Shown one piece after another: positions 1-64,000 of a DNA stretch of 64,000 nt. Made by a program: the position numbers and the translations under genes. Below the pieces are notes generated by a model that was not told where the DNA came from, did no database searches, and was given only the letters and a program-made list of their open reading frames with translations. Source of the DNA: Gaetbulibacter saemankumensis DSM 17032. GTDB taxonomy: Bacteria > Bacteroidota > Bacteroidia > Flavobacteriales > Flavobacteriaceae. The DNA is taken from the NCBI RefSeq assembly GCF_000425645.1, contig NZ_KE384430.1, positions 558,001 through 622,000 of the forward strand. Reading direction: 5' to 3'. Position 1 is the stretch's first letter. The number at the start of each line of letters is the position of its first letter.

Positions 1-1229
1 TAAAGCGTATTTTAACGGTTAAGTATGAATTGGGTCTTTTTGATGACCCTTATAAGTATTGTAATGAAACGCGTGAAACAGAAGTGACAGGTAGTGAGGC
101 TATTCAAGAGGCCGTGTTAGATATGGCAAGAAAATCAATTGTGCTCTTAAAAAATGAAAACAATTTGTTGCCTTTATCTAAGTCTGGACAGAAAATTGGA
201 TTAATAGGCCCATTGGCAGCTGATAAAACAAGTCCCTTAGGTAGTTGGAGAATCGGTGCAGACGATAATACGGCGGTCTCAGTACTTGAAGGATTACAGA
301 GGTATAAAAATAATGCAATCACTTATGCCAAAGGAGCTGATTTAACGATAGGAGAGACCTTGTTTGCTATCGAATTAGACATTAATAAAGATGATACTAG
401 TGGGTTTTCTGAAGCTATTGAGGTGGCTAAAAATTCAGATGTAGTTATCATGGTGCTAGGTGAACATGGATTTCAGAGCGGCGAGGCTAGGAGTCGAACT
501 AATTTAGATTTGCCTGGTGTTCAGCAAGAATTATTGGAAGCTGTATACAATGTAAATAAAAATATCGTTTTGGTACTTAATAATGGTAGACCACTTACCA
601 TAACTTGGGCTGACGAACACATTCCAGCAATAGTTGAAGCATGGCAGTTAGGAACCCAAAGTGGAAATGCCATAGCTGAAGTATTGTATGGAGATTATAA
701 TCCCAGTGGTAAATTACCTATGACGTTTCCAAGAAGTGTAGGACAAATACCTATTTATTATAATTATAAAAATACAGGACGACCAACCATACCAGCTCCT
801 AAGGAAGTGTTTTGGTCACATTATATTGATGAAAGTAACGAGCCTTTATATCCATTCGGATATGGTCTAAGCTATACAACATTCTTATACTCAGATTTAG
901 AAGTAACAAAGGCCTCAGAGGAGGTTGTGGAAGTGTCTTTAAAACTTGAGAATACCGGTAAAGTTAGTGGGAAGGAAGTGGTTCAATTATATATTCATGA
1001 TTTATTTGCAACTGTTACCAGACCTGTTAAAGAATTAAAAGGATTTGAATTGGTTGAACTGGCACCTAATGAAATTAAATCGGTGACTTTTAAACTAACT
1101 AAAAAAGAATTGGGATTTTATAATAATAGTGGTGATTTTGTGCTGGAACCAGGAGAGTTTAAGGTTTATGTTGGTGGAAGTTCTAAAGCCGTACTTGAAA
1201 GTAAGTTTACTATAAATAATAATTTCTGA
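1..1229 (+). CDS. Glycoside hydrolase family 3, beta-glucosidase-like (5' truncated by window)
   Basis: The reading frame is open from base 3, so this is the C-terminal 408 residues of a longer protein (BglX-type enzymes are about 750 residues); the TTG at 30 is not the start. The (alpha/beta)6 sandwich domain is visible, with the segment GEHGFQSGEARSR whose Glu (codon at 483) fits the general acid/base of the family. A fibronectin III-like C-terminal domain follows, running from about base 920 to the end with GKEVVQLYI and TRPVKELKGFE. The nucleophile Asp domain and signal peptide lie upstream of the window. Such enzymes cut beta-linked glucosides or xylosides, usually in the periplasm of Bacteroidota. 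The exact substrate cannot be told from this part. Confidence 0.93.
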   Translation, partial: KRILTVKYELGLFDDPYKYCNETRETEVTGSEAIQEAVLDMARKSIVLLKNENNLLPLSKSGQKIGLIGPLAADKTSPLGSWRIGADDNTAVSVLEGLQRYKNNAITYAKGADLTIGETLFAIELDINKDDTSGFSEAIEVAKNSDVVIMVLGEHGFQSGEARSRTNLDLPGVQQELLEAVYNVNKNIVLVLNNGRPLTITWADEHIPAIVEAWQLGTQSGNAIAEVLYGDYNPSGKLPMTFPRSVGQIPIYYNYKNTGRPTIPAPKEVFWSHYIDESNEPLYPFGYGLSYTTFLYSDLEVTKASEEVVEVSLKLENTGKVSGKEVVQLYIHDLFATVTRPVKELKGFELVELAPNEIKSVTFKLTKKELGFYNNSGDFVLEPGEFKVYVGGSSKAVLESKFTINNNF

Positions 1230-1282
1230 GAATAATTAATAGCATCATTCTAGTTAATTAGTTTGTAGTACTTGGTTTGTTT

Positions 1283-1316
1283 AAAGGCGTGTTCTTGTAT
1301 AGACTCGCCTTTTTTC
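1283..1316 (+). terminator. Probable Rho-independent terminator of the GH3 gene
   Basis: AAAGGCG at 1283-1289 pairs with CGCCTTT at 1306-1312 around a 16-base loop, and the right arm runs into a T-rich stretch. It lies between the GH3 stop and the LysE-type gene. The loop is long, so this is a moderate call. Confidence 0.5.
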
Positions 1317-1346
1317 TTTACTTTGTATTAAATTCTTCACACCATT

Positions 1347-2027
1347 ATGTTCGATGATATTTTAGCAGCGATACCCTTCGGAATTGTATTAGCATTTACA
1401 ATAGGTCCTGTCTTTTTTGTTTTGCTTGAAACCGGTGCCACCAAAGGTTTTAAAAGCGCTTTAATATTTGATTGTGGTGTCATGCTGGCCGATATCTTGT
1501 TTATTTTCGTCGCTTTTTTTAGCACCAATAAGCTATTAGGTAAAATAAAAGATGATCCGAATTTTTTAATATTTGGAGGGGTGCTATTATCCGCTTATGG
1601 ATTTATTTCTTTTATTAAAACGTCTAAATCCTTTCGTGATATAGTGAGAGAATACCATACGGTTGAAATAAAAAGGGGGTATGGTAAACTTTTTTTGAAA
1701 GGGTTTTTACTTAATTTTATCAATATTGGTGTACTCCTGGGGTGGGTCGCATTTATCGTACTTGGTAACTCTTTAACGCATTCGGATAATGGAGTGCTTG
1801 TATTTTTAAGCACGATTTTAATTGTTTATTTCTTAATTGATTTAATTAAAATTTTAATTGCCAAAAAGCTCAAGAGTCGGTTAACTCCAAGACTTATTTT
1901 TAAAACCAAGAAGGTAGTGGCTCTTGTAATTTTGGGTTTTGGTGTATTATTATTGGTTCAAGGGTTTTTTCCAAAGGAAAAGGAACTAATACAAGAAAAA
2001 CTTGAAAAAATAAACCGATTAGATTAA
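1347..2027 (+). CDS. LysE family translocator
   Basis: A 226-residue, very hydrophobic inner-membrane protein of the LysE/RhtB amino-acid exporter superfamily. The N-terminus carries the family signature: GIVLAFTIGPVFFVLLETG (residues about 12-30) followed by a short ATKG turn and a second membrane helix. Five to six transmembrane segments can be drawn, the last near residues 188-206, followed by a Lys/Glu-rich tail. Length fits the family (about 200-220). The exported substrate is unknown; LysE members export basic or neutral amino acids or their derivatives. It is flanked by terminators on both sides and looks monocistronic. Confidence 0.85.
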   Translation: MFDDILAAIPFGIVLAFTIGPVFFVLLETGATKGFKSALIFDCGVMLADILFIFVAFFSTNKLLGKIKDDPNFLIFGGVLLSAYGFISFIKTSKSFRDIVREYHTVEIKRGYGKLFLKGFLLNFINIGVLLGWVAFIVLGNSLTHSDNGVLVFLSTILIVYFLIDLIKILIAKKLKSRLTPRLIFKTKKVVALVILGFGVLLLVQGFFPKEKELIQEKLEKINRLD

Positions 2028-2060
2028 TAAAAAAAGCTCCTGAATTTCTTCAGAAGCTTT
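2028..2060 (-). terminator. Rho-independent terminator behind tRNA-Cys
   Basis: The arms 2033-2044 and 2049-2060 form a 12-bp stem with one mismatch and a TTTC loop. On the minus strand it is followed by a run of seven T (plus-strand A run just before 2036). It ends the tRNA-Cys transcript and may also stop transcription from the LysE-type gene on the other strand. Confidence 0.75.
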
Positions 2061-2064
2061 GTTG

Positions 2065-2135
2065 AGGCGTCAAGCGGATTCGAACCGCTGTACAAGGTTT
2101 TGCAGACCTTTGCCTAGCCACTCGGCCATGACGCC
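2065..2135 (-). tRNA. tRNA-Cys (anticodon GCA)
   Basis: Read on the minus strand, the acceptor stem GGCGTCA (from 2135) pairs with TGACGCC. The anticodon stem AAGGT/ACCTT closes the loop CTGCAAA, giving anticodon GCA. The T arm is AGCGG-TTCGAAT-CCGCT. The gene is 71 bases long and CCA is not encoded. A promoter sits about 13 bases upstream and a terminator just downstream, so it is its own unit. Confidence 0.96.
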
Positions 2136-2147
2136 ATTATTGTGGTG

Positions 2148-2176
2148 CAAATGTAAAAAAAATTAAGACTTTACAA
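2148..2176 (-). promoter_or_regulatory. Bacteroidota-type promoter of tRNA-Cys
   Basis: On the minus strand TTG (2174-2176) is followed after 18 bases by TACATTTG (2148-2155), matching the Bacteroidota TTG/TAnnTTTG consensus. It lies 12 bases before the tRNA 5' end. Confidence 0.6.
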
Positions 2177-2186
2177 TAGGTTAAAA

Positions 2187-2549
2187 TTAATTTTTACGTG
2201 TATCAGTCATTTTTATTGTAACCTTTTCTACATCACCACCTATTGGAGGGTTTAATTTACTAACAGAAACCGAGGCTTTGGTTACTAATTGGTCTTCATT
2301 AAAAATACGATCTAATATACGTCTGGCAACCGTTTCAAGAAGATGAGAGGGTATCGCCATCTCTTCTTTAATAATGCGATTAAGCAGAACATAATCTACC
2401 GTATCCTGAAGTTTATCGGTTTTAGCCGAGGGCTGTAAATTAGCTTTTACTTTTAAATCTACTCGGTAATCACTACCTATTTTAGTTTCTTCAGCTAAAC
2501 AACCGTGGTAAGCAAATACGCGAATATTTTCAACCTTTATAATTCCCAA
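2187..2549 (-). CDS. folB: Dihydroneopterin aldolase FolB
   Basis: A 120-residue protein of normal FolB length. It converts 7,8-dihydroneopterin to 6-hydroxymethyl-7,8-dihydropterin plus glycolaldehyde in folate synthesis. Family landmarks are visible: VFAYHGCLAEE near the N-terminus with the substrate-contact Glu, DTVDYVLLNRII in the middle, HLLETVARRI, and the C-terminal KLNPPIGGDVEKV segment. The start is ATG at 2549, and a TATCTTTG promoter box lies 20 bases upstream. It follows the spr operon on the same strand but with its own promoter. No other folate gene is near. Confidence 0.94.
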   Translation of the reverse strand: MGIIKVENIRVFAYHGCLAEETKIGSDYRVDLKVKANLQPSAKTDKLQDTVDYVLLNRIIKEEMAIPSHLLETVARRILDRIFNEDQLVTKASVSVSKLNPPIGGDVEKVTIKMTDTRKN

Positions 2550-2568
2550 TAGTTATATTTTTATGTTG

Positions 2569-2599
2569 CAAAGATATTACTATTCACATCAAAGTACAA
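2569..2599 (-). promoter_or_regulatory. Promoter of folB
   Basis: On the minus strand TTG (2597-2599), a 20-base spacer and TATCTTTG (2569-2576) match the Bacteroidota consensus. The site lies between the SprF-like stop at 2603 and the folB start at 2549. Confidence 0.55.
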
Positions 2600-2602
2600 T
2601 TT

Positions 2603-3577
2603 TTAATGTACCGGACTTTGAGTACATGGACAGTTACTAATACCCTGTAAAAATTCTAAACCTATAGTAATAACATGGGTCCCGGAATTATAACCAGCTA
2701 ACTCGTTAGTCGTAACCTGATAGGCGTAACCAAAATAGAATAAAGACTTTTTAAATCCGACCATAGGGCCAATATTAAGCGGTTTTAAGAACTGATCGTT
2801 TAAAAAACGGTATGATATACCAGCCCAGAAGTAATCTTCGTTTCTATCGTATTTTCTGAACTTAAAATTAACGTCGGTACTGGAACGTTTATCACTACTA
2901 AACATTTGATAATAAACTGATGGTTCAAATTCTAATCCGCTTTTCTTAGGACCGCGAAAGGTGTAACCTGAATAGATTTGATAGTTTAACAATAATCTCG
3001 GTTCCAATTTTCTAATAGTTTCATCAATATTTTTGTTTAAAATATTGTTGGCATTAAAACTCAGCCAAAAACCGTGGTTTCTATATAGGGCTCCAACGTC
3101 GAAGTTGTTGTTAGATGTACGTCGGTCATCCGTTATATAAGGGTCGATTACCGGATGCTCGTAAGTTGTATCAAACTTACTAATATCAATTCTGAAATTA
3201 TTGATGTTATAGGAAATACCAAAAGATAAATATTGTTTTGAATAATAATCTAAAATTAAGTGATGGGCGAAAGAAAATTTTGCACCTGTTTGTAAGGTGT
3301 AACCATTTTTATCATTGTATAATGATATACCAACTCCAGAACGATCGGCAATTCTAAAATCACCATATATAGATTGGTTATCGGGAGCATCTTTAATGCC
3401 AACCCACTGTGTTAATCCATTAGCTCTAATTTTTAAATTATCTCCAATGCCTGCATATGTTGGTGATACAACAAAGTTATTATCGGCTAAATACTGTGTA
3501 AAAACAGGCAAATTTAATTCCTGACCATAACTTATGGTTATGGCCAAGAATAGGATATATGTAAGTAATTTTCGCAT
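2603..3577 (-). CDS. sprF: PorP/SprF family outer-membrane protein (SprF-like)
   Basis: A 324-residue protein with signal peptide (residues 1-18, ending SYGQ) and the PorP/SprF start pattern LPVFTQYLADNNFVVSPTYAGIGDNLKIRANGL-type, here from residue 21. Alternating beta strands fit an outer-membrane barrel. In Flavobacterium johnsoniae SprF is encoded next to SprB and is needed for SprB secretion to the surface; PorP-type proteins act as anchors for type B T9SS cargo. The gene starts 40 bases after the stop of the giant adhesin gene, as in the sprCDBF operon, so I infer SprF function from family plus position. The symbol is by synteny, not by direct sequence comparison. Confidence 0.85.
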   Translation of the reverse strand: MRKLLTYILFLAITISYGQELNLPVFTQYLADNNFVVSPTYAGIGDNLKIRANGLTQWVGIKDAPDNQSIYGDFRIADRSGVGISLYNDKNGYTLQTGAKFSFAHHLILDYYSKQYLSFGISYNINNFRIDISKFDTTYEHPVIDPYITDDRRTSNNNFDVGALYRNHGFWLSFNANNILNKNIDETIRKLEPRLLLNYQIYSGYTFRGPKKSGLEFEPSVYYQMFSSDKRSSTDVNFKFRKYDRNEDYFWAGISYRFLNDQFLKPLNIGPMVGFKKSLFYFGYAYQVTTNELAGYNSGTHVITIGLEFLQGISNCPCTQSPVH

Positions 3578-3617
3578 CGCTTTGTTTTTTTAAGTTAATG
3601 GCATGCCATTAATTCTA

Positions 3618-6600
3618 TTACCTGTAAAGAGTGAAATGTCCAACAAATTCTCTATCATCCTTCGGATCATTTAGTTTAACAACATACCAATAATCTCCAG
3701 TAGGTAATTCATGTCCGTGATAGGTTCCGTCCCATGTTTCGCCAACACGTAATTGTGCCACTCTACGACCATATCTATCAAAAATATTAAATACCAAATC
3801 TTTATATTGAGAGGTACATCCAGGTCCCCATTCATCTAAATTACCATCACCATTAGGTGTAAAGTAATTAGGAATACAAACATCGATATACTCAAAATAA
3901 TCACTTGCTGAAGCAGTACATCCGTTACTATCGGTAACCGTTACCGTGTATGTTCCTGATGAATAAATAATGAAGGTATTGTCACTTCCATAAGAATCAC
4001 CATTTACGGTAAAAGTATAATCGCCTGTACCACCTGTAGCATTTGCTACAATTTCATTTAAACCACCGGTACCAATGGTTAATTGAAGCGGTTCGTAATA
4101 TGCGATATCAAAGTTTGGTGTACGTTTAATACATCCATTTGTATGTCTTACATCAATATAATGATCTAATCCTGCTGGCACATTAATATATATATTACTG
4201 GTTTGGTATGGGCCACCATCAAGTGCGTATTCTAATTGTGATGGATCGGTAATACTTTCATCAACTTCAACCGTCACCATATTCGTGGACATGTTATTTG
4301 TACAGCCAAATTCAACAATAGCTACTGGGTCGATTAACACCGATTCAGGGAAGGTGATATTCCATTCAGATTCACAACCTTCACTATCAATTACAAATAC
4401 CGTATGATCACCCCCTTCTAATCCGGTAAAATCGAATTGTGTTTGTGTAGCTGTTCCGGTAGTGTATGTCCCATTAATATCATCAAGGGCTACACTATAT
4501 GGCGGTGTTCCACCAGAGATGGTTACACTAAAAGATCCATTCATATCCCCATAACAAACTTCTGGAATAATTGAATTTGGTACGATACTTAGCAATACAG
4601 GGTTAGGTTCGTAAATTGTGAAATCATATAACTCATAACAACCTAAAATATCTTGAACGATAATTTGATAATCTCCAGGAGCTAAATTATCGAAAATAGG
4701 TTCATCAAAGAATTGATCCATTTGAGGTGAGATAGCATATTTTATAATGCCTGTTCCTCCGGTTGCTGAGACTTCTACCATACCATCATTTGCACCGTTA
4801 CAAGTAACATCGGTTGTTAGTAATTGCGCCGATAATGGGGTAGATGGTTCTGTAATTTCTACAATTTCTGAAGTGGTATCACAATCACCACTTTCAACAA
4901 ATACCTGATAGCGTCCTGCAACAAGTTCAGTAAAGACACCAGGGCTATCTTGAACCGCTGTTGGTATGTCATTACCAGCTTCGTCTTGTAGGGTATATAC
5001 ATAGTTGCCTAATCCTCCTTGTGCCGTAGCAACAATAACTCCAGTATTATCACCGGCACAGTTAATAGTTGCGTTGGTTTTATCCAGTTCTAAAGTTAGA
5101 GCAGGTAATGGGTCTATAGTTATTTCGTTTGAAACAGCATCACTACATAGATTGGCATCACGTACATAATATTGGTATGTTCCTGGAGTTACCGGGAAGG
5201 TAATATCAGTAACAAATGAACCAATTACGGTTGAGAAAGAAGCATCAGTACTATACTCATAAGGTCCTGTTCCTCCTGTGGCACTCAATGTTAAATTAGC
5301 ATCTAATAAACATGTTTGAGAACTTGTTTTAACCAGACTGGCTTCAATTTTTGTAGGTTCAGCTATAACAATATCGGCTGAAGTCGCGGTACAATTATAA
5401 CCATCGGTTACCGTAACATTATAGGTTCCAGTACCCAAATTAGTAAATACAGGAGAAAGCTGTGGTCCTGATGAACTTACCATTGGAGCTGTCATATTCA
5501 AGGTATAAGTATAGTTGCTACCTTGACCTCCGCTAATTAAATCGACTGTAATAGTTGCATTTTGATCTCCAAAACAGCTTAGCATATTAGTATCTGCACT
5601 AGCTGTAATTGTAATAGGAGTAGGATCTACTAAAATGACATTAGTTGGTGCTATACATCCTTGACTATCTCTTACACTTACGATATAATTACCTGCTGAT
5701 AATCCTGTAAAATTAGGGTTTGTAGTAAATGGATTAATCACAGAGCCATTATGTTCTAGTTGATATTCATAATCACTTGGCCATCCACCCGTAGCTGTAG
5801 CTGAAATTGTTCCGTTGTTACCATCACAGGTAATTTCGGTATGGGTTTCAGAAATAGCCAGAGCACTGTTTGGAGCGGTAATAGTAAAGTTTTTCGTAAC
5901 CGCACAATAAGGTCTGTTTGTTAGGGTTGCGGTAATGGTATACGTACCAGCTGCAAATCCGTTAAGTGTAATAGGTCCTGCATTGATTGAATTTCCTGAA
6001 GTTATTGGGTTGCCAGAGGTATCTGTAACCATATAACTAAAAGCACCGGCATCATCGGTTGGTGTAGTGACTCTATCTATAAAAGTAATATTAACACTAC
6101 CATCATTATCATTAAAACAAGTAACATCAACTACCGAATCAATGTTTAAATCGAAGGTATTCGGATCGTTAACATAGTGAACCGTTTGAAGACTACATTG
6201 AGTGTCTATATTTTCAACAGTAATAATATAATTTCCGATAGGTAATCCAGTAAAAATACCGGTTGTATTGGTTTGTGTCGGTAAGTTACCATTGGCATCT
6301 TCTAAAGTAAATTCTAAATTAGGAGTACCTCCAGTGCTTGTTACGTTTACTGTGATGTCTTCATCGTTAGTACACGTAATGGCATTATCAATAGTAATAT
6401 CAAGGTCTTCTATTGCTATAAAAGGTTGGATGGTAGCTGTAGTACTTCCTAAACAGCCATTATTATCATAGACATTAATATCAAAATTACCTCCTAATAC
6501 CTCTGTTTCGGTATACACATTATTTGGTCCCGATTGAACAATGTTACCACCTTTGATAAATTCGTAAGTAGTATAATTACCAGAACCACCCGTAACACCG

Positions 6601-9600
6601 GTAACGGTAATACTTGCAAAATTAGCTGCATTTGTGCCTGCAGAACAAGCAAACTCAATAACGCTTGGGGCAGGTACGTTAATTACAGCAGGTTCGTTGA
6701 TTGTAACATCTTCAGTGGCAATACAATTTCTACCTGATGTTACTTGCACCGTATAAGTTCCGGCCGCTAAACCTGTAAATACATTAGAGTTTTGAGGAGC
6801 AACGACTATAGGTGCTGTGATTTCATATGTGTATATAGGGTTATCATTACTTGTAGGTAGATCTACTATGATACTTCCATCACTACCACCGTTACAACTT
6901 ACATCAATTGGATTTGGTGTGAAAGTTACTGGTGTTGCACTATCTAGAGTTACCGATGCATTTCTGGTACAACCTGTTGTTAAGTCTTCGATTGTAACTG
7001 AGTAGCTTCCCGAAGGCAGGTTAGAAATAACATTTCCTGTAACTGTGCCAACATTCGGGCTTATAGAAAAGCTATAATTACCAGAACCTCCAGAACCTGT
7101 TATAGTAATAACACCATCATTATCATCACAACTTGGTAAGGTCGTAATGGTAGGTACTAAATCTAAAGCCGGGTAAACAGTTATTGGTGTAGCATCTTGG
7201 GTTGTACATCCATTAGCATCTTTAACAGTTACATAATAATCGCCTGGCGTTGCTACTGTAAATGTTGGACTTGCTTGGAATCCATTACCAATGGAATAGG
7301 TAAAAGGTCCTACACCAGTTGGGTTGGATACAGTAAATGTAAATGGATCACCTGTAAGATTACATTGGTTGTCTGATAATGTAGGAACGGTTATTGTTGG
7401 TAATGGATCGGTCGTTATAGCGACGTCTATCATATCTGAACAACCATTACTATCTATAACCCATACATCCCAATTTGTAGATATCGTTGGGTCTAGAACA
7501 GCTGTGTTATTATTAGTGTAATCTGATGTAATTGGAGTTGCACCATCGATTACAAAAGCATATTGATATGGAGGAGTTCCGCCCATTGCCTCCACAGTTA
7601 CCTGAGCCCCAAAATTACAGTTTGCATTGATGTTTTCAATTTCAGATAGGGTTAAAGCATTTGGTTCGTTTACGGTAATGGTAGCAGTATCTGTACAACC
7701 TGTCGTGTCATCTGTAACAACAATTGTTTGATCACCAACAGGTAAACCTGTTAGGTTTATAGTAGAATTTGTCTCGCCAGTTCCTGCTGAAACTCCGTTT
7801 ATTGTATAGCTATAAGTGCCAGAGAAATTAGCTACCGTAAAGTCTACTGTGCCATCTGAACTACCATTACAACTCACATCGTTTACTAATAATCCAGATA
7901 CAGTAATATTGGTTACGGGATTGATTGTATAAGATTCGGTATAATAACAACCATTCGCATCCGTCACCGTGAACACATAAGTGTCTGGACTTAGACCATT
8001 AAATACGTTCGAAGCTTGAGGTCCTACAGCTATTGGTGAAATGATTTCATACATTAATGGACCAACACCATCTGTAGCAGTAAGTGTTACATCACTTGTA
8101 GTAGCTAAACATGTTACAGGAGTTGAAACAAAATCTAAATTTGAAGGCACACTTAATGCGGGTATATCCACATCAATAGGCGTAGCAATAATACACCCGT
8201 TAGCATCTTTTATATAAGCGGTAATGGTTCCAGCTGCATATGTTGTATAAGTTTCTGTTGAAGTATAATTAACTCCACCATTAAAACTATAAGTATATGG
8301 CGGCGTTCCTCCACTACCTGTAATAGTTACAATAGCAGGTTGAGTGGCATTTCCAACACCACAAGTAAGTCCTTGTGTTAATGTACCAGTTCCATCTACT
8401 GGAGTTGGTTCGTTTATGGTTTCGTCAACAGGTAAAGATTCACAGTCTTTGCTGTCTCTAACCAAGATGGTATAAGTTCCTTGTGATAAACCGCTGAATA
8501 CATTTGAGGCTTGCCAAGTAGAACCGCCATTGCTACTATATTCATAAGGGGCGATGCCATTGGAAGCTGTAATAACTATACTTCCGTCTGAACCGCCATT
8601 ACAAGTTACATCTGTAATCGCTGTGGTAAAGGTTGGCACTGTGTTAGGGGTAACCGTAATAGTATTGGATTCGGCTTGACAACTTTGAGAATCTGTTACT
8701 CTAAACTGGTAAGTACCATCTAAATTGGTTGTATAGTTTGCAGAGCCTATTGCAGAGTAGGCCCCGCCATTTAATCTAACTTCATAAGTATAAGGCGCAA
8801 CACCACCCGAAGTGGATAAGCTTATAGAGGCATCTACTAAACAGGTTAAATCTTGTGTTAAATCGGCATCTAATAAAAGAGGCGGTTCAACAGTATAAGT
8901 ATCTGATGCAATACAGCCATTAGCATCTTTAATGCTTACTGTATAACTTCCTGCTGCAGTAATGGTGAAGTCTGGACTTAATTGATAAGCGCCGCCTATA
9001 CTATAGGTTAATGGAGCAATTCCGGTACCAGAAAGTGTAATATTGAAATCAGTGCCGTCGAAACATTGTGCGGCGACCGGATTAATTGTTGGATCTAGAT
9101 CTGCAATAATGGTTGCCGTATCGAATTTTATACAACCATAGGCATCGCGAACATAAATATCATATGTGCCAGCTGCAAGGTTAAAGGTATTTGAACTTAC
9201 CCAGTTTACTGGATTAGTTGCTGCAGTAGTTGGTACGGCTTGATACTCGTATGGTGCCGTACCATTACTAGCGGTAGCTGTAATAATACCAAGTTCGTTA
9301 CAGTTTTCATTTTTTGTAGCATTAGCTGTGATATCTAACTCTATTGCAGACTCCGTAATGTTAAAATCATCTGAAACGATACTACATCCGGCATTAGTAG
9401 CGCCAGCTTCTTCGGTTATCACGACTACATAATTTCCAAAATCTAGATTGCCTAGGTTGGTTACTGTAAGAGTTCCGCTTGCTGGTACAGTTCCAGAGCC
9501 TGAAATACCCATTGGAGTTAAGGTTAGGCTATCAAATACTTCATAAGTAACATCTGTAGCTGTTCCATATGTACTATTAATATCAAAACTAACATTACCG

Positions 9601-12600
9601 TCTGCACTTCCAACACATGTAATATTACTCGGCACAAGAGAACTAACTGTTAATGTTGAATTTGTTGGTATGGCAACATCGGCAGTTTCATAATAATAAC
9701 ATTTACTAGGGCCATCATCATAGACTACAAATGTATAGGTGGCTCCAGGCAATAAACCTGTAAAAACGGTCTGTTTACTATTAGGTGCATCTTCAGGTTG
9801 CCATGCTCCGGTAGGATAAGTCATTCCTGACCCCGTGTAAATAGCAAAATAAAATGGGCCATTTCCGGTTATACTTGAAGCAGATCCGATAGCAACCGTG
9901 GCTTCTCCTCCGGTAATACAATCAACAGTTAAATCAATATTAATATCTAAATCATCTGGCGGAGACGTTACAGTAATGTCTTGTTCTAAATAGGTACAAC
10001 CATTGGCATCTGTAATAATAATTTGATATATACCAAAGTCTACAACCTCAAATACCTGTGTTGATCCATTTTGGTTTGTAATTAGTTGATCGTATCCATT
10101 AACACCCGTTACATGATAAGTATAATTAGGGGTTCCTCCGGTTACGGAGTTTATAATAATTCTACCCAATGAAACACCACCTGACTGACATGTAATAGGG
10201 TCAATATCAAAATCTAAAACAATTGGATTAGGTTCAGCAATAGTTATATTGTTAGTATCAGTACATCCTCGAGCATCGGTTACAGTTATGGTATAGTCTC
10301 CAGCGGCCAAACCTGATGTTTGTGTTCCGTAATCGTTACCGGTACTGTCATTATAAACATTGATTACAAATGGAGGTAAACCTGAATTCACATCAACAGT
10401 TACATCAATTGAGGCATTTGATTCACCGTTACAAGAAATATCTTGAGTTTGAGTTACATTTAGGATAACTGGGTCTACGGTATCTGTTATGGTAATGATT
10501 TCGGTTTCTTCTGTACAACCATTTGCATCAGTAATAAGGAACTGATAAGTACCTGCAATAGATGTGTTATAGGTAAAACTGTTTCCTGTGAATAATGTAG
10601 GCGCATTGTATGCACCACCATTAAATTTAACACTATAACCATAATCAGGATTTCCGCCAGACACATTTAATTCGATTGCGGCTTCCGAAGGCGCCGAACA
10701 GGTTAAATCTTTAGTCATTGTAGCTGTTACGGAAATAGGAGGGAAGACATCAGTCGTGGTGCTACTTGATGCAGTACAACCATTGCCATCACGTACTGTA
10801 ACCGTATAGTTACCCGGAGTATTAACTGTAAATGTTGAGCTAGATTGATAGGATGCTCCTCCGTTAATACTATAAGAAAGTGGAGGAATACCCGTTGCGG
10901 TAACCGAAAAAGTGAATCCTGAATTAACATCACACTGATTATCTACTGTAGGAGCAGAAACTGTTGGTAATGGATCCTCTGTAATGGTTACAGTAGTTAT
11001 AGTCGTACAATCGTTAGCATCTTTTACATATACATCCCAGGTTAAATTGGCTCCTGAATTTGTATCTACCGTTTGAATAGTACTGTTTGAATATGAGGTA
11101 GGTTCTGGATCTCCTGAAATTACAGCAGCATAAGTATAACTTGGCGTACCTCCTGAAGCTATAATCGTGATGTCCGAATTATAATTGTTACAATGTACAT
11201 TAGTTGCTGTTGCAGTAGCACTAACTGCATCAATTGGCTGATTAATAGTTACGCTCGCATTCGCGGTACATCCTGTATCGGTATCGGTCACTATAACCGT
11301 ATAAGTTCCTGCCGTCAAATTCGTTAGAGGTATTGGGTTTACACCTGGCTGCGAAGCTCCCCCATCAACGGTATAAGTGAAATTAGTTGCATTAAATACT
11401 TCAAATTGTGCAGCACCATCATTTCCATTAAAACAGAACACATCACTTAGTTTTAATGCAGTTATGGCAATTGGAGTTACAGGATCAATTACAAATGATT
11501 CTGTATAATAACATCCATTGGTATCGGTCACTCTAAATACATAAGTATCCGGTGCTAATCCCGAAAATACATCAGAGGTTTGGGGTCCTACAACGATAGG
11601 AGAAAGTATTTCGTAAGTTAATGTACCTGCTCCATTAGTCGCTGATACAGTTACGGAAGATGTTGTATTATCACAGGTTACTGGTGTAGCTGAAAAATCT
11701 AAATCTGTTGGTGGGTTTAACGCTGAAATGGTTAATGAACTACTATCTGTACACCCGTTGGCATCCTGAACGGAATAGGTTATCGTCTGATCTAAACCAT
11801 TATCATTAACTTCTAAAGTGTTTGAAGCGCTGTAGCCTGAACCGTTAAAACTATATAAATACGGTGCTGTTCCGGTAGTTGGTACAGCAATCGTTACTGT
11901 TGATGATTGCTTAGTATTATCGGAAGCACAACTGAATGCAGTGGCAGTAGCCGAAACACTTAAAACAGTTGGTTCATTAATAGTAGCAGTGCCATCAAAA
12001 ATACATTCGTTTGCATCTTGTATCTGATAATTATAAGTTCCCGCTGTTAATCCAGTATATAAGGAAGTTGTACTAAAAGGGCTGCCATTAAAACTAAATG
12101 TATATGGACCTACACCTCCAGATGGAACAATTTGAACCGATCCATTCGCATCACCGTTACAGCTGGCATCAATTATGTTGGTTGTAGCTGTTGGGTAGTC
12201 AATTGGATTGATGCTAATAACATTCGATAGAGCTTCACAAGCATTCGCATCAATAACCTTAAACTGATAGGTACCATCAGTGCTAGCATTATAAGTAAAT
12301 GGCGTACTAGCTGTTCCTAAATTTGTAAAGGCTCCCCCATTTATAGATACTTCATAAGTATAAGGCGGATAGCCATCAGTAATGGTACCCGTAATTATAG
12401 CATCAGGAGATACTGTACAATCTAATTCTTTAGTAAGAACTGTACTTATAGTTACTTGAGCTTCGATAGTTTCGGTAGGCAAATCGAACGTACATCCGTA
12501 TGCATCTCTAATAGTGATCGTATAAGTACCTGGGGTTAAATTAGTAAAAATAGGATTGGTTTGATAAGCACTTGAATTTGTACCATCAGAAATGCTAAAC

Positions 12601-15600
12601 TCATAAGGAGGTTGACCGCCTGAAGCCGAAACTTCTAAGGTCGTTCCATCTATAGTATCGTAGCAATAATCGGCATTTATAATAAACCCGGTAGGCGCTG
12701 TAGGGCTTACCAAGGTTATATTAGTGGTGTCTGTACAGCCATTATTATCAGTGACTCTCACTATATAATTTCCTGCAGGAACATTAGCAAGAATGCCATT
12801 ACTTGGGAATGTATTTATAACGTTAGAAGCGTTATCTAACAACTCAAAAGTATAGGCAGGCGTACCACCCGAGGCTGTTGCTGTAATGGTAGAGCCGTCA
12901 AGACAGGTCACAGGTGTTGTAGTTACATTAATAGCTACAGGATCGGGTGCAATGATATCTTGGTTAAAGCTGAAACTACATGTGTTAGGCGTGTTATCAT
13001 AACGTATTTGAACGGTATAACTGCCCGCTGCTAAACCGGTTATAGTCTGTGGTGATGACATTTGGGTAGTCCAGTTAACGCCATCTAAAGAATATTGAAA
13101 ACCGTTGGTAGTATCGAAGTTTTGAGCAGCAATGGTTATAGTACCGTCATTTCCAGAATTACATGAAAGATTTGTAGCATTTATTATTTCGGCTGAAAAT
13201 GCATTACCAGGTTCTATAATAAATGGAAAATCAACCTGTGAAATACAAGTTTCAGGTAACTGATAGACGCTAATGTCATCAATGGCAACATCATTACCAC
13301 TGGTTTGTTGTACATTAGACCTAACAATAAATCTTAAACTGGTGTTAGCACCAGGATCTAGAGTTAATGGGGTTTTGGGATAATGCTCCCAAGACTCTGT
13401 TTTAGGTATTTCTCCAGTATTAAAGGATGATATTTCATTACCTCCAGCATCGACTAAAGCTACTAATAGATCTGGATTGTATTGTGTATTACCTGCTTTA
13501 AGTAAATTTATAGCAAAGAATTCAACATTTATAGGTTGATTCGGGATTATATCATCAATTTGTTTTTCATATAATATGGCCGTTTTTGGAATGGTAGATC
13601 CAATATTAACAACTAAATATCGTCCATTTGACCCCGAGCCGCTACCAGATGTTGTATGATTTACTGGATTTATCCATGCACTATAGGGGTTTACTATATT
13701 TGATGTTACAGAATAATCACCGTCCTGAATCCTAGTACTACCTTGACACTCTGTTCCTATTTCTTGTCTTTCAAAGCAATAATATGTTGCATTTATTCCT
13801 GGAGAATTAGTATCACTGCCCGATCCAAAATCTTCTTTTAATAGATTGCTATAAGTTGGAACCGACTGTAATTGGTAGGTAACACTTATAGTATGGGATC
13901 CATCTGGAACATCTAGGAATGTAGTTGGATCTGTGGTATTAGGGTTTTCTACACCATCCAATAAGTAGGTGTAAGTATATGTATTCGATGTTGAGTTGGT
14001 AACTGTTACAATGGCATTTGCAGATCCATCACAATTATAATCCGGATTTGATATAGATATGGTTGGCGCTATTGGTTCCGGGTCAACTATAATGTTTGGC
14101 ATGGCATAAATACAGCCATTTGCATCGCGTACATATAGGGTGTAGGTGCCTGATGGCATCCAGGCCTCGTTCGCTAATGTCCAAGTGGCTTGATTATCAA
14201 AACTAAATTCATAAGGAGCTGTTCCTCCTTGTGGATTTGTAATTCTTATCATGGCTTCACCATTAGGACCACAGCCTGCAAGTTGCGAAACTCCGGCAGA
14301 GGCTGTAAGGGTATTATTAGGTTGAGTAATAATAATGTCCTCAGTCGTACTAAAACAATCGGTACCATTTAAAGAATATTTTATTATGGTTTGATAGGTA
14401 CCTGCTGTTAAGTTTAAAAATGTTGGGTTAGTAGAATAAGTGACACCGTTATCTATACTATACTCAATAGTATATCCATTAGCATTGGTAACATTGAAAT
14501 TGATACTTCCTGTAGCTTCACCAGAACATAATATATCGTCGTGAGTAACAGTAAATACTGGGTCAGGTATGCCATCAACTGTTATGGATGTAGTAGCACT
14601 ACAGTTGTTAGTATCTACTACCGTAATATCAAAAGTGCCTGCAGAACTAACTGGAATTAAAGGACTTGTTTGAAAATCTGTTGTACTGTTTACATAGTAG
14701 TAATATGGTGGTGTTCCGCCTTCAGGGTATACAGTAATTTCTCCATCGGTACAGGTTAATGGTGTTGTAAGCGCCGATGTAGCAGTTAATAATGGTGGAT
14801 TTATTATCTCTATGTCTTCGGTGTGTAAACAGCCATCGTCAGTAGAAACATCAATAGTATAAATACCTGGATTTAAATTAGAAAAAGTATAATCACTGGC
14901 GTCGATAGGACCAACACTATTTACTAGAGTTCCACCTTGTGAAATACTATAATTATATTGTGGTAAGGCATCATTTACAGCTATTTTTACGGATCCTTTA
15001 TCACCGTTACAGTAAGGCTGTGTAACAATGGTTGTAACGCTAAAATCGCGATTTCTTACATACACGGGAGGTGTTTCAAATATACACGGATTGGTATCTA
15101 CTCCCACTTGTCTGATATAAACAGTGTAATATCCAGGGGTATTTACAGTAAATACATTTGATGGTTGGTAGGGACCTGAAGGGTCTAAACTATATTCGTA
15201 ACCAGAAGGAACGCCACCTACGGTGACTTCACCCGGCGTTGTACATATAATATCTTTGGCAGTAACTGTTGGGTTTAATAAATTCTGATAGACATTGAAA
15301 TAGAAAATACTAAAACAGCCTCCGGGGTAATTAATTACAATTCTAAATTGGCCAGCATCATTGGCATTATAATCGGGACCTGTTCCTACCTGATCCCAAG
15401 AACATTCGTCATTCTCATTGGCACAATCATCTACTGTTAAAGCCGGACAGCTTGTTTCATCTAATTTTTCCCAAACTATAGATACGGCATCACTAATACC
15501 CGTATTTATAGAGCGTATATCATTAGCGCCACATAAGAAAATATAAGGAAGGACTTTACCATCATTTGGACAAATAGGCAATAAATCAGCATATGGGATA

Positions 15601-17423
15601 ATAGGGTTTGTTATGGTATTACCATAAGGAATGACCGTTATTGCTTCCATAATTGAAATACATGTGGAAGACGTGGTATTCTGTACATAATAAGTACCTA
15701 ATTCTGTGGCGGTATAACTCTGTCCTGTACCAACAACGGGTGTTCCTGTAGGACTTGTAGACCAAGAGTAGCTATCGTAACCGTCTGCAGCAGTTAGTAC
15801 CACACTACTACCACAAAGCACTTCATTGCGTTCGAAACTACAGTTTGTAATGTCTACTAAAAAGTTGGTTGAACCAGGGGTTCCTAAGCATTCTACAGAA
15901 GCAAAACTACCTTCATCTTGAATGATTTCAGGATTAATAACACCTCTGTAAGTAGCATAGGCTTGGTTTTTTATTTCATTGGAACAAGCCTGACTTAAAT
16001 CATAACAATTAGGAACTACCTGTACTGCAATCCGGATGGTGAATTGGGGGTCATCAACTTCTACAGACGAGTCGGGGATGCTAAATATAAGGGTTCGTGT
16101 AACAGGATCGTATGACTGTACTGTTGCTCCACCGGCATTAGATAAGTCAATGTCCGTATTAGGGTCGAAAATAACATTCTCTGGTAGTATATCTTTTATT
16201 GTAAACTCAGTAACATCATCGTTTCCTATACTTTGGTATGTGATTTCATAGAATAAACGTTGACCTAGATTGACATCACCACCCTCAATATCAGTACCCG
16301 AAGTATCCACAACATTTTTAAGAAGTTCAATATCGGGCGTAATAATATCTACTGCAAAGCAGCTAAAAAAGGAATAAATAGGATCGGCTTGACCTCTTGC
16401 TACTTGCAAAACAAAACTAGCCGCGTTGTCACTATTTTTAACATACTCTGGTTCTGCGCCTATAATTTCTAAATAGCCGGTATCATACCCAAGGGTATTC
16501 TCACTTAAAGGTTCTCTTGGAGTAACGAGACCATTCGAATTTTCAATAACAGATCCAAAAAATTTATTGGCTGTACGTAATGGAGTAGTAACTTCTTTTC
16601 CGTTAATTTCTAGTTTAGTGGCACGTTTTGTTCTATCTCCATCTAATGCAGCATAGGCGAATTGTAAATCGATAGGTCCTGCAGGAGGCGTGGAAAATCC
16701 AGTAACATTAACTTCTTCGTAATGACCATCAAAAATATGGCTAAATCCATCAAAGGTGTTGAATGATTTTTTATGTTCGTTAGGGTCTTCATAAATAATA
16801 AATAATGTCCATCCGGCACTTAATCCAGTAGAATTGTTAAATCCTAAACTTGAGGTGACGTCGGCAACAGTATAAGTACCCTCAATATCTGTAACACCAT
16901 CAAAAAAACTGGTTACATCGGCATAACAGGCATAAGGTGTATTACCCGGTTCGTTAGGTTCTGCGGGAATTGGGCTTACTATGGCATCGTATATAAGCTC
17001 TCCTGTAATATCGGTATAGGAGCTGCTATTAGGTGTTTTAAATTTTACTTTATTTATATCAGTTCTGCTCCCACTTTGTAGCATGGCACCCCAATATAGT
17101 GCAGCATAAGCTACCCGATAACAGGTGGTTGCACTACCATCTTCTTGAGCAGGAATTAATATATCGGCACTACTTGAACTAAATGTAGAGGCATCACCAT
17201 CAATATCAATATATTGCATATTGATATCCTGATTATCTTTGGTTAGGTCATTAAAGGGGTTGTTATCCTGTCCTAAGATATTATTACCTATTACAAGCAT
17301 GCTTCCTCTAAGTTCTATGTTTTTCCTAAGGGTAAAAGGCTCGTAGGTCTGAGCGATACCACTTGAAAAGAGTAGTAAAAACAAAACAACTAGAGTTGAT
17401 TTTAATAAAGTAGTTTTTTTCAT
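3618..17423 (-). CDS. sprB: Giant SprB-like gliding-motility adhesin, T9SS type B cargo
   Basis: A 4601-residue secreted protein. Residues 1-25 are a signal peptide ending SGIAQ. Residues about 30-360 form a conserved N-terminal region with YRVAYAALYWGAM. About 365-470 is a DUF11-like module (GDVNLGQRLFYEITYQ). About 528-590 looks Ig-like. From about 790 to 4490 run dozens of SprB-type repeats, each with a Cys near the start (SCNGGSDG) and ending like GTYTVTVTDSNGC. A different module interrupts the array at about 1190-1395. Residues 4514-4601 are the gliding-motility-associated C-terminal domain (PNYFTPNGDGN, IFDRYGRRV) used as type B sorting signal. In F. johnsoniae SprB is a 6497-residue mobile surface adhesin driving gliding. 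Position between SprD- and SprF-like genes supports the symbol. Confidence 0.92.
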   Translation of the reverse strand: MKKTTLLKSTLVVLFLLLFSSGIAQTYEPFTLRKNIELRGSMLVIGNNILGQDNNPFNDLTKDNQDINMQYIDIDGDASTFSSSSADILIPAQEDGSATTCYRVAYAALYWGAMLQSGSRTDINKVKFKTPNSSSYTDITGELIYDAIVSPIPAEPNEPGNTPYACYADVTSFFDGVTDIEGTYTVADVTSSLGFNNSTGLSAGWTLFIIYEDPNEHKKSFNTFDGFSHIFDGHYEEVNVTGFSTPPAGPIDLQFAYAALDGDRTKRATKLEINGKEVTTPLRTANKFFGSVIENSNGLVTPREPLSENTLGYDTGYLEIIGAEPEYVKNSDNAASFVLQVARGQADPIYSFFSCFAVDIITPDIELLKNVVDTSGTDIEGGDVNLGQRLFYEITYQSIGNDDVTEFTIKDILPENVIFDPNTDIDLSNAGGATVQSYDPVTRTLIFSIPDSSVEVDDPQFTIRIAVQVVPNCYDLSQACSNEIKNQAYATYRGVINPEIIQDEGSFASVECLGTPGSTNFLVDITNCSFERNEVLCGSSVVLTAADGYDSYSWSTSPTGTPVVGTGQSYTATELGTYYVQNTTSSTCISIMEAITVIPYGNTITNPIIPYADLLPICPNDGKVLPYIFLCGANDIRSINTGISDAVSIVWEKLDETSCPALTVDDCANENDECSWDQVGTGPDYNANDAGQFRIVINYPGGCFSIFYFNVYQNLLNPTVTAKDIICTTPGEVTVGGVPSGYEYSLDPSGPYQPSNVFTVNTPGYYTVYIRQVGVDTNPCIFETPPVYVRNRDFSVTTIVTQPYCNGDKGSVKIAVNDALPQYNYSISQGGTLVNSVGPIDASDYTFSNLNPGIYTIDVSTDDGCLHTEDIEIINPPLLTATSALTTPLTCTDGEITVYPEGGTPPYYYYVNSTTDFQTSPLIPVSSAGTFDITVVDTNNCSATTSITVDGIPDPVFTVTHDDILCSGEATGSINFNVTNANGYTIEYSIDNGVTYSTNPTFLNLTAGTYQTIIKYSLNGTDCFSTTEDIIITQPNNTLTASAGVSQLAGCGPNGEAMIRITNPQGGTAPYEFSFDNQATWTLANEAWMPSGTYTLYVRDANGCIYAMPNIIVDPEPIAPTISISNPDYNCDGSANAIVTVTNSTSNTYTYTYLLDGVENPNTTDPTTFLDVPDGSHTISVTYQLQSVPTYSNLLKEDFGSGSDTNSPGINATYYCFERQEIGTECQGSTRIQDGDYSVTSNIVNPYSAWINPVNHTTSGSGSGSNGRYLVVNIGSTIPKTAILYEKQIDDIIPNQPINVEFFAINLLKAGNTQYNPDLLVALVDAGGNEISSFNTGEIPKTESWEHYPKTPLTLDPGANTSLRFIVRSNVQQTSGNDVAIDDISVYQLPETCISQVDFPFIIEPGNAFSAEIINATNLSCNSGNDGTITIAAQNFDTTNGFQYSLDGVNWTTQMSSPQTITGLAAGSYTVQIRYDNTPNTCSFSFNQDIIAPDPVAINVTTTPVTCLDGSTITATASGGTPAYTFELLDNASNVINTFPSNGILANVPAGNYIVRVTDNNGCTDTTNITLVSPTAPTGFIINADYCYDTIDGTTLEVSASGGQPPYEFSISDGTNSSAYQTNPIFTNLTPGTYTITIRDAYGCTFDLPTETIEAQVTISTVLTKELDCTVSPDAIITGTITDGYPPYTYEVSINGGAFTNLGTASTPFTYNASTDGTYQFKVIDANACEALSNVISINPIDYPTATTNIIDASCNGDANGSVQIVPSGGVGPYTFSFNGSPFSTTSLYTGLTAGTYNYQIQDANECIFDGTATINEPTVLSVSATATAFSCASDNTKQSSTVTIAVPTTGTAPYLYSFNGSGYSASNTLEVNDNGLDQTITYSVQDANGCTDSSSLTISALNPPTDLDFSATPVTCDNTTSSVTVSATNGAGTLTYEILSPIVVGPQTSDVFSGLAPDTYVFRVTDTNGCYYTESFVIDPVTPIAITALKLSDVFCFNGNDGAAQFEVFNATNFTYTVDGGASQPGVNPIPLTNLTAGTYTVIVTDTDTGCTANASVTINQPIDAVSATATATNVHCNNYNSDITIIASGGTPSYTYAAVISGDPEPTSYSNSTIQTVDTNSGANLTWDVYVKDANDCTTITTVTITEDPLPTVSAPTVDNQCDVNSGFTFSVTATGIPPLSYSINGGASYQSSSTFTVNTPGNYTVTVRDGNGCTASSSTTTDVFPPISVTATMTKDLTCSAPSEAAIELNVSGGNPDYGYSVKFNGGAYNAPTLFTGNSFTYNTSIAGTYQFLITDANGCTEETEIITITDTVDPVILNVTQTQDISCNGESNASIDVTVDVNSGLPPFVINVYNDSTGNDYGTQTSGLAAGDYTITVTDARGCTDTNNITIAEPNPIVLDFDIDPITCQSGGVSLGRIIINSVTGGTPNYTYHVTGVNGYDQLITNQNGSTQVFEVVDFGIYQIIITDANGCTYLEQDITVTSPPDDLDINIDLTVDCITGGEATVAIGSASSITGNGPFYFAIYTGSGMTYPTGAWQPEDAPNSKQTVFTGLLPGATYTFVVYDDGPSKCYYYETADVAIPTNSTLTVSSLVPSNITCVGSADGNVSFDINSTYGTATDVTYEVFDSLTLTPMGISGSGTVPASGTLTVTNLGNLDFGNYVVVITEEAGATNAGCSIVSDDFNITESAIELDITANATKNENCNELGIITATASNGTAPYEYQAVPTTAATNPVNWVSSNTFNLAAGTYDIYVRDAYGCIKFDTATIIADLDPTINPVAAQCFDGTDFNITLSGTGIAPLTYSIGGAYQLSPDFTITAAGSYTVSIKDANGCIASDTYTVEPPLLLDADLTQDLTCLVDASISLSTSGGVAPYTYEVRLNGGAYSAIGSANYTTNLDGTYQFRVTDSQSCQAESNTITVTPNTVPTFTTAITDVTCNGGSDGSIVITASNGIAPYEYSSNGGSTWQASNVFSGLSQGTYTILVRDSKDCESLPVDETINEPTPVDGTGTLTQGLTCGVGNATQPAIVTITGSGGTPPYTYSFNGGVNYTSTETYTTYAAGTITAYIKDANGCIIATPIDVDIPALSVPSNLDFVSTPVTCLATTSDVTLTATDGVGPLMYEIISPIAVGPQASNVFNGLSPDTYVFTVTDANGCYYTESYTINPVTNITVSGLLVNDVSCNGSSDGTVDFTVANFSGTYSYTINGVSAGTGETNSTINLTGLPVGDQTIVVTDDTTGCTDTATITVNEPNALTLSEIENINANCNFGAQVTVEAMGGTPPYQYAFVIDGATPITSDYTNNNTAVLDPTISTNWDVWVIDSNGCSDMIDVAITTDPLPTITVPTLSDNQCNLTGDPFTFTVSNPTGVGPFTYSIGNGFQASPTFTVATPGDYYVTVKDANGCTTQDATPITVYPALDLVPTITTLPSCDDNDGVITITGSGGSGNYSFSISPNVGTVTGNVISNLPSGSYSVTIEDLTTGCTRNASVTLDSATPVTFTPNPIDVSCNGGSDGSIIVDLPTSNDNPIYTYEITAPIVVAPQNSNVFTGLAAGTYTVQVTSGRNCIATEDVTINEPAVINVPAPSVIEFACSAGTNAANFASITVTGVTGGSGNYTTYEFIKGGNIVQSGPNNVYTETEVLGGNFDINVYDNNGCLGSTTATIQPFIAIEDLDITIDNAITCTNDEDITVNVTSTGGTPNLEFTLEDANGNLPTQTNTTGIFTGLPIGNYIITVENIDTQCSLQTVHYVNDPNTFDLNIDSVVDVTCFNDNDGSVNITFIDRVTTPTDDAGAFSYMVTDTSGNPITSGNSINAGPITLNGFAAGTYTITATLTNRPYCAVTKNFTITAPNSALAISETHTEITCDGNNGTISATATGGWPSDYEYQLEHNGSVINPFTTNPNFTGLSAGNYIVSVRDSQGCIAPTNVILVDPTPITITASADTNMLSCFGDQNATITVDLISGGQGSNYTYTLNMTAPMVSSSGPQLSPVFTNLGTGTYNVTVTDGYNCTATSADIVIAEPTKIEASLVKTSSQTCLLDANLTLSATGGTGPYEYSTDASFSTVIGSFVTDITFPVTPGTYQYYVRDANLCSDAVSNEITIDPLPALTLELDKTNATINCAGDNTGVIVATAQGGLGNYVYTLQDEAGNDIPTAVQDSPGVFTELVAGRYQVFVESGDCDTTSEIVEITEPSTPLSAQLLTTDVTCNGANDGMVEVSATGGTGIIKYAISPQMDQFFDEPIFDNLAPGDYQIIVQDILGCYELYDFTIYEPNPVLLSIVPNSIIPEVCYGDMNGSFSVTISGGTPPYSVALDDINGTYTTGTATQTQFDFTGLEGGDHTVFVIDSEGCESEWNITFPESVLIDPVAIVEFGCTNNMSTNMVTVEVDESITDPSQLEYALDGGPYQTSNIYINVPAGLDHYIDVRHTNGCIKRTPNFDIAYYEPLQLTIGTGGLNEIVANATGGTGDYTFTVNGDSYGSDNTFIIYSSGTYTVTVTDSNGCTASASDYFEYIDVCIPNYFTPNGDGNLDEWGPGCTSQYKDLVFNIFDRYGRRVAQLRVGETWDGTYHGHELPTGDYWYVVKLNDPKDDREFVGHFTLYR
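7190..8890 (-). repeat. Higher-order repeat block B inside the adhesin gene
   Basis: A run of consecutive SprB-type modules that reappears in the same order at 10755-12460. Matching landmarks are spaced 3564-3570 bases apart: 7204/10774, 7399/10966, 7939/11503 and 8780/12350. An 18-base identity, cttcataagtataaggcg, occurs at 8780 and 12350. All offsets are multiples of three, so the frame is kept. Confidence 0.75.
10755..12460 (-). repeat. Higher-order repeat block A inside the adhesin gene
   Basis: The partner of the block at 7190-8890. Protein-level landmarks recur in the same order: a QCDVNSG/QCNLTGD module, DPLPT, a Tyr-Tyr-Thr-Glu-Ser module with TPVTC, and a DLTC or ELDC module with GGAY/GGAF. 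This indicates block duplication of about 570 codons rather than single-repeat expansion. Confidence 0.75.
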
Positions 17424-17484
17424 GGCAGTTTATATTTAGTTATTTAATTCAGGATTTGGGACTGAATTAAACGGCTCTCTTTTT

Positions 17485-20115
17485 TTAATTTTCAATTTTA
17501 ACCATAGACATGTTAACGTTATATGGTTTGCTTCCTTTGGTGTTTAATGCGTTATTGGCACTATTTAAATTGTCGAACTTCTCATAATAGATGTAATATT
17601 TATTAGTGTTTACATCGAAAAAGAAGTTTATGTCGTCTTGACCTGCGGCTACACATTTGGTTATAAATTCATCACGTTTTGTAACATTACTGTGAACAGC
17701 AATTACTAGGTAATATCCACTTGAGGTGTTTTTTACATCTTTTACAATTTTTATGTTGTTACCTAAGCTTTCACCATGATCAAAATCGGATGCGGTAAAA
17801 GTTTTAGAGCTTGGTGGTGTATTTTGTTTAATACGAACTAAGGTGGCCATATCTTTATCGTACCTAGCCTGTTCATCATCGTATGCGGCACGTTTAATAC
17901 GTCTTTTTCGCTCAACTTCTGTAGCTATATTGATACTTTCTAAAGAAGAATCTAAGCGCTCTTTAGCTTGTTTAGTTTCATTCTGTTGTGATTTTAATTG
18001 TTCGATAGTATTTGCATAGAACATATTAACGGTATCTGTTTTACTACGAACTTTTCTTATTCTGGTACTATATAAGTTTTCTAATTCTTGAATTTTTTCT
18101 TCTTGATTTTTTAAGGTATTATCAATGTCGGCTTTTAATGAAGCAATTGCTTGGTTTTCTTCCGATACGCTTTTAAAAGGTTTGGGTTCTGAATAGATAC
18201 CTTGTTCACTTAAATCGTTTTCACGTTTTAAATCGAACAAATCTTTTTCCTTACGATCTACACGATCTTGAAGTCTTGCCATTAATTCCTGTTGTACTGC
18301 ATTTGATTCCATTGCTAATTGGGTAATGGTATTCATGGCGTCTGTAGTCTCATCGGTGGCTTCAGGTAGAGCAATTGTCTTGTTAGCTTCTTCCTCGGCC
18401 TTAGCTTTGGCAATAGCAGCTAGTCGAGCTTGTTCTGCAGCTTTAGCTTTTTGCTCTGCTTCACGTTTTAGACGGACTTCTTCCTCGGCCTTAGCTTTGG
18501 CAATAGCAGCTAGTCGAGCTTGTTCTGCAGCTTTAGCTTTTTGCTCTGCTTCACGTTTTAGACGGACTTCTTCCTCGGCCTTAGCTTTGGCAATAGCAGC
18601 TAGTCGAGCTTGTTCTGCAGCTTTAGCTTTTTGCTCTGCTTCACGTTTTAGACGGGCTTCTTCCTCGGCCTTAGCTTTGGCAATAGCAGATAGTCGAGCT
18701 TGTTCTGCTGCTTTGGCTTTTTGCTCTGCTTCACGTTTTAGACGGGTTTCTTCCTCGGCCTTAGCTTTGGCAATAGCAGCTAGTCGAGCTTGTTCTGCTG
18801 CTTTGGCTTTTTGCTCTGCTTCACGTTTTAAACGGGCTTCTTCCTCGGCCTTAGCTTTAGCAATAGCTGCTGAGTCTGATTGACTAGTGGTTATGTTATT
18901 TTCTGTAGAAATTGTTGTTTCCTTTACTTTGTTTTCATCGTTTACGGGTTGAAGGATATCTTCTTTTTTAGCGGCGATGCGTGCTTCAGCTTCAGCTTTT
19001 AATTTAGCTCGTTCTTCAGCTTTGGCAGCCGCTTTGGCTTTTAACAGAGCCTGAGCTTCTGCTCTGGCTTTAGCTCGTTCTTCAATAGCCTTTTTACGAT
19101 CGATTGGTGCCGAATAGCTTGGTTTTCTTTTTGCAATCGTGCGTTTATGTTTAGTTTCAGAAATAATAAAGGCTTCTTCTTGATCATCACCACTATAGTT
19201 ATATCTGTCTCTGTTTTTTATTTTATAGGCCACTGTAAATTCATGCGAATTTCCAAAGTTTGAATACTTACCTATGGCTTGTTCGTAATTGTATTCAACA
19301 GCAATCTGACTTGTAATATTCAGACCTAATCCAGCGGAGGCACCGTATAGCGTATTATAGCCAGCTTGTGCCCAGATACCTTTAGGTACCTGTAGCATGA
19401 CTAATCCAGAAATAATAGTATTGTCTTTTTGAAATTCTGAGCGTCCTAAGAATGTAAATTTTGCTTCATCAAAAAATCCGCGACTATCCATATACCCTGT
19501 GTACATGATGTGTGCTTGAATGCCTTGTTCTGGATTATCTTCGAGCATTTTTGAACTCGTAAAATTATAGGCGGCAACATTATTAATGGCAAGTCCAAAG
19601 TCTAAAAATGTTGTTCCATAATTAATACCAGGATTAATGGTAATAATAGTGTTTGAAGGAAGGTCACCGAGTACAGGATCTGGGAAGTTTGAATGTACTT
19701 TACCATTATTTAACCCACTTTGGTAAATGCCCAGATTCATACCGAATGTTAAGTTGCTATCGCGATTTAATTGAGCGTTGTAGGCAAAGTTTAACAGTCC
19801 GCCAAAAGTGGTTAAAACACCATAATTTTGCTGAAATAGGCTAATCCCCATACCCATATTTTCTTGAAAACGTCCGGCGTAGCCAAAGATATATGTTTGT
19901 GGTGCATCATCAAATTGAACCCATTGTCTTTTGTTTGAAAAACTTATATATCTATTTTGTTCTCTAACAAAACTAAAGGATGGATTGTAAATATGTTTGT
20001 TGAATTTTAAAGAGTTTCTTACAGGTAAAGCAAGTCCAACCACCGCATTATCCTGGGCGAATAGTAGTTGCGTTAAGCACGCAAAAATTGCAATATGTAA
20101 GAAGTTTAATTTCAT
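17485..20115 (-). CDS. sprD: PorP-like barrel fused to long coiled coil, SprD-like
   Basis: An 876-residue protein. Residues 1-20 are a signal peptide. Residues about 25-310 resemble PorP/SprF barrels (LPVRNSLKFNKHIYNPSFSFVREQ, with an FGYAGRF strand). Residues about 340-600 are Ala/Lys/Glu-rich helix including five near-identical 30-residue units. Residues about 610-780 are further coiled coil. The last 80 residues (YYLVIAVHSNVTKRDEFITK to the end) resemble a SPOR-type fold. The start at 20115 is 1 base after the SprC-like stop, so translation is probably coupled; the adhesin gene follows after 61 bases. I infer a periplasm-spanning partner of the adhesin export or anchoring machinery. The symbol rests on operon order. 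Confidence 0.75.
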   Translation of the reverse strand: MKLNFLHIAIFACLTQLLFAQDNAVVGLALPVRNSLKFNKHIYNPSFSFVREQNRYISFSNKRQWVQFDDAPQTYIFGYAGRFQENMGMGISLFQQNYGVLTTFGGLLNFAYNAQLNRDSNLTFGMNLGIYQSGLNNGKVHSNFPDPVLGDLPSNTIITINPGINYGTTFLDFGLAINNVAAYNFTSSKMLEDNPEQGIQAHIMYTGYMDSRGFFDEAKFTFLGRSEFQKDNTIISGLVMLQVPKGIWAQAGYNTLYGASAGLGLNITSQIAVEYNYEQAIGKYSNFGNSHEFTVAYKIKNRDRYNYSGDDQEEAFIISETKHKRTIAKRKPSYSAPIDRKKAIEERAKARAEAQALLKAKAAAKAEERAKLKAEAEARIAAKKEDILQPVNDENKVKETTISTENNITTSQSDSAAIAKAKAEEEARLKREAEQKAKAAEQARLAAIAKAKAEEETRLKREAEQKAKAAEQARLSAIAKAKAEEEARLKREAEQKAKAAEQARLAAIAKAKAEEEVRLKREAEQKAKAAEQARLAAIAKAKAEEEVRLKREAEQKAKAAEQARLAAIAKAKAEEEANKTIALPEATDETTDAMNTITQLAMESNAVQQELMARLQDRVDRKEKDLFDLKRENDLSEQGIYSEPKPFKSVSEENQAIASLKADIDNTLKNQEEKIQELENLYSTRIRKVRSKTDTVNMFYANTIEQLKSQQNETKQAKERLDSSLESINIATEVERKRRIKRAAYDDEQARYDKDMATLVRIKQNTPPSSKTFTASDFDHGESLGNNIKIVKDVKNTSSGYYLVIAVHSNVTKRDEFITKCVAAGQDDINFFFDVNTNKYYIYYEKFDNLNSANNALNTKGSKPYNVNMSMVKIEN
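18391..18883 (-). repeat. 90-bp in-frame tandem repeat array
   Basis: The marker ttcctcggcc recurs at 18391, 18481, 18571, 18661, 18751 and 18841, exactly 90 bases apart, giving five full units and a partial sixth. Each unit encodes 30 residues of the type AKAEEEVRLKREAEQKAKAA. Units differ at only a few bases, and the two central units are almost identical. This signals recent expansion or active homogenisation. Confidence 0.95.
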
Positions 20116-20116
20116 T

Positions 20117-21553
20117 TTATTTGACGACTGTTATCGAGCCCTTCCGCTTTTTTTTATTTTGAGTTGTTATGATGTAATAATACACCGGATTTATATCATT
20201 AAGTTCTATATCATTTGTGGGCCAATCGTTTAAATAATTATCGGTTTGTAAAACAATCTTTCCTTGCGATGTCATAATTATAACTTGCGCATTGGTGCCG
20301 TTTACATATTCTTGAGGAATGACCCAGGTGTCATTAATACCATCACCATTGGGGCTAACAATGTTTGGTATTTCAGGCACATCTGGAAATGGTTCTTTTA
20401 CCGAAAAAGTAAATTCGTTTGATGCTATACAACCTGTGGTTTGGGTTACAACGGCTCTGTAATTACCAATGGAGTTGGCCTCATAGATATTTGAAGTAGC
20501 CGATGCGATTAATGTATTATTTAAATACCATTCAAAATTTGGGTTATTAGCGTCGGTAGTAATAGTTGCTGTAATTGTTTCTCCTTCCTCTATAAAGTTA
20601 TATTCTGGAATATCTATGCTACTTGTAAAACCTGTAGTTTCTAAGTTGATAGTACCAGTTGTTACACAGACCCCTAGATCAATTGTTACAGAATAAGAGC
20701 CAGCTTGGTCTGTAGAATAGGTTTGATTTGTTGCCCCTGATATAGGAGTTCCGTCTTTGTACCATTGGTAACTATTACCATTAATAGTACTTAGTGTGGT
20801 GGCGCCTTCACTTGAACAATATGGGTTACCTAAACTAGAATTGATGGTAGTGGTACTAGAGGACGTTGCTTCACTAACCGTAACACGGTTAGAGTATGAA
20901 TTTGAAGTACAAGAGCCATAGTTTGTTTCAACAAAATAGGTGCCAGGTTGTGATACTTCTAAACTATTTGAAGTTTGAATATATTCTGAAGTTGTGGCAC
21001 TTGTTTCTTTATACCAGTTAAAAGTTAAAGAAGTGTATTGTAAAGGGGAATCATTTTCTCCATTACCAGGATTATCAATGGTTAGAATATAACTTTCTCC
21101 TGCACAGTAAACCGCCGTTTCTATGAGGTTGTTTATGGTGAAAGGCGTATCCTGTATTTTGTAATAAGCTGCAAAAGCATCTGATCTTGGACTTATAGCT
21201 GGAAAAATAGAACTTTTAATTTTTAATCGATAGGCCTCTCCAGCGGTATTAGTTGGAAGTGAAAATTCTACGGTTACAGGTGTTTCTGTAAATTCTCCGG
21301 GAGCAGTAGTTTTAAGTATAACAGGATTGGTAAAGTCGCCCGTAGCATCAGATAATTCTACAATAAACTGGTTTGAAGTTAAGTTGTCTTCTGTTGTAAA
21401 ATTGAATGTAACGAAGTAAGTGTTGAAATTTTCACCGGCACATGCCTGACTAAACCCTAGGTTTGGTTTACTTATAACCATTTGAGAATGTCCGACTTTG
21501 GTAAAACATACAACAAGTAAAATCACGATATTAATAACAGTAAAATTTCTCAT
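20117..21553 (-). CDS. sprC: T9SS type B cargo with Ig-like domains, SprC-like
   Basis: A 478-residue secreted protein with signal peptide (residues 1-23, ending GHSQ). Several Ig-like/PKD-like segments carry the pattern YQWYKDGTPISGATNQTY and FEWYLNNTLIASATS. The last 85 residues form the gliding-motility-associated C-terminal domain (PNIVSPNGDGINDTW, VIIMTSQGKIVLQT), the type B sorting signal of the T9SS. It is the gene before the SprD-like gene, as sprC is in F. johnsoniae. The upstream gap to the beta-helix gene is 169 bases with no clear promoter, so it may be read from the promoter at 23112-23142. The exact role of SprC proteins is not well known; the symbol is by synteny. Confidence 0.75.
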   Translation of the reverse strand: MRNFTVINIVILLVVCFTKVGHSQMVISKPNLGFSQACAGENFNTYFVTFNFTTEDNLTSNQFIVELSDATGDFTNPVILKTTAPGEFTETPVTVEFSLPTNTAGEAYRLKIKSSIFPAISPRSDAFAAYYKIQDTPFTINNLIETAVYCAGESYILTIDNPGNGENDSPLQYTSLTFNWYKETSATTSEYIQTSNSLEVSQPGTYFVETNYGSCTSNSYSNRVTVSEATSSSTTTINSSLGNPYCSSEGATTLSTINGNSYQWYKDGTPISGATNQTYSTDQAGSYSVTIDLGVCVTTGTINLETTGFTSSIDIPEYNFIEEGETITATITTDANNPNFEWYLNNTLIASATSNIYEANSIGNYRAVVTQTTGCIASNEFTFSVKEPFPDVPEIPNIVSPNGDGINDTWVIPQEYVNGTNAQVIIMTSQGKIVLQTDNYLNDWPTNDIELNDINPVYYYIITTQNKKKRKGSITVVK

Positions 21554-21722
21554 GCGATAGTATTTTCATTATTAAATTCTAGAGGAATTATCGTGTTCAC
21601 TTGTTATATGTTGGGCTATATTTACTTATACATTGATTGGGGTCTTATCAATAGGTCTAAAGTTTTTCGTAAACGTGATAATGGTTGGTCTAGATAACGT
21701 TATTAAGGTTTGGTTGAAATGA

Positions 21723-23060
21723 TTAATCTTCGTCTGTGGTTGTATCAGCGGCAAAATATTCTTTTGGAGCTGCAATAATTTTGTTAATTCTAAGTCTGAA
21801 ATCTGGTCGTCTGGCATTTCTCGTGTCAATAAAAGTTTCAGAATTACCACTTTTAGAATACACATTTAAAAAAGCACTGTTTCCATACCAGTTTTCAAGA
21901 TCCTCATTATTAGAATTATTTTCAACAAAAATATTTCCATTACAATTATTGAAGTACATTCCAGTAAATTTTATTTTTTCCAAGTTTTCCTGATTAATAG
22001 CAATGCTATTTTCGAAAATAACAGCTGGATTAAAACCTGAGATGACACTTTTAGACATGTCTAATTTGGAGTTGTGTCCAACGTATAAGGCTTCATTTAT
22101 TAGCCCTTTAGTTATATCAGATTTTATGTCGTCGCTTGTATTTAGTAAGGTTAAATTTTTAGCAATAACGTTAGTACTATTTTTTGTAAAATCAACCTCT
22201 TCCTTTTTATCGTAGGAACGAACATACATACATCTTGACCCAGCACTATTAGATATAAAAGGAGAACGAATAGCTAAAGAGTTTTCCAAAGTACATTGAG
22301 TACCATAATTGAAGTTGAAGTCATTACTTCCGTTTCTGTAAGAAACAGCTTTTGATATTTTTAGATCTCCACCCCAAATTTGGAATGCATTTCCAGCGGA
22401 GTAACTAACCATAATGTTTTCTATTAGGGTTTTATTTCCTACTCCGGCAAGTAGTAATCCGTTTAGATATTTACCACGAGCAATACGTTTACCAGCGTAT
22501 TCTATACGAACATAACTTAAAATACCCGAGTTGCTTTCTACGTTCTGACCTCCATAATTAGTATAGGCATATGATGAAGGTGATAGGTCTTTATAAAATG
22601 AAGCTACTGACCCGTTACCAAATTTATTGGTTGGCGCGTCTCCTAAAACTATAATACCACCCCAGTCGCCTTCTTTTTTGAAGCTTCTGTTAGATGTGAA
22701 AACAATAGGATCTGTTTCTGTACCCTGCGCTATTAATTTAGCACCTTTACTAATCGTTAAGGTCGCTTTTGTATCAAAATCACCGATAATTACGGTTCCA
22801 GGTTCGATAATTAACGATGCTCCTTCTGTTACAAAGACATCTCCCATTAAAAGATAAACATTACGTTTTAGTAATTGCGTGTCTTCAGAAATGTTACCAG
22901 CTAGAATTTGAGTAGGTTCTCTATAGTCCGATGATTTTGGTTGAAATTCGGTCCAGTTTTGTAACCAGTTATCATCACCTATAATTCCTTTTTCTTGTTG
23001 TGCGTAGGTACTCCCTATAAATAGAAAAAGTAGCCATGCGATTTGGGTAAATTTTTTCAT
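21723..23060 (-). CDS. Secreted right-handed beta-helix protein
   Basis: A 445-residue protein with signal peptide (ending STYAQ). After about 60 residues a parallel beta-helix is suggested by short strands such as VTEGASLIIEPGTVIIG, ATLTISKGAKLIAQGTE and GGIIVLGDAP, followed by turns with Asn and Gly. This type of fold often binds or cleaves glycans or serves in adhesion. No catalytic motif and no clear T9SS C-terminal sorting domain is seen (the end is NKIIAAPKEYFAADTTTDED). It heads the spr operon, directly behind the best promoter in the region. I do not recognise a named family, and its role in gliding is inference. Confidence 0.7.
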   Translation of the reverse strand: MKKFTQIAWLLFLFIGSTYAQQEKGIIGDDNWLQNWTEFQPKSSDYREPTQILAGNISEDTQLLKRNVYLLMGDVFVTEGASLIIEPGTVIIGDFDTKATLTISKGAKLIAQGTETDPIVFTSNRSFKKEGDWGGIIVLGDAPTNKFGNGSVASFYKDLSPSSYAYTNYGGQNVESNSGILSYVRIEYAGKRIARGKYLNGLLLAGVGNKTLIENIMVSYSAGNAFQIWGGDLKISKAVSYRNGSNDFNFNYGTQCTLENSLAIRSPFISNSAGSRCMYVRSYDKKEEVDFTKNSTNVIAKNLTLLNTSDDIKSDITKGLINEALYVGHNSKLDMSKSVISGFNPAVIFENSIAINQENLEKIKFTGMYFNNCNGNIFVENNSNNEDLENWYGNSAFLNVYSKSGNSETFIDTRNARRPDFRLRINKIIAAPKEYFAADTTTDED

Positions 23061-23111
23061 GGTTAAATATTTAACTTTTAATCAATTAAAATGATTATTA
23101 AAGATTAGGGT

Positions 23112-23142
23112 CAAATATAAATAAAAACCTATGAAATACCAA
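23112..23142 (-). promoter_or_regulatory. Promoter of the spr operon
   Basis: On the minus strand TTG (23140-23142), a 20-base spacer and TATATTTG (23112-23119) give a near-ideal Bacteroidota promoter. The predicted leader is about 45 bases before the start at 23060. It would drive the beta-helix gene and probably all downstream spr genes. Confidence 0.7.
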
Positions 23143-23348
23143 TTTTTTCGGCGAAATACATGAATATTTTATAATATGTAAGAATAAGCCTCTAAATAAT
23201 TATTTAAAAGTAAGAAAAATCTTCATAATTGAAGATTGTTTTGCACAAAGAAGTATTAGTAGTACAATAATAGTTATTAAAATGTAATAAAGGCAAGGGA
23301 TTTACGGACAAATTTTTAAGTTTTTAAAGAATATGGAAATCAGGAATA

Positions 23349-23388
23349 AAAAAAGTACAATCTGAAATTATCAAGATTGTACTTTTTT
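23349..23388. terminator. Strong bidirectional terminator
   Basis: A perfect 15-bp inverted repeat (23349-23363 with 23374-23388) with a 10-base loop. A-runs and T-runs on the outer sides make it work on both strands. It closes the small secreted-protein gene on the minus strand and insulates the spr promoter. The rest of the 23061-23425 gap holds only the spr promoter. Confidence 0.85.
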
Positions 23389-23425
23389 AAGGTAGTTTAT
23401 ATAAAATAATTATAGTTGAAAAGTC

Positions 23426-23884
23426 TTAGCGATATTCGCCGTATTCATGTAAAAGTTTCATGGCTTCTTCATAAAATAATATGGCCGATATTAACTTGCT
23501 GGTGTCAGAATAAGGTAAAATCATTTTTTGGAATTCTACGGTATTCTCTAAATAGTTATCAGTATTTTCAAATTGTTCTTCTAAAGCTTCCTTGTTGTCT
23601 TTGTTAGTTGGTATACCTAAAGTTTCCATTGTTACTCCCGGTTTAATGGCAAATCCAATATAGGGTAAAACGTTTACTAAGGTTTCAATGCGCTCAATAT
23701 AGAGGTCTACTAATTCACCTTTTTGCATTTGTTCCAGTTCGTCTATATTATGATACTTTTTTATAGAAGTTCCCTTTCTAATAATACTTTTAGGTTGATC
23801 TTTGCTGTCCTTCTTTTTTTGGGCAAAACCAATGCCAGCAACTAAAAATAAACTGAAACTAAGTAGTATAATCTTTGTTTTCAT
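23426..23884 (-). CDS. Small secreted protein, unknown function
   Basis: A 152-residue protein with a clear signal peptide (residues 1-21, ending GIGFAQ) followed by a Lys/Asp-rich linker. The rest looks mainly helical (KYHNIDELEQMQKGELVDLYIERIETLV, then LEEQFENTDNYLENTVEF). There is no lipobox and no sorting domain. It has its own promoter (23910-23939) and terminator (23349-23388), so it is a single-gene unit diverging from glnS. I do not recognise the family and assign no function. Confidence 0.7.
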   Translation of the reverse strand: MKTKIILLSFSLFLVAGIGFAQKKKDSKDQPKSIIRKGTSIKKYHNIDELEQMQKGELVDLYIERIETLVNVLPYIGFAIKPGVTMETLGIPTNKDNKEALEEQFENTDNYLENTVEFQKMILPYSDTSKLISAILFYEEAMKLLHEYGEYR

Positions 23885-23909
23885 ATTTGAGACTTAAGGG
23901 TTTATGGAA

Positions 23910-23939
23910 CAAATCTATGCAATTTATCGTAAAAAACAA
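23910..23939 (-). promoter_or_regulatory. Promoter of the small secreted-protein gene
   Basis: On the minus strand TTG (23937-23939), a 19-base spacer and TAGATTTG (23910-23917) fit the Bacteroidota consensus. It lies 26 bases before the ATG at 23884. Confidence 0.55.
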
Positions 23940-24086
23940 GCGTTTCGTCGTAAAAATTGATTTAATTTTTATTTTATGTGCCAATAGATGTTTTGGGGTG
24001 GTATTATTCTTTAAAAAAGTTAGAATTAATTTTCAGTAGGGCTTTTATATTCGTGAAGGTCTTCATATTAGTAATGCTATTTTGCT

Positions 24087-24094
24087 TAATTTTG
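24087..24094 (+). promoter_or_regulatory. Possible -7 box of glnS
   Basis: TAATTTTG fits TAnnTTTG and lies 20 bases before the ATG at 24115. No matching TTG element is seen at the right distance upstream, so this is tentative. Confidence 0.4.
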
Positions 24095-24114
24095 CCGAAA
24101 CCTGATATATATTT

Positions 24115-26133
24115 ATGAGCAGTGATATAAAATCGCTCAATTTTTTAGAGCAAATTATTGAAGAGGATTTGGCAAATGGAATGCCTAAAGAGAATTTAAG
24201 ATTCAGATTTCCACCAGAGCCCAATGGATATTTACATATAGGACATACTAAGGCTATTGGTATAAGTTTTGGATTGGGTGAAAAATATAATGCCCCGGTG
24301 AACTTAAGGTTTGATGACACCAATCCCGCCAAGGAAGAGCAGGAGTATGTAGATGCCATTAAGGAAGATGTTGCGTGGTTGGGTTATAAATGGGATAAAG
24401 AAGTTTATTCTTCCGATTATTTTCAGCAGTTATACGACTGGGCAGTACAATTAATAAAAGACGGTAAGGCTTATGTCGATTCACAATCTAGTGAAGCTAT
24501 GGCAGAACAAAAAGGAACGCCTACACAACCCGGTATCAATGGTCCTTATAGAAATAGAACCGTTGAAGAAAATCTGGATTTATTCGAACGCATGAAGGCA
24601 GGTGAATTTAATGAAGGAGACCATATTTTAAGGGCTAAAATAGATATGCAGCACCCAAATATGTTGATGCGTGATCCTATTATGTATCGGATTTTAAAGA
24701 AACATCATCATAGAACAGGTGATGCTTGGTGTATTTATCCTATGTACGACTGGACTCATGGTGAAAGCGATTATATTGAGCAGATATCACATTCTTTATG
24801 TTCTTTAGAATTTAAACCCCATAGAGAACTTTACAATTGGTTTAAAAATCAGGTTTATAATTACAGTGAGGAAGAATATCCTTTACTTCCTAAACAAAGG
24901 GAGTTTGCGCGTTTAAACTTAAGTTATACCATTATGAGTAAACGTAAGTTATTGCAATTGGTTAATAATAAGATTGTTGCTGGTTGGGACGATCCGCGTA
25001 TGCCAACAATCTCTGGTTTACGTCGTAGAGGTTACACGCCAAATGCCTTACGTAAGTTTGTTGAAACCGTTGGTGTTGCCAAGCGTGATAACGTTATTGA
25101 TGTATCCCTTTTAGAATTTTGTATTCGAGAAGATTTAAATAAAACCGCTCCTCGTGTTATGGCAGTTTTAGATCCGGTTAAATTGGTTATAACAAACTAT
25201 CCTGAAGATAAGGTGGAGTGGATGGATGCCGAAAATAATCAGGAGGATGAAAGCGCAGGTTATAGAAAAGTTCCATTTTCTCGAGAGTTGTATATCGAAA
25301 AATCGGATTTTAAAGAGGAGGCAGGAAGTAAGTTCTTTCGATTGAAATTGGGAGGCGAGGTGCGTCTTAAAAATGCCTATATTATTAAAGCCGAGCATGT
25401 TGTTAAAGATGCTAATGGAGAGGTTACAGAAATTCACTGTACCTATTCTGAAGATACTTCTAAGAAAGTAAAAGGAACATTGCATTGGGTCTCTATTCAA
25501 CATGCGGTAAAAGCTGAAGTTCGTGAATATGATCGCTTGTTTATGGACGAAGCCCCAGATAGTCATCAGGATAAAGATTTTATGGATTTTTTAAATCCGA
25601 ATTCTTTGCGACTTATCGATGCTTATGTAGAGCCTAGCTTGGTAGAAGCTAATGTGGGCGATCGCTTTCAGTTCCAACGTTTAGGATATTTTTGTGTTGA
25701 TAAGGATTCAGGGAATAATAAGTTAGTATTTAATAAAACGGTTGGATTGCGGGATACCTGGTCTAAACAAAAGCCGGTAGAAAATACTCAGAATAGAGCT
25801 GAAAATAAGAAGCCCCAACAGAATCAACCAAAGCGTAAAGCTATTGATGTAATTCAGCAATTAGGTAAAAAATATACAAATTTGCCGGAGCAAAAGCAGC
25901 TTAAAATAAAGGAAGAAATTAAGCAGTTAGCTAACGATATTAGTTATGAAGAACTTCAACCTTTGTTTAATACAGCTGTAAAGAAAGTTGGTACGCGTAT
26001 AGCTGTCGTTATTTCTTTAGGTGTATTATTGGATTCTGGATTAACAAAAGATGAGAATATTGACGCTTTTTTATCTAAGGCCATAGAAGATAAAAACGAA
26101 CTATTAGTAGCGGAAGCAAAGGCAATTATCTAG
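24115..26133 (+). CDS. glnS: Glutamine-tRNA ligase with C-terminal extension
   Basis: A 672-residue class I aminoacyl-tRNA synthetase that charges tRNA-Gln directly with glutamine. The N-terminus has FPPEPNGYLHIGHTKAIGI (HIGH at residues 41-44). The KMSKS-type loop is IMSKRKL at about 273-279. The anticodon-binding beta-barrels follow. E. coli GlnRS is about 554 residues; here a Gln/Asn/Lys-rich linker at about 550-575 leads into an extra helical domain of about 95 residues (KYTNLPEQKQLKIKEEIKQ to the end). Together with gltX 5 kb downstream, it implies that Gln-tRNA is made without needing the amidotransferase route. Start ATG 24115 fits the family N-terminus. Confidence 0.96.
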   Translation: MSSDIKSLNFLEQIIEEDLANGMPKENLRFRFPPEPNGYLHIGHTKAIGISFGLGEKYNAPVNLRFDDTNPAKEEQEYVDAIKEDVAWLGYKWDKEVYSSDYFQQLYDWAVQLIKDGKAYVDSQSSEAMAEQKGTPTQPGINGPYRNRTVEENLDLFERMKAGEFNEGDHILRAKIDMQHPNMLMRDPIMYRILKKHHHRTGDAWCIYPMYDWTHGESDYIEQISHSLCSLEFKPHRELYNWFKNQVYNYSEEEYPLLPKQREFARLNLSYTIMSKRKLLQLVNNKIVAGWDDPRMPTISGLRRRGYTPNALRKFVETVGVAKRDNVIDVSLLEFCIREDLNKTAPRVMAVLDPVKLVITNYPEDKVEWMDAENNQEDESAGYRKVPFSRELYIEKSDFKEEAGSKFFRLKLGGEVRLKNAYIIKAEHVVKDANGEVTEIHCTYSEDTSKKVKGTLHWVSIQHAVKAEVREYDRLFMDEAPDSHQDKDFMDFLNPNSLRLIDAYVEPSLVEANVGDRFQFQRLGYFCVDKDSGNNKLVFNKTVGLRDTWSKQKPVENTQNRAENKKPQQNQPKRKAIDVIQQLGKKYTNLPEQKQLKIKEEIKQLANDISYEELQPLFNTAVKKVGTRIAVVISLGVLLDSGLTKDENIDAFLSKAIEDKNELLVAEAKAII

Positions 26134-26214
26134 CCTCTGTTTAGTATTTTAGATGGGATGTTTCATGATAATTTTAGCTATATTTAGTGTATCTAATCTG
26201 TAACTAAAATTATT

Positions 26215-26697
26215 ATGGAATTTAATTTTTTAGCAATTATTGCGGCTGCTTTGTCAGCTTTAGTCGTGGGTTTTATCTGGTATAATCCTAAAGTATTTGG
26301 TAATGCTTGGATGCAGGCAGCAGATATGACCGAAGAAAAAATGAAAGGTGCAAATATGGCTAAGATCTTCGCCCTGGCACTGTTATTCGCATTTTTATTA
26401 TCGATTGCTCTACCCGGAATAGTAATCCATCAAATGGGAGCACTGAGTATGGTGGGAGGTGACCCAACGTCAGCATTACCTTCTTACGAAGTTTTTATTG
26501 CAGATTATGGAGATGCCTTTAGAACCTTTAAACATGGGGCTTTTCATGGTGTCTTATCGGGTGTTTTTATAGCCCTTCCTATTCTTGGAACAAATGCATT
26601 ATTTGAGAGAAAGGGAGCGAAATATATTTTTATAAATTCAGGTTATTGGATTGTTACATTAGGAATTATGGGTGCTATTATTTGTGGCTGGAAATAA
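26215..26697 (+). CDS. DUF1761 family membrane protein
   Basis: A 160-residue protein with four predicted membrane segments. The pattern ALVVGFIWYNPKVFGNAWM at residues about 16-34 is typical of DUF1761. Later segments are IFALALLFAFLLSIALPG, GVLSGVFIALPILGTNALF and YWIVTLGIMGAIICG. A polar loop faces between helices two and three (GDAFRTFKHGAFHG). No function is established for this family. It ends with its own terminator at 26725-26753. Confidence 0.8.
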   Translation: MEFNFLAIIAAALSALVVGFIWYNPKVFGNAWMQAADMTEEKMKGANMAKIFALALLFAFLLSIALPGIVIHQMGALSMVGGDPTSALPSYEVFIADYGDAFRTFKHGAFHGVLSGVFIALPILGTNALFERKGAKYIFINSGYWIVTLGIMGAIICGWK

Positions 26698-26724
26698 AAA
26701 TTTTGTAAGTTTATTTTTTAATTG

Positions 26725-26753
26725 AAGACTGAGGGTTTACTTCAGTCTTTTTT
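26725..26753 (+). terminator. Rho-independent terminator of the DUF1761 gene
   Basis: AAGACTGA (26725-26732) pairs with TCAGTCTT (26742-26749) around a 9-base loop and runs into a T stretch. Its position means that a TTG codon at 26722 cannot sensibly start the next gene. Confidence 0.75.
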
Positions 26754-26763
26754 ATGGTTTAAT

Positions 26764-27918
26764 TTGAAAACATTCCACATTTATAAATCGGTTAAGGAGT
26801 TGCCAGAATCTTGGGATACTTTAACAAGTCATGATTTGTTTTTGCAGACGACTTATCTAAATGTATTGGAGGAATCGGCTCCAGATAATATTAACTGTTA
26901 TTATGTGGGGGTTTTTGTAGGGGCTGACTTAATTGGTGTGGCTCTGGTACAAAGGGTGCAACTGTATCTTCGAGATATGTTTCGTGATAAGGCCTGGTCT
27001 TGTTTTAGGGAATATGTAAAAGATAAGGTTGCCAGAGTTTTAAAAGGGAATATTCTGGTAGTTGGTAATATGATGCATACAGGACAACATGGTATCTATT
27101 TTAAGAAGGAGCACATTTCAACTGCTGGTTTTCTTGAAAGAGTGTATCAGTCTCTCGATGAAATCTCCCGAATGATTAAAATCCAAGAAAATAAAAAGAT
27201 CCGTGCCATTCTTTTTAAGGACTATTTTTTTAAGGATGATATTGTTGGTCAATTTGATTTTTTTAGATCGCATCATTTGTATGAGGTTTCCGTGCAACCT
27301 AATATGATTATGGAGCTTAATGCTAATTGGAAAAGCATAGAGGATTATAAATCTGAGTTAAATAAAAAATATCGCGATCGCTATAAACGCGCCAAACAAA
27401 AATTTAATGGAATAGAATCCGTAGAGCTAAATCTCAGCGATATTAAAAAGAATCTGGATAGATTACATGAGTTGTATTTGAATGTATCAAATAATGCAAA
27501 ATTCAACACATTCATATTGACTCCAGATCATTTTTATAATTTAAAATGTCATTTACGTAATAATTTTAGGGTCTTTGGTTATTACTTAGACAATGAATTG
27601 ATAGGGTTTTATACCCTCATATTAAATGATTATGATTTAGAAACTTATTTTTTAGGATATGATAAAGAGCATCAGTATCCCAACCAATTGTATTTAAATA
27701 TGCTTTATGATATGGCTGAATTTGGGATTAGACACCATTTTAAAACGGTTGTTTATGCACGAACAGCTATGGCTATAAAAAGCTCGGTAGGAGCAAAAGC
27801 CTTTCCAATGGTGGTATATTTAAAACATACCAACGTGGTACTTAATGCGCTTTTGAGACAGTTTTGTCGACTTATGAACCCAATACAGGATTGGGAAGAA
27901 AGGCATCCTTTTAAGTAA
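26764..27918 (+). CDS. GNAT-fold acyltransferase, BioF2/peptidoglycan-bridge type
   Basis: About 384 residues. The N-terminal half begins KTFHIYKSVKELPESWDTL, as in large two-domain GNAT proteins of the PF13480-like group. The C-terminal half has NKKYRDRYKRAKQKF, then NFRVFGYYLDNELIGFYTLI and a YLGYDKEH-type strand typical of the acyl-CoA-binding fold. These enzymes move acyl or aminoacyl groups to lipids, sugars or peptidoglycan; the substrate here is unknown. The frame is open to 26722, but that region holds the upstream gene's terminator, so TTG at 26764 is the best start even though it is a weak codon. No signal peptide is seen, suggesting a cytoplasmic enzyme. Confidence 0.75.
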   Translation: MKTFHIYKSVKELPESWDTLTSHDLFLQTTYLNVLEESAPDNINCYYVGVFVGADLIGVALVQRVQLYLRDMFRDKAWSCFREYVKDKVARVLKGNILVVGNMMHTGQHGIYFKKEHISTAGFLERVYQSLDEISRMIKIQENKKIRAILFKDYFFKDDIVGQFDFFRSHHLYEVSVQPNMIMELNANWKSIEDYKSELNKKYRDRYKRAKQKFNGIESVELNLSDIKKNLDRLHELYLNVSNNAKFNTFILTPDHFYNLKCHLRNNFRVFGYYLDNELIGFYTLILNDYDLETYFLGYDKEHQYPNQLYLNMLYDMAEFGIRHHFKTVVYARTAMAIKSSVGAKAFPMVVYLKHTNVVLNALLRQFCRLMNPIQDWEERHPFK

Positions 27919-27993
27919 AAGATTTATTGGGTATAAGCTTTTGTAAGTCCTTAAATTTTAGTAATTTAATAGTCTATTTTATGGCTGATTATT

Positions 27994-28227
27994 ATGAAAT
28001 CTTTAACCAAAATACTTGGTAAAATTTCCGGATTGATACGGGAAATTGAAATGGAGTATCCAGAATTATATAAGCATTTAGATGAAAACCCTGTGACCAT
28101 ACCCAATGAGGCGCATCCGCGTGTTGATGCAGAGGCCATGGATAATTATTTACAGACTTTAAGAAGTATTCTCGATAAATACAGAGAAGAGCAAGGTTTA
28201 AAAAAACCCCTTAAATCACATCTTTAA
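27994..28227 (+). CDS. Small conserved-looking protein, unknown function
   Basis: A 77-residue soluble helical protein (KILGKISGLIREIEMEYPEL, then a helix near NYLQTLRSILDKYREEQ). The start is ATG 27994. Its stop codon lies within the right arm of a strong terminator hairpin, so the gene and its terminator overlap. It follows the acyltransferase gene by 75 bases and may be cotranscribed. I do not recognise a named family. A codon pattern without odd residues and a well-placed terminator support a real gene. Confidence 0.7.
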   Translation: MKSLTKILGKISGLIREIEMEYPELYKHLDENPVTIPNEAHPRVDAEAMDNYLQTLRSILDKYREEQGLKKPLKSHL

Positions 28228-28234
28228 GGGGTTT
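28204..28234. terminator. Bidirectional terminator between convergent genes
   Basis: A perfect 12-bp inverted repeat, 28204-28215 with 28223-28234, with a 7-base loop, A-rich on the left and T-rich on the right. It serves the 77-residue gene (plus) and the SPFH gene (minus). Confidence 0.85.
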
Positions 28235-28251
28235 GTAATTTTCTTAAATTA

Positions 28252-29172
28252 TTATTGTTTTTTCTTTTTAGCTTCTTTCATGGCTTCGCCAATTTGATTG
28301 CTGGCTGTAAAACTTGCAACCATTTCGTTGAGCATATTACTACCAGTCTGAGGTGCGTTTGGTAATAGGATGAGATTGCTGTTGGTTTCTTCTCCTAAGG
28401 ATTGTAAGGTGTCGTAATGTTGCGTAACAACAATCAAGGCTGATGCTTCCTGGCTATTAATGCCAACACGGTTTAACACTTCAACCGATTCTTCTAATCC
28501 GCGGGCTATTTCACGACGCTGATCGGCAATACCCTGACCTTGTAAACGCTTGCTTTCTGCTTCAGCTTTTGCTTTTTCTACAATTAAAATGCGCTGTGCA
28601 TCCCCTTCAAACTGAGCCGCTATTTTTTCACGTTCAGAGGCGTTAATTCTATTCATCGCAGCTTTTACCTGAGCGTCTGGATCAATATCAGTTACCAAGG
28701 TTTTAATTATATCAAATCCGTAATCTGACATCGCATCGTTTAATTCAGCTTTTACGGCAAGGGCGATATCGTCTTTTTTAACAAAAACGTCATCAAGTTT
28801 CATTTTAGGAACTTCAGCTCTAACCACATCAAACACATAGCTGGTAATTTGGTCATGGGGGTAGTCTAATTTATAAAAAGCATCATAGACTTTGTCTCGA
28901 ATTACCTTATACTGTACGGATACTTTTAATCGAACAAAAACATCATCTAAAGTCTTGGTTTCTACAATTACATCTAATTGTTGGATTTTTAAACTAAGTC
29001 TACCGGCTACCTTATCAATTAATGGGATTTTTAATTGCAAACCCGAGTGGCGGATACTGGAAAATTTACCGAAACGTTCTATAATGGCAGCCGTTTGTTG
29101 CTTCACTATAAAAAAGGAAGAAATCAGAATAATGACTCCTAAAAATAGAAATACTGGAAATAAAAAGTTCAT
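28252..29172 (-). CDS. SPFH/band 7 domain membrane protein (stomatin-like)
   Basis: A 306-residue protein. Residues about 3-25 are a membrane helix (FPVFLFLGVIILISSFFIV). The SPFH domain follows (QQTAAIIERFGKF, PLIDKVAGRLSLKIQQLDV, VETKTLDDVFVRL). A long coiled coil with REKIAAQFEGDAQRILIVEKAKAEAES-type sequence comes next, with a Gly/Ala-rich tail. Length and order fit the stomatin/paraslipin group that makes ring-shaped membrane microdomains and often controls proteases. There is no neighbouring NfeD gene, which is the common partner elsewhere. It converges with the 77-residue gene. Confidence 0.88.
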   Translation of the reverse strand: MNFLFPVFLFLGVIILISSFFIVKQQTAAIIERFGKFSSIRHSGLQLKIPLIDKVAGRLSLKIQQLDVIVETKTLDDVFVRLKVSVQYKVIRDKVYDAFYKLDYPHDQITSYVFDVVRAEVPKMKLDDVFVKKDDIALAVKAELNDAMSDYGFDIIKTLVTDIDPDAQVKAAMNRINASEREKIAAQFEGDAQRILIVEKAKAEAESKRLQGQGIADQRREIARGLEESVEVLNRVGINSQEASALIVVTQHYDTLQSLGEETNSNLILLPNAPQTGSNMLNEMVASFTASNQIGEAMKEAKKKKQ

Positions 29173-29216
29173 AATGGTGTATTTAATTTGTTAAAAATGA
29201 GATATTAAAAATATAT

Positions 29217-29224
29217 TATATTTG
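29217..29224 (+). promoter_or_regulatory. Possible -7 box of the beta-barrel gene
   Basis: TATATTTG lies 17 bases before the ATG at 29242. A TTTG at 29187-29190 upstream is 26 bases away, slightly longer than the usual spacer. Confidence 0.45.
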
Positions 29225-29241
29225 ATGCTAATAAACTAACC

Positions 29242-29925
29242 ATGAATTTAAAGCAATCTTTCCTATTAGTAGCTATTACAACCTGTTTTGTTACAAAAAG
29301 TTTTTCTCAACATCGTAATTATCATATAACCAATGGGGTTGGCGTTTTTGGGGGTATTACAAAATTTAATATACTTACCGATAATTTAACAACCAAACAG
29401 GGTAGTGGTTTTCTTGGTGGCTTATCTGCTACGGTAGATATTCCGCATCGTTGGTATAATATGAGTTTTGGTATGCAATTATCCGAAAGCCCTGTGGGAA
29501 TTGCAGCAAGAACCACAGAAAATGGTTCAGACGAAATTTTTATAGATTATAAGTTATTCGCTGCTCAAATAGCGTTACTCGGTCATATTAAATTGGGTAC
29601 GCCTTATGTTACCATAGATCTGGGGCCCATGTTGCAATATAACAGTAAATTAGAATTAAAAGATAAAAATCAGGCGGGGTATTACATAAATACCTACGAT
29701 AGGGTATTAGCTTCAGATTTAAATAATATTACTCGTTTTAACGTAAATGGTTTAATAGGGGCATCGGCAGGCTATGGTTTCTTTAGGTTGAAGGCCGAAT
29801 ACATTTATGGATTTACAAATATGTTGAGTAAATTAAATTCTGAAAACATTGATGCTTCGGGAGGTATATCAAGTTTTAAAGGTAATCAAAGCATGCTGGT
29901 ATTAGGTGCCTTATTCATGTTTTAA
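29242..29925 (+). CDS. Outer-membrane beta-barrel protein, PorT-like
   Basis: A 227-residue protein with signal peptide (residues 1-22, ending KSFSQ). Alternating short beta strands (GGLSATVDIPHRWYNMSFGMQ, LFAAQIALLGHIKLG, LIGASAGYGFFRLKAEYIYG) and a C-terminal Phe (ALFMF) fit a small outer-membrane barrel of the porin/PorT-like group. No ligand is evident. The gene has its own promoter box and ends in a terminator shared with gltX. Function unknown beyond the fold. Confidence 0.75.
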   Translation: MNLKQSFLLVAITTCFVTKSFSQHRNYHITNGVGVFGGITKFNILTDNLTTKQGSGFLGGLSATVDIPHRWYNMSFGMQLSESPVGIAARTTENGSDEIFIDYKLFAAQIALLGHIKLGTPYVTIDLGPMLQYNSKLELKDKNQAGYYINTYDRVLASDLNNITRFNVNGLIGASAGYGFFRLKAEYIYGFTNMLSKLNSENIDASGGISSFKGNQSMLVLGALFMF

Positions 29926-29929
29926 AACA

Positions 29930-29963
29930 AATCTAAACCTGAATGATGACTCAGGTTTAGATT
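29930..29963. terminator. Bidirectional terminator between the barrel gene and gltX
   Basis: A perfect 13-bp inverted repeat (29930-29942 with 29951-29963) with an 8-base loop between the convergent stops at 29925 and 29971. Confidence 0.8.
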
Positions 29964-29970
29964 GAATATT

Positions 29971-31497
29971 TTATAAAGTGGCTGTAGCGTTGTTAATACG
30001 TTTAAGAGTTTCCGATTTTCCAATCATAAACATAATTTCAAAAACGTCAGGACCTTGTAAGGCTCCTACCAATGCAAGTCTCAGGGGCATCATTACCTGT
30101 CCGAAACCTATGTTGTTTGATGTTATCCAACCCTTAATGTCATTTTGAAGCTCCTCAACGGTGAAATTTTCATTCGATTCAATAATGGTGCTCACTTGTT
30201 CTAGAATGGCCTTAGTGCCTTCTTTAAATGCTTTTTTAGAGGCCTTTGCATCGTATTCTGTTGGGGCTGTAAAAAAGTAGTGACTTAAGTCCCAAAAATC
30301 GGAAACAAAAGTGGCACGTTCTTTAACTAGGCCGACAACCATAGCAATATAGTTAACATCTATTTCAGTTAAGTATGCGTGCTGTTTTTGAAATTGTTGT
30401 GCAAGATCGTCGTTTGATTGCTCCTGCATATAGTGATGGTTAAACCATTTAATTTTATCTGGATCGAAACGTGCTCCCGATTTATTAACGCGTTCTAATT
30501 CGAAGGCTTCGATTAATTCCTCTAAGTTAAATAGTTCCTGTTCTGTACCTGGATTCCATCCTAAAAATGCTAGAAAGTTAATGACTGCATCGGCAAAATA
30601 TCCATCTTCTTTATAGCCTCGTGATATTTCATTCGATTTAGGGTCTGTCCACTCTAATGGGAATACTGGAAATCCTAATTTATCACCATCACGTTTGCTG
30701 AGCTTTCCTTTACCTGTTGGTTTTAAAATAAGTGGTAAGTGTGCGAATTCTGGTATGTCCCAATTCAATGCTTGATACAGTGCAATATGCATCGGAAGAG
30801 AAGGTAGCCATTCTTCACCTCGAATAACATGGGTAATTTTCATTAAATGGTCGTCAACAATATTGGCTAAGTGATAAGTAGGCATGCCATCACTTTTAAA
30901 GATTACCTTGTCATCCAAAACTTCTTTTTTGAAAGTTACGTGTCCTCGTATTATATCTTTGGTAGAAATGGTTGAGTGAGAGCCTTCTTTTGGGTCGTGC
31001 ATTTTAAATCTGATCACATAATCTTCACCAGCTTCTAATTTTGCCTGAACGTCTTCTGCGCTTAAGGAAAGAGAGTTGTTTAGTTTAAGGCGGTTGTGCC
31101 AATTGTATATAAAAGTTTTGCCATTAGCCTCATGATCTTTCCTGTGGGCATCTAATTCTTCGGCCGTATCAAACGCGTAATAAGCATTTCCAGAGGTAAT
31201 CAATTCATCGGCATATTGCTTATATAGTTGTTTGCGTTCACTTTGTCTGTATGGACCATAGTCTCCACCAATACCCGGGCCTTCATCAAAAGGCATTTTA
31301 CACCATTTTAAAGCGTCGATAATATAATTTTCGGCGCCTTCAACATAACGTGTTTGATCGGTATCTTCAATTCTTAAAATGAAAGATCCCTGATGTTTTT
31401 TTGCAAATAAATAGTTGAACAATGCAGTACGCACACCTCCGATATGTAGTGGGCCAGTAGGGCTTGGTGCAAAACGCACACGAACGTTTTTGGTCAT
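29971..31497 (-). CDS. gltX: Glutamate-tRNA ligase
   Basis: A 508-residue class I synthetase charging tRNA-Glu, which also feeds tetrapyrrole synthesis. The N-terminus reads VRVRFAPSPTGPLHIGGVRT (HIGG at 18-21), and the KMSKS-type motif KLSKRDGD lies near 264-271. The catalytic core and the helical anticodon-binding C-terminus are full length. The frame is open to 31533, but a TATCTTTG promoter box at 31516-31523 lies inside that extension, and the family starts at MTKNVRVRF. So ATG 31497 is the start. It diverges from the DUF4175 gene. Confidence 0.96.
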   Translation of the reverse strand: MTKNVRVRFAPSPTGPLHIGGVRTALFNYLFAKKHQGSFILRIEDTDQTRYVEGAENYIIDALKWCKMPFDEGPGIGGDYGPYRQSERKQLYKQYADELITSGNAYYAFDTAEELDAHRKDHEANGKTFIYNWHNRLKLNNSLSLSAEDVQAKLEAGEDYVIRFKMHDPKEGSHSTISTKDIIRGHVTFKKEVLDDKVIFKSDGMPTYHLANIVDDHLMKITHVIRGEEWLPSLPMHIALYQALNWDIPEFAHLPLILKPTGKGKLSKRDGDKLGFPVFPLEWTDPKSNEISRGYKEDGYFADAVINFLAFLGWNPGTEQELFNLEELIEAFELERVNKSGARFDPDKIKWFNHHYMQEQSNDDLAQQFQKQHAYLTEIDVNYIAMVVGLVKERATFVSDFWDLSHYFFTAPTEYDAKASKKAFKEGTKAILEQVSTIIESNENFTVEELQNDIKGWITSNNIGFGQVMMPLRLALVGALQGPDVFEIMFMIGKSETLKRINNATATL

Positions 31498-31515
31498 GTT
31501 TTGTAATTTTGAGTG

Positions 31516-31523
31516 CAAAGATA
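31516..31523 (-). promoter_or_regulatory. Promoter box of gltX
   Basis: TATCTTTG on the minus strand, 18 bases before the ATG at 31497. No clear TTG upstream element was found. Its place argues against the longer TTG/ATG start options. Confidence 0.5.
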
Positions 31524-31633
31524 CAATTAACACATAATTATAAAGACTGTACTGAATAAAATTGTAGATTAGTAGGTTAATTAAGGTTTAAAATTTATTA
31601 AGCTTTAAAACGGATTAAAAATAGCTTTCAACT

Positions 31634-34600
31634 TTGAATCATTTTAAAAACATACAAATTAAGCTGGAAGCCTTTATTAGAAGGTACTATTTGAATCAGC
31701 TTATAAAGGGAGCCATACTTTTTGTTGCCATAGGATTATTATATTTTTTATTTACTCTTTTTATAGAACATATGCTATGGTTGAGTGTTAATGCACGAAC
31801 CTTTTTATTCTGGTTTTTTGTAGTGGTAGAATTGGCTCTATTGGTAAAGTTTATATTGTTGCCATCAGCTAAGCTATTCAAATTACAAAAAGGTATAGAT
31901 TATATTGAGGCATCAAAAATTATAGGGCGTCATTTTCCTGAGGTAAATGATAAATTGCTAAATGTTTTACAACTTAATAATAGTTCGGATCAAAGTGAAT
32001 TGTTACTGGCAAGTATAGAGCAAAAGTCTCTTCACTTAACTCCAGTTCCTTTTAAGTTGGCTGTTAATTTTAAAGCTAATTTAAAGTATCTTAAATATGC
32101 TGCTGTGCCGTTAGTCATAATATTATTATTAATTGTGACAGGTCATTCTAATTGGTTTGCTAATAGCTATACCCGGGTTGTGCATTATAAAACAGCTTTT
32201 GAGAAACCTGCACCATTTCAATTTTATGTGGTAAATGACAAATTAGATGTCGTGGAGGGTAATGATTTTGTTTTGAATGTGAGGGTTATGGGAGAGGTGA
32301 TTCCAGAGCAGGTTCAGATTGTTTATGATAATCAAAATTATTTTTTGAAGAATAATGGGGATGGTGTTTTTGAATATAAATTCCTACAGTTAAATGTCCC
32401 TATACAATTTCAGTTACAGGCTAATAAAGTATGGTCTAAGTTATATGATATTAATATTATTGAAGCACCTTCTTTGGTAGATTTTCAAATGCATGTTGAT
32501 TATCCTGACTATATAAAAAGGTCAGATGACACTCTAAAAGGTACCGGAAATGCTATTGTTCCTGAAGGCACCAAAATTACCTGGGATTTCCTTACGGAAT
32601 CAACGGATCAGGTTAAATTATATGCTAAAGATACTACCTTGTTTGTGTCTGAGTTTGATAATAGATTTCTTTTGTCTAAGTCTGTATACGATAACTTAAA
32701 TTATAGTATCACTACAAGCAATGCTAGTTTAATTGATTATGAAAAATTATCTTTTAATATAGGAGTGGTTAAAGATGAATATCCTCGTATTCAAGTTGAA
32801 ATGAAAAAGGATAGTCTGGATGCGCAAAGTATGTATTTTTTAGGACGTGTTCAGGATGATTATGGGTTTTCAAAACTTACCCTTGTGTATCATCCTGTGG
32901 ATAGTGATGAGGATGCTCGTGGCATAGATATGGATGTTTCTGATTTGAATGTTTTTGAATTTGTAAATGTTTTTCCTGGTAACTTGGTAATTGATGCTGG
33001 TATTTCCTATGCAGTGTATTTTGAAGTTCGAGATAACGACCAAATTCATAGTTATAAGCTTTCCAAAAGCGATGTTTTTATTTATCGTAAGCGAACAAAT
33101 CAAGAGGAGGAAGAGCGTCGTTTAAAGACGCAAAAAGAGTCTATAAAAGGCCTAGATAAAACCTTGCAGAAATTTAATGATAGGGAAAAGGAGTTGCTAC
33201 AATTGTCTAATGTTCAAAAGGAAAAAAATAGTTTGAATTTTAATGATAAGAAGAAATTAGAATCCTTTTTGGAGCGCCAAAAGCAGCAGGATGAGATGAT
33301 GAAAAATTTTAATAAACAGTTGCAGGATAATATTAATAAAAATGCGGATATAGAGGAAGATAATGAATTTAAGGAGGCATTAAAAGAGCGCTTAAAGGAG
33401 AATGAGTTGCAGTTGGAACAGGATGAAAGGCTATTGGAGGAATTAAAGCAGCTTCAGGATAAAATTAATAATGAGGAGTTAAATCAGAAGCTGGATGAAT
33501 TAGCCAAAAGGAACAAAAATAAAAAGCGTAGTCTAGAACAGCTTGTTGAGTTAATGAAACGATTTTATGTGGAGGAAAAATTGAATAAACTTAAAGAAGA
33601 TTTAATGAAGTTGGCAATAGATCAGGAACAATTAGCTAAGGAAAACAATGAAAGCAATTCAAAGGAAAATCAGGACGTTTTAAATAAGGAGTTTGAAGAG
33701 TTGACCAAGGAGTTGGATGAATTGAAAAAGGAAGGAGAAGCTCTTGTTAAGCCCATAGAGGTTCCTCAGGATAAATTGATGGAACATGAAATTCAGCAGG
33801 ATCAAATGAATGCAACGCAATCATTAGAAAATAAAGAGAATAATCAATCTAACGATGATGAAAATACGAAATCTCAGGATGGTGAGAAGCATTTAAAGGA
33901 TGCTCAAATAAATCAGAAAAAGGCTGCAAAAAAGATGATACAAATGAGCCAAAGTATGGAGGGAGCCATGCAGGCTGGTGGGGGTGATCAAATGCAAGAG
34001 GATGTCGATATGCTCAGACAAATACTTGATAATTTAGTGTTGTTTTCATTAGATCAGGAATCTTTGATGAAAAATTTCCAGGAAATTGAGGAAAATCATA
34101 ATAAATATGCGACTTACTTAAAGGCGCAAAATAGTTTAAAAGAGCATTTTGAACATATTGATGATAGTTTGTTTGCGTTGTCTTTAAGGCAGCCTAAATT
34201 GTCTGAAAATGTTAATAAGGAAATAGGAGAGGTTTATTTTAATATTGAAAAGGCTTTGGAATTTTTGGTTGAAGGCCAACTTTACCAAGGTATTTCAAAG
34301 CAACAGTTTACAATGACTGCAACCAATAATTTGGCTGATTTTTTAAGCGATGTTCTCGATAGTATGGAAGAAAAACTTAATATGTCAATAAGTCCTAATG
34401 GGAAAGGTGATATGCAGTTACCGGATATTATTATGAGTCAGGAAGAATTAAATAGAAAGATGGAGGAGGGCATGAAGCAACATGGAGAAGATAAGGGGGT
34501 TACTGGAGAAAGTGAAGAAAAACCTGGTAAGGATGGTGAAAAAGGCAAGGAGGGCGATGATGGTTCGTCTAAAGAAGGCAAAGGTGAACATGAACCTGGA

Positions 34601-35038
34601 GGTAAAGATGGTTTGGGTGGGGAAGATAGTATGGAATTATTATTTGAAATTTACAAGCGTCAACAGGAGCTTAGAAACCAGCTAGAGGATAAAATAATTA
34701 AAGAAGGGATTAAGGGTAATGCGGAGCGCTTATTGCGTACAATGGAGTCGGTAGAAATGGATTTGTTGAATAGTGGAATTAATGAGAACACTTTGCGTCG
34801 TATGCGTAATTTAAAGCATCAATTGTTAAAGTTTCAGGAGGCAAGTTTAGAGCAGGGAGAAGATAATAAACGTGTGTCTGAAGCCAATATTAAGAGTTAT
34901 TCAAATAGTATTGATAGTCTTTCAGTTAAAGCGAAGCAATATTTTAATACAATAGAGATATTGAACAAACAAAGTTTACCTTTGCAGCCGGTTTATAGAA
35001 AAAAAGTTAACGAATATTTTAGGGTGAATAATGATTAA
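31634..35038 (+). CDS. Large DUF4175-type membrane protein
   Basis: An 1134-residue protein with TTG start. Three membrane helices lie near the N-terminus (about 24-47, 54-74, 155-172). Then comes a long extracytoplasmic region with Ig-like strands (PAPFQFYVVNDKLDVVEGNDF, DFQMHVDYPDYIKRSDDTL). From about 490 to 760 there is a very charged coiled coil rich in Lys, Glu and Gln. A Gly/Lys/Asp/Glu-rich segment lies near 950-985. The C-terminus is helical. The organisation is that of Bacteroidota DUF4175 proteins, whose function is unknown. It overlaps ybeY by 8 bases and heads the block ybeY-mnmG. No ATG start exists near the family N-terminus. Confidence 0.8.
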   Translation: MNHFKNIQIKLEAFIRRYYLNQLIKGAILFVAIGLLYFLFTLFIEHMLWLSVNARTFLFWFFVVVELALLVKFILLPSAKLFKLQKGIDYIEASKIIGRHFPEVNDKLLNVLQLNNSSDQSELLLASIEQKSLHLTPVPFKLAVNFKANLKYLKYAAVPLVIILLLIVTGHSNWFANSYTRVVHYKTAFEKPAPFQFYVVNDKLDVVEGNDFVLNVRVMGEVIPEQVQIVYDNQNYFLKNNGDGVFEYKFLQLNVPIQFQLQANKVWSKLYDINIIEAPSLVDFQMHVDYPDYIKRSDDTLKGTGNAIVPEGTKITWDFLTESTDQVKLYAKDTTLFVSEFDNRFLLSKSVYDNLNYSITTSNASLIDYEKLSFNIGVVKDEYPRIQVEMKKDSLDAQSMYFLGRVQDDYGFSKLTLVYHPVDSDEDARGIDMDVSDLNVFEFVNVFPGNLVIDAGISYAVYFEVRDNDQIHSYKLSKSDVFIYRKRTNQEEEERRLKTQKESIKGLDKTLQKFNDREKELLQLSNVQKEKNSLNFNDKKKLESFLERQKQQDEMMKNFNKQLQDNINKNADIEEDNEFKEALKERLKENELQLEQDERLLEELKQLQDKINNEELNQKLDELAKRNKNKKRSLEQLVELMKRFYVEEKLNKLKEDLMKLAIDQEQLAKENNESNSKENQDVLNKEFEELTKELDELKKEGEALVKPIEVPQDKLMEHEIQQDQMNATQSLENKENNQSNDDENTKSQDGEKHLKDAQINQKKAAKKMIQMSQSMEGAMQAGGGDQMQEDVDMLRQILDNLVLFSLDQESLMKNFQEIEENHNKYATYLKAQNSLKEHFEHIDDSLFALSLRQPKLSENVNKEIGEVYFNIEKALEFLVEGQLYQGISKQQFTMTATNNLADFLSDVLDSMEEKLNMSISPNGKGDMQLPDIIMSQEELNRKMEEGMKQHGEDKGVTGESEEKPGKDGEKGKEGDDGSSKEGKGEHEPGGKDGLGGEDSMELLFEIYKRQQELRNQLEDKIIKEGIKGNAERLLRTMESVEMDLLNSGINENTLRRMRNLKHQLLKFQEASLEQGEDNKRVSEANIKSYSNSIDSLSVKAKQYFNTIEILNKQSLPLQPVYRKKVNEYFRVNND

Positions 35039-35441
35039 TTATAATTATGAAAATGATTTTGAAATTCAAAATGAAGCAAATGTTTCAACCTGGATTTCTA
35101 AAGTAATCGCTTCGGAAGGATTTAATTTAGAAGAGATTAATTATGTGTTTTGTGATGATGAATATCTGCATAAATTGAATGTAGAATTTTTAGATCATGA
35201 TACCTTAACAGATATTATTAGTTTCGATTATACGGTTGGTAAATTAATTCAGGGAGACATTTTTATTTCAACAGAACGGGTTGCAGATAATGCGAAGGAT
35301 TTTAAAACACGTTTTGAAGATGAATTGCATAGGGTTATGGTACATGGGGTGTTGCACTATTGTGGCTATAAAGATAAAACAGATAGTGAAGCTAAGTTGA
35401 TGCGTGAAAAGGAGGATTTCTATTTAAATGAACGTGTTTAA
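35031..35441 (+). CDS. ybeY: Endoribonuclease YbeY, rRNA maturation factor
   Basis: A 136-residue protein of normal length. YbeY is a zinc-dependent single-strand RNase involved in 16S rRNA 3'-end maturation and ribosome quality control. The core motif is HGVLHYCGYKD at residues 105-115. The first two zinc-ligand His residues (105 and 109) are present, but the third, normally His in HGxLHxxGyDH, is Asp here. The upstream segment LTDIISFDYTVG also fits. It overlaps the DUF4175 gene by 8 bases, indicating coupled translation. mnmG follows after the first parS site. Confidence 0.93.
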   Translation: MINYNYENDFEIQNEANVSTWISKVIASEGFNLEEINYVFCDDEYLHKLNVEFLDHDTLTDIISFDYTVGKLIQGDIFISTERVADNAKDFKTRFEDELHRVMVHGVLHYCGYKDKTDSEAKLMREKEDFYLNERV

Positions 35442-35458
35442 TATTCGGTAAATCAACG

Positions 35459-35466
35459 TATATTTG
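35459..35466 (+). promoter_or_regulatory. Possible -7 box of mnmG
   Basis: TATATTTG, 60 bases before the mnmG ATG at 35526 and 29 bases before the parS palindrome, so the predicted transcript leader contains parS. Confidence 0.45.
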
Positions 35467-35494
35467 CAGGCTGAAATTGAAAGTAAAAGTAAAA

Positions 35495-35510
35495 CGTTCC
35501 ACGTGGAACA
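35495..35510. promoter_or_regulatory. parS-like ParB binding site 1
   Basis: cGTTCCACGTGGAACa: a perfect 14-bp palindrome (35496-35509) differing from the classic bacterial parS TGTTTCACGTGAAACA only at the outer first base and the symmetric T/C pair. It lies just before mnmG. ParB binds such sites to load onto DNA for chromosome segregation; these normally cluster near oriC. Binding is inferred. Confidence 0.8.
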
Positions 35511-35525
35511 TTAATGGTGTTAAGT

Positions 35526-37397
35526 ATGTTTAATGATGTGTATGATGTAATTGTGGTGGGAGCTGGTCATGCTGGTAGTGAGGCAGCAGCAGCAGCAGCT
35601 AACATGGGGAGTAAGACCTTACTCATTACAATGAATCTTCAAAACATAGCTCAGATGTCTTGTAACCCAGCTATGGGTGGTATAGCTAAAGGACAAATTG
35701 TGCGTGAGATTGATGCGCTTGGTGGGTATAGTGGTATTGTGTCCGACACGTCTGCGATACAATTTAAAATGCTTAATAAATCTAAAGGACCTGCTATGTG
35801 GAGTCCGAGAGTGCAAAGTGATCGTATGCGTTTTGCTGAAGATTGGCGATTGCTTTTGGAGCAAACACCGAATCTTGATTTTTATCAAGAAATGGTGTCT
35901 GGTTTGTTAATAGAGAAGGATAGAGTTATTGGGGTTAGAACCTCATTAGGTGTCGAAATAAAAGGACGTACTGTGGTCTTAACTAACGGTACGTTCTTAA
36001 ATGGTTTAATTCATATTGGAGTAAAGAATTTTGGAGGAGGTAGAGCTGGGGAAAAAGCTGCAACAGGGATAACAGAACAGTTGGTGGATTTAGGTTTTGA
36101 ATCAGGAAGAATGAAAACGGGTACGCCTCCAAGGGTGGATGGTCGTTCTTTAGATTATTCCAAAATGACCGAACAACCTGGTGATGATAATCCTGAAAAG
36201 TTTTCGTATTTAGATGTAACAAAACCGTTGGAAAAACAACGTTCATGTTTTATGACCTATACGAGTGAATTGGTTCATGATTTGCTTCGTGAAGGTTTTG
36301 ATAGGTCGCCAATGTTTAATGGAAGAATTAAAAGTTTGGGTCCTCGATATTGTCCTTCCATAGAAGATAAAATTAATCGATTTGCAGATAAAGACCGTCA
36401 TCAATTATTCATTGAACCGGAAGGGTGGCATACGTGTGAGGTCTATGTAAATGGATTTTCTACATCCCTACCTGAAGATGTTCAATTTAAAGCATTGCGT
36501 TCGGTTGTGGGATTCGAAAAGGTAAAATTCTTTAGGCCTGGTTACGCTATAGAATACGATTATTTTCCACCAACACAATTAAAACATACGTTAGAAACAA
36601 AACTTGTTCGGGGGTTGTATTTTGCTGGTCAGATTAATGGAACTACGGGGTATGAAGAAGCAGCATCACAAGGATTGATGGCTGGCATTAATGCGAGTTT
36701 AAAAGTTCAAGAAAGAGATGCTTTTACCTTAAAACGTGACGAAGCTTATATAGGTGTTTTAATTGACGATTTAATTACAAAAGGCACCGAAGAGCCGTAT
36801 CGTATGTTTACGTCGCGTGCAGAGTATCGTACGTTATTGAGGCAGGATAACGCAGATTTAAGATTAACACCTAAAGGTTACGAGTTAGGTTTGGCTTCAG
36901 AAAAACGCTTAAAACGAATGGAGGAAAAGCATCAAGCAGCGGAAAAGTTCGTTAAGTTTTTTGAAGACACGAGTGTAAAGCCGGAAGAGATTAATCCTAT
37001 TTTGGAATCCAAAAATTCTGCAACAGTTAAACAGTCAGGGAGATTATTTAAAGTTTTTGCTAGGCCGAATATTGAAATGGATGATATTCGTAAAGTACAA
37101 GAAGTTGAAGCTTATATCCAAGAAAACAGTCTGGATAATGAAGTTATCGAGCAAACCGAAATTCAGGTTAAATATTCGGGATATATTTCAAAGGAAAAGA
37201 ATAATGCGGATAAATTAAGTCGATTGGAATATGTGAAAATCCCGGAAAATTTTGATTACTCTCAAATTAAGTCGATGAGTTTTGAAGCCCGTGAAAAACT
37301 AAAAAAGATTCAACCTACTACCGTGTCTCAGGCATCAAGAATTAGTGGTGTGTCGCCAAACGATATTTCTGTATTATTGGTTTATATGGGACGATAA
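35526..37397 (+). CDS. mnmG: tRNA uridine-5-carboxymethylaminomethyl modification enzyme MnmG
   Basis: About 623 residues, the usual MnmG/GidA length. With MnmE it adds the carboxymethylaminomethyl group to U34 of certain tRNAs, using FAD, NADH and methylene-tetrahydrofolate. The FAD-binding Rossmann motif is VIVVGAGHAGSEAAAAA at residues about 8-24. The family signature segments GGIAKGQIVREIDALGG, CPSIEDKINRF and GQINGTTGYEEAASQGL are present. ATG 35526 (MFNDVYDVIVVGAG) matches family starts better than ATG 35514, which sits only 4 bases after parS. Parallel genes ybeY upstream and the methyltransferase downstream are separated from it by parS sites. Confidence 0.96.
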   Translation: MFNDVYDVIVVGAGHAGSEAAAAAANMGSKTLLITMNLQNIAQMSCNPAMGGIAKGQIVREIDALGGYSGIVSDTSAIQFKMLNKSKGPAMWSPRVQSDRMRFAEDWRLLLEQTPNLDFYQEMVSGLLIEKDRVIGVRTSLGVEIKGRTVVLTNGTFLNGLIHIGVKNFGGGRAGEKAATGITEQLVDLGFESGRMKTGTPPRVDGRSLDYSKMTEQPGDDNPEKFSYLDVTKPLEKQRSCFMTYTSELVHDLLREGFDRSPMFNGRIKSLGPRYCPSIEDKINRFADKDRHQLFIEPEGWHTCEVYVNGFSTSLPEDVQFKALRSVVGFEKVKFFRPGYAIEYDYFPPTQLKHTLETKLVRGLYFAGQINGTTGYEEAASQGLMAGINASLKVQERDAFTLKRDEAYIGVLIDDLITKGTEEPYRMFTSRAEYRTLLRQDNADLRLTPKGYELGLASEKRLKRMEEKHQAAEKFVKFFEDTSVKPEEINPILESKNSATVKQSGRLFKVFARPNIEMDDIRKVQEVEAYIQENSLDNEVIEQTEIQVKYSGYISKEKNNADKLSRLEYVKIPENFDYSQIKSMSFEAREKLKKIQPTTVSQASRISGVSPNDISVLLVYMGR

Positions 37398-37403
37398 TTT
37401 TAG

Positions 37404-37419
37404 GGTTCCACGTGGAACG
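37404..37419. promoter_or_regulatory. parS-like ParB binding site 2
   Basis: gGTTCCACGTGGAACg: the same perfect 14-bp palindrome (37405-37418) as upstream of mnmG, 1909 bases away and 7 bases after the mnmG stop. Two identical cores flanking one gene are very unlikely by chance. Confidence 0.8.
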
Positions 37420-37450
37420 TTATTTTTATTGATTAAAAATTTACTTTAAA

Positions 37451-38311
37451 GTGACTTCTAAAAATTCAAAAAACATCTATTTAAAACTAAAAGATTATTC
37501 AGTTTCCAAAGAAGATTTTGAGCTAATTGAGAACTCTGAATTCGGATTTTTAGAAACTAAACCCAGACCATCATTAGATAGGTTGCCTGAATATTATTTA
37601 AGTGAAGATTATATTTCGCATACCGATGCGAAAAGAAATATTTTTGAAAAGCTTTATCATCTGGTGAAGCTTTTTGCGCTAAAGAGAAAATTACATCTTA
37701 TAAATTCATTTAATACTGAATCTAAAAAATTATTAGATGTTGGATGTGGAACGGGTGATTTTTTACAAGTTGCAAAATCTAACTCCTGGGAGGTTGTTGG
37801 TATTGAACCAAACAATGAGGCCAGAAAATTGGCTAATAAAAAAACAGATCAGGCTGTTTTTAATTCTGAGAATCTTTTTAAACTAAAACAGAATAGTTTT
37901 GATGTTATTACACTTTGGCATGTTTTAGAGCATGTGCAAAATTTAGAAGATCAAATTGCTACATTTAAAAAATTATTAAAACCAAATGGTGTTTTGGTAA
38001 TTGCTGTTCCAAATTATAAAAGTTACGATGCCCGGTTTTATAAATCTTTTTGGGCTGCTTTTGATGTACCAAGACATTTATGGCATTTTAATAAAGAATC
38101 TATTCGAAATTTGTTTTCAAAGTTTGGCATGCAGGTTATAAAAATAAGGCCGATGCTTTTCGATGCTTTTTATGTAAGTCTGCTTTCTGAAAAATATAAA
38201 ACCGGAAAAATGAATTTTGTGAAGGGTTTTTATGTTGGATTGCTTTCAAATTTAAAATCTATTCGTACAAAGGAATCTTCTTCGCTTATTTATATTATAA
38301 AGAAGAACTAA
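37451..38311 (+). CDS. Class I SAM-dependent methyltransferase
   Basis: A 286-residue protein with GTG start. Motif I is LLDVGCGTGDFLQVA at about 94-108, motif II has VVGIEPN, and FDVITLWHVLEHVQNLEDQI plus LKPNGVLVIAVPN complete the Rossmann-like core of methyltransferase type 11/12. The N-terminus (LKDYSVSKEDFELIENSEFGFLETKPRP) resembles the preceding domain found in Bacteroidota homologues. The pattern WAAFDVPRHLWHF downstream of the core is seen in sugar or lipid methyltransferases of this group. The substrate is unknown. It starts 32 bases after parS site 2 and may be cotranscribed with mnmG. Confidence 0.85.
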   Translation: MTSKNSKNIYLKLKDYSVSKEDFELIENSEFGFLETKPRPSLDRLPEYYLSEDYISHTDAKRNIFEKLYHLVKLFALKRKLHLINSFNTESKKLLDVGCGTGDFLQVAKSNSWEVVGIEPNNEARKLANKKTDQAVFNSENLFKLKQNSFDVITLWHVLEHVQNLEDQIATFKKLLKPNGVLVIAVPNYKSYDARFYKSFWAAFDVPRHLWHFNKESIRNLFSKFGMQVIKIRPMLFDAFYVSLLSEKYKTGKMNFVKGFYVGLLSNLKSIRTKESSSLIYIIKKN

Positions 38312-38508
38312 ATTGACATTACAGCGTCATTATTAAGCGTTCGGCCGACTTCATGACTGATTTATCGTTTCATTTTTTTAATTGTCTTAAAACGCCTTAA
38401 AACGTGTTGTTTTTAATAGTTTAAATTTATGTCTTGCCCGACAATGATAGATTTGTCTTATGTGTTAATTTATGAATTTAAATAGAATTTATCAAGACTT
38501 TACTTTAT

Positions 38509-38516
38509 TACATTTG
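38509..38516 (+). promoter_or_regulatory. Possible -7 box of the OmpH-like gene
   Basis: TACATTTG, 20 bases before the TTG start at 38537. No good upstream TTG partner is visible. The 225-base gap before the gene shows nothing else that I recognise. Confidence 0.4.
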
Positions 38517-38536
38517 TTCAAATTAAAATTTAAATA

Positions 38537-39055
38537 TTGAAGAATATATTTTATGCAGTTGGATTTGGCTTAATGCTTTTTTCATGTCAAAATCAATCAA
38601 AAATTGGATTTGTAGATAATGGCGTGGTAATAAACGATTATCAAGAGAAAAAGGATGTTGAAGCTAAATTTCAAGAACGAGATGCAGCATTTAGAATCAA
38701 GGCAGATAGTTTAGGTAAGGCCTTTCAAAAAGAAGTTCAGGATGTGCAGACAGAGGCTCAGAGAGCAACTCAAGCAAAAGCACAAGAATTAATGTCGGGG
38801 CTTCAAAAAAAGCAGCAACAATTACAGCAACAAATGCAATTTGAGCAACAGCAATTGCAAATGGCTTTTCAAGCAGAAATTGATTCGGTTATCGGTAAGG
38901 TGAAAACCTATGTTAAGGAATACGGTAAAAACAACGGTTATACCTATGTTTTAGGGACGAGTGACGCTGCTGCCACTGTTATGTATGGCGCTCAGGAAAA
39001 TGATTTAACAAATACCATTTTAGAAGCTTTAAATAAGGCATATTCTAAGGAATAA
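38537..39055 (+). CDS. OmpH/Skp-like periplasmic chaperone, lipoprotein
   Basis: A 172-residue protein with TTG start. The signal ends in a lipobox-like LMLFSC (Cys at about 17), so it is probably lipid-anchored, unlike soluble Skp. The body has KIGFVDNGVVINDYQEKKDVEAKF, then a long Gln/Lys-rich coiled coil at about 55-115 and a C-terminal strand part (NGYTYVLGTSDAAATVMYG). This matches OmpH/Skp proteins that hold unfolded outer-membrane proteins in a coiled-coil cage. There is a terminator just downstream. The client proteins are unknown. Confidence 0.85.
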   Translation: MKNIFYAVGFGLMLFSCQNQSKIGFVDNGVVINDYQEKKDVEAKFQERDAAFRIKADSLGKAFQKEVQDVQTEAQRATQAKAQELMSGLQKKQQQLQQQMQFEQQQLQMAFQAEIDSVIGKVKTYVKEYGKNNGYTYVLGTSDAAATVMYGAQENDLTNTILEALNKAYSKE

Positions 39056-39077
39056 TAGGTTGTTATGATTTAATGGA

Positions 39078-39104
39078 AGCCAGCAATTAGCTGGCTTTTT
39101 TTAT
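39078..39104 (+). terminator. Rho-independent terminator of the OmpH-like gene
   Basis: AGCCAGC (39078-39084) pairs with GCTGGCT (39090-39096) around a 5-base loop, followed by a T run. The remainder of the gap to 39324 holds a TATATTTG box at 39187-39194 and nothing else that I recognise. Confidence 0.85.
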
Positions 39105-39324
39105 TTTATAGATAGTAGTTGGTAAAATACATTTTCAGGAATGTATATTCTCGTTTTTAGCTTAGTCTTGATAATTATTTCTGTCATATATTTGAGTTCC
39201 TAATGATAAAGTCTTATTTTTTCAACTATATATTGGCTTGTTTTAAATCTAAGGAATTGTTTTAACAGTAGTTTTGGTAATAATTCCTTTTTTTTGCATC
39301 TGTAATTAAATTCTTAAGTTGATT

Positions 39325-41694
39325 ATGTCTACAAAACTTAGTATTTGTTTTTTGTTGGTAACGACCCTGATGTTTGCTCAGGAAAAGTTTACGGTAAGTG
39401 GTTCTGTAAAAGACTTTGCTAATGGTGAATCTGTTTTTGGGGCATCTGTTTATTTAGAAAATACATCGGCGGGTGCAGTTACTAATGCTTATGGATTTTA
39501 TTCATTAACAGCACCTGAAGGCACCTATAACTTAGTAGTGTCTTACTTAGGGTATAATACAGTTAAAGTTGAAATTAAATTAAATAAAAATTTAAATCTG
39601 TCTTTCGAATTAGAAGAAGATACAACCTCTTTAGATGAAGTAGTTATTACTGCTGAAGAATCTGAAAAATCTAATATCAGGGATCCGCAGATGAGTGTAG
39701 CCTTGATAAAAACATCAACTATAAAGCAAATGCCTGCAGTACTAGGTGAAGTCGATCTGGTAAAATCTATACAGTTGCTACCGGGAGTTACTAATAATGG
39801 TGAAGGCTCTAACGGCTTTAATGTTCGTGGTGGAGCTACCGATCAGAATTTAGTGCTTTTAGATGAGGCTATTATTTTTAATGAATCACACTTATTCGGA
39901 TTCTTTTCGGTGTTTAATGCCGATGTTGTAAAAGATATGAAGCTCTACAAAGGTAATATACCGTCTAATTTTGGAGGTAGAGTCTCTTCTGTGCTTGATA
40001 TTCGTCAAAAAGATGGGAATAGTAAAGAATTTCATCTAAATGGGGGCATTGGGCTTATTTCAAGTCGACTGGCTGCCGAAGGTCCTATGATTAAAGATAA
40101 GGGTTCCTTTATCGTTGCAGGACGTTCCTCTTATGCACATTTGTTTTTGCAATTATCAGGTGAAGAGAATACAGCTTATTTCTATGATTTAAATGTGAAA
40201 GGTAATTATGAGATTAACACTAATAATCGCTTATATGTTTCGGGATATTTTGGCCGAGATGTTTTAAATTTTAGTGATGCCTTTCATAATTCCTATGGTA
40301 ATAGTACTTTTAATTTAAGATGGAATCATGTGTTTAGCGATAAACTATTCTCGAACGCATCCTTCATTTATGGTAAATATAATTACGATTTAATCCTTGA
40401 TTTTATAGGTTTAGACTGGGTGTCCAGTATTAGTAATTTTAATGGTAAATACGATTTTAAATTCTATTTAAATAATAAAACTACTATCGACTTTGGGGCA
40501 AGTGCCATTACATATACATTTAATCCTGGAGAAGTGCGCCCAACAGATGAGGATTCGGCAATTAACCCGGGTAATTTAGATAAACGCCGCGCCATTGAAA
40601 GTGCTTTATACTTAAATGCGGATCATAAATTATCAGATAAGTTAAATCTGCAACTAGGCTTACGCTTTAGTATGTTTAACCGTATGGGAGGTCAGGCTAT
40701 TGCTACTTACGCAAACAATCAACCCGTAGTTTACAATGAAACCTTAGGGTTTTACGAATCTGGTACAAAAACAGGAGAAATTGAATATGATAAAGGAAAA
40801 TCTATAATCGATTTTTCAAATTTTGAACCACGCTTAGGTCTGGCTTATGAATTGAATGAATCGGCTTCAATAAAGATGGGTTATTCGCGAATTTCGCAGT
40901 ACCTACATCTTTTGTCAAATACCGCGAATACAACACCTTTAGATGTCTGGACACCAAGTGGACCTTTCATAAAACCCCAAATAAGTAATCAATATTCTGC
41001 GGGGTATTTCAAAGAGTTTAGAGGCGGTAAGTACTCTTTAGAAACGGAAGCATATTTTAAAACGGTCGATAATCGTATTGATTATGTGGATGGCTCAAGT
41101 TTAATTGCTAATAATCATATAGAAACCGAAATTTTAAGTGGAGAATCTAGAGCTTATGGTTTAGAATTCCTATTGCGTAAAAATAAAGGAAAATTTACGG
41201 GCTGGTTGGCTTATACTATCTCGAAATCAGAACAAAAAACTCCGGGAGGTAATGCCGGAGGGCCAGGAATCAATTATGGAAAGTGGTATAATACAGCCTA
41301 CGATCGAACTCATGATGTATCCTTAACAGGAAGCTACAAGTTAAACGATAAATGGAGTTTCAGTAGTAATTTTATTTATCAGACCGGTCGCCCTGTAACT
41401 TATCCTAATGGACAATATGAATATGAAGGTATATCGGTCCCAATTTACGGCCCTCGAAATACCAGTCGATTGCCATCGTATCATCGGTTAGATTTAGCGG
41501 CTACATTAAATCCGAATCGTAAGCCCGATGCACGTTGGAAAGGGGAGTGGGTATTTAGTATTTATAATGCCTATAACAGAAGGAATGCAGCCTCTATTTC
41601 ATTCGGTCAAAATCTTGAAACGGGTGTTAATGAAGCTACAAGAACAGCTATTTTTGGTATTGTACCATCTGTAACTTATAATTTTAAATTTTAA
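39325..41694 (+). CDS. TonB-dependent receptor with CarboxypepD_reg-like domain
   Basis: A 789-residue outer-membrane transporter. The signal peptide ends TTLMFAQ. The carboxypeptidase-regulatory-like Ig fold is at about 20-105 (FTVSGSVKDFANGESVFGAS, YGFYSLTAPEGTYNLVVSYLGY). The plug follows with EVDLVKSIQLLPGVTNNGEG and FNVRGGATDQNLVLLDEA. The barrel runs to the end, closing TYNFKF with terminal Phe. The frame opens at TTG 39319, but ATG 39325 gives the normal N-terminus. It is followed after 6 bases by a DUF4249 lipoprotein, a pairing common in Bacteroidota. There is no SusD partner. Substrate unknown. Confidence 0.9.
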   Translation: MSTKLSICFLLVTTLMFAQEKFTVSGSVKDFANGESVFGASVYLENTSAGAVTNAYGFYSLTAPEGTYNLVVSYLGYNTVKVEIKLNKNLNLSFELEEDTTSLDEVVITAEESEKSNIRDPQMSVALIKTSTIKQMPAVLGEVDLVKSIQLLPGVTNNGEGSNGFNVRGGATDQNLVLLDEAIIFNESHLFGFFSVFNADVVKDMKLYKGNIPSNFGGRVSSVLDIRQKDGNSKEFHLNGGIGLISSRLAAEGPMIKDKGSFIVAGRSSYAHLFLQLSGEENTAYFYDLNVKGNYEINTNNRLYVSGYFGRDVLNFSDAFHNSYGNSTFNLRWNHVFSDKLFSNASFIYGKYNYDLILDFIGLDWVSSISNFNGKYDFKFYLNNKTTIDFGASAITYTFNPGEVRPTDEDSAINPGNLDKRRAIESALYLNADHKLSDKLNLQLGLRFSMFNRMGGQAIATYANNQPVVYNETLGFYESGTKTGEIEYDKGKSIIDFSNFEPRLGLAYELNESASIKMGYSRISQYLHLLSNTANTTPLDVWTPSGPFIKPQISNQYSAGYFKEFRGGKYSLETEAYFKTVDNRIDYVDGSSLIANNHIETEILSGESRAYGLEFLLRKNKGKFTGWLAYTISKSEQKTPGGNAGGPGINYGKWYNTAYDRTHDVSLTGSYKLNDKWSFSSNFIYQTGRPVTYPNGQYEYEGISVPIYGPRNTSRLPSYHRLDLAATLNPNRKPDARWKGEWVFSIYNAYNRRNAASISFGQNLETGVNEATRTAIFGIVPSVTYNFKF

Positions 41695-41700
41695 GAAGCT

Positions 41701-42534
41701 ATGAAAAAGTATATATATATAGTTGTTAGTTTATTTATGGCATGTACAGATGTGGTTGATGTTGATGTGCCTACAGCAGAGCCTCGGTTAGTTATTGAAG
41801 CCTCTCTAGATTGGGAAAAGGGTACGATAGGACAAAATCAAACAATAAAATTAAGCACTACAAGATCATTTTACGATTTAGAATCACCAAATGCTGTTAC
41901 AGGTGCAACCGTTACGGTAACTCGTGAAAGTGATGGCGAGATTTATAATTTTGCAGATAATAACAACGGTAATTACACGATAAATACATTCGACCCGGTA
42001 TTTAATGAAGCTTATACTTTGGAAGTTATATATGAAGGTGAGAGCTATACGGCAACAGAAACCTTGTTGCCTACAACGCCAATTACAAAAGTCACACAGT
42101 CTCGAGATAATGGTTTTTTACCCGATGCATTAGAAGTGAATGTGTTTTTCAAAGATCCAGCAGATGAAACTAATTTTTACTTATTAAAATTTAAAGACAG
42201 AGATGATTATTTTCCCTATTTACTGGATGTTTCAGATGAATTTTTAAATGGTAATGAAGTGCAATTATTTTATGAGAAGAGTGGTGATGATGAGGACGAT
42301 GAATTTCAACCTGGTGATATCGTAGACATTAATTTATATAATATATCCGAGCGTTATTATAACTATATTCGACTTTTAATAAGCCAAACAAGTTCGGATA
42401 ATCCATTTGCTCCAGTTCCTGTTGAAATTCGGGGAAATATTATTAATAATACGAATTCTGATAATTATCCCTATGGATATTTTAGAATAACTGAAACCGA
42501 TTTTAAAACACATGTTTTCGTAGCAGATAATTAA
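41701..42534 (+). CDS. DUF4249 family lipoprotein
   Basis: A 277-residue protein. The signal sequence ends SLFMAC, a lipobox-like site with Cys at about 15. DUF4249 features follow: DVVDVDVPTAEPRLVIEASLDW, the strand pattern VTGATVTVTRESDG, and DPVFNEAYTLEVIYEGESYTATE. The C-terminal half holds DEFQPGDIVDINLYNISERYYNYIRLL. The family is found next to TonB receptors, as here, and is thought to be a periplasmic or surface partner of the receptor. Function not established. It ends 5 bases from the stop of the converging DoxX-like gene, with no visible terminator. Confidence 0.85.
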   Translation: MKKYIYIVVSLFMACTDVVDVDVPTAEPRLVIEASLDWEKGTIGQNQTIKLSTTRSFYDLESPNAVTGATVTVTRESDGEIYNFADNNNGNYTINTFDPVFNEAYTLEVIYEGESYTATETLLPTTPITKVTQSRDNGFLPDALEVNVFFKDPADETNFYLLKFKDRDDYFPYLLDVSDEFLNGNEVQLFYEKSGDDEDDEFQPGDIVDINLYNISERYYNYIRLLISQTSSDNPFAPVPVEIRGNIINNTNSDNYPYGYFRITETDFKTHVFVADN

Positions 42535-42539
42535 TATCT

Positions 42540-42935
42540 TTATTGTAATAAGAACACGCTAAAAAGAGCTACAATAAAATAGATGGTTATATTTCTTGCT
42601 CCGTCATAATCTTTAGCTATGCGCTGACCAAGCAGAAATATTAGAAGAATTATACAAGCAAAAATACTTCCCAGTAAAGCATAGAGGCTTTTATCGTTGC
42701 GCATAATTTGGTATATACCAATACTACAAAAAAGTGTTGTAGCAGCTTCAAGAAGTACAATAAAGGGGAGAATTAATGGCATTTGTTTACTTAAAAAAGT
42801 TTTTGAAAAATAATCACTTAAAAAGGAAATGTTGCCTTTCCAATCGGTTATTTTATCTAAAAAACTCATAAAAAAAGTAACGATTAAAAAGAGTAATATA
42901 AGTAGTTCGGCACTATGATTTAATAAATGATTCAT
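42540..42935 (-). CDS. DoxX-like small membrane protein
   Basis: A 131-residue protein with about four membrane helices. FLDKITDWKGNISFLSDYF (residues 25-43) and GQRIAKDYDGARNITIYFIV near the C-terminus resemble the DoxX family, whose members are small quinone- or thiosulfate-linked membrane proteins of mostly unknown role. It starts 8 bases after holB and likely shares its transcript. It is an annotated-by-pattern call; no catalytic residues are seen. Confidence 0.65.
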   Translation of the reverse strand: MNHLLNHSAELLILLFLIVTFFMSFLDKITDWKGNISFLSDYFSKTFLSKQMPLILPFIVLLEAATTLFCSIGIYQIMRNDKSLYALLGSIFACIILLIFLLGQRIAKDYDGARNITIYFIVALFSVFLLQ

Positions 42936-42943
42936 ACTCCTTA

Positions 42944-44098
42944 TTAATTCGGTTTTGTGTGTAGTAATCTGGTAAGTTTTATTGATAGATCTGTTAATAT
43001 TATTTTCGAATTCCCATTACGCTCTATATGGTAAATAGCATCTTGAAGTTCGTCACTAATCTCTAAAATATTATTACCATGAACAAAAGGAGCAAATTTA
43101 TCTAATTGAAATTTTTCTGTTTTGGGTTCGAAATAGACTAATTCATTAGCATTGTAGTTCATTAATAGCGCCTGTCTGAAGAAATCTAAGCAAAAATTTA
43201 GAAATTGTTTTTGGGTTTCTCTACCAGTTTTAGCAATATCCTCACTCCATGAAATTAAATCGTGAATAGCTGCTTTGTTGCCTTTTGCCTTAAACGCACT
43301 ACGAATCCAGATAATAAACCATTTTTCAAACTGTAAGTCCTCCGAATCTGAATACACAAGGTCACAGGCCTTGTTATAATTACCGTTGGACTGATGTGCT
43401 ATCTTAGCGGCTACTGTACCATTAAGGTCGTATTCCTTCATAAGCGCTGCTTTTATAACACCTTCGGCTAATGGTGGAAAATGTAAAATTTGACAACGCG
43501 ACTTAATGGTATTTATAATTTGCTCTTCGTCTTCGGCAATTAGAATAAAGATAGTCTTATTAGGAGGTTCTTCAATAAGTTTCAGAAGTTTGTTGGCGGC
43601 CGCAATATTCATTTTTTCAGCCATCCAAATTAGCATCACCTTATAACCGCCTTCATAAGATTTTAAAGACAGGGCTTTTACAATATCCTGTGCTTCATCA
43701 ACACCAATTTGCCCTTGTTTATTATCGACCCCTAAAATTTTATACCAGTCGAATAAATTTCCATAGGGTTGTTCCTTAAGAAGTTTACGCCATTCTTCAA
43801 GATAATGGCTTGATACAGGATGACTTTTTACTTTATCACTGGTAGTAACAGGGAACGCGAAATGTAAATCCGGATGGGATATATTATTGAATTTTAAGTT
43901 GCAAGAGTCATTACCCGTATTATTTTCTCCTTCAGAATTATGGCATAGAATGTACTGTGCGTAGGCAATTGCCATAGGTAAGGTACCTGAGCCCTCAGGT
44001 CCAACAAATAATTGTGCGTGCGGAATTCTTCCATTATCAACGCTTTGCGTTAAATGGTTTTTAATATGTTCCTGTCCTAAAATGTCTTGAAAAAGCAT
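42944..44098 (-). CDS. holB: DNA polymerase III delta' subunit (clamp-loader)
   Basis: A 384-residue AAA+ protein. The N-terminus MLFQDILGQEHIKNHLTQSV is typical. The Walker A-like segment is GPEGSGTLPMA with no Lys, as expected for a delta'-type subunit that does not hydrolyse ATP. The sensor-type segment ANKLLKLIEEPPNKTIFILI and the SRC motif (NTIKSRCQILHF) are clear. A shortened Cys/His-containing stretch (CHNSEGENNTGNDSC) replaces the usual zinc module. ATG 44098 is preferred over TTG 44104, which overlaps the promoter box. Delta' helps load the beta clamp at replication forks. Confidence 0.9.
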   Translation of the reverse strand: MLFQDILGQEHIKNHLTQSVDNGRIPHAQLFVGPEGSGTLPMAIAYAQYILCHNSEGENNTGNDSCNLKFNNISHPDLHFAFPVTTSDKVKSHPVSSHYLEEWRKLLKEQPYGNLFDWYKILGVDNKQGQIGVDEAQDIVKALSLKSYEGGYKVMLIWMAEKMNIAAANKLLKLIEEPPNKTIFILIAEDEEQIINTIKSRCQILHFPPLAEGVIKAALMKEYDLNGTVAAKIAHQSNGNYNKACDLVYSDSEDLQFEKWFIIWIRSAFKAKGNKAAIHDLISWSEDIAKTGRETQKQFLNFCLDFFRQALLMNYNANELVYFEPKTEKFQLDKFAPFVHGNNILEISDELQDAIYHIERNGNSKIILTDLSIKLTRLLHTKPN

Positions 44099-44101
44099 GC
44101 A

Positions 44102-44109
44102 CAAATATA
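44102..44109 (-). promoter_or_regulatory. Possible -7 box directly at the holB start
   Basis: TATATTTG on the minus strand ends only 3 bases before the ATG at 44098. If used, the transcript would start at or inside the first codon, which suggests a leaderless mRNA or that this box is not used. No TTG partner is visible. Confidence 0.35.
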
Positions 44110-44166
44110 GTTTTTTAATATTTTAATTATGCCTGAGCTGAATGCGTTCTTTTGAAAAGAAAAGTC

Positions 44167-44198
44167 AAAAAAAACTCCGCCAATTCGTTTTGGCGGAG
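44167..44198 (-). terminator. Rho-independent terminator of the 129-residue protein gene
   Basis: CTCCGCCAA (44175-44183) pairs with TTGGCGGAG (44190-44198) around a 6-base loop. On the minus strand it is followed by a T run (plus-strand A run 44167-44174). It separates the unknown gene from holB. Confidence 0.85.
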
Positions 44199-44241
44199 GC
44201 TACTATAATTGTAAGAACCCTCATTCTATTTATATAGTATT

Positions 44242-44631
44242 TTATTCTAGATTGTTTATTTTATTTACTATGTTTTCCAATATGTTATAGGTTTCACGTA
44301 GATTACCTTTTACTCTATTTGACTGAAACACCACTTTTTTTTCTTGGTATTTTAAAATGTTTAAAGGCTTATCATTACCTAAAACATAGTTTATTTCTTT
44401 GGCGTTCGCGTTGGTTAGATAGAAATCTAATTTTAAAATAACATCATTGGAGACTCTGGCTGTATGAACACCTAATTTTGGAACATTTTTTATGCCATTA
44501 TAAACAACATCACCATTATGATAAATCCACAAATCGTAAACTGTTAACTTCTTAGAGCATTTTCCTTTAGAAAAGGTCAAAAAGGTCTTTACAGTTTCTT
44601 CTTTTGTCAATATTGGTAATGCTATATTCAT
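44242..44631 (-). CDS. Small protein, DUF6438-like, unknown function
   Basis: A 129-residue protein without signal peptide. The middle part (KCSKKLTVYDLWIYHNGDVV, then YNGIKNVPKLGVHTARVS) resembles the DUF6438 pattern of Cys, aromatic-x-IYxxG-x-V-Y-x-G and a later G-x-H. The usual second Cys before the Tyr is missing, so the match is weak. It is a single-gene unit with a good terminator, between holB and the sigma-factor operon. No function is known for the family. Confidence 0.6.
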   Translation of the reverse strand: MNIALPILTKEETVKTFLTFSKGKCSKKLTVYDLWIYHNGDVVYNGIKNVPKLGVHTARVSNDVILKLDFYLTNANAKEINYVLGNDKPLNILKYQEKKVVFQSNRVKGNLRETYNILENIVNKINNLE

Positions 44632-44952
44632 TTAATGATACTACTGTTAATTTAAGTTGCCATTTGGGCCAAAGTATTTGGGGGCTGCTTTGGCACAAAT
44701 TAGCTAACTTAACCGATTGATTTAAAACTTAAAACAAAAATCAATTTATTACAGCCTTGACAAATCAAGATTATAATCTTTCATAATACAGTAGGTTTAA
44801 AAGTTCAGGGTTATTCGGGGTCTGGGGCTTTATACTAAACTTTTAAGTGGGGCTCTAACAGCTTAGTTATATATAAAACAGTTAAAAAGTAAAATACCCT
44901 ACTTTTTTATTTAATTTTTTTAAATTTGAGTCAATAGCCCTAAACTAAATAC
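44632..44952. other. 321-base intergenic region between divergent genes
   Basis: It holds a likely -7 box TAAATTTG at 44921-44928, 24 bases before the sigma-factor ATG. A G-rich stretch (about 44807-44825, cagggttattcggggtctgg) has no recognised function. No RNA gene or repeat was recognised, and no promoter for the minus-strand gene was identified. Confidence 0.5.
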
Positions 44953-45465
44953 ATGGACAACGAAAGTAAATCGGTCTGTAAACAAGTCAATTATGAGCAT
45001 TTATTTAATGCGCATTCACGAACGCTTTTTAATTTTATTTATTATAAGTGTGGTGATGCCCAGCTAAGTGAAGACATTGTTCAGGAGTCCTACACCAAAT
45101 TATGGGTTAACTGTTCAAAAGTAATTTTTGATAAGGCTAAATCTTATTTATTTACAATTGCGAGAAATCTGTTTTTAAACGATGCGGAACATAAAAAGAT
45201 TGTATTAAAATATCAATCTATTCCCGAAAATAATAGCACTAATCAAACGCCCGAATTTCTATTGGAAGAGCAGGAATTCTGGGCAAAACTTAACCGTGTT
45301 ATAGCGAGTTTACCTGAAAAACAACGGGAAGTATTCTTATTAAGTCGAATAGACAAAAAGAAATATTCAGAAATTGCAGAAATCACAGGAGTCACGGTAA
45401 AAGCTGTAGAAAAACGTATGAGTCTAGCATTGATTACATTAAGAGATAAATTAGGTAATATTTAA
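44953..45465 (+). CDS. ECF sigma factor, FecI-like
   Basis: A 170-residue extracytoplasmic-function sigma factor. Region 2 spans about 14-75 (YEHLFNAHSRTLFNFIYYK, DIVQESYTKLWVN, AKSYLFTIARNLF). Region 4 is at about 112-165 (LPEKQREVFLLSRIDKKKYSE, then a helix-turn-helix with ITGVTVKAVEKRMSLAL). It begins a FecI-FecR-TonB-receptor set in the same direction and spacing (52 bases to fecR). In such systems the FecR anti-sigma protein releases the sigma factor when the receptor senses its ligand. Target promoters probably include its own operon. Confidence 0.9.
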   Translation: MDNESKSVCKQVNYEHLFNAHSRTLFNFIYYKCGDAQLSEDIVQESYTKLWVNCSKVIFDKAKSYLFTIARNLFLNDAEHKKIVLKYQSIPENNSTNQTPEFLLEEQEFWAKLNRVIASLPEKQREVFLLSRIDKKKYSEIAEITGVTVKAVEKRMSLALITLRDKLGNI

Positions 45466-45517
45466 AGTAGGGTAAACCCGTTGTTAACTGTTTTAATAAT
45501 ATAGATCATTTAAATCA

Positions 45518-46438
45518 ATGGAGAATTATATTAAAGAAAATAACTTTTTAGCCCGGTGGATTGCGGGAGAATTATCCGTTGAAGAGCTTGAAAGGTTTAA
45601 GAAATCTAAAGATTACCCCTTATTTAAAAGAATTAATGATACCTCACAAAATTTGATGGGGCCCGAATATAATGCTCAAAAGATTTTAGATCAATTAAAC
45701 GCCCAAAATGCGTCTACAAAAAAGAAGAAACCAAAGGTTGTAAACCTTATACCTGTATGGGCTTACGCCGCTGCAATTGTTTTAGCTTTTGGTGTGTTTT
45801 ATGTGTTGACTATGAAATCTAACTACGAGACCGGCTTTGGTGAGCAGTTGGCGGTTACTTTACCTGATTATTCTACGGTTAAATTAAATGCGAAAACAAA
45901 ACTTTATTATAAAGCTTTAAATTGGAAATCTAATAAAGAATTGTTTTTGCAGGGAGAAGCTTTTTTCGATGTTGAAAAAGGGGAGTCTTTTAAAGTGTAT
46001 ACAAATGAAGGCATTGTAGAGGTTTTAGGTACCGAATTTAATGTGATTTCCAGAACAGGATATTTTGAAGTACAGTGTACTGAAGGGAAAGTTAGAGTAA
46101 CCAGTAATCTGTTAAAGGATGAAATAATTTTATTACCGGGTAAGGGGGTTCGGGTTCTAAATAATAATTTCGAGACTTGGGAGTTCTCAGAAAACGAATC
46201 GAACTGGACTTCAGGCGAAAGCGTTTTTGTAAACACACCTATTTTTAATGTTTTAAATGCTTTAGAAAATCAGTATGATATTCAGTTCGATACATCTAAT
46301 ATCGACTCTTACAAACGATTCACAGGAGCTTTTACCAATAAAGATTTAAAACTTGCTCTAAAAACTGTAATTGCTCCCATGGGTTTAACGTATCAAATTG
46401 ATAAGGATACTAAACGCATCGTATTGTCTCCGAGATAA
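45518..46438 (+). CDS. FecR family anti-sigma regulator
   Basis: A 306-residue inner-membrane protein. The N-terminal cytoplasmic part (about 1-74) binds the sigma factor in this family. A membrane helix lies at about 77-99 (PVWAYAAAIVLAFGVFYVLTM). The FecR domain follows (VTLPDYSTVKLNAKTKLYYK, LQGEAFFDVEKGESFKVYT, VEVLGTEFNVISRTG). The C-terminal STN-like part has FVNTPIFNVLNALENQYDIQF and AFTNKDLKLALKTVIAPMGL, as in DUF4974. It sits between the sigma gene and the receptor gene and passes the periplasmic signal from receptor to sigma factor. Confidence 0.92.
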   Translation: MENYIKENNFLARWIAGELSVEELERFKKSKDYPLFKRINDTSQNLMGPEYNAQKILDQLNAQNASTKKKKPKVVNLIPVWAYAAAIVLAFGVFYVLTMKSNYETGFGEQLAVTLPDYSTVKLNAKTKLYYKALNWKSNKELFLQGEAFFDVEKGESFKVYTNEGIVEVLGTEFNVISRTGYFEVQCTEGKVRVTSNLLKDEIILLPGKGVRVLNNNFETWEFSENESNWTSGESVFVNTPIFNVLNALENQYDIQFDTSNIDSYKRFTGAFTNKDLKLALKTVIAPMGLTYQIDKDTKRIVLSPR

Positions 46439-46519
46439 ATGGTTGAAGTCATATTTAATCTTGTATTAATAAATAAAATTTTACTTTTAAAAGGTGAATA
46501 AACGAATTAAAGATTTTAA

Positions 46520-48871
46520 ATGAACCTGAGAATAGCGATTCTGTTTTTCTTTTGCACATGGTATTCTATTGCTCAAGAAGGTTTAACTGTTAGTTATTCA
46601 TCAAAGAATATAAGTGAAGTTTTTACAGAATTAGAAGCTCATTTTGATATTAAATTTTCATTTAACTCTGAATTAGTCAATAATAGATTGGTTAGTTTAG
46701 AATTAAACGATGCGACATTAGAAGACATACTTTCTGAACTGGAAAAACAAGTATCGATTCGTTTTAAAAAGGAATCTGAGAGGTATTATACGGTTAAAAG
46801 TAAACGAGTTAGGTTAACTGATACGCAGGAGTTAGATGAAGTATTAATTGAAGAATATTTAGGAACCGGAATTCGGAAAACGAACGAAAACACCTCGGTA
46901 ATAGTATCGCCTAAAAGCTTGGGAATAGTTGCCGGATTAACCGAGCCGGACGTTTTACAAAGTATACAATTAATTCCCGGAGTTCAAAGTCCTTCTGAAA
47001 CAGCTTCAGGATTGCATATCCGTGGAGGTACACCAGATCAGAATCTTATTCTGTGGGACGGTATAAAAATGTATTATTCGGGACATTTTTTTGGAACCAT
47101 ATCGGCGTTTAATCCCTATATAACGGATCAGATAACCCTTTATAGAAATGGTACAAAATCGGAATATGGCAATAGAATTTCTGGGGTTATCGATATCACT
47201 TCTGATAGTGATTTAGCGAATCAAATTCATGGAGGAGCAGGTTTTAATATGACTCATGCCGATGCATTTATAAAAGCCCCTATTTCTAAAAGTGTTGGAA
47301 TATTAGTTTCTGCACGTCGTTCTATTACCGATTTTATTGACACTCGTACATTTAGAAACTTATCCGAACGCGTATTTCAGGAAACTAAAATTTCAGAAGG
47401 AAATAAAGTATTTGAAGATGATGAAGTTACTGCGACAAAGGATTTATTTTATTTCACTGATTTTACTGTAAAGGCAATAGTTAAACCAAACGACAACAAT
47501 GAAATTAGTATTAGTAGTCTTTTTACAAAAAATAAGTTGGATTACGGATTTTTAATTGAAGCGTATGAAGAAGCATCAACCGATAAGCTAGATATTGAAA
47601 ATAAAGGTTTGAGTATGAACTGGAATCATGATTTCAACCAAAATTTATCGCATAAAATAAATGTATATAATTCTAGATACGATTTTGATTATTCAGGCAC
47701 GAATAGTATATCCGATGAATTTAGTGATGCACTACTGAAGAAAAATAATATTGATGATTTTGGAGCATCCTATCACTTAGATTGGGTTTTTAATAAAAGT
47801 AGTTCAATAGGTTTTGGTTATCAATACTCATGGAATGAGGTGGAATATGATTTAAATTTTAGCGATAGCGAAAGCCCAGAAGATAATTATCATGAATCTA
47901 ATTTAGAAGCTAATAATATGCATGCCCTTTATGCCGATTATAGTTTCAGGTTGGAGCAAAAGTTTTTAGGAAATTTAGGAATGCGAACTAATTATTTTAG
48001 CTTGTTAGATAAGACGTATTTTGAGCCTCGACTAAATATGGAATATTATCTTAATTCCGGTTTAAGATTAAAAGTCTCTGGCGAAATTTTGCACCAGACC
48101 ATAAGTGAAGTTGTCGAGTTTAATACTCAGCAGTTCGGGCTTGAAAATCGGATTTGGATTTTATCGAATGGTGAAGATGTTCCTATTTTAAAAAGTTCAC
48201 AGGCTACTGCAGGCTTTATTTATAATAAGAATGGCTGGAATATTGATATTGAAGGCTATTATAGAAATATTGAAGGGTTAACCTCTTTTACTTTAGGATT
48301 TGATAATTTAAACGAACTGTTTTCGGTGGGTAAAAGCAATATTTTAGGGGTAGATTTATTGGTGAAAAAGAAAATAAACAATTACAAAACCTGGCTGAGT
48401 TATACATTTATGAATAATGATTTTACGTTCCCAGATTTAAATGACGGCGGGTCCTTTTCTGGTAACACAGATATTACCCATAGTTTGAACTGGACTCATA
48501 CTTTCGAATGGAATAAGTTTAATTTTTCCTTGGGTTGGAATATTCGGTCTGGGATACCATATACAAAGGCTACCGATGTGAGTGAGACAACAAACGGACC
48601 GGTAATTAATTATGAAAAGACAAATGGCAGCAGGTTGCCAGGTTATGATAGATTGGATGTATCGGCCACATATAAGTTTAATTGGTCACGAAATGAACGC
48701 TGGAAAGGAAAGTTAGGCGTTTCATTTTTAAATATCTACGACAAAAAAAATGTGTTAAGCCGAACTTACGAAGCCAAGCAAAGCTTAGAGGAAAATGCAT
48801 ATGTTCTAAGAGAGGTAAATAAGCAAGCTTTAGGATTTACTCCAAATTTAGTTTTTAGGGTTGAATTTTAA
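46520..48871 (+). CDS. TonB-dependent transducer with STN domain
   Basis: A 783-residue outer-membrane receptor. The signal peptide ends WYSIAQ. An N-terminal STN signalling domain is at about 22-93 (VSYSSKNISEVFTELEAHFD, LEDILSELEKQVSIRFKKES). Then comes the plug with LTEPDVLQSIQLIPGVQSPS and LHIRGGTPDQNLILWDGIKM. The barrel ends VFRVEF with terminal Phe. The carboxypeptidase-regulatory-like domain seen in the other TonB receptor is absent. The STN domain normally contacts FecR, so this is the sensor-transporter of the operon. The ligand is unknown; no SusD-like or degradative enzyme gene is next to it. Confidence 0.92.
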   Translation: MNLRIAILFFFCTWYSIAQEGLTVSYSSKNISEVFTELEAHFDIKFSFNSELVNNRLVSLELNDATLEDILSELEKQVSIRFKKESERYYTVKSKRVRLTDTQELDEVLIEEYLGTGIRKTNENTSVIVSPKSLGIVAGLTEPDVLQSIQLIPGVQSPSETASGLHIRGGTPDQNLILWDGIKMYYSGHFFGTISAFNPYITDQITLYRNGTKSEYGNRISGVIDITSDSDLANQIHGGAGFNMTHADAFIKAPISKSVGILVSARRSITDFIDTRTFRNLSERVFQETKISEGNKVFEDDEVTATKDLFYFTDFTVKAIVKPNDNNEISISSLFTKNKLDYGFLIEAYEEASTDKLDIENKGLSMNWNHDFNQNLSHKINVYNSRYDFDYSGTNSISDEFSDALLKKNNIDDFGASYHLDWVFNKSSSIGFGYQYSWNEVEYDLNFSDSESPEDNYHESNLEANNMHALYADYSFRLEQKFLGNLGMRTNYFSLLDKTYFEPRLNMEYYLNSGLRLKVSGEILHQTISEVVEFNTQQFGLENRIWILSNGEDVPILKSSQATAGFIYNKNGWNIDIEGYYRNIEGLTSFTLGFDNLNELFSVGKSNILGVDLLVKKKINNYKTWLSYTFMNNDFTFPDLNDGGSFSGNTDITHSLNWTHTFEWNKFNFSLGWNIRSGIPYTKATDVSETTNGPVINYEKTNGSRLPGYDRLDVSATYKFNWSRNERWKGKLGVSFLNIYDKKNVLSRTYEAKQSLEENAYVLREVNKQALGFTPNLVFRVEF

Positions 48872-49065
48872 TATACTATAAAAAGAAAAATATGGAGTGG
48901 ATCAAAAATATAAAGACCTTTGTTTTATGTGAAATCTGGTCTTAGTGTATCATTATTAGTGCATTAAGACTAATTAAAAGGCTGCTTATCGAAAAAACTA
49001 TGCGTGGATTACTTATTTGAATTAGATTTAAACTCCCTCATTCCTCTATCAAATAAGTAGTAACC

Positions 49066-49911
49066 ATGAAAAGAACTTACTTTACATATGTTGTATTGTT
49101 TGTGTTTGGATGTATTTTACACGCTCAAACAGCAAAACAAAGCTTCGATGGTTCCGATGATAATTGGTCTTTCACTTCTAATATTCCTTTTTATTCAAAT
49201 AATAATGGTACCGATATTTGGCGTAAACAAAATAAGGGTAATGGACGTATTTCCGGACCTTTCAAAGGTGCTTCGTTTTTAGCAGGACGCGATTTAGATA
49301 ATGAATATTCAGAAGGCTACACAGGATTAAGTTCACCAGAGCATATATTAACTTTCGAAACAGTAAACTTAAATAACCTCACCGCCGAATTGTCTTTTAG
49401 AGTGCAATATGTGGGCGTAGATAAAGGCGATTATATTTATTATCAATTGCGTTATGATAATGAGGCAGACTGGGATTATGCAGATTACACCTTTCCTGTA
49501 TTTCAAACCAATCAAAATGGAAATTTTAATTCCCGAGGGTGGCAAGAGGTATATTATAAAATACCTTCAGGATATAAATTTGCCAGAATGCGATTGGTTA
49601 TTTACCAAAATGGCAATGAATATTTAGGTTTTGATGATTTTGAACTAAAAACGGCCACCTTATCTTCTAAATATACATCTATCGAAGGTTTTTCCTTTGG
49701 GCCTAATCCAACAACGAATAAGCTTAATTTATCTGCTAGTACGCCAATAAACAAAATTACGGTTTATGATGTATTAGGTAAGCAGGTGTTTACTAAATAT
49801 AATCATGCTAATACTTGGTCTATTTCGGTTGAAAGTCTTCATTCCGGCATGTATTTAGCTAAGATTGAAGCTGGATCTTCAATTGAAACAATTAAGTTTT
49901 TTAAGAAATAA
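49066..49911 (+). CDS. T9SS type A cargo protein, lectin-like fold
   Basis: A 281-residue secreted protein with signal peptide (residues 1-20, ending LHAQ). Residues about 25-200 look like a jelly-roll module (FDGSDDNWSFTSNIPFYSNN, LTFETVNLNNLTAELSFRVQ, MRLVIYQNGNEYLGFDDFEL). The last 75 residues are the type A sorting domain (FSFGPNPTTNKLNLSA, KITVYDVLGKQVF, GMYLAKIE, ETIKFFKK). It would be exported by the T9SS and its tail cleaved by PorU. It follows the receptor gene with a 194-base gap holding a weak hairpin near 48939-48970, so regulation by the same sigma factor is possible but unproven. Confidence 0.85.
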   Translation: MKRTYFTYVVLFVFGCILHAQTAKQSFDGSDDNWSFTSNIPFYSNNNGTDIWRKQNKGNGRISGPFKGASFLAGRDLDNEYSEGYTGLSSPEHILTFETVNLNNLTAELSFRVQYVGVDKGDYIYYQLRYDNEADWDYADYTFPVFQTNQNGNFNSRGWQEVYYKIPSGYKFARMRLVIYQNGNEYLGFDDFELKTATLSSKYTSIEGFSFGPNPTTNKLNLSASTPINKITVYDVLGKQVFTKYNHANTWSISVESLHSGMYLAKIEAGSSIETIKFFKK

Positions 49912-49996
49912 ACACGATTTCTTAAATTTTAGATAATTCTTACTTAATTCAATCGTTTTCGTTAAAAAAGACGTTTTAAAGCTGTTTTTTATTGGT

Positions 49997-50004
49997 TACA
50001 TTTG
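49997..50004 (+). promoter_or_regulatory. Possible -7 box of pgk
   Basis: TACATTTG, 54 bases before the pgk ATG at 50059. No clear TTG element upstream. Confidence 0.4.
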
Positions 50005-50058
50005 TGAGACAAATTAATGAACTGATAATAAGAAACATATTTTAAAAAATAAATACAG

Positions 50059-51246
50059 ATGAAAACTTTGAACGATTTTAATTTTAAAAATAAGAAGGCC
50101 TTAATACGCGTAGATTTTAATGTGCCTTTAAATGAAAAATTTGAAGTTACAGATGCTACTCGAATCGTGTCGGCAAAACCAACCATTATTAAGATTTTAG
50201 AAGATGGCGGTAGCTGCGTTTTAATGTCGCATTTAGGCCGTCCAAAAGGGGTTCAAGATGAGTTTTCATTACGTCATATTGCAGCTAAGGTTAAAGAGAT
50301 TCTTGGTGTAGAGGTTAAATTCGTAGATGCTTGTGTAGGTTCAAAAGCAGAAGAAGCAGCAGCTAATTTAGAACCCGGTCAAGTGTTGTTATTAGAGAAT
50401 TTACGTTTTCATAAAGAAGAAACAGCTGGAGATAAGGATTTTGCTGAGCAATTATCGAAATTAGGTGATGTTTATGTAAATGATGCCTTTGGTACAGCGC
50501 ATAGAGCACATGCTTCAACTACAATTGTGGCACAATTTTTCCCAGAGAGTAAATGTTTTGGTTATTTATTAGCTAAAGAAATTGAAAGTATTGAGAAGGT
50601 ATTAAAATCTGGAGAAAAGCCTGTTTTAGCGATTTTAGGAGGTGCAAAGGTGTCTTCAAAAATCACCATTATAGAGAATATTTTAGATAAAGTAGATCAT
50701 CTAATTATTGGTGGAGGTATGGCTTTTACCTTTATCAAGGCACAAGGCGGCAAAATAGGAAATTCTATTTGTGAAGATGATAAACAAGCCTTAGCATTAG
50801 ATATTTTAAAGCAAGCGAAAGAAAAAAATGTACAGGTGCATATTCCTGTTGATGTTATTGCTGCTGATGCCTTTAGTAACGATGCCAATACACAAGTTGT
50901 AGACATTAACGAAATTCCTGATGGGTGGGAAGGTGTTGATGCTGGTCCTGCTTCTAGAAAACAATTTCATGACGTAGTAATGGATTCTAAAACCATTCTT
51001 TGGAACGGACCTTTAGGAGTTTTCGAAATGGAAAGTTTTGCACAAGGAACTATCGAGTTAGGGAATTCCATAGCTGAAGCTACTAAAAGTGGTGCCTTTT
51101 CATTAGTTGGTGGAGGCGATTCTGTAGCGGCCGTTAAGCAATTCGGTTTCGATGATAAAGTAAGTTATGTAAGTACAGGTGGAGGTGCCATGTTAGAAAG
51201 CTTAGAGGGTAAAACCCTTCCAGGTATAGCAGCCATCTTAGAATAA
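50059..51246 (+). CDS. pgk: Phosphoglycerate kinase
   Basis: A 395-residue glycolytic enzyme that transfers phosphate from 1,3-bisphosphoglycerate to ADP. Signatures visible: [14 protein letters not shown] near the N-terminus, [47 protein letters not shown] and the C-terminal GGGDSVAA. Length and motifs are complete. It is a single gene between the T9SS cargo gene and the lytic transglycosylase, with a TACATTTG box upstream. Confidence 0.97.
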
Positions 51247-51324
51247 AACGAATTAAGTTTTTAAATTCGCTTAAAAAATACGATTTTAGCCATATCATCG
51301 TTCAATATCTAATGAATTGATTTT

Positions 51325-52878
51325 ATGGCTTTTCGGTTTTTTATAATCACCCTTTTTTTATGGTCTGCAATAGGTAATACGCAGGCAAACGATTCAATTT
51401 CCCTTCAAAAAGAAATTTTAAAGGATTCTTTAGTAGATGGAAACATCGAAATTGTTAAATCTATTGAAGTTGAAATTGATTCTACAGGGCTTCATAAAGT
51501 TGTCGATAATCCATTTGCAGCCGAATTGGATAAAAAATGGTTAGAGGAATTATACAGTAATTCACTTTACGATACCATTTATAAATCGGTTACAGAATTA
51601 ACTTTTGAAGAAGTTGAATACCCAGAATTACCCACCGATACTCTTAAGGCGCGTTTGGCCGAATTAAACGCCAGAACGCCATTTAACGTAGAATACAATC
51701 CGAGTTTAGAAAGTGTCATTAAATCCTATCTTAAAAATAGACGTGAAAGCTTGCAAAAGCTTATCGATTTAAGCGCGTTCTATTTTCCAATGTTTGAAAG
51801 GGAATTAGATAATGTCGATTTACCACTGGAAATAAAGTATTTGGCCATTGTTGAGTCGGCTCTAAAACCGCGGGCTAAGTCACGTGTTGGAGCTACTGGT
51901 TTGTGGCAATTTATGTTTGCAACCGGTAAAATGTATGGTTTAGATGTTAGTAGCTATGTTGATGAACGAAGTGATCCCATAAAATCAACGGAAGCAGCAG
52001 CAAAATATTTATCTAAACTTTATGAAATATTTGGTGATTGGGATCTGGCTTTAGCCGCATATAATTCAGGACCTGGTAATGTAACAAAAGCGATTAGACG
52101 TTCAGGGGGTTATCAGAATTATTGGAATATACGCCATAATTTACCACGAGAAACGGCTGGTTATTTGCCCGCGTTTTTGGCTAACATGTACATATTCGAA
52201 TATGCCGAGGAACACGGTTTTGTCAAAGCAAAACCAGAAGTTGCTTATTTTGAAACGGACACTATTCATGTGAAGCATATGATTACCTTAGATCAGGTAA
52301 GTGAGGTTACAGGTGTACCTATAGAAGAACTCCAGTTTTTAAACCCATCCTATAAATTAGATATTATTCCGTATATTAAAGATGAAAACTACAGTCTGCG
52401 TTTACCACGAAACGTTATTGGAGATTTCGTCACCAATGAAAAGGAGATTTATGCGTTTGTAAAAGAGGAATTTAATAAGCGTGAAAAGCCGTTACCTCAA
52501 TTTTTTGAGGCAGATTCCAGAATTAGATATCGTGTAAAATCTGGTGATTATTTAGGTAAAATTGCCAGGCAGTATGGCGTTCGTGTTAGTCAATTAAAAC
52601 AATGGAATGGCTTGCGTTCCAATAATCTAAGCATCGGTCAACGATTAACGGTGTATCCCAGAAAACCTTATGTTGGAGGCGCTTCTGCTGTAGCAAATAG
52701 CACAAAAACAAATGCTATAAAAGGAGAGGTTTTAAATTATACAGTGAAGCCAGGAGATACACTTTGGGGGATTTCTCAAAAATTTCCTGGAGTTTCTATT
52801 CAAAATATTAAAGATTGGAACGGTATTAGTGGTACTAATTTAAAACCGGGAATGAAACTTAAGATTTCGAAAAGTTAA
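51325..52878 (+). CDS. MltD-like lytic transglycosylase with two LysM domains
   Basis: A 517-residue secreted protein (signal peptide to about residue 20). The SLT domain covers about 130-300, with the catalytic Glu of IVESALKP at 177, GATGLWQFMFATGKMYGL, and ALAAYNSGPGNVTKAIRRSG. Two LysM repeats lie at the end: YRVKSGDYLGKIARQYGV and YTVKPGDTLWGISQKF, each followed by an Asn-Gly turn. Such enzymes cut the glycan chain of peptidoglycan with formation of a 1,6-anhydro end, and LysM binds the wall. The next gene follows by 35 bases. It lacks the lipobox of E. coli MltD. Confidence 0.93.
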   Translation: MAFRFFIITLFLWSAIGNTQANDSISLQKEILKDSLVDGNIEIVKSIEVEIDSTGLHKVVDNPFAAELDKKWLEELYSNSLYDTIYKSVTELTFEEVEYPELPTDTLKARLAELNARTPFNVEYNPSLESVIKSYLKNRRESLQKLIDLSAFYFPMFERELDNVDLPLEIKYLAIVESALKPRAKSRVGATGLWQFMFATGKMYGLDVSSYVDERSDPIKSTEAAAKYLSKLYEIFGDWDLALAAYNSGPGNVTKAIRRSGGYQNYWNIRHNLPRETAGYLPAFLANMYIFEYAEEHGFVKAKPEVAYFETDTIHVKHMITLDQVSEVTGVPIEELQFLNPSYKLDIIPYIKDENYSLRLPRNVIGDFVTNEKEIYAFVKEEFNKREKPLPQFFEADSRIRYRVKSGDYLGKIARQYGVRVSQLKQWNGLRSNNLSIGQRLTVYPRKPYVGGASAVANSTKTNAIKGEVLNYTVKPGDTLWGISQKFPGVSIQNIKDWNGISGTNLKPGMKLKISKS

Positions 52879-52913
52879 TTTCCAAAATTACCAAAACATA
52901 AAATTTATTCAGA

Positions 52914-53891
52914 ATGAAATATTTACTTCTTTCAGCCTTGTCTTTGTTGATGTTGGTGTCGTGTAACGGCAAAAAAAAGTCTACTGAAAAATACCTGCCA
53001 GACGCATCGGGAGCTATGAACAATGTATCTGTAGTTACCGAAAATGATTTGTGGGACGGGCAAATAGGAAATGCAATTAGGGCCGTTTTAGCACAACCTA
53101 TTTACGGTTTACCACAAGATGAGCCTATGTTTACTTTAAATCAAATTCCTCCAAGTGTCTTCTCTGGTTTTGTAACTAAAAATCGTACGGTATTAAAGGT
53201 GTATTTAGGAAAGGAAAATGGCATTAAGTTTTTAGAGGATGTTTATGCAAAGCCTCAAAAAGTGGTTGTAATTTCAGGGGAAACAAGAAATGATGTTGTA
53301 GAGATACTCAATCAGAATGAGTCTAAAATTTTAAAAGTCTTTAGGAATTCTGAAATTAGGGAAAGACAACGTCAGATGTCAAAATCACCGCATAGTTTCA
53401 CTTCGATAAAAGAAAAATTAGGCCTTACTATAAAATTTGCTTCCGTTTATAGAATAGCGAAAGAGTCTGATAATTTCTTTTGGATACGTAAAGACATCAC
53501 TACTGGAACCAATAATCTTATGATTTATGATTTGCCATATGATGCCATAAAACGAAATGATAGTATAGTAAATCAGATTATTAAAATACGAGACTCTATA
53601 GGTGAAACTTATATTGAGGGCGCTATAGAAGGTTCTTTTATGGTTACTGAAAATGCCTACACACCTTATAATGGTGAAACCATTTTAGATAATAAACCGG
53701 CTTTTGAGACCAAAGGTATTTGGGATTTGAAAAACGGCTTTATGGGAGGCCCTTTTATAAATTATGCCATTGAAGATAAAATGAACAACCGTTGGGTAAT
53801 AATAGAAGGCTTTGCCTTTGCTCCATCGGTAGAAAAACGTGATTATATGCTGGAACTCGAAGCTATAATTAGATCGGTAAAAATAGAGTAA
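52914..53891 (+). CDS. DUF4837 family lipoprotein
   Basis: A 325-residue protein. The signal ends LMLVSC, a lipobox with Cys at about 17. DUF4837 features follow: YLPDASGAMNNVSVVTENDLW, GLPQDEPMFTLNQIPPSVFSG, FWIRKDITTGTNNLMIYDLP. This family is restricted to Bacteroidota and has no known function. It follows the MltD-like gene closely (35 bases), which suggests a cell-wall-related setting. A perfect terminator follows, shared with tatA on the other strand. Confidence 0.88.
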   Translation: MKYLLLSALSLLMLVSCNGKKKSTEKYLPDASGAMNNVSVVTENDLWDGQIGNAIRAVLAQPIYGLPQDEPMFTLNQIPPSVFSGFVTKNRTVLKVYLGKENGIKFLEDVYAKPQKVVVISGETRNDVVEILNQNESKILKVFRNSEIRERQRQMSKSPHSFTSIKEKLGLTIKFASVYRIAKESDNFFWIRKDITTGTNNLMIYDLPYDAIKRNDSIVNQIIKIRDSIGETYIEGAIEGSFMVTENAYTPYNGETILDNKPAFETKGIWDLKNGFMGGPFINYAIEDKMNNRWVIIEGFAFAPSVEKRDYMLELEAIIRSVKIE

Positions 53892-53906
53892 GAAAAAAGT
53901 CATAAT

Positions 53907-53942
53907 AAAAAGCCCTGTTTAGTATTCCAAACAGGGCTTTTT
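53907..53942. terminator. Bidirectional terminator between DUF4837 gene and tatA
   Basis: A perfect 14-bp inverted repeat (53907-53920 with 53929-53942) with an 8-base loop, A-rich on the left and T-rich on the right, between the convergent stops at 53891 and 53958. Confidence 0.9.
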
Positions 53943-53957
53943 ATTAGCTAAAAAATA

Positions 53958-54143
53958 TTATTTTTTCTTGTCTTCTGGTTTTTCGTCTTCCTTACTGGCA
54001 TCTTTAAATTCTTTGATACCGCTACCTAATCCTTTCATAAGCTCAGGTATCTTTTTACCGCCGAAAAGCAATAAAACGGCTAATCCTATAATTACCCATT
54101 GCCATGGACCAACCATGCCTAAAAATATACTTGATGAAATCAT
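53958..54143 (-). CDS. tatA: Twin-arginine translocase subunit TatA/E
   Basis: A 61-residue protein, normal for small TatA. A single N-terminal membrane helix (about 10-26, [19 protein letters not shown]) is followed by the amphipathic helix with [18 protein letters not shown] and a short charged tail. TatA forms the pore for folded-protein export by the twin-arginine route. tatC is not in the window. A TAACTTTG promoter box lies upstream. Confidence 0.92.
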
Positions 54144-54162
54144 AATTACTAATTTTATGTTA

Positions 54163-54170
54163 CAAAGTTA
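54163..54170 (-). promoter_or_regulatory. Possible -7 box of tatA
   Basis: TAACTTTG on the minus strand, 19 bases before the ATG at 54143. No TTG partner seen. Confidence 0.4.
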
Positions 54171-54260
54171 ATAATTAAAGTTTAATAAAATTGTTTTAAG
54201 CATAACTTTAGGATAAAGCAAAGTGCTGCTGACATAATTTTAATTAATTTTGTGTTCAGA

Positions 54261-55130
54261 ATGGAAGAAACGAAAAAGAAAGAAAAAAAAATTAAGCGAA
54301 AATTACTGGATAAATATCGCCTAATTGTTTTAAACGAAAATACTTTTGAAGAACGCTTATCTCTTAAATTAACGCGTCTTAATGTTTTTGTTTTGGCTTC
54401 ATTATCGGCAATCTTTTTAATGTTTTTAACCTACCTTGTTATAGCTTATACGCCTTTAAGAGAATATATTCCAGGATATTCTTCAACAGCATTGAAAAAA
54501 AGGGCTACCGAACTTAGTTATAAAACAGATTCATTACAACAGGTTATTAATTTGAATGAACGGTTTTATGCATCTATAAAACAAGTGTTGAAGGGTGATG
54601 TTGCTAAAACAACTATTAATAAAGATTCCATTATTGAAGCGGTTAAGTTAGAGGCTAGTGAAGTGGATTTGCGACCTAGTGCTGAAGATTCCTTATTACG
54701 TGAGAAAGTAGATAAAGAAGATAAATATAACTTGTTTGAATCGGCAACTTCCGAGACTAATTTGGTGTTATTTCCTCCGGCAAATGGTAACATTAGTGAA
54801 GGTTATAATGTAAAAAATAAGCATTATGCGGTAGATATTGTATTGGATAAGAATACCCCTATAAAGGCAGTTGCCGATGGTACTGTTATTTTTGCCGAAT
54901 GGACCACCGCCACCGGTTATGTTATTATTATAGAGCATAGTCATGGGCTTATTTCGGTATATAAACATAACTTGTCTTTAACAAAATCTCAAGGTGAATT
55001 GGTAGAGGCAGGCGAGGTTATAGCAACGGCAGGAAGTACCGGTGAATTATCTACAGGCACACACTTGCATTTTGAATTATGGAATGATGGATACCCCATA
55101 AACCCGACAAATTTTATAGATTTTAACTAG
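54261..55130 (+). CDS. M23 family metallopeptidase, membrane-anchored
   Basis: About 289 residues. A Lys-rich N-terminus is followed by a membrane helix at about 42-66 (VFVLASLSAIFLMFLTYLVI). A short coiled coil follows, then the LytM/M23 domain: the HxxxD zinc motif is H188...D192 in HYAVDIV and HLHFE is at 268-272. All zinc ligands are present, so it is probably an active peptidoglycan endopeptidase and not just an activator. ATG 54261 is preferred over GTG 54252, since the upstream TAATTTTG box (54245-54252) would otherwise overlap it. It ends 3 bases before the GH3-like gene, so the two are coupled. Confidence 0.9.
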   Translation: MEETKKKEKKIKRKLLDKYRLIVLNENTFEERLSLKLTRLNVFVLASLSAIFLMFLTYLVIAYTPLREYIPGYSSTALKKRATELSYKTDSLQQVINLNERFYASIKQVLKGDVAKTTINKDSIIEAVKLEASEVDLRPSAEDSLLREKVDKEDKYNLFESATSETNLVLFPPANGNISEGYNVKNKHYAVDIVLDKNTPIKAVADGTVIFAEWTTATGYVIIIEHSHGLISVYKHNLSLTKSQGELVEAGEVIATAGSTGELSTGTHLHFELWNDGYPINPTNFIDFN

Positions 55131-55133
55131 AAT

Positions 55134-56618
55134 ATGGCATCATTAAAATCGGCTCTGGCCAAAGTATTTGCATTTTGGATTTATAAAAAGACCAATAAAT
55201 GGGCTAATAACCCCATAGAAACCCAAGAGCGTGTTTTTCAGGAATTAATTTCTGATGCAGCTGGGACAGCGTTTGGAAAAGATCATGATTTTATCAGTGT
55301 TAATTCTTATGAAGATTTTGTAAAACGTGTTCCAGTTCGTGATTACGAAGCTTTAAAGCCGTATGTAGAAAGAGTCGTAGCTGGCGAAGAAAATGTCCTT
55401 TGGAAAGGTAAGCCTATATATTTTGCTAAGACTTCAGGAACCACTTCGGGTGCGAAGTACATTCCAATAACCAAAGAAAGTATGCCTTCACATGTGGAAG
55501 CCGCACGTAATGCTATTTTACTTTATATTCATGAAACTGGGAAAAGTGAGTTTGTAGATGGCAAAATGATTTTTCTTCAGGGAAGTCCCATTTTAAAAGA
55601 GCAAAATGGCATTCAGTTAGGAAGACTTTCGGGTATTGTGGCGCATTATGTGCCTAATTATCTTCAAAAAAACAGATTACCATCATGGGAAACTAATTGT
55701 ATTGACGATTGGGAAACTAAAGTTGACGCTATTGTAGAGGAAACCCTTTCAGAAAATATGACTGTAATTTCAGGGATTCCATCCTGGGTTCAAATGTATT
55801 TTGAAAAGCTTCAACAACGAACCGGCAAGCAAGTTGGAGCTATTTTTAAGAATTTCAACCTGTTTATTTTTGGTGGTGTAAACTACGAGCCTTATCGAGC
55901 AAAGTTCGAAAATTTAATAGGGAGAAAGGTCGATAGTATTGAGCTGTATCCAGCAAGCGAAGGTTTTTTTGCGTTTCAGGATAAACAGCATGATAAAGGG
56001 ATGTTGCTTCAGTTGAATTCCGGTATTTTTTACGAATTTATTAAGGCAGATGAATTCTTTGACGAACACCCCAAACGTATTACCATAAAAGATGTGGAGT
56101 TAGGTGAGAATTACGTTATGATTATTTCCACAAATGCGGGGCTTTGGTCTTATAATATTGGTGATACGGTTCAATTTACATCATTGAAACCTTATAAAGT
56201 GATTGTTTCGGGGCGTATAAAACACTTTATCTCGGCCTTTGGAGAACATGTTATAGGAAAAGAAGTTGAGCAAGCCATGCAAGAAGCTGTAGAAGGCACA
56301 GAGATACGTGTTTCTGAGTTTACTGTGGCTCCACAAATTAATCCTGAAGCTGGTTTGCCGTATCATGAATGGTTTGTAGAGTTTGAGAATGAGCCTGATA
56401 ATCTAGATGCTTTGGCTGAGAAAATTGAGGCATCCCTTCAAAAACAGAATAGTTATTATTTAGACTTGATAGAGGGTAAGGTGTTAAGGCCTTTGGTAAT
56501 TACTAGAGTAAAAAAAGGAGGCTTTCAGGCGTATATGAAATCTATTGGAAAATTAGGCGGTCAAAATAAATTACCCAGACTCTCTAACGATAGAAAAATT
56601 GTTGAGGAATTTTCTTAA
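55134..56618 (+). CDS. GH3 (auxin-responsive) family acyl-adenylating enzyme
   Basis: A 494-residue protein of the GH3 family, named after plant auxin-response genes and unrelated to glycoside hydrolase family 3. These are ANL-superfamily enzymes that adenylate a carboxylate and conjugate it to an amino acid. ATP-binding motif 1 is AKTSGTTSGAKYIP at about 98-111, motif 2 is YPASEGFFAF, and motif 3 contains YNIGDTVQFT. Bacterial members are widespread in Bacteroidota with no proven substrate. It starts 3 bases after the M23 gene, so it is likely cotranscribed with it. No signal peptide; probably cytoplasmic. Confidence 0.88.
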   Translation: MASLKSALAKVFAFWIYKKTNKWANNPIETQERVFQELISDAAGTAFGKDHDFISVNSYEDFVKRVPVRDYEALKPYVERVVAGEENVLWKGKPIYFAKTSGTTSGAKYIPITKESMPSHVEAARNAILLYIHETGKSEFVDGKMIFLQGSPILKEQNGIQLGRLSGIVAHYVPNYLQKNRLPSWETNCIDDWETKVDAIVEETLSENMTVISGIPSWVQMYFEKLQQRTGKQVGAIFKNFNLFIFGGVNYEPYRAKFENLIGRKVDSIELYPASEGFFAFQDKQHDKGMLLQLNSGIFYEFIKADEFFDEHPKRITIKDVELGENYVMIISTNAGLWSYNIGDTVQFTSLKPYKVIVSGRIKHFISAFGEHVIGKEVEQAMQEAVEGTEIRVSEFTVAPQINPEAGLPYHEWFVEFENEPDNLDALAEKIEASLQKQNSYYLDLIEGKVLRPLVITRVKKGGFQAYMKSIGKLGGQNKLPRLSNDRKIVEEFS

Positions 56619-56639
56619 TCTTTATAGGTATAATAATAG

Positions 56640-56647
56640 TATATTTG
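56640..56647 (+). promoter_or_regulatory. Possible -7 box of the DUF6909 gene
   Basis: TATATTTG, 17 bases before ATG 56665. This place supports 56665 as start over the longer reading from 56599, which would overlap the GH3-like gene. Confidence 0.45.
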
Positions 56648-56664
56648 CGCCGTTAATATCAGGT

Positions 56665-58353
56665 ATGGGTAATAAAACAGAGCATCAGCAAACACGGGCA
56701 CAGGAAAGTTCGAACGCTATAGAGCGGATGTATATTACTATGCGCCATTTATTTAATCGTGGGTTTTATAAACCTATGGGCGTGTCTGGTGAAACTTTAA
56801 GAGAAGCTTTATTACTGTTAAGACCAGAAATTTATGGTTCTATTGGTGAAGAAAAGGCTGAATTAGAAGGTTTGCTTTACGTTATAGACAGATTACCCAT
56901 TGGTATTGAAGCGTGTCGCTTTATAAATTTAACAAGTGATGAGGGGTATGGCGATTCTCATTTTAAAGCGATTATTCCGGAGAAACGTCGTCGTAATTGT
57001 TACCGTATTGATACGGAACAAATGAATATCGAAATTACCCGCGGGCGCTCGGATATCTATGATATTTTAACGCATCTTACCTTTTTATTTGTAGAATCGC
57101 ATAAAATAAGTAATCGGGTATTAATTGATGATGAGGGAACTACCACCAGAGACTGGTCTAAGCTTGAAGAGGTTGTATTATCCAAAAAGAAACTGTCTCA
57201 GAATGAACGAGAAATAGCCATTACGCATGTGGCCTATATTTTAGGCAGAACTTTTAAGGAAATTGTGGCTGTATACCATCAGTTTGCTACGGCCTCTCAA
57301 CCAGAGCGTTTTCTGCATATAGTCTATTGGCTGGGTAAATTAGCCTTAGATGAACAGGTTAATGATAACAAAAGAACCATTACGTTTAGTCCAGTGTTAC
57401 GAGAGCGTATCGGGCATCATATTCACGGTGAAATTTGGGCCGAAAACATCAAAGCCATTTTGTTTAAAAATAAGCTTTTAGAGCGTCCTCTGCACATTAT
57501 TAGCGCTAATATGCATAGTGTGATGAATACGTTGTTTGCTTCCAGAGCTTTAAAGCATGAAAGCTCCCATAAAGATGTCTTTCAACTCTATGAAATGCTG
57601 AGCCAAAATAATAGCGAATCTCTTAGAAATAAAGTTGTTAAGCTGGCCGAACAGCAAGGGATGATATATATTAAAGACACCTCAGGAACCAATATTGGTG
57701 TGCAACTATTTGATACGGATAAAATAGCTGTTTCAAAATTGGGTGTGTCGTTTAAAGAGGGGCAAGAGACATCTGAAAAACCGGTACTTCTGGTGATGGA
57801 TTATGCTTTTGGGGAGCAGGCTTATGAAACCATGGATGAGTTATTAAAGCCATATCATGTTGAAAATAAAAACATTCATTTAAATGTCAAGTCTATTTCC
57901 ATTATGGGAAAGGCAGGGATTTTACAAGGCGGAAAGGGCGATATTATGATTCCTTCAGCACATATATTTGAAGGTACAGCAGATAATTATCCCTTTACTA
58001 ATGAATTAAAAAAAGAAGATTTAGATAAGCTAGATATCGATGTTTATGAAGGACCTATGATCACCGTATTGGGTACCTCTCTTCAAAATAAGGATATTTT
58101 GAAGTTTTTCCATACCTCTACCTGGGGTGTTATAGGTCTGGAGATGGAAGGGGCACATTATCAGAAAGCTATTCAGGCGGCATCGAAGGTACGGGGTAAT
58201 ATCGGTGCTGATGTAAAAGTAAGATATGCGTATTATGCCAGTGATAATCCCTTAGAAACCGGCGCTACCTTAGCATCAGGAGGATTGGGTACTACGGGCG
58301 TGAGACCCACCTACGTGATTACACAAAACATATTAGAACAAATTTTAAACTAA
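56665..58353 (+). CDS. DUF6909-type protein with phosphorylase-like C-terminus
   Basis: A 562-residue protein, probably soluble. The N-terminal half (to about 360) is helical with RGFYKPMGVSGETLREALLL, IERMYITMRHLF and HVAYILGRTFKEIVAVYHQF; it resembles the DUF6909 family of Flavobacteriia with unknown role. The last 190 residues contain VLLVMDYAFGEQAYETMDEL, GKAGILQGGKGDIMIP and GVIGLEMEGAHY, the order of motifs seen in purine nucleoside phosphorylase/MTA nucleosidase folds (the GLEMEG motif fits the substrate-binding Met-Glu). I infer a nucleoside- or nucleotide-binding module. Start ATG 56665 is chosen from the promoter box at 56640. Confidence 0.75.
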   Translation: MGNKTEHQQTRAQESSNAIERMYITMRHLFNRGFYKPMGVSGETLREALLLLRPEIYGSIGEEKAELEGLLYVIDRLPIGIEACRFINLTSDEGYGDSHFKAIIPEKRRRNCYRIDTEQMNIEITRGRSDIYDILTHLTFLFVESHKISNRVLIDDEGTTTRDWSKLEEVVLSKKKLSQNEREIAITHVAYILGRTFKEIVAVYHQFATASQPERFLHIVYWLGKLALDEQVNDNKRTITFSPVLRERIGHHIHGEIWAENIKAILFKNKLLERPLHIISANMHSVMNTLFASRALKHESSHKDVFQLYEMLSQNNSESLRNKVVKLAEQQGMIYIKDTSGTNIGVQLFDTDKIAVSKLGVSFKEGQETSEKPVLLVMDYAFGEQAYETMDELLKPYHVENKNIHLNVKSISIMGKAGILQGGKGDIMIPSAHIFEGTADNYPFTNELKKEDLDKLDIDVYEGPMITVLGTSLQNKDILKFFHTSTWGVIGLEMEGAHYQKAIQAASKVRGNIGADVKVRYAYYASDNPLETGATLASGGLGTTGVRPTYVITQNILEQILN

Positions 58354-58366
58354 CAATTATATAATT

Positions 58367-59437
58367 ATGAGTCAAGAGTTGCCGCAGCCACAGCCATCGG
58401 AAGAAGTCGATTTAGGGCAGTTGTTTAAGTTGATAGGAAATGCCTTCGATAGGTTTTTCAAGTTCATAGGAACTATATTTACCGGTCTATTTAAGGTTGT
58501 ATTAACGGGATTAATACATTTTTATAAGCGTTTTTTCTGGTATGCCGGAGCGGTTGTTATCGGTTTGGTAGTCGGTTTTTTTATGGACAAAAGCTCCGAT
58601 AAGTTATATGGTGCCAATTTATTTATAGAAACTAATTTTCAATCAGCAAGGCAGGTTTATGAGGACGTTAAGCAATTTCATCAACTCGCATATGTTGATA
58701 AAGATTCCATTGAGTTAGCAAGAAAACTGAATATAACACCTTCTGAAGCGGCTTCATTAAAAGGGTTTTATATACAACCTGATATTGATGAAAATGTTAA
58801 GGCTGAAATGTATTCAAAATTTTACCTGCATTTAGATTCTTTATCAAGAACAGAAATGACCTATGATCGTTTTAGTGAATCTTTAACCCCTTATAATTTT
58901 AAAGTACATCAAATAGGCGTTGCTTCCACAGATAAGGCCATTTATAAGAAGATTGAAAAGGCTTTTGTTAACGAAATCATGGACAATGAGTATTTAAATG
59001 AAGTGGTTACCGTAAATCAATTGACTTTAGATGAAGAAGAGCGGGCCTTAAAGGATCAGATTAAGATTACGGATTCTTTGGTTAATGAATATTTAAAAAT
59101 TCGTGTCAATGAATCTATGAAAGAACCAGTGCCGGGTTCGGGAACTAATTTATATATGGGTAATGCCGAATCTGCAAGTTTAATTGTGGACGAATCTAAA
59201 GTCATTCAAAAGCGATTGGAATACGAAAGAGCTATAAGACAGGTTAAGAAGGACAAGGTAGAAGAGAAACAGGTTGTAAATGTATTGGCTGACTTTCCTG
59301 TTACTGGTTATGATATCACGGAAATAACAGATAAGTATAAATTTAAATTGCCGATGTTATTATTTGCTTTAGTCTTAATTGCTTTTACGTTTATAGGGCT
59401 TGGAAATTATTTAAAAGCGCAGAGTGAAGCGCAATAA
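58367..59437 (+). CDS. Wzz-like two-helix membrane protein of polysaccharide locus
   Basis: A 356-residue protein. The N-terminal part is cytoplasmic with amphipathic helices, a membrane helix lies at about 59-79 (WYAGAVVIGLVVGFFMDKSS), a large periplasmic part follows (about 85-320) with coiled coil near 225-250 and 290-310, and the second membrane helix is at 327-345 (LPMLLFALVLIAFTFIGLG). This topology is that of Wzz-type chain-length regulators, but the family's usual Pro-rich motif near helix 2 is not clear. It starts 13 bases after the DUF6909 gene and precedes the sugar-nucleotide genes. Role in glycan assembly is inferred from topology and place. Confidence 0.6.
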   Translation: MSQELPQPQPSEEVDLGQLFKLIGNAFDRFFKFIGTIFTGLFKVVLTGLIHFYKRFFWYAGAVVIGLVVGFFMDKSSDKLYGANLFIETNFQSARQVYEDVKQFHQLAYVDKDSIELARKLNITPSEAASLKGFYIQPDIDENVKAEMYSKFYLHLDSLSRTEMTYDRFSESLTPYNFKVHQIGVASTDKAIYKKIEKAFVNEIMDNEYLNEVVTVNQLTLDEEERALKDQIKITDSLVNEYLKIRVNESMKEPVPGSGTNLYMGNAESASLIVDESKVIQKRLEYERAIRQVKKDKVEEKQVVNVLADFPVTGYDITEITDKYKFKLPMLLFALVLIAFTFIGLGNYLKAQSEAQ

Positions 59438-59754
59438 GTTATAAGGGTTCCTTTGTTGCTTTTTGCTTTTTTTGTTCATTTCTGCTGATTTTGGCACTTT
59501 TTGGCGTTTTTGTATGGTTCTGTTTTTTTAACGTAACCATACATTATCCATACCTTTACTACGGCGTATCTATAGGGGTACTATAGGGTAGATCTGTAAA
59601 AGTGAGGTTAAAAAGGTTATGTAGTTAAGAGGTTAGAAGGTTCCTTCTGTTAGTGGAATGGTTAGAAGTTTCTTTTAATGTTATAAAATAAAAATAATTA
59701 CATTTGATAAGCTTATCCTTTTGGGTAAGCTTATTTGTTTGGAATATTAATGAC
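59438..59754. other. 317-base intergenic region with degenerate repeats and a hairpin
   Basis: From about 59601 to 59680 it holds short degenerate copies of GTTAAGA/GGTTAGAA-type units, related to the repeats around the four-helix-bundle gene at 62.8 kb. The segment 59614-59635 matches 62775-62796 at 19 of 22 bases. A 10-bp hairpin with one wobble (59709-59718 with 59723-59732) may terminate transcription from upstream. No gene is seen. Confidence 0.65.
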
Positions 59755-60594
59755 GTGAATATTAATGCACATATAGAGTTAAGGCCATTACTTTTGGTAG
59801 CCATTGAAGCTGCTTTACAAGCCAGTGAGGCTATTCTAGCTATTTATGACAAGACGTTTGAAGTCTCTTATAAGGATGATGATTCCCCCCTGACTGAAGC
59901 TGACTTAGCTTCAAATGCGATTATATGTAATAGGCTTCGAACTACCGATATTCCCATTATTAGTGAGGAAAATAAGGGTATACCTTATAGTATTCGAAAA
60001 GACTGGAAAAGTTGCTGGATTGTGGATCCTATTGATGGTACCAAAGAATTTATAAAAAGGAATGGCGATTTCACGGTCAATATCGCCTTAGTGGAGCAAG
60101 GGGTTACTAAATTAGGTGTTATTTATATTCCAGTAACTAAAGAGCTTTATTATAACAACGTCGAAAAAAACAAGGCATTTAAAACCGTTCTTGATACTGA
60201 CGATTTGCTATCGAAGGATTTAGGATCCATACTTTTTAAAGAAGCGGATGCTATAAAGCCTTCTTCTTTTAATCAAATTTCAAGGTTAAAAGTTGTGGGA
60301 AGTCGTTCTCATATGAATGCACAGACTTCGAATTTCATTAAGGGTCTTGAAAAACACTATGATGCTATAGAAATAGTGAGCCGGGGCAGCTCTCTAAAGT
60401 TTTGTCTGGTTGCTGAGGGCAAAGCGCATATGTATCCGAGATTTGCACCCACTATGGAATGGGATACGGCTGCCGGACAGGCTATTTGTGAGGCCGTAGG
60501 TCTTTCGGTAATAGATCAGGAAACAGGAGAACCCTTGGTATATAATAGGGCCCAATTAAGAAATCCATTTTTTATGGTAAGTGTTCATGGCTAA
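59755..60594 (+). CDS. cysQ: 3'(2'),5'-bisphosphate nucleotidase CysQ
   Basis: About 279 residues. It removes the 3' phosphate from PAP (and PAPS), the by-product of sulfotransferases. Metal-binding signatures: DDDSPLTEADLASN near 41-54, WIVDPIDGTKEFIKRNGDF at about 88-106, and EWDTAAGQAICEAVG near the C-terminus. The frame is open to TTG 59704, but that start lies beside a hairpin; GTG 59755, reading NINAHIELRPLLLVAIEAAL, gives the usual N-terminus. It overlaps the DUF2061 gene by 8 bases, so the two are coupled. Confidence 0.92.
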   Translation: MNINAHIELRPLLLVAIEAALQASEAILAIYDKTFEVSYKDDDSPLTEADLASNAIICNRLRTTDIPIISEENKGIPYSIRKDWKSCWIVDPIDGTKEFIKRNGDFTVNIALVEQGVTKLGVIYIPVTKELYYNNVEKNKAFKTVLDTDDLLSKDLGSILFKEADAIKPSSFNQISRLKVVGSRSHMNAQTSNFIKGLEKHYDAIEIVSRGSSLKFCLVAEGKAHMYPRFAPTMEWDTAAGQAICEAVGLSVIDQETGEPLVYNRAQLRNPFFMVSVHG

Positions 60595-61006
60595 ACCCAT
60601 TTATAAAAGACATGTATTAAAAACGATTACCTGGCGTATCATAGGTACCCTAGATACCTTAGTGATATCCTGGGTAGTTACGGGTAATCCTGTAACAGGT
60701 TTAAAAATTAGCGGGATTGAATTGGTAACCAAAATGCTGCTTTATTTTTTACATGAACGCCTATGGTTTCAAATAAAACTTACACATAGCAAAAAAAGAC
60801 ATTTAATTAAAACCTTTACGTATCGTATTCTTGGGACTCTGGATACCATGTTAATCGCATCGATTGTTTCTGGTAATCCAAAAGCGGGCCTTAGTATTGG
60901 GGCTATCGAGTTGGTTAGTAAACTATTTTTGTATTATTTTCACGAACGTATCTGGTATCGATTTAATTTTGGTTTAAGCCATAGGAAACGTAATTTAGAT
61001 GAATAA
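60587..61006 (+). CDS. Tandem DUF2061 membrane protein
   Basis: A 139-residue protein made of two copies of the DUF2061 module, each with one to two membrane helices. Copy 1 has VLKTITWRIIGTLDTLVISW and HERLWF; copy 2 has LIKTFTYRILGTLDTMLIAS and HERIWY. The gene overlaps cysQ and cysC (8 bases each), a fixed neighbour in Bacteroidota sulfate genes. The family may be linked to sulfate assimilation or transport but has no proven function. ATG 60587 starts the MAKPIYKRH reading; GTG 60581 is an alternative. Confidence 0.88.
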   Translation: MAKPIYKRHVLKTITWRIIGTLDTLVISWVVTGNPVTGLKISGIELVTKMLLYFLHERLWFQIKLTHSKKRHLIKTFTYRILGTLDTMLIASIVSGNPKAGLSIGAIELVSKLFLYYFHERIWYRFNFGLSHRKRNLDE

Positions 61007-61589
61007 TATATCAAAGTATCCGTATCAAATCACTCCACAAGAAAGAGAAAAGCTTAATGGACATAAAGGCTTATTAGTGTTTTTTACCGGATTATCTGGA
61101 GCAGGGAAGTCTACTTTGGCCAATGCCTTAGAGTATAAATTGCATCAGGATCATATTCATACTTATGTGTTAGATGGGGATAACGTAAGAAGCGGCATCA
61201 ATAAGAATTTAGGGTTTTCACCTGAGGATCGCTCAGAAAATAATCGTCGTATTGGAGAAATTTCTAAGTTATTTGTTGAAGCCGGATTGGTGGTGCTTGC
61301 GGCCTTTGTTTCTCCCTATGAGAAGGACCGGGCATTTATAAAACATACGGTAGGAAAAGATAATTATATTGAAGTTTTTGTAAATACCAGTTTGAAGGTT
61401 TGCGAAGCGCGTGATGTTAAAGGGCTATATAAGAAGGCGCGGGCTGGTGTAATCACTAACATGACGGGTATTTCAGCACCTTATGAAGCTCCGAAACAGC
61501 CTGATCTTGAAGTTTCGGAAGTACATTCGGTAGAAGAAGCCATAGCATTGGTTTTTGCTCATGTTATTAATCGGTTAGCCATTCATTAA
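60999..61589 (+). CDS. cysC: Adenylylsulfate kinase CysC
   Basis: A 196-residue kinase that phosphorylates APS to PAPS, the activated sulfate donor. The P-loop is GLSGAGKST at about 32-40. The family's DGDNVRSGINKNLGFSPEDR, FVSPYEKDR and KARAGVITNMTGISAPYEAP segments are complete. It overlaps the DUF2061 gene. cysD and cysN, which make APS and often follow this trio, are absent here; the next gene is rfbB. So PAPS for sulfotransferases of the glycan locus is a plausible purpose. Confidence 0.95.
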   Translation: MNNISKYPYQITPQEREKLNGHKGLLVFFTGLSGAGKSTLANALEYKLHQDHIHTYVLDGDNVRSGINKNLGFSPEDRSENNRRIGEISKLFVEAGLVVLAAFVSPYEKDRAFIKHTVGKDNYIEVFVNTSLKVCEARDVKGLYKKARAGVITNMTGISAPYEAPKQPDLEVSEVHSVEEAIALVFAHVINRLAIH

Positions 61590-61717
61590 AATAGCGGTTC
61601 ATTGGATTAAGCATAGGGCTAATTATTGTGAAGCTGGGTTTTTATGTTATTTTTACCAAAATATAAGCCGTCATTTTAATCTTTTGCATTTTTTAGAAAA
61701 TGTCTCATATGTCATCA

Positions 61718-62764
61718 ATGAAAATACTTATAACAGGTGGTGCGGGTTTTATTGGATCGCACGTGGTTCGGTTGTTTGTGGAGAAGTACCCTCATTATGA
61801 TATATATAATTTGGATGCCTTAACCTATGCTGGCAATCTGGAAAATTTAAAAGATATTGAAGATCGATCTAATTATACGTTTATAAAAGCTGATATTACA
61901 AATGAGACCACCATGATGTCTTTATTTGAACAGTATCAATTTGATCGTGTAATTCATTTGGCTGCAGAATCGCATGTAGACCGTTCGATCAACGACCCTT
62001 TAGCCTTTGTGAAAACCAATGTTTTGGGTACAGTAAATTTATTGAATGCGGCTAAATCAGCCTGGAATGATGATTTTCAGAATAAGTTATTTTATCATGT
62101 AAGCACTGATGAGGTTTACGGGGCTTTAGGAGAAACAGGACTATTCCAAGAGACGACCGCTTATGATCCCAATTCGCCGTATTCCGCTTCAAAAGCTAGT
62201 TCCGATCATTTTGTTCGCGCCTATGGGGAAACCTATGGATTACCTTATGTGATTACAAATTGTTCGAATAATTATGGACAACATCAGTTTCCTGAGAAGT
62301 TGATTCCCTTATTTATCAATAATATTATCAATAATGAGCCGTTACCGGTTTATGGTGATGGGCATTATACGCGTGATTGGCTTTATGTGAAGGATCATGC
62401 TGCAGCCATCGATTTGGTTTTTCATAAAGGAAAACTAAAAGAAACCTACAATATTGGTGGTTTTAATGAGTGGAAGAATATCGATTTGGTGAAGTTATTA
62501 TGTCAACAAATGGACCGTAAATTAGGGAGGCCTTCGGGAACTTCTGAAACATTAATAAGCTTTGTTAAAGATCGACCGGGACATGATTTACGTTATGCCA
62601 TTGATGCTTCAAAAATTAATAAAGAATTGGGGTGGAGACCTTCGGTTACTTTTGAAGAAGGATTGAACATAACCATTGATTGGTATTTAGATAATGCGGA
62701 TTGGTTAGATCATGTTACGAGTGGGGCATATCGTGATTATTATCTCAAGCAGTATAAGAGGTGA
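61718..62764 (+). CDS. rfbB: dTDP-glucose 4,6-dehydratase
   Basis: About 348 residues, a short-chain dehydrogenase/epimerase that makes dTDP-4-keto-6-deoxyglucose, the branch point to rhamnose and other deoxysugars. The NAD motif is ITGGAGFIGSHV at the start. The catalytic STDEVYG is near 129-135 and YSASK near 155. NNYGQHQFPEKLIPLFI and the conserved GRDWLYV-like TRDWLYVKDHAAA follow. ATG 61718 (MKILITGG) fits the family best; an ATG at 61700 would add six residues. rfbA lies 576 bases downstream, separated by the four-helix-bundle gene. Confidence 0.96.
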   Translation: MKILITGGAGFIGSHVVRLFVEKYPHYDIYNLDALTYAGNLENLKDIEDRSNYTFIKADITNETTMMSLFEQYQFDRVIHLAAESHVDRSINDPLAFVKTNVLGTVNLLNAAKSAWNDDFQNKLFYHVSTDEVYGALGETGLFQETTAYDPNSPYSASKASSDHFVRAYGETYGLPYVITNCSNNYGQHQFPEKLIPLFINNIINNEPLPVYGDGHYTRDWLYVKDHAAAIDLVFHKGKLKETYNIGGFNEWKNIDLVKLLCQQMDRKLGRPSGTSETLISFVKDRPGHDLRYAIDASKINKELGWRPSVTFEEGLNITIDWYLDNADWLDHVTSGAYRDYYLKQYKR

Positions 62765-62821
62765 TACGGTTATGAGGTTACATAGTTAAGAAGTTATATT
62801 GTGAAAAGGTTATATGATTAA
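62765..62821. repeat. Degenerate GTTA-type repeat before the four-helix gene
   Basis: The whole gap is made of short relatives of ggttatgaggtta, gttaagaagtta and gtgaaaaggttata. The 14-base gtgaaaaggttata (62801-62814) recurs exactly at 63191-63204 on the other side of the gene. Confidence 0.75.
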
Positions 62822-63178
62822 ATGAAAGCATTAAAGTCACATAAAGATTTGAAAGTTTGGCTGGAATCTATGGATTTAGTGGTTGCTGTTTATAGAGTAA
62901 CTGACTCGTTTCCTTCTTCCGAAATTTATGGATTAACATCACAATTACGAAGAGCAGCTGTATCAGTTCCTTCAAATATAGCAGAAGGTGCTGGTCGAAA
63001 AGGAAGTAAAGAGTTTGTTCGATTTTTATATATTGCATTAGGGTCTCTTTCAGAAATTGAAACTCAGATAGAAATTGCTTTCCGATTGGAGTATATGAGT
63101 GATTTAAATACTATAAATGAACGGATATATTTTGTAAGAAGTATGTTGTCTGGGTTGATAAGGAGTTTGGGTGAATAG
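62822..63178 (+). CDS. Four-helix-bundle protein, S23 family
   Basis: A 118-residue protein with the S23/IVP pattern: SHKDLKVWLESMDLVVAVYR, FPSSEIYGLTSQLRRAAVSV, PSNIAEGAGRKGSKEFVRFL and YIALGSLSEIETQIEIAF. Members were first found as genes inside 23S rRNA intervening sequences and are related to the Avd protein of diversity-generating retroelements; no function is proven. It is inserted between rfbB and rfbA, which usually lie together, and is flanked by an exact 14-bp direct repeat and degenerate repeats. It could be the cargo of a small mobile cassette. Its base composition is like its neighbours'. Confidence 0.9.
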   Translation: MKALKSHKDLKVWLESMDLVVAVYRVTDSFPSSEIYGLTSQLRRAAVSVPSNIAEGAGRKGSKEFVRFLYIALGSLSEIETQIEIAFRLEYMSDLNTINERIYFVRSMLSGLIRSLGE

Positions 63179-63260
63179 GCGATTTAATAGGTGAAAAGGT
63201 TATAAAGAGAAGAGGTAAGGAGGTTAAGAAGTGAAATGGGAAAAGAATGTATAATTATAA
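63179..63260. repeat. Degenerate GTTA-type repeat after the four-helix gene
   Basis: Contains gtgaaaaggttata (63191-63204), identical to 62801-62814, then aagaggtaaggaggttaagaagtg, related to the units upstream. The remainder up to the rfbA start at 63341 shows nothing that I recognise. Confidence 0.75.
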
Positions 63261-63340
63261 AAGGAGAAGGAGATTTTGTTAGTATAAATCTGCAGTATAA
63301 CTTTATCACTATATAACTTCATGACGAAAATGAAACAACA

Positions 63341-64000
63341 ATGAAAGGCATCATATTAGCAGGCGGATCAGGGACAAGGTTATACCCACTTACAAAAGTG
63401 GTTAGTAAGCAACTTATGCCGGTGTATGATAAGCCCATGATTTATTATCCATTAACCACCTTAATGTCGGCAGGCATTCATGAGATATTAATTATTTCAA
63501 CTTCAAAAGATTTACCGCGATTTAAAGCGCTTTTGGGAGATGGTGGAGATTATGGATGTATATTTCAATATGCTGTTCAGGAAGAGCCGAATGGTTTAGC
63601 AGAAGCCTTTATTATAGGAGAGGCGTTTATAGGGAGCGACGATGTTGCTTTAATTTTAGGAGATAATATTTTTTATGGTTCCGGGTTAAATGAAACCTTA
63701 CAAGCGCATTTAGAACCTCAGGGTGGCGTTATTTTTGCTTATCATGTTTTAGACCCCAAGCGTTACGGTGTTGTCGAGTTTGATGCCGATAATAAGGCTG
63801 TTTCGATTGAAGAAAAGCCAGAACATCCCAAGTCGAATTATGCGGTACCCGGGATTTATTTTTATGATAACTCTGTAGTCCAAATAGCCAAAAATATAAC
63901 ACCCAGTCAGAGAGGCGAACTTGAAATTACCGATGTTAATAAAGTCTATTTAGAACAAGGAATGCTACATGTGAGTGTTTTAGATCGTGGTACGGCCTGG
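63341..64000 (+). CDS. rfbA: Glucose-1-phosphate thymidylyltransferase (3' cut by window)
   Basis: The first 220 residues of the enzyme that makes dTDP-glucose from dTTP and glucose-1-phosphate, the step before RfbB. The nucleotidyltransferase motif [20 protein letters not shown] is near residues 8-27, then [29 protein letters not shown], and the [20 protein letters not shown] and [16 protein letters not shown] segments. The frame is open to the last base, so about 70 residues lie beyond the window. It continues the locus after the four-helix gene. Confidence 0.95.

Follow-up and report, generated by a model that had tools for sequence, protein, structure and literature searches.

The window analysed here, a 64,000 bp stretch of the Gaetbulibacter saemankumensis DSM 17032 genome to which all coordinates below refer, carries on its minus strand four genes in the order sprC-sprD-sprB-sprF, as in the operon of gliding Bacteroidota. 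Rhodes 2011 is reportedly the paper on this operon in F. johnsoniae. The genes are as follows:

20117..21553, minus strand: sprC-like gene with a type B T9SS sorting domain (CHU_C, TIGR04131)
17485..20115, minus strand: sprD-like gene, 876 aa, encoding a PorP/SprF barrel, a helical arm and a C-terminal region (ORF, PF11751, TIGR03519)
3618..17423, minus strand: sprB-like gene for a giant adhesin, 4601 aa, with a T9SS type B sorting domain, named from size and position
2603..3577, minus strand: sprF-like gene, a weak match to the SprD barrel, with Cys-Pro-Cys in the C-tail

The 876-aa product of the sprD-like gene matched the Pfam family PF11751 with 155.7 bits (cut-off 22.3) and the NCBIfam model TIGR03519 with 165.3 bits (cut-off 90.55). 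In the sprC-like gene, Pfam CHU_C scored 51.9 bits, above its cut-off of 27, and NCBIfam TIGR04131 scored 34.6 bits, just below its cut-off of 35. Among the 52 named loci of relatives, which included members of Flavobacterium, 51 had sprC upstream and 41 were followed by a sprB-like gene; the 11 loci without a sprB-like neighbour comprised ten cut by a contig end inside sprD and L056, a weak match which we take to be another protein. The barrel family, the operon position and the neighbouring sprC- and sprB-like genes in relatives together bear out the naming of the gene as SprD-like by a first-pass annotation of the window. Gene order and family are also those of F. johnsoniae SprD. In the excerpts available, gliding is said to require SprD (PMC11885536), and SprCD is called gliding-associated (PMC10202324). 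F. johnsoniae CJ2246 is a strain with sprD deleted (PMC9870892).

A full-length AF2 model of the protein, computed from an alignment of 49 sequences (the window protein and 48 of the 63 available orthologues), had a mean pLDDT of 75.7 and a pTM of 0.40, and in it the barrel occupies residues 54-300, approximately. The following parts were distinguished:

19216..20043, minus strand: outer-membrane beta-barrel, residues 25-300 (AF2 model and structural matches)
18253..19224, minus strand: arm or linker, residues 298-621 (324 aa), length-variable across orthologues
18955..19098, minus strand: first arm helix, residues 340-387, Ala/Lys/Glu-rich, outside the repeat array (AF2 secondary structure and sequence)
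18379..18882, minus strand: helix predicted without a break over residues 412-579, some 25 nm long, at pLDDT about 60 (AF2)
17821..18351, minus strand: conserved helical bundle, residues 589-765 (AF2 and conservation)
17491..17751, minus strand: SPOR-like alpha/beta domain, residues 789-875 (AF2, intermediate sequences and profile comparison)

The best structural matches of the barrel were two chains of T9SS complexes, 8gl6_F (Z 23.6, rmsd 3.0, 260 residues aligned) and 6h3i_F (Z 23.0, rmsd 3.1, 258 residues), with FadL-type channels close behind at Z 22, that is, within about 1-2 Z. Chain F of these complexes we take to be PorV. The structure search with the full-length model returned barrels throughout. 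Sequence searches against solved structures returned nothing judged relevant: the profile search gave helical or low-complexity matches with E-values of 0.34 or worse, and the search with the full protein gave matches of E 0.00023 or worse, all inside the arm (residues 328-558). Because SprD is homologous to SprF, the C-tail of which is periplasmic in the part of PMC12635249 that was available, the extension behind the SprD barrel is probably periplasmic as well.

A single tandem array with a period of 90 bp, containing 5.4 copies with 97% matches and 0% indels, was found in the arm-coding region by Tandem Repeats Finder (TRF). Its parts, read on the coding strand from the 5′-end, are:

18386..18876, minus strand: 90-bp tandem array, 5.4 copies, 97% match (TRF)
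18778..18867, minus strand: unit 1
18688..18777, minus strand: unit 2
18598..18687, minus strand: unit 3
18508..18597, minus strand: unit 4, identical to unit 5
18418..18507, minus strand: unit 5
18386..18417, minus strand: partial sixth unit, 32 bases (TRF and unit reading)

These limits agree within a few bases with the 90-bp VNTR placed at 18391-18883 in the first-pass annotation, and the in-frame reading of the minus strand likewise upheld its count of five near-identical 30-codon units and a partial one. The five complete units, at 18418-18867, are in frame with the gene and differ pairwise at 0 to 5 of 90 bases, the identical units 4 and 5 being nearest to the 3′-end. Because an assembly could merge further identical copies of such units, five is best taken as a lower bound. 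Gene conversion could likewise make units alike without a recent change in copy number. The region encodes 34% Ala, 20% Glu, 16% Lys and 9% Arg. A plus-strand ORF at 18326-18883 was set aside as a gene, because a period of whole codons leaves one frame free of stops all along the array. The 491-base array had one matching place in the whole genome. A scan of 464,000 of the 3,089,149 bases covered the window, the first 20 kb of C5 and 19 stretches of 20 kb spread evenly along contig C1. No other array in it exceeded both 90% match and a score of 100, and one alone scored higher, a repeat of 78-79% match in L109.

For comparison across relatives, 98 full-length SprDs were assembled, the window protein included. 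From 85 loci, 68 gave full-length proteins, 13 were without a full-length frame (L034 and L052, for instance, with their halves in different frames) and four (L002-L004 and L056) were other proteins; removal of L072, L082 and L083, whose contigs were the same as those of L005, L051 and L008, left 65. From the 40 loci L161-L200, seven (L173-L179: paralogues, short PorP-SPOR proteins and frame-broken genes) were omitted, leaving 33. L042, with a run of N in its array, is within the 98 and was excluded from the pair and tree comparisons, and L086-L089, L110-L160 and L201-L204 are outside the 98; L204 is a 2158-aa frame with a weak match and no SprD. The 98 proteins were selected for their similarity to the window protein and from the best Flavobacterium matches, and are thus a non-random set from two genome collections that differ. 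Segment boundaries come from aligning each protein with that of the window, with extrapolation where ends stayed unaligned.

Within this set the arm ranged from 196 to 1239 residues, and the barrel (296-301 residues) and the C-terminal region (245-261) hardly varied. One clade of 13 Flavobacterium proteins had arms of 921-1239 residues; the 62 SprDs outside Flavobacterium had arms of 196-493, with a median of 289.5. Three further loci, L201-L203, picked for the shortest frames listed, had arms of 162, 166 and 182 residues. An array scoring 200 or more was found in 81 of the 98 genes, and 11 gave no TRF row. The best arrays of the 81 had periods between 10 and 155 codons, most often 16 or 17; every one of these periods was a multiple of three bases, as were 551 of all 553 TRF rows. 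Length change is almost confined to the arm, where it comes in steps of whole codons by way of tandem arrays, these differing between lineages.

At a barrel identity of 90% or more there were 43 genome pairs, which are non-independent and of which 38 lie within Flavobacterium; in 42 of the 43 the two arms were unequal in length, the median difference being 43 residues. In L036, L038 and L071, for example, the arms had 343, 367 and 375 residues, and the barrels were 99% identical in protein and 95-98% in DNA. Some of the close pairs may be strains of one species, L038 and L071 sharing 96-98% DNA identity at both ends of the gene. From the near identity of the units, the first-pass annotation had deduced a recent change in copy number, and it had named the same unit in the same number in distant relatives as the result that would speak against it. 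The exact unit of the window was present in none of the 97 other full-length SprDs, and this, with the arm lengths of the close pairs, fits a recent change. Judged by these sequences, the sprD locus is hypervariable throughout the family, and the window repeat appears as one case of a fast-evolving helical arm.

The interior of the arm is dominated by Ala (37.5%), followed by Lys, Glu, Leu, Asp, Gln and Arg, with Pro at 0.3% and Gly at 0.2%. Opposite charges four residues apart (i,i+4) were enriched over the shuffled expectation in the 98 arms, 1.94-fold for acid-base and 3.44-fold for base-acid pairs, and numbered 21 and 22 in the window array against about 8.5 expected, although shuffling breaks the repeats too and so inflates these departures. 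Pairs at i,i+3 were unenriched in the 98 arms (1.10 and 0.59), and opposite charges eight apart were depleted. Charge pairing at a distance of four is the pattern of stable single helices, and the composition and i/i+4 pairing of the arm would fit a single alpha-helix. The AF2 model places nearly the whole array in the predicted helix 412-579, in which residues 499-505 have pLDDT under 50. The Lys/Ala/Glu helix of the first-pass annotation is accordingly retained, on repeat coding and composition and with AF2 pLDDT of about 60. A regular heptad coiled coil was set aside: in a crude test the hydrophobic periods of the 98 arms scattered (13 at 3.38, 13 at 4.0 and one at 3.5), and unit lengths were 2 or 3 mod 7 in 57 of 81 arrays.

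The C-terminal region modelled alone from 64 sequences was more confident locally (pLDDT 91.6, pTM 0.57), and the model closes with beta-alpha-beta-beta-alpha-beta, which is the topology of SPOR. Searching SprD with the Pfam SPOR model (PF05036) gave no row even at E 10. The connection came from intermediate sequences: three PorP-barrel proteins from other genomes (L116, L127 and L137), which bear the barrel by a purpose-built HMM (E 3e-30 to 5e-66), passed the Pfam SPOR cut-off, and in a search of 25 ORFs their SPOR region matched an HMM of the SprD C-terminal domain with E 8e-8 to 2e-10. When the SprD profile was compared directly with one of 22 other SPOR domains, the probability was a weak 23%, against 1.9% for the best of 50 column shuffles. 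The matches to the C-terminal model in the structure search were helical bundles (residues 1-156) and so do not bear on the SPOR-like part. The domain is kept among SprDs, and despite the missing match to PF05036 we read it as a divergent SPOR domain, on the shared topology and the link through the intermediate PorP-SPOR proteins. SPOR domains bind peptidoglycan. SprD is composed of a carrier-type barrel, a charged Ala-rich arm, a conserved bundle and a SPOR-like domain.

With the SprF/PorP carriers of type B T9SS cargo, SprD shares the barrel family and an adjoining type B cargo gene. The neighbouring genes suggest that SprC is the cargo of SprD. SprF differs in its periplasmic tail, which has a Cys-X-Cys motif and is bound to GldK (PMC12635249, as far as available), whereas SprD has the arm and a further domain; no conserved cysteine for an SprF-like disulfide link was found in the SprD C-terminal region.

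The reading that we prefer, with a probability of roughly 0.55, is that the array encodes much of a probable single-helix periplasmic arm, which serves as a long leash between an outer-membrane carrier and an anchor on the wall or the gliding track. Repeat units would be gained and lost by recombination or slippage, as in tolA, and purifying selection would hold the frame, the helix-forming composition and both ends. The leash would allow the barrel, with its probable cargo SprC, to sit or move away from whatever the SPOR-like domain holds, the putative partner being most likely peptidoglycan and otherwise the gliding track. Arm length would then set the slack of the link, with wide tolerance.

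The closest precedent for such an arm is tolA of E. coli, its domain II, according to the excerpts available of PMC3477136, being likewise a periplasmic and mainly helical domain with in-frame repeats. The same excerpts report that tolA copy number varies between E. coli strains and alters tolerance to bile salts and other stress, and that contractions are RecA-dependent (PMC3477136). TolA differs from SprD as an inner-membrane-anchored force transducer with other ends, and natural E. coli tolA, in the text seen, has 8-16 units, whereas SprD arms vary far more, and between species (PMC3477136). The NCBI TolA model gave a weak match over the array, 20.2 bits against a cut-off of 59.45 and short of a full-length TolA, and the match is probably compositional. 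Within one species, the part of PMC8400371 available describes a 'gliding motility-associated protein' of F. psychrophilum with 35 to 88 units among isolates; it may be SprD or another protein. A short gldL repeat is, in the passage found, one of the F. psychrophilum typing loci (PMC4501049). Our literature search found, in the result lists and passages covered, no description of a sprD repeat array, arm-length variation, a SPOR-like end or a PorP-SPOR protein.

It is possible, if doubtful, that the arm is a neutral spacer, in which unstable repeats expand and contract and every helix longer than some minimum would serve, without tuning. The more than six-fold range of length between nearly fixed ends is as expected of a spacer, as is the difference in array unit and period between most lineages. 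Arm length followed the tree with lambda 1.0, as drift would, and the gain of the constrained Ornstein-Uhlenbeck model over Brownian drift was only 0.77 and 0.19 log units; the arm-length models did not separate constraint from drift. Yet none of the arms measured was below 162 aa, and outside Flavobacterium the median length difference did not grow as barrel identity fell from 90% to under 65%, staying within 46-58 aa. The repeat number of tolA, moreover, matters in the excerpts available (PMC3477136). A bounded length outside Flavobacterium was itself set aside as a result, being seen in a binned look, with no support over drift from the phylogenetic model comparison. The constancy of frame, composition and ends does indicate selection on the SprD protein.

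Somewhat unlikely is a track arm, the SPOR-like domain being repurposed to hold a moving protein of the gliding track. SprD would then be coupled to the track without a covalent bond, as a second carrier next to the disulfide-linked SprF. The domain has diverged enough to escape the SPOR model and is yet conserved among SprDs, and SprC of F. johnsoniae moves on the gliding track in the available part of PMC12635249. On the other side, the nearest relatives found for the domain are SPOR domains, and a binding partner was named in none of the literature passages found. Should SprC be the cargo of SprD, its movement on the track (PMC12635249, in the same part) would sit badly with an anchor fixed to the wall.

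The first-pass annotation had proposed that helix length tunes the reach of the protein across the periplasm. This reading, taken as a rigid and straight ruler, is unsupported as stated and very unlikely. It had in its favour the window array, with a predicted helix of about 25 nm, and the width of the periplasm is about 20-30 nm. At 0.15 nm per residue, however, the arms of about 1000 residues in orthologues would measure about 150 nm or more, and the longest, of 1239 residues, about 186 nm if wholly helical; with the longest arms at about 150-190 nm, SprD arms cannot in general be straight struts that span the periplasm. Differences of tens of residues between close genomes also speak against a ruler. 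SprD arms as the rods that build the multirail under the outer membrane would bring long rods beside the gliding track, where multirails are visible by electron microscopy, but this is hardly credible because in the available text the multirails persist in each spr mutant examined and are present in no gld mutant (PMC9870892). That the array is an artefact or a mis-assembled repeat can practically be dismissed, for although 10 of the 52 named loci stop at a contig end inside sprD and runs of N lie within the arm of L034 and L042, the array units bear distinct substitutions and clear arrays are present in the one-contig genomes L057, L059, L069, L071 and L074. The tendency of draft assemblies to break in sprD is a practical warning.

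A bolder form of the leash reading, which we put forward as an unlikely extension, is that SprD is an adjustable envelope tether between the outer-membrane carrier and the cell wall or gliding track, its single-helix arm rewritten in each lineage by repeat turnover, so that set lengths particular to a lineage (a median of about 290 residues in the sampled Flavobacteriaceae other than Flavobacterium, about 1000 in one clade of Flavobacterium) would tune the coupling of the gliding machine to the sacculus. How SprD works in Bacteroidota gliding was explained in none of the literature passages covered. Its nearly fixed ends and more than six-fold variable arm form a natural length series, with which it becomes testable what SprD connects and whether the distance matters. 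The idea derived from tolA, that repeat number may act as a tuning knob of the cell envelope, would in this way be extended to the motility machine of another phylum.

On the strand opposite the 90-bp array of sprD, an open frame of 185 aa was identified (window 18326-18883, +), which exists because the repeat period of the array corresponds to whole codons, and which is probably not a gene. Two further tandem repeats of the window were weak and short:

31580-31618, tandem repeat of 17 bp, about 2 copies
33686-33732, tandem repeat of 21 bp, about 2 copies

On another locus of the same genome (L109, contig C5 of G000), a tandem array with a period of 237/474 bp and a match of 78-79% was located at 946-2346, inside an open frame of 1039 aa, the end of which resembled by eye a T9SS sorting domain.

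At three loci (L178, L179 and L052), sprD was made up of two frames, with no run of N in the sequence; these may represent either a real frameshift or a sequencing error. In some Flavobacterium genomes there was also a further protein, about 660 aa long (L173, L174 and L177), the end of which matched the C-terminal region of SprD, and in which a barrel was not found by single-sequence search.

Compact PorP-SPOR proteins, i.e. PorP-barrel proteins carrying a SPOR domain, without a Lys/Ala/Glu array, were encoded at L116, L127 and L137 by open frames of 502, 522 and 630 aa, respectively, the last with 588 aa within the locus examined. Asn and Gly were abundant in the linker of the L127 protein. 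The ancestral form of SprD may have been similar to these three compact proteins.
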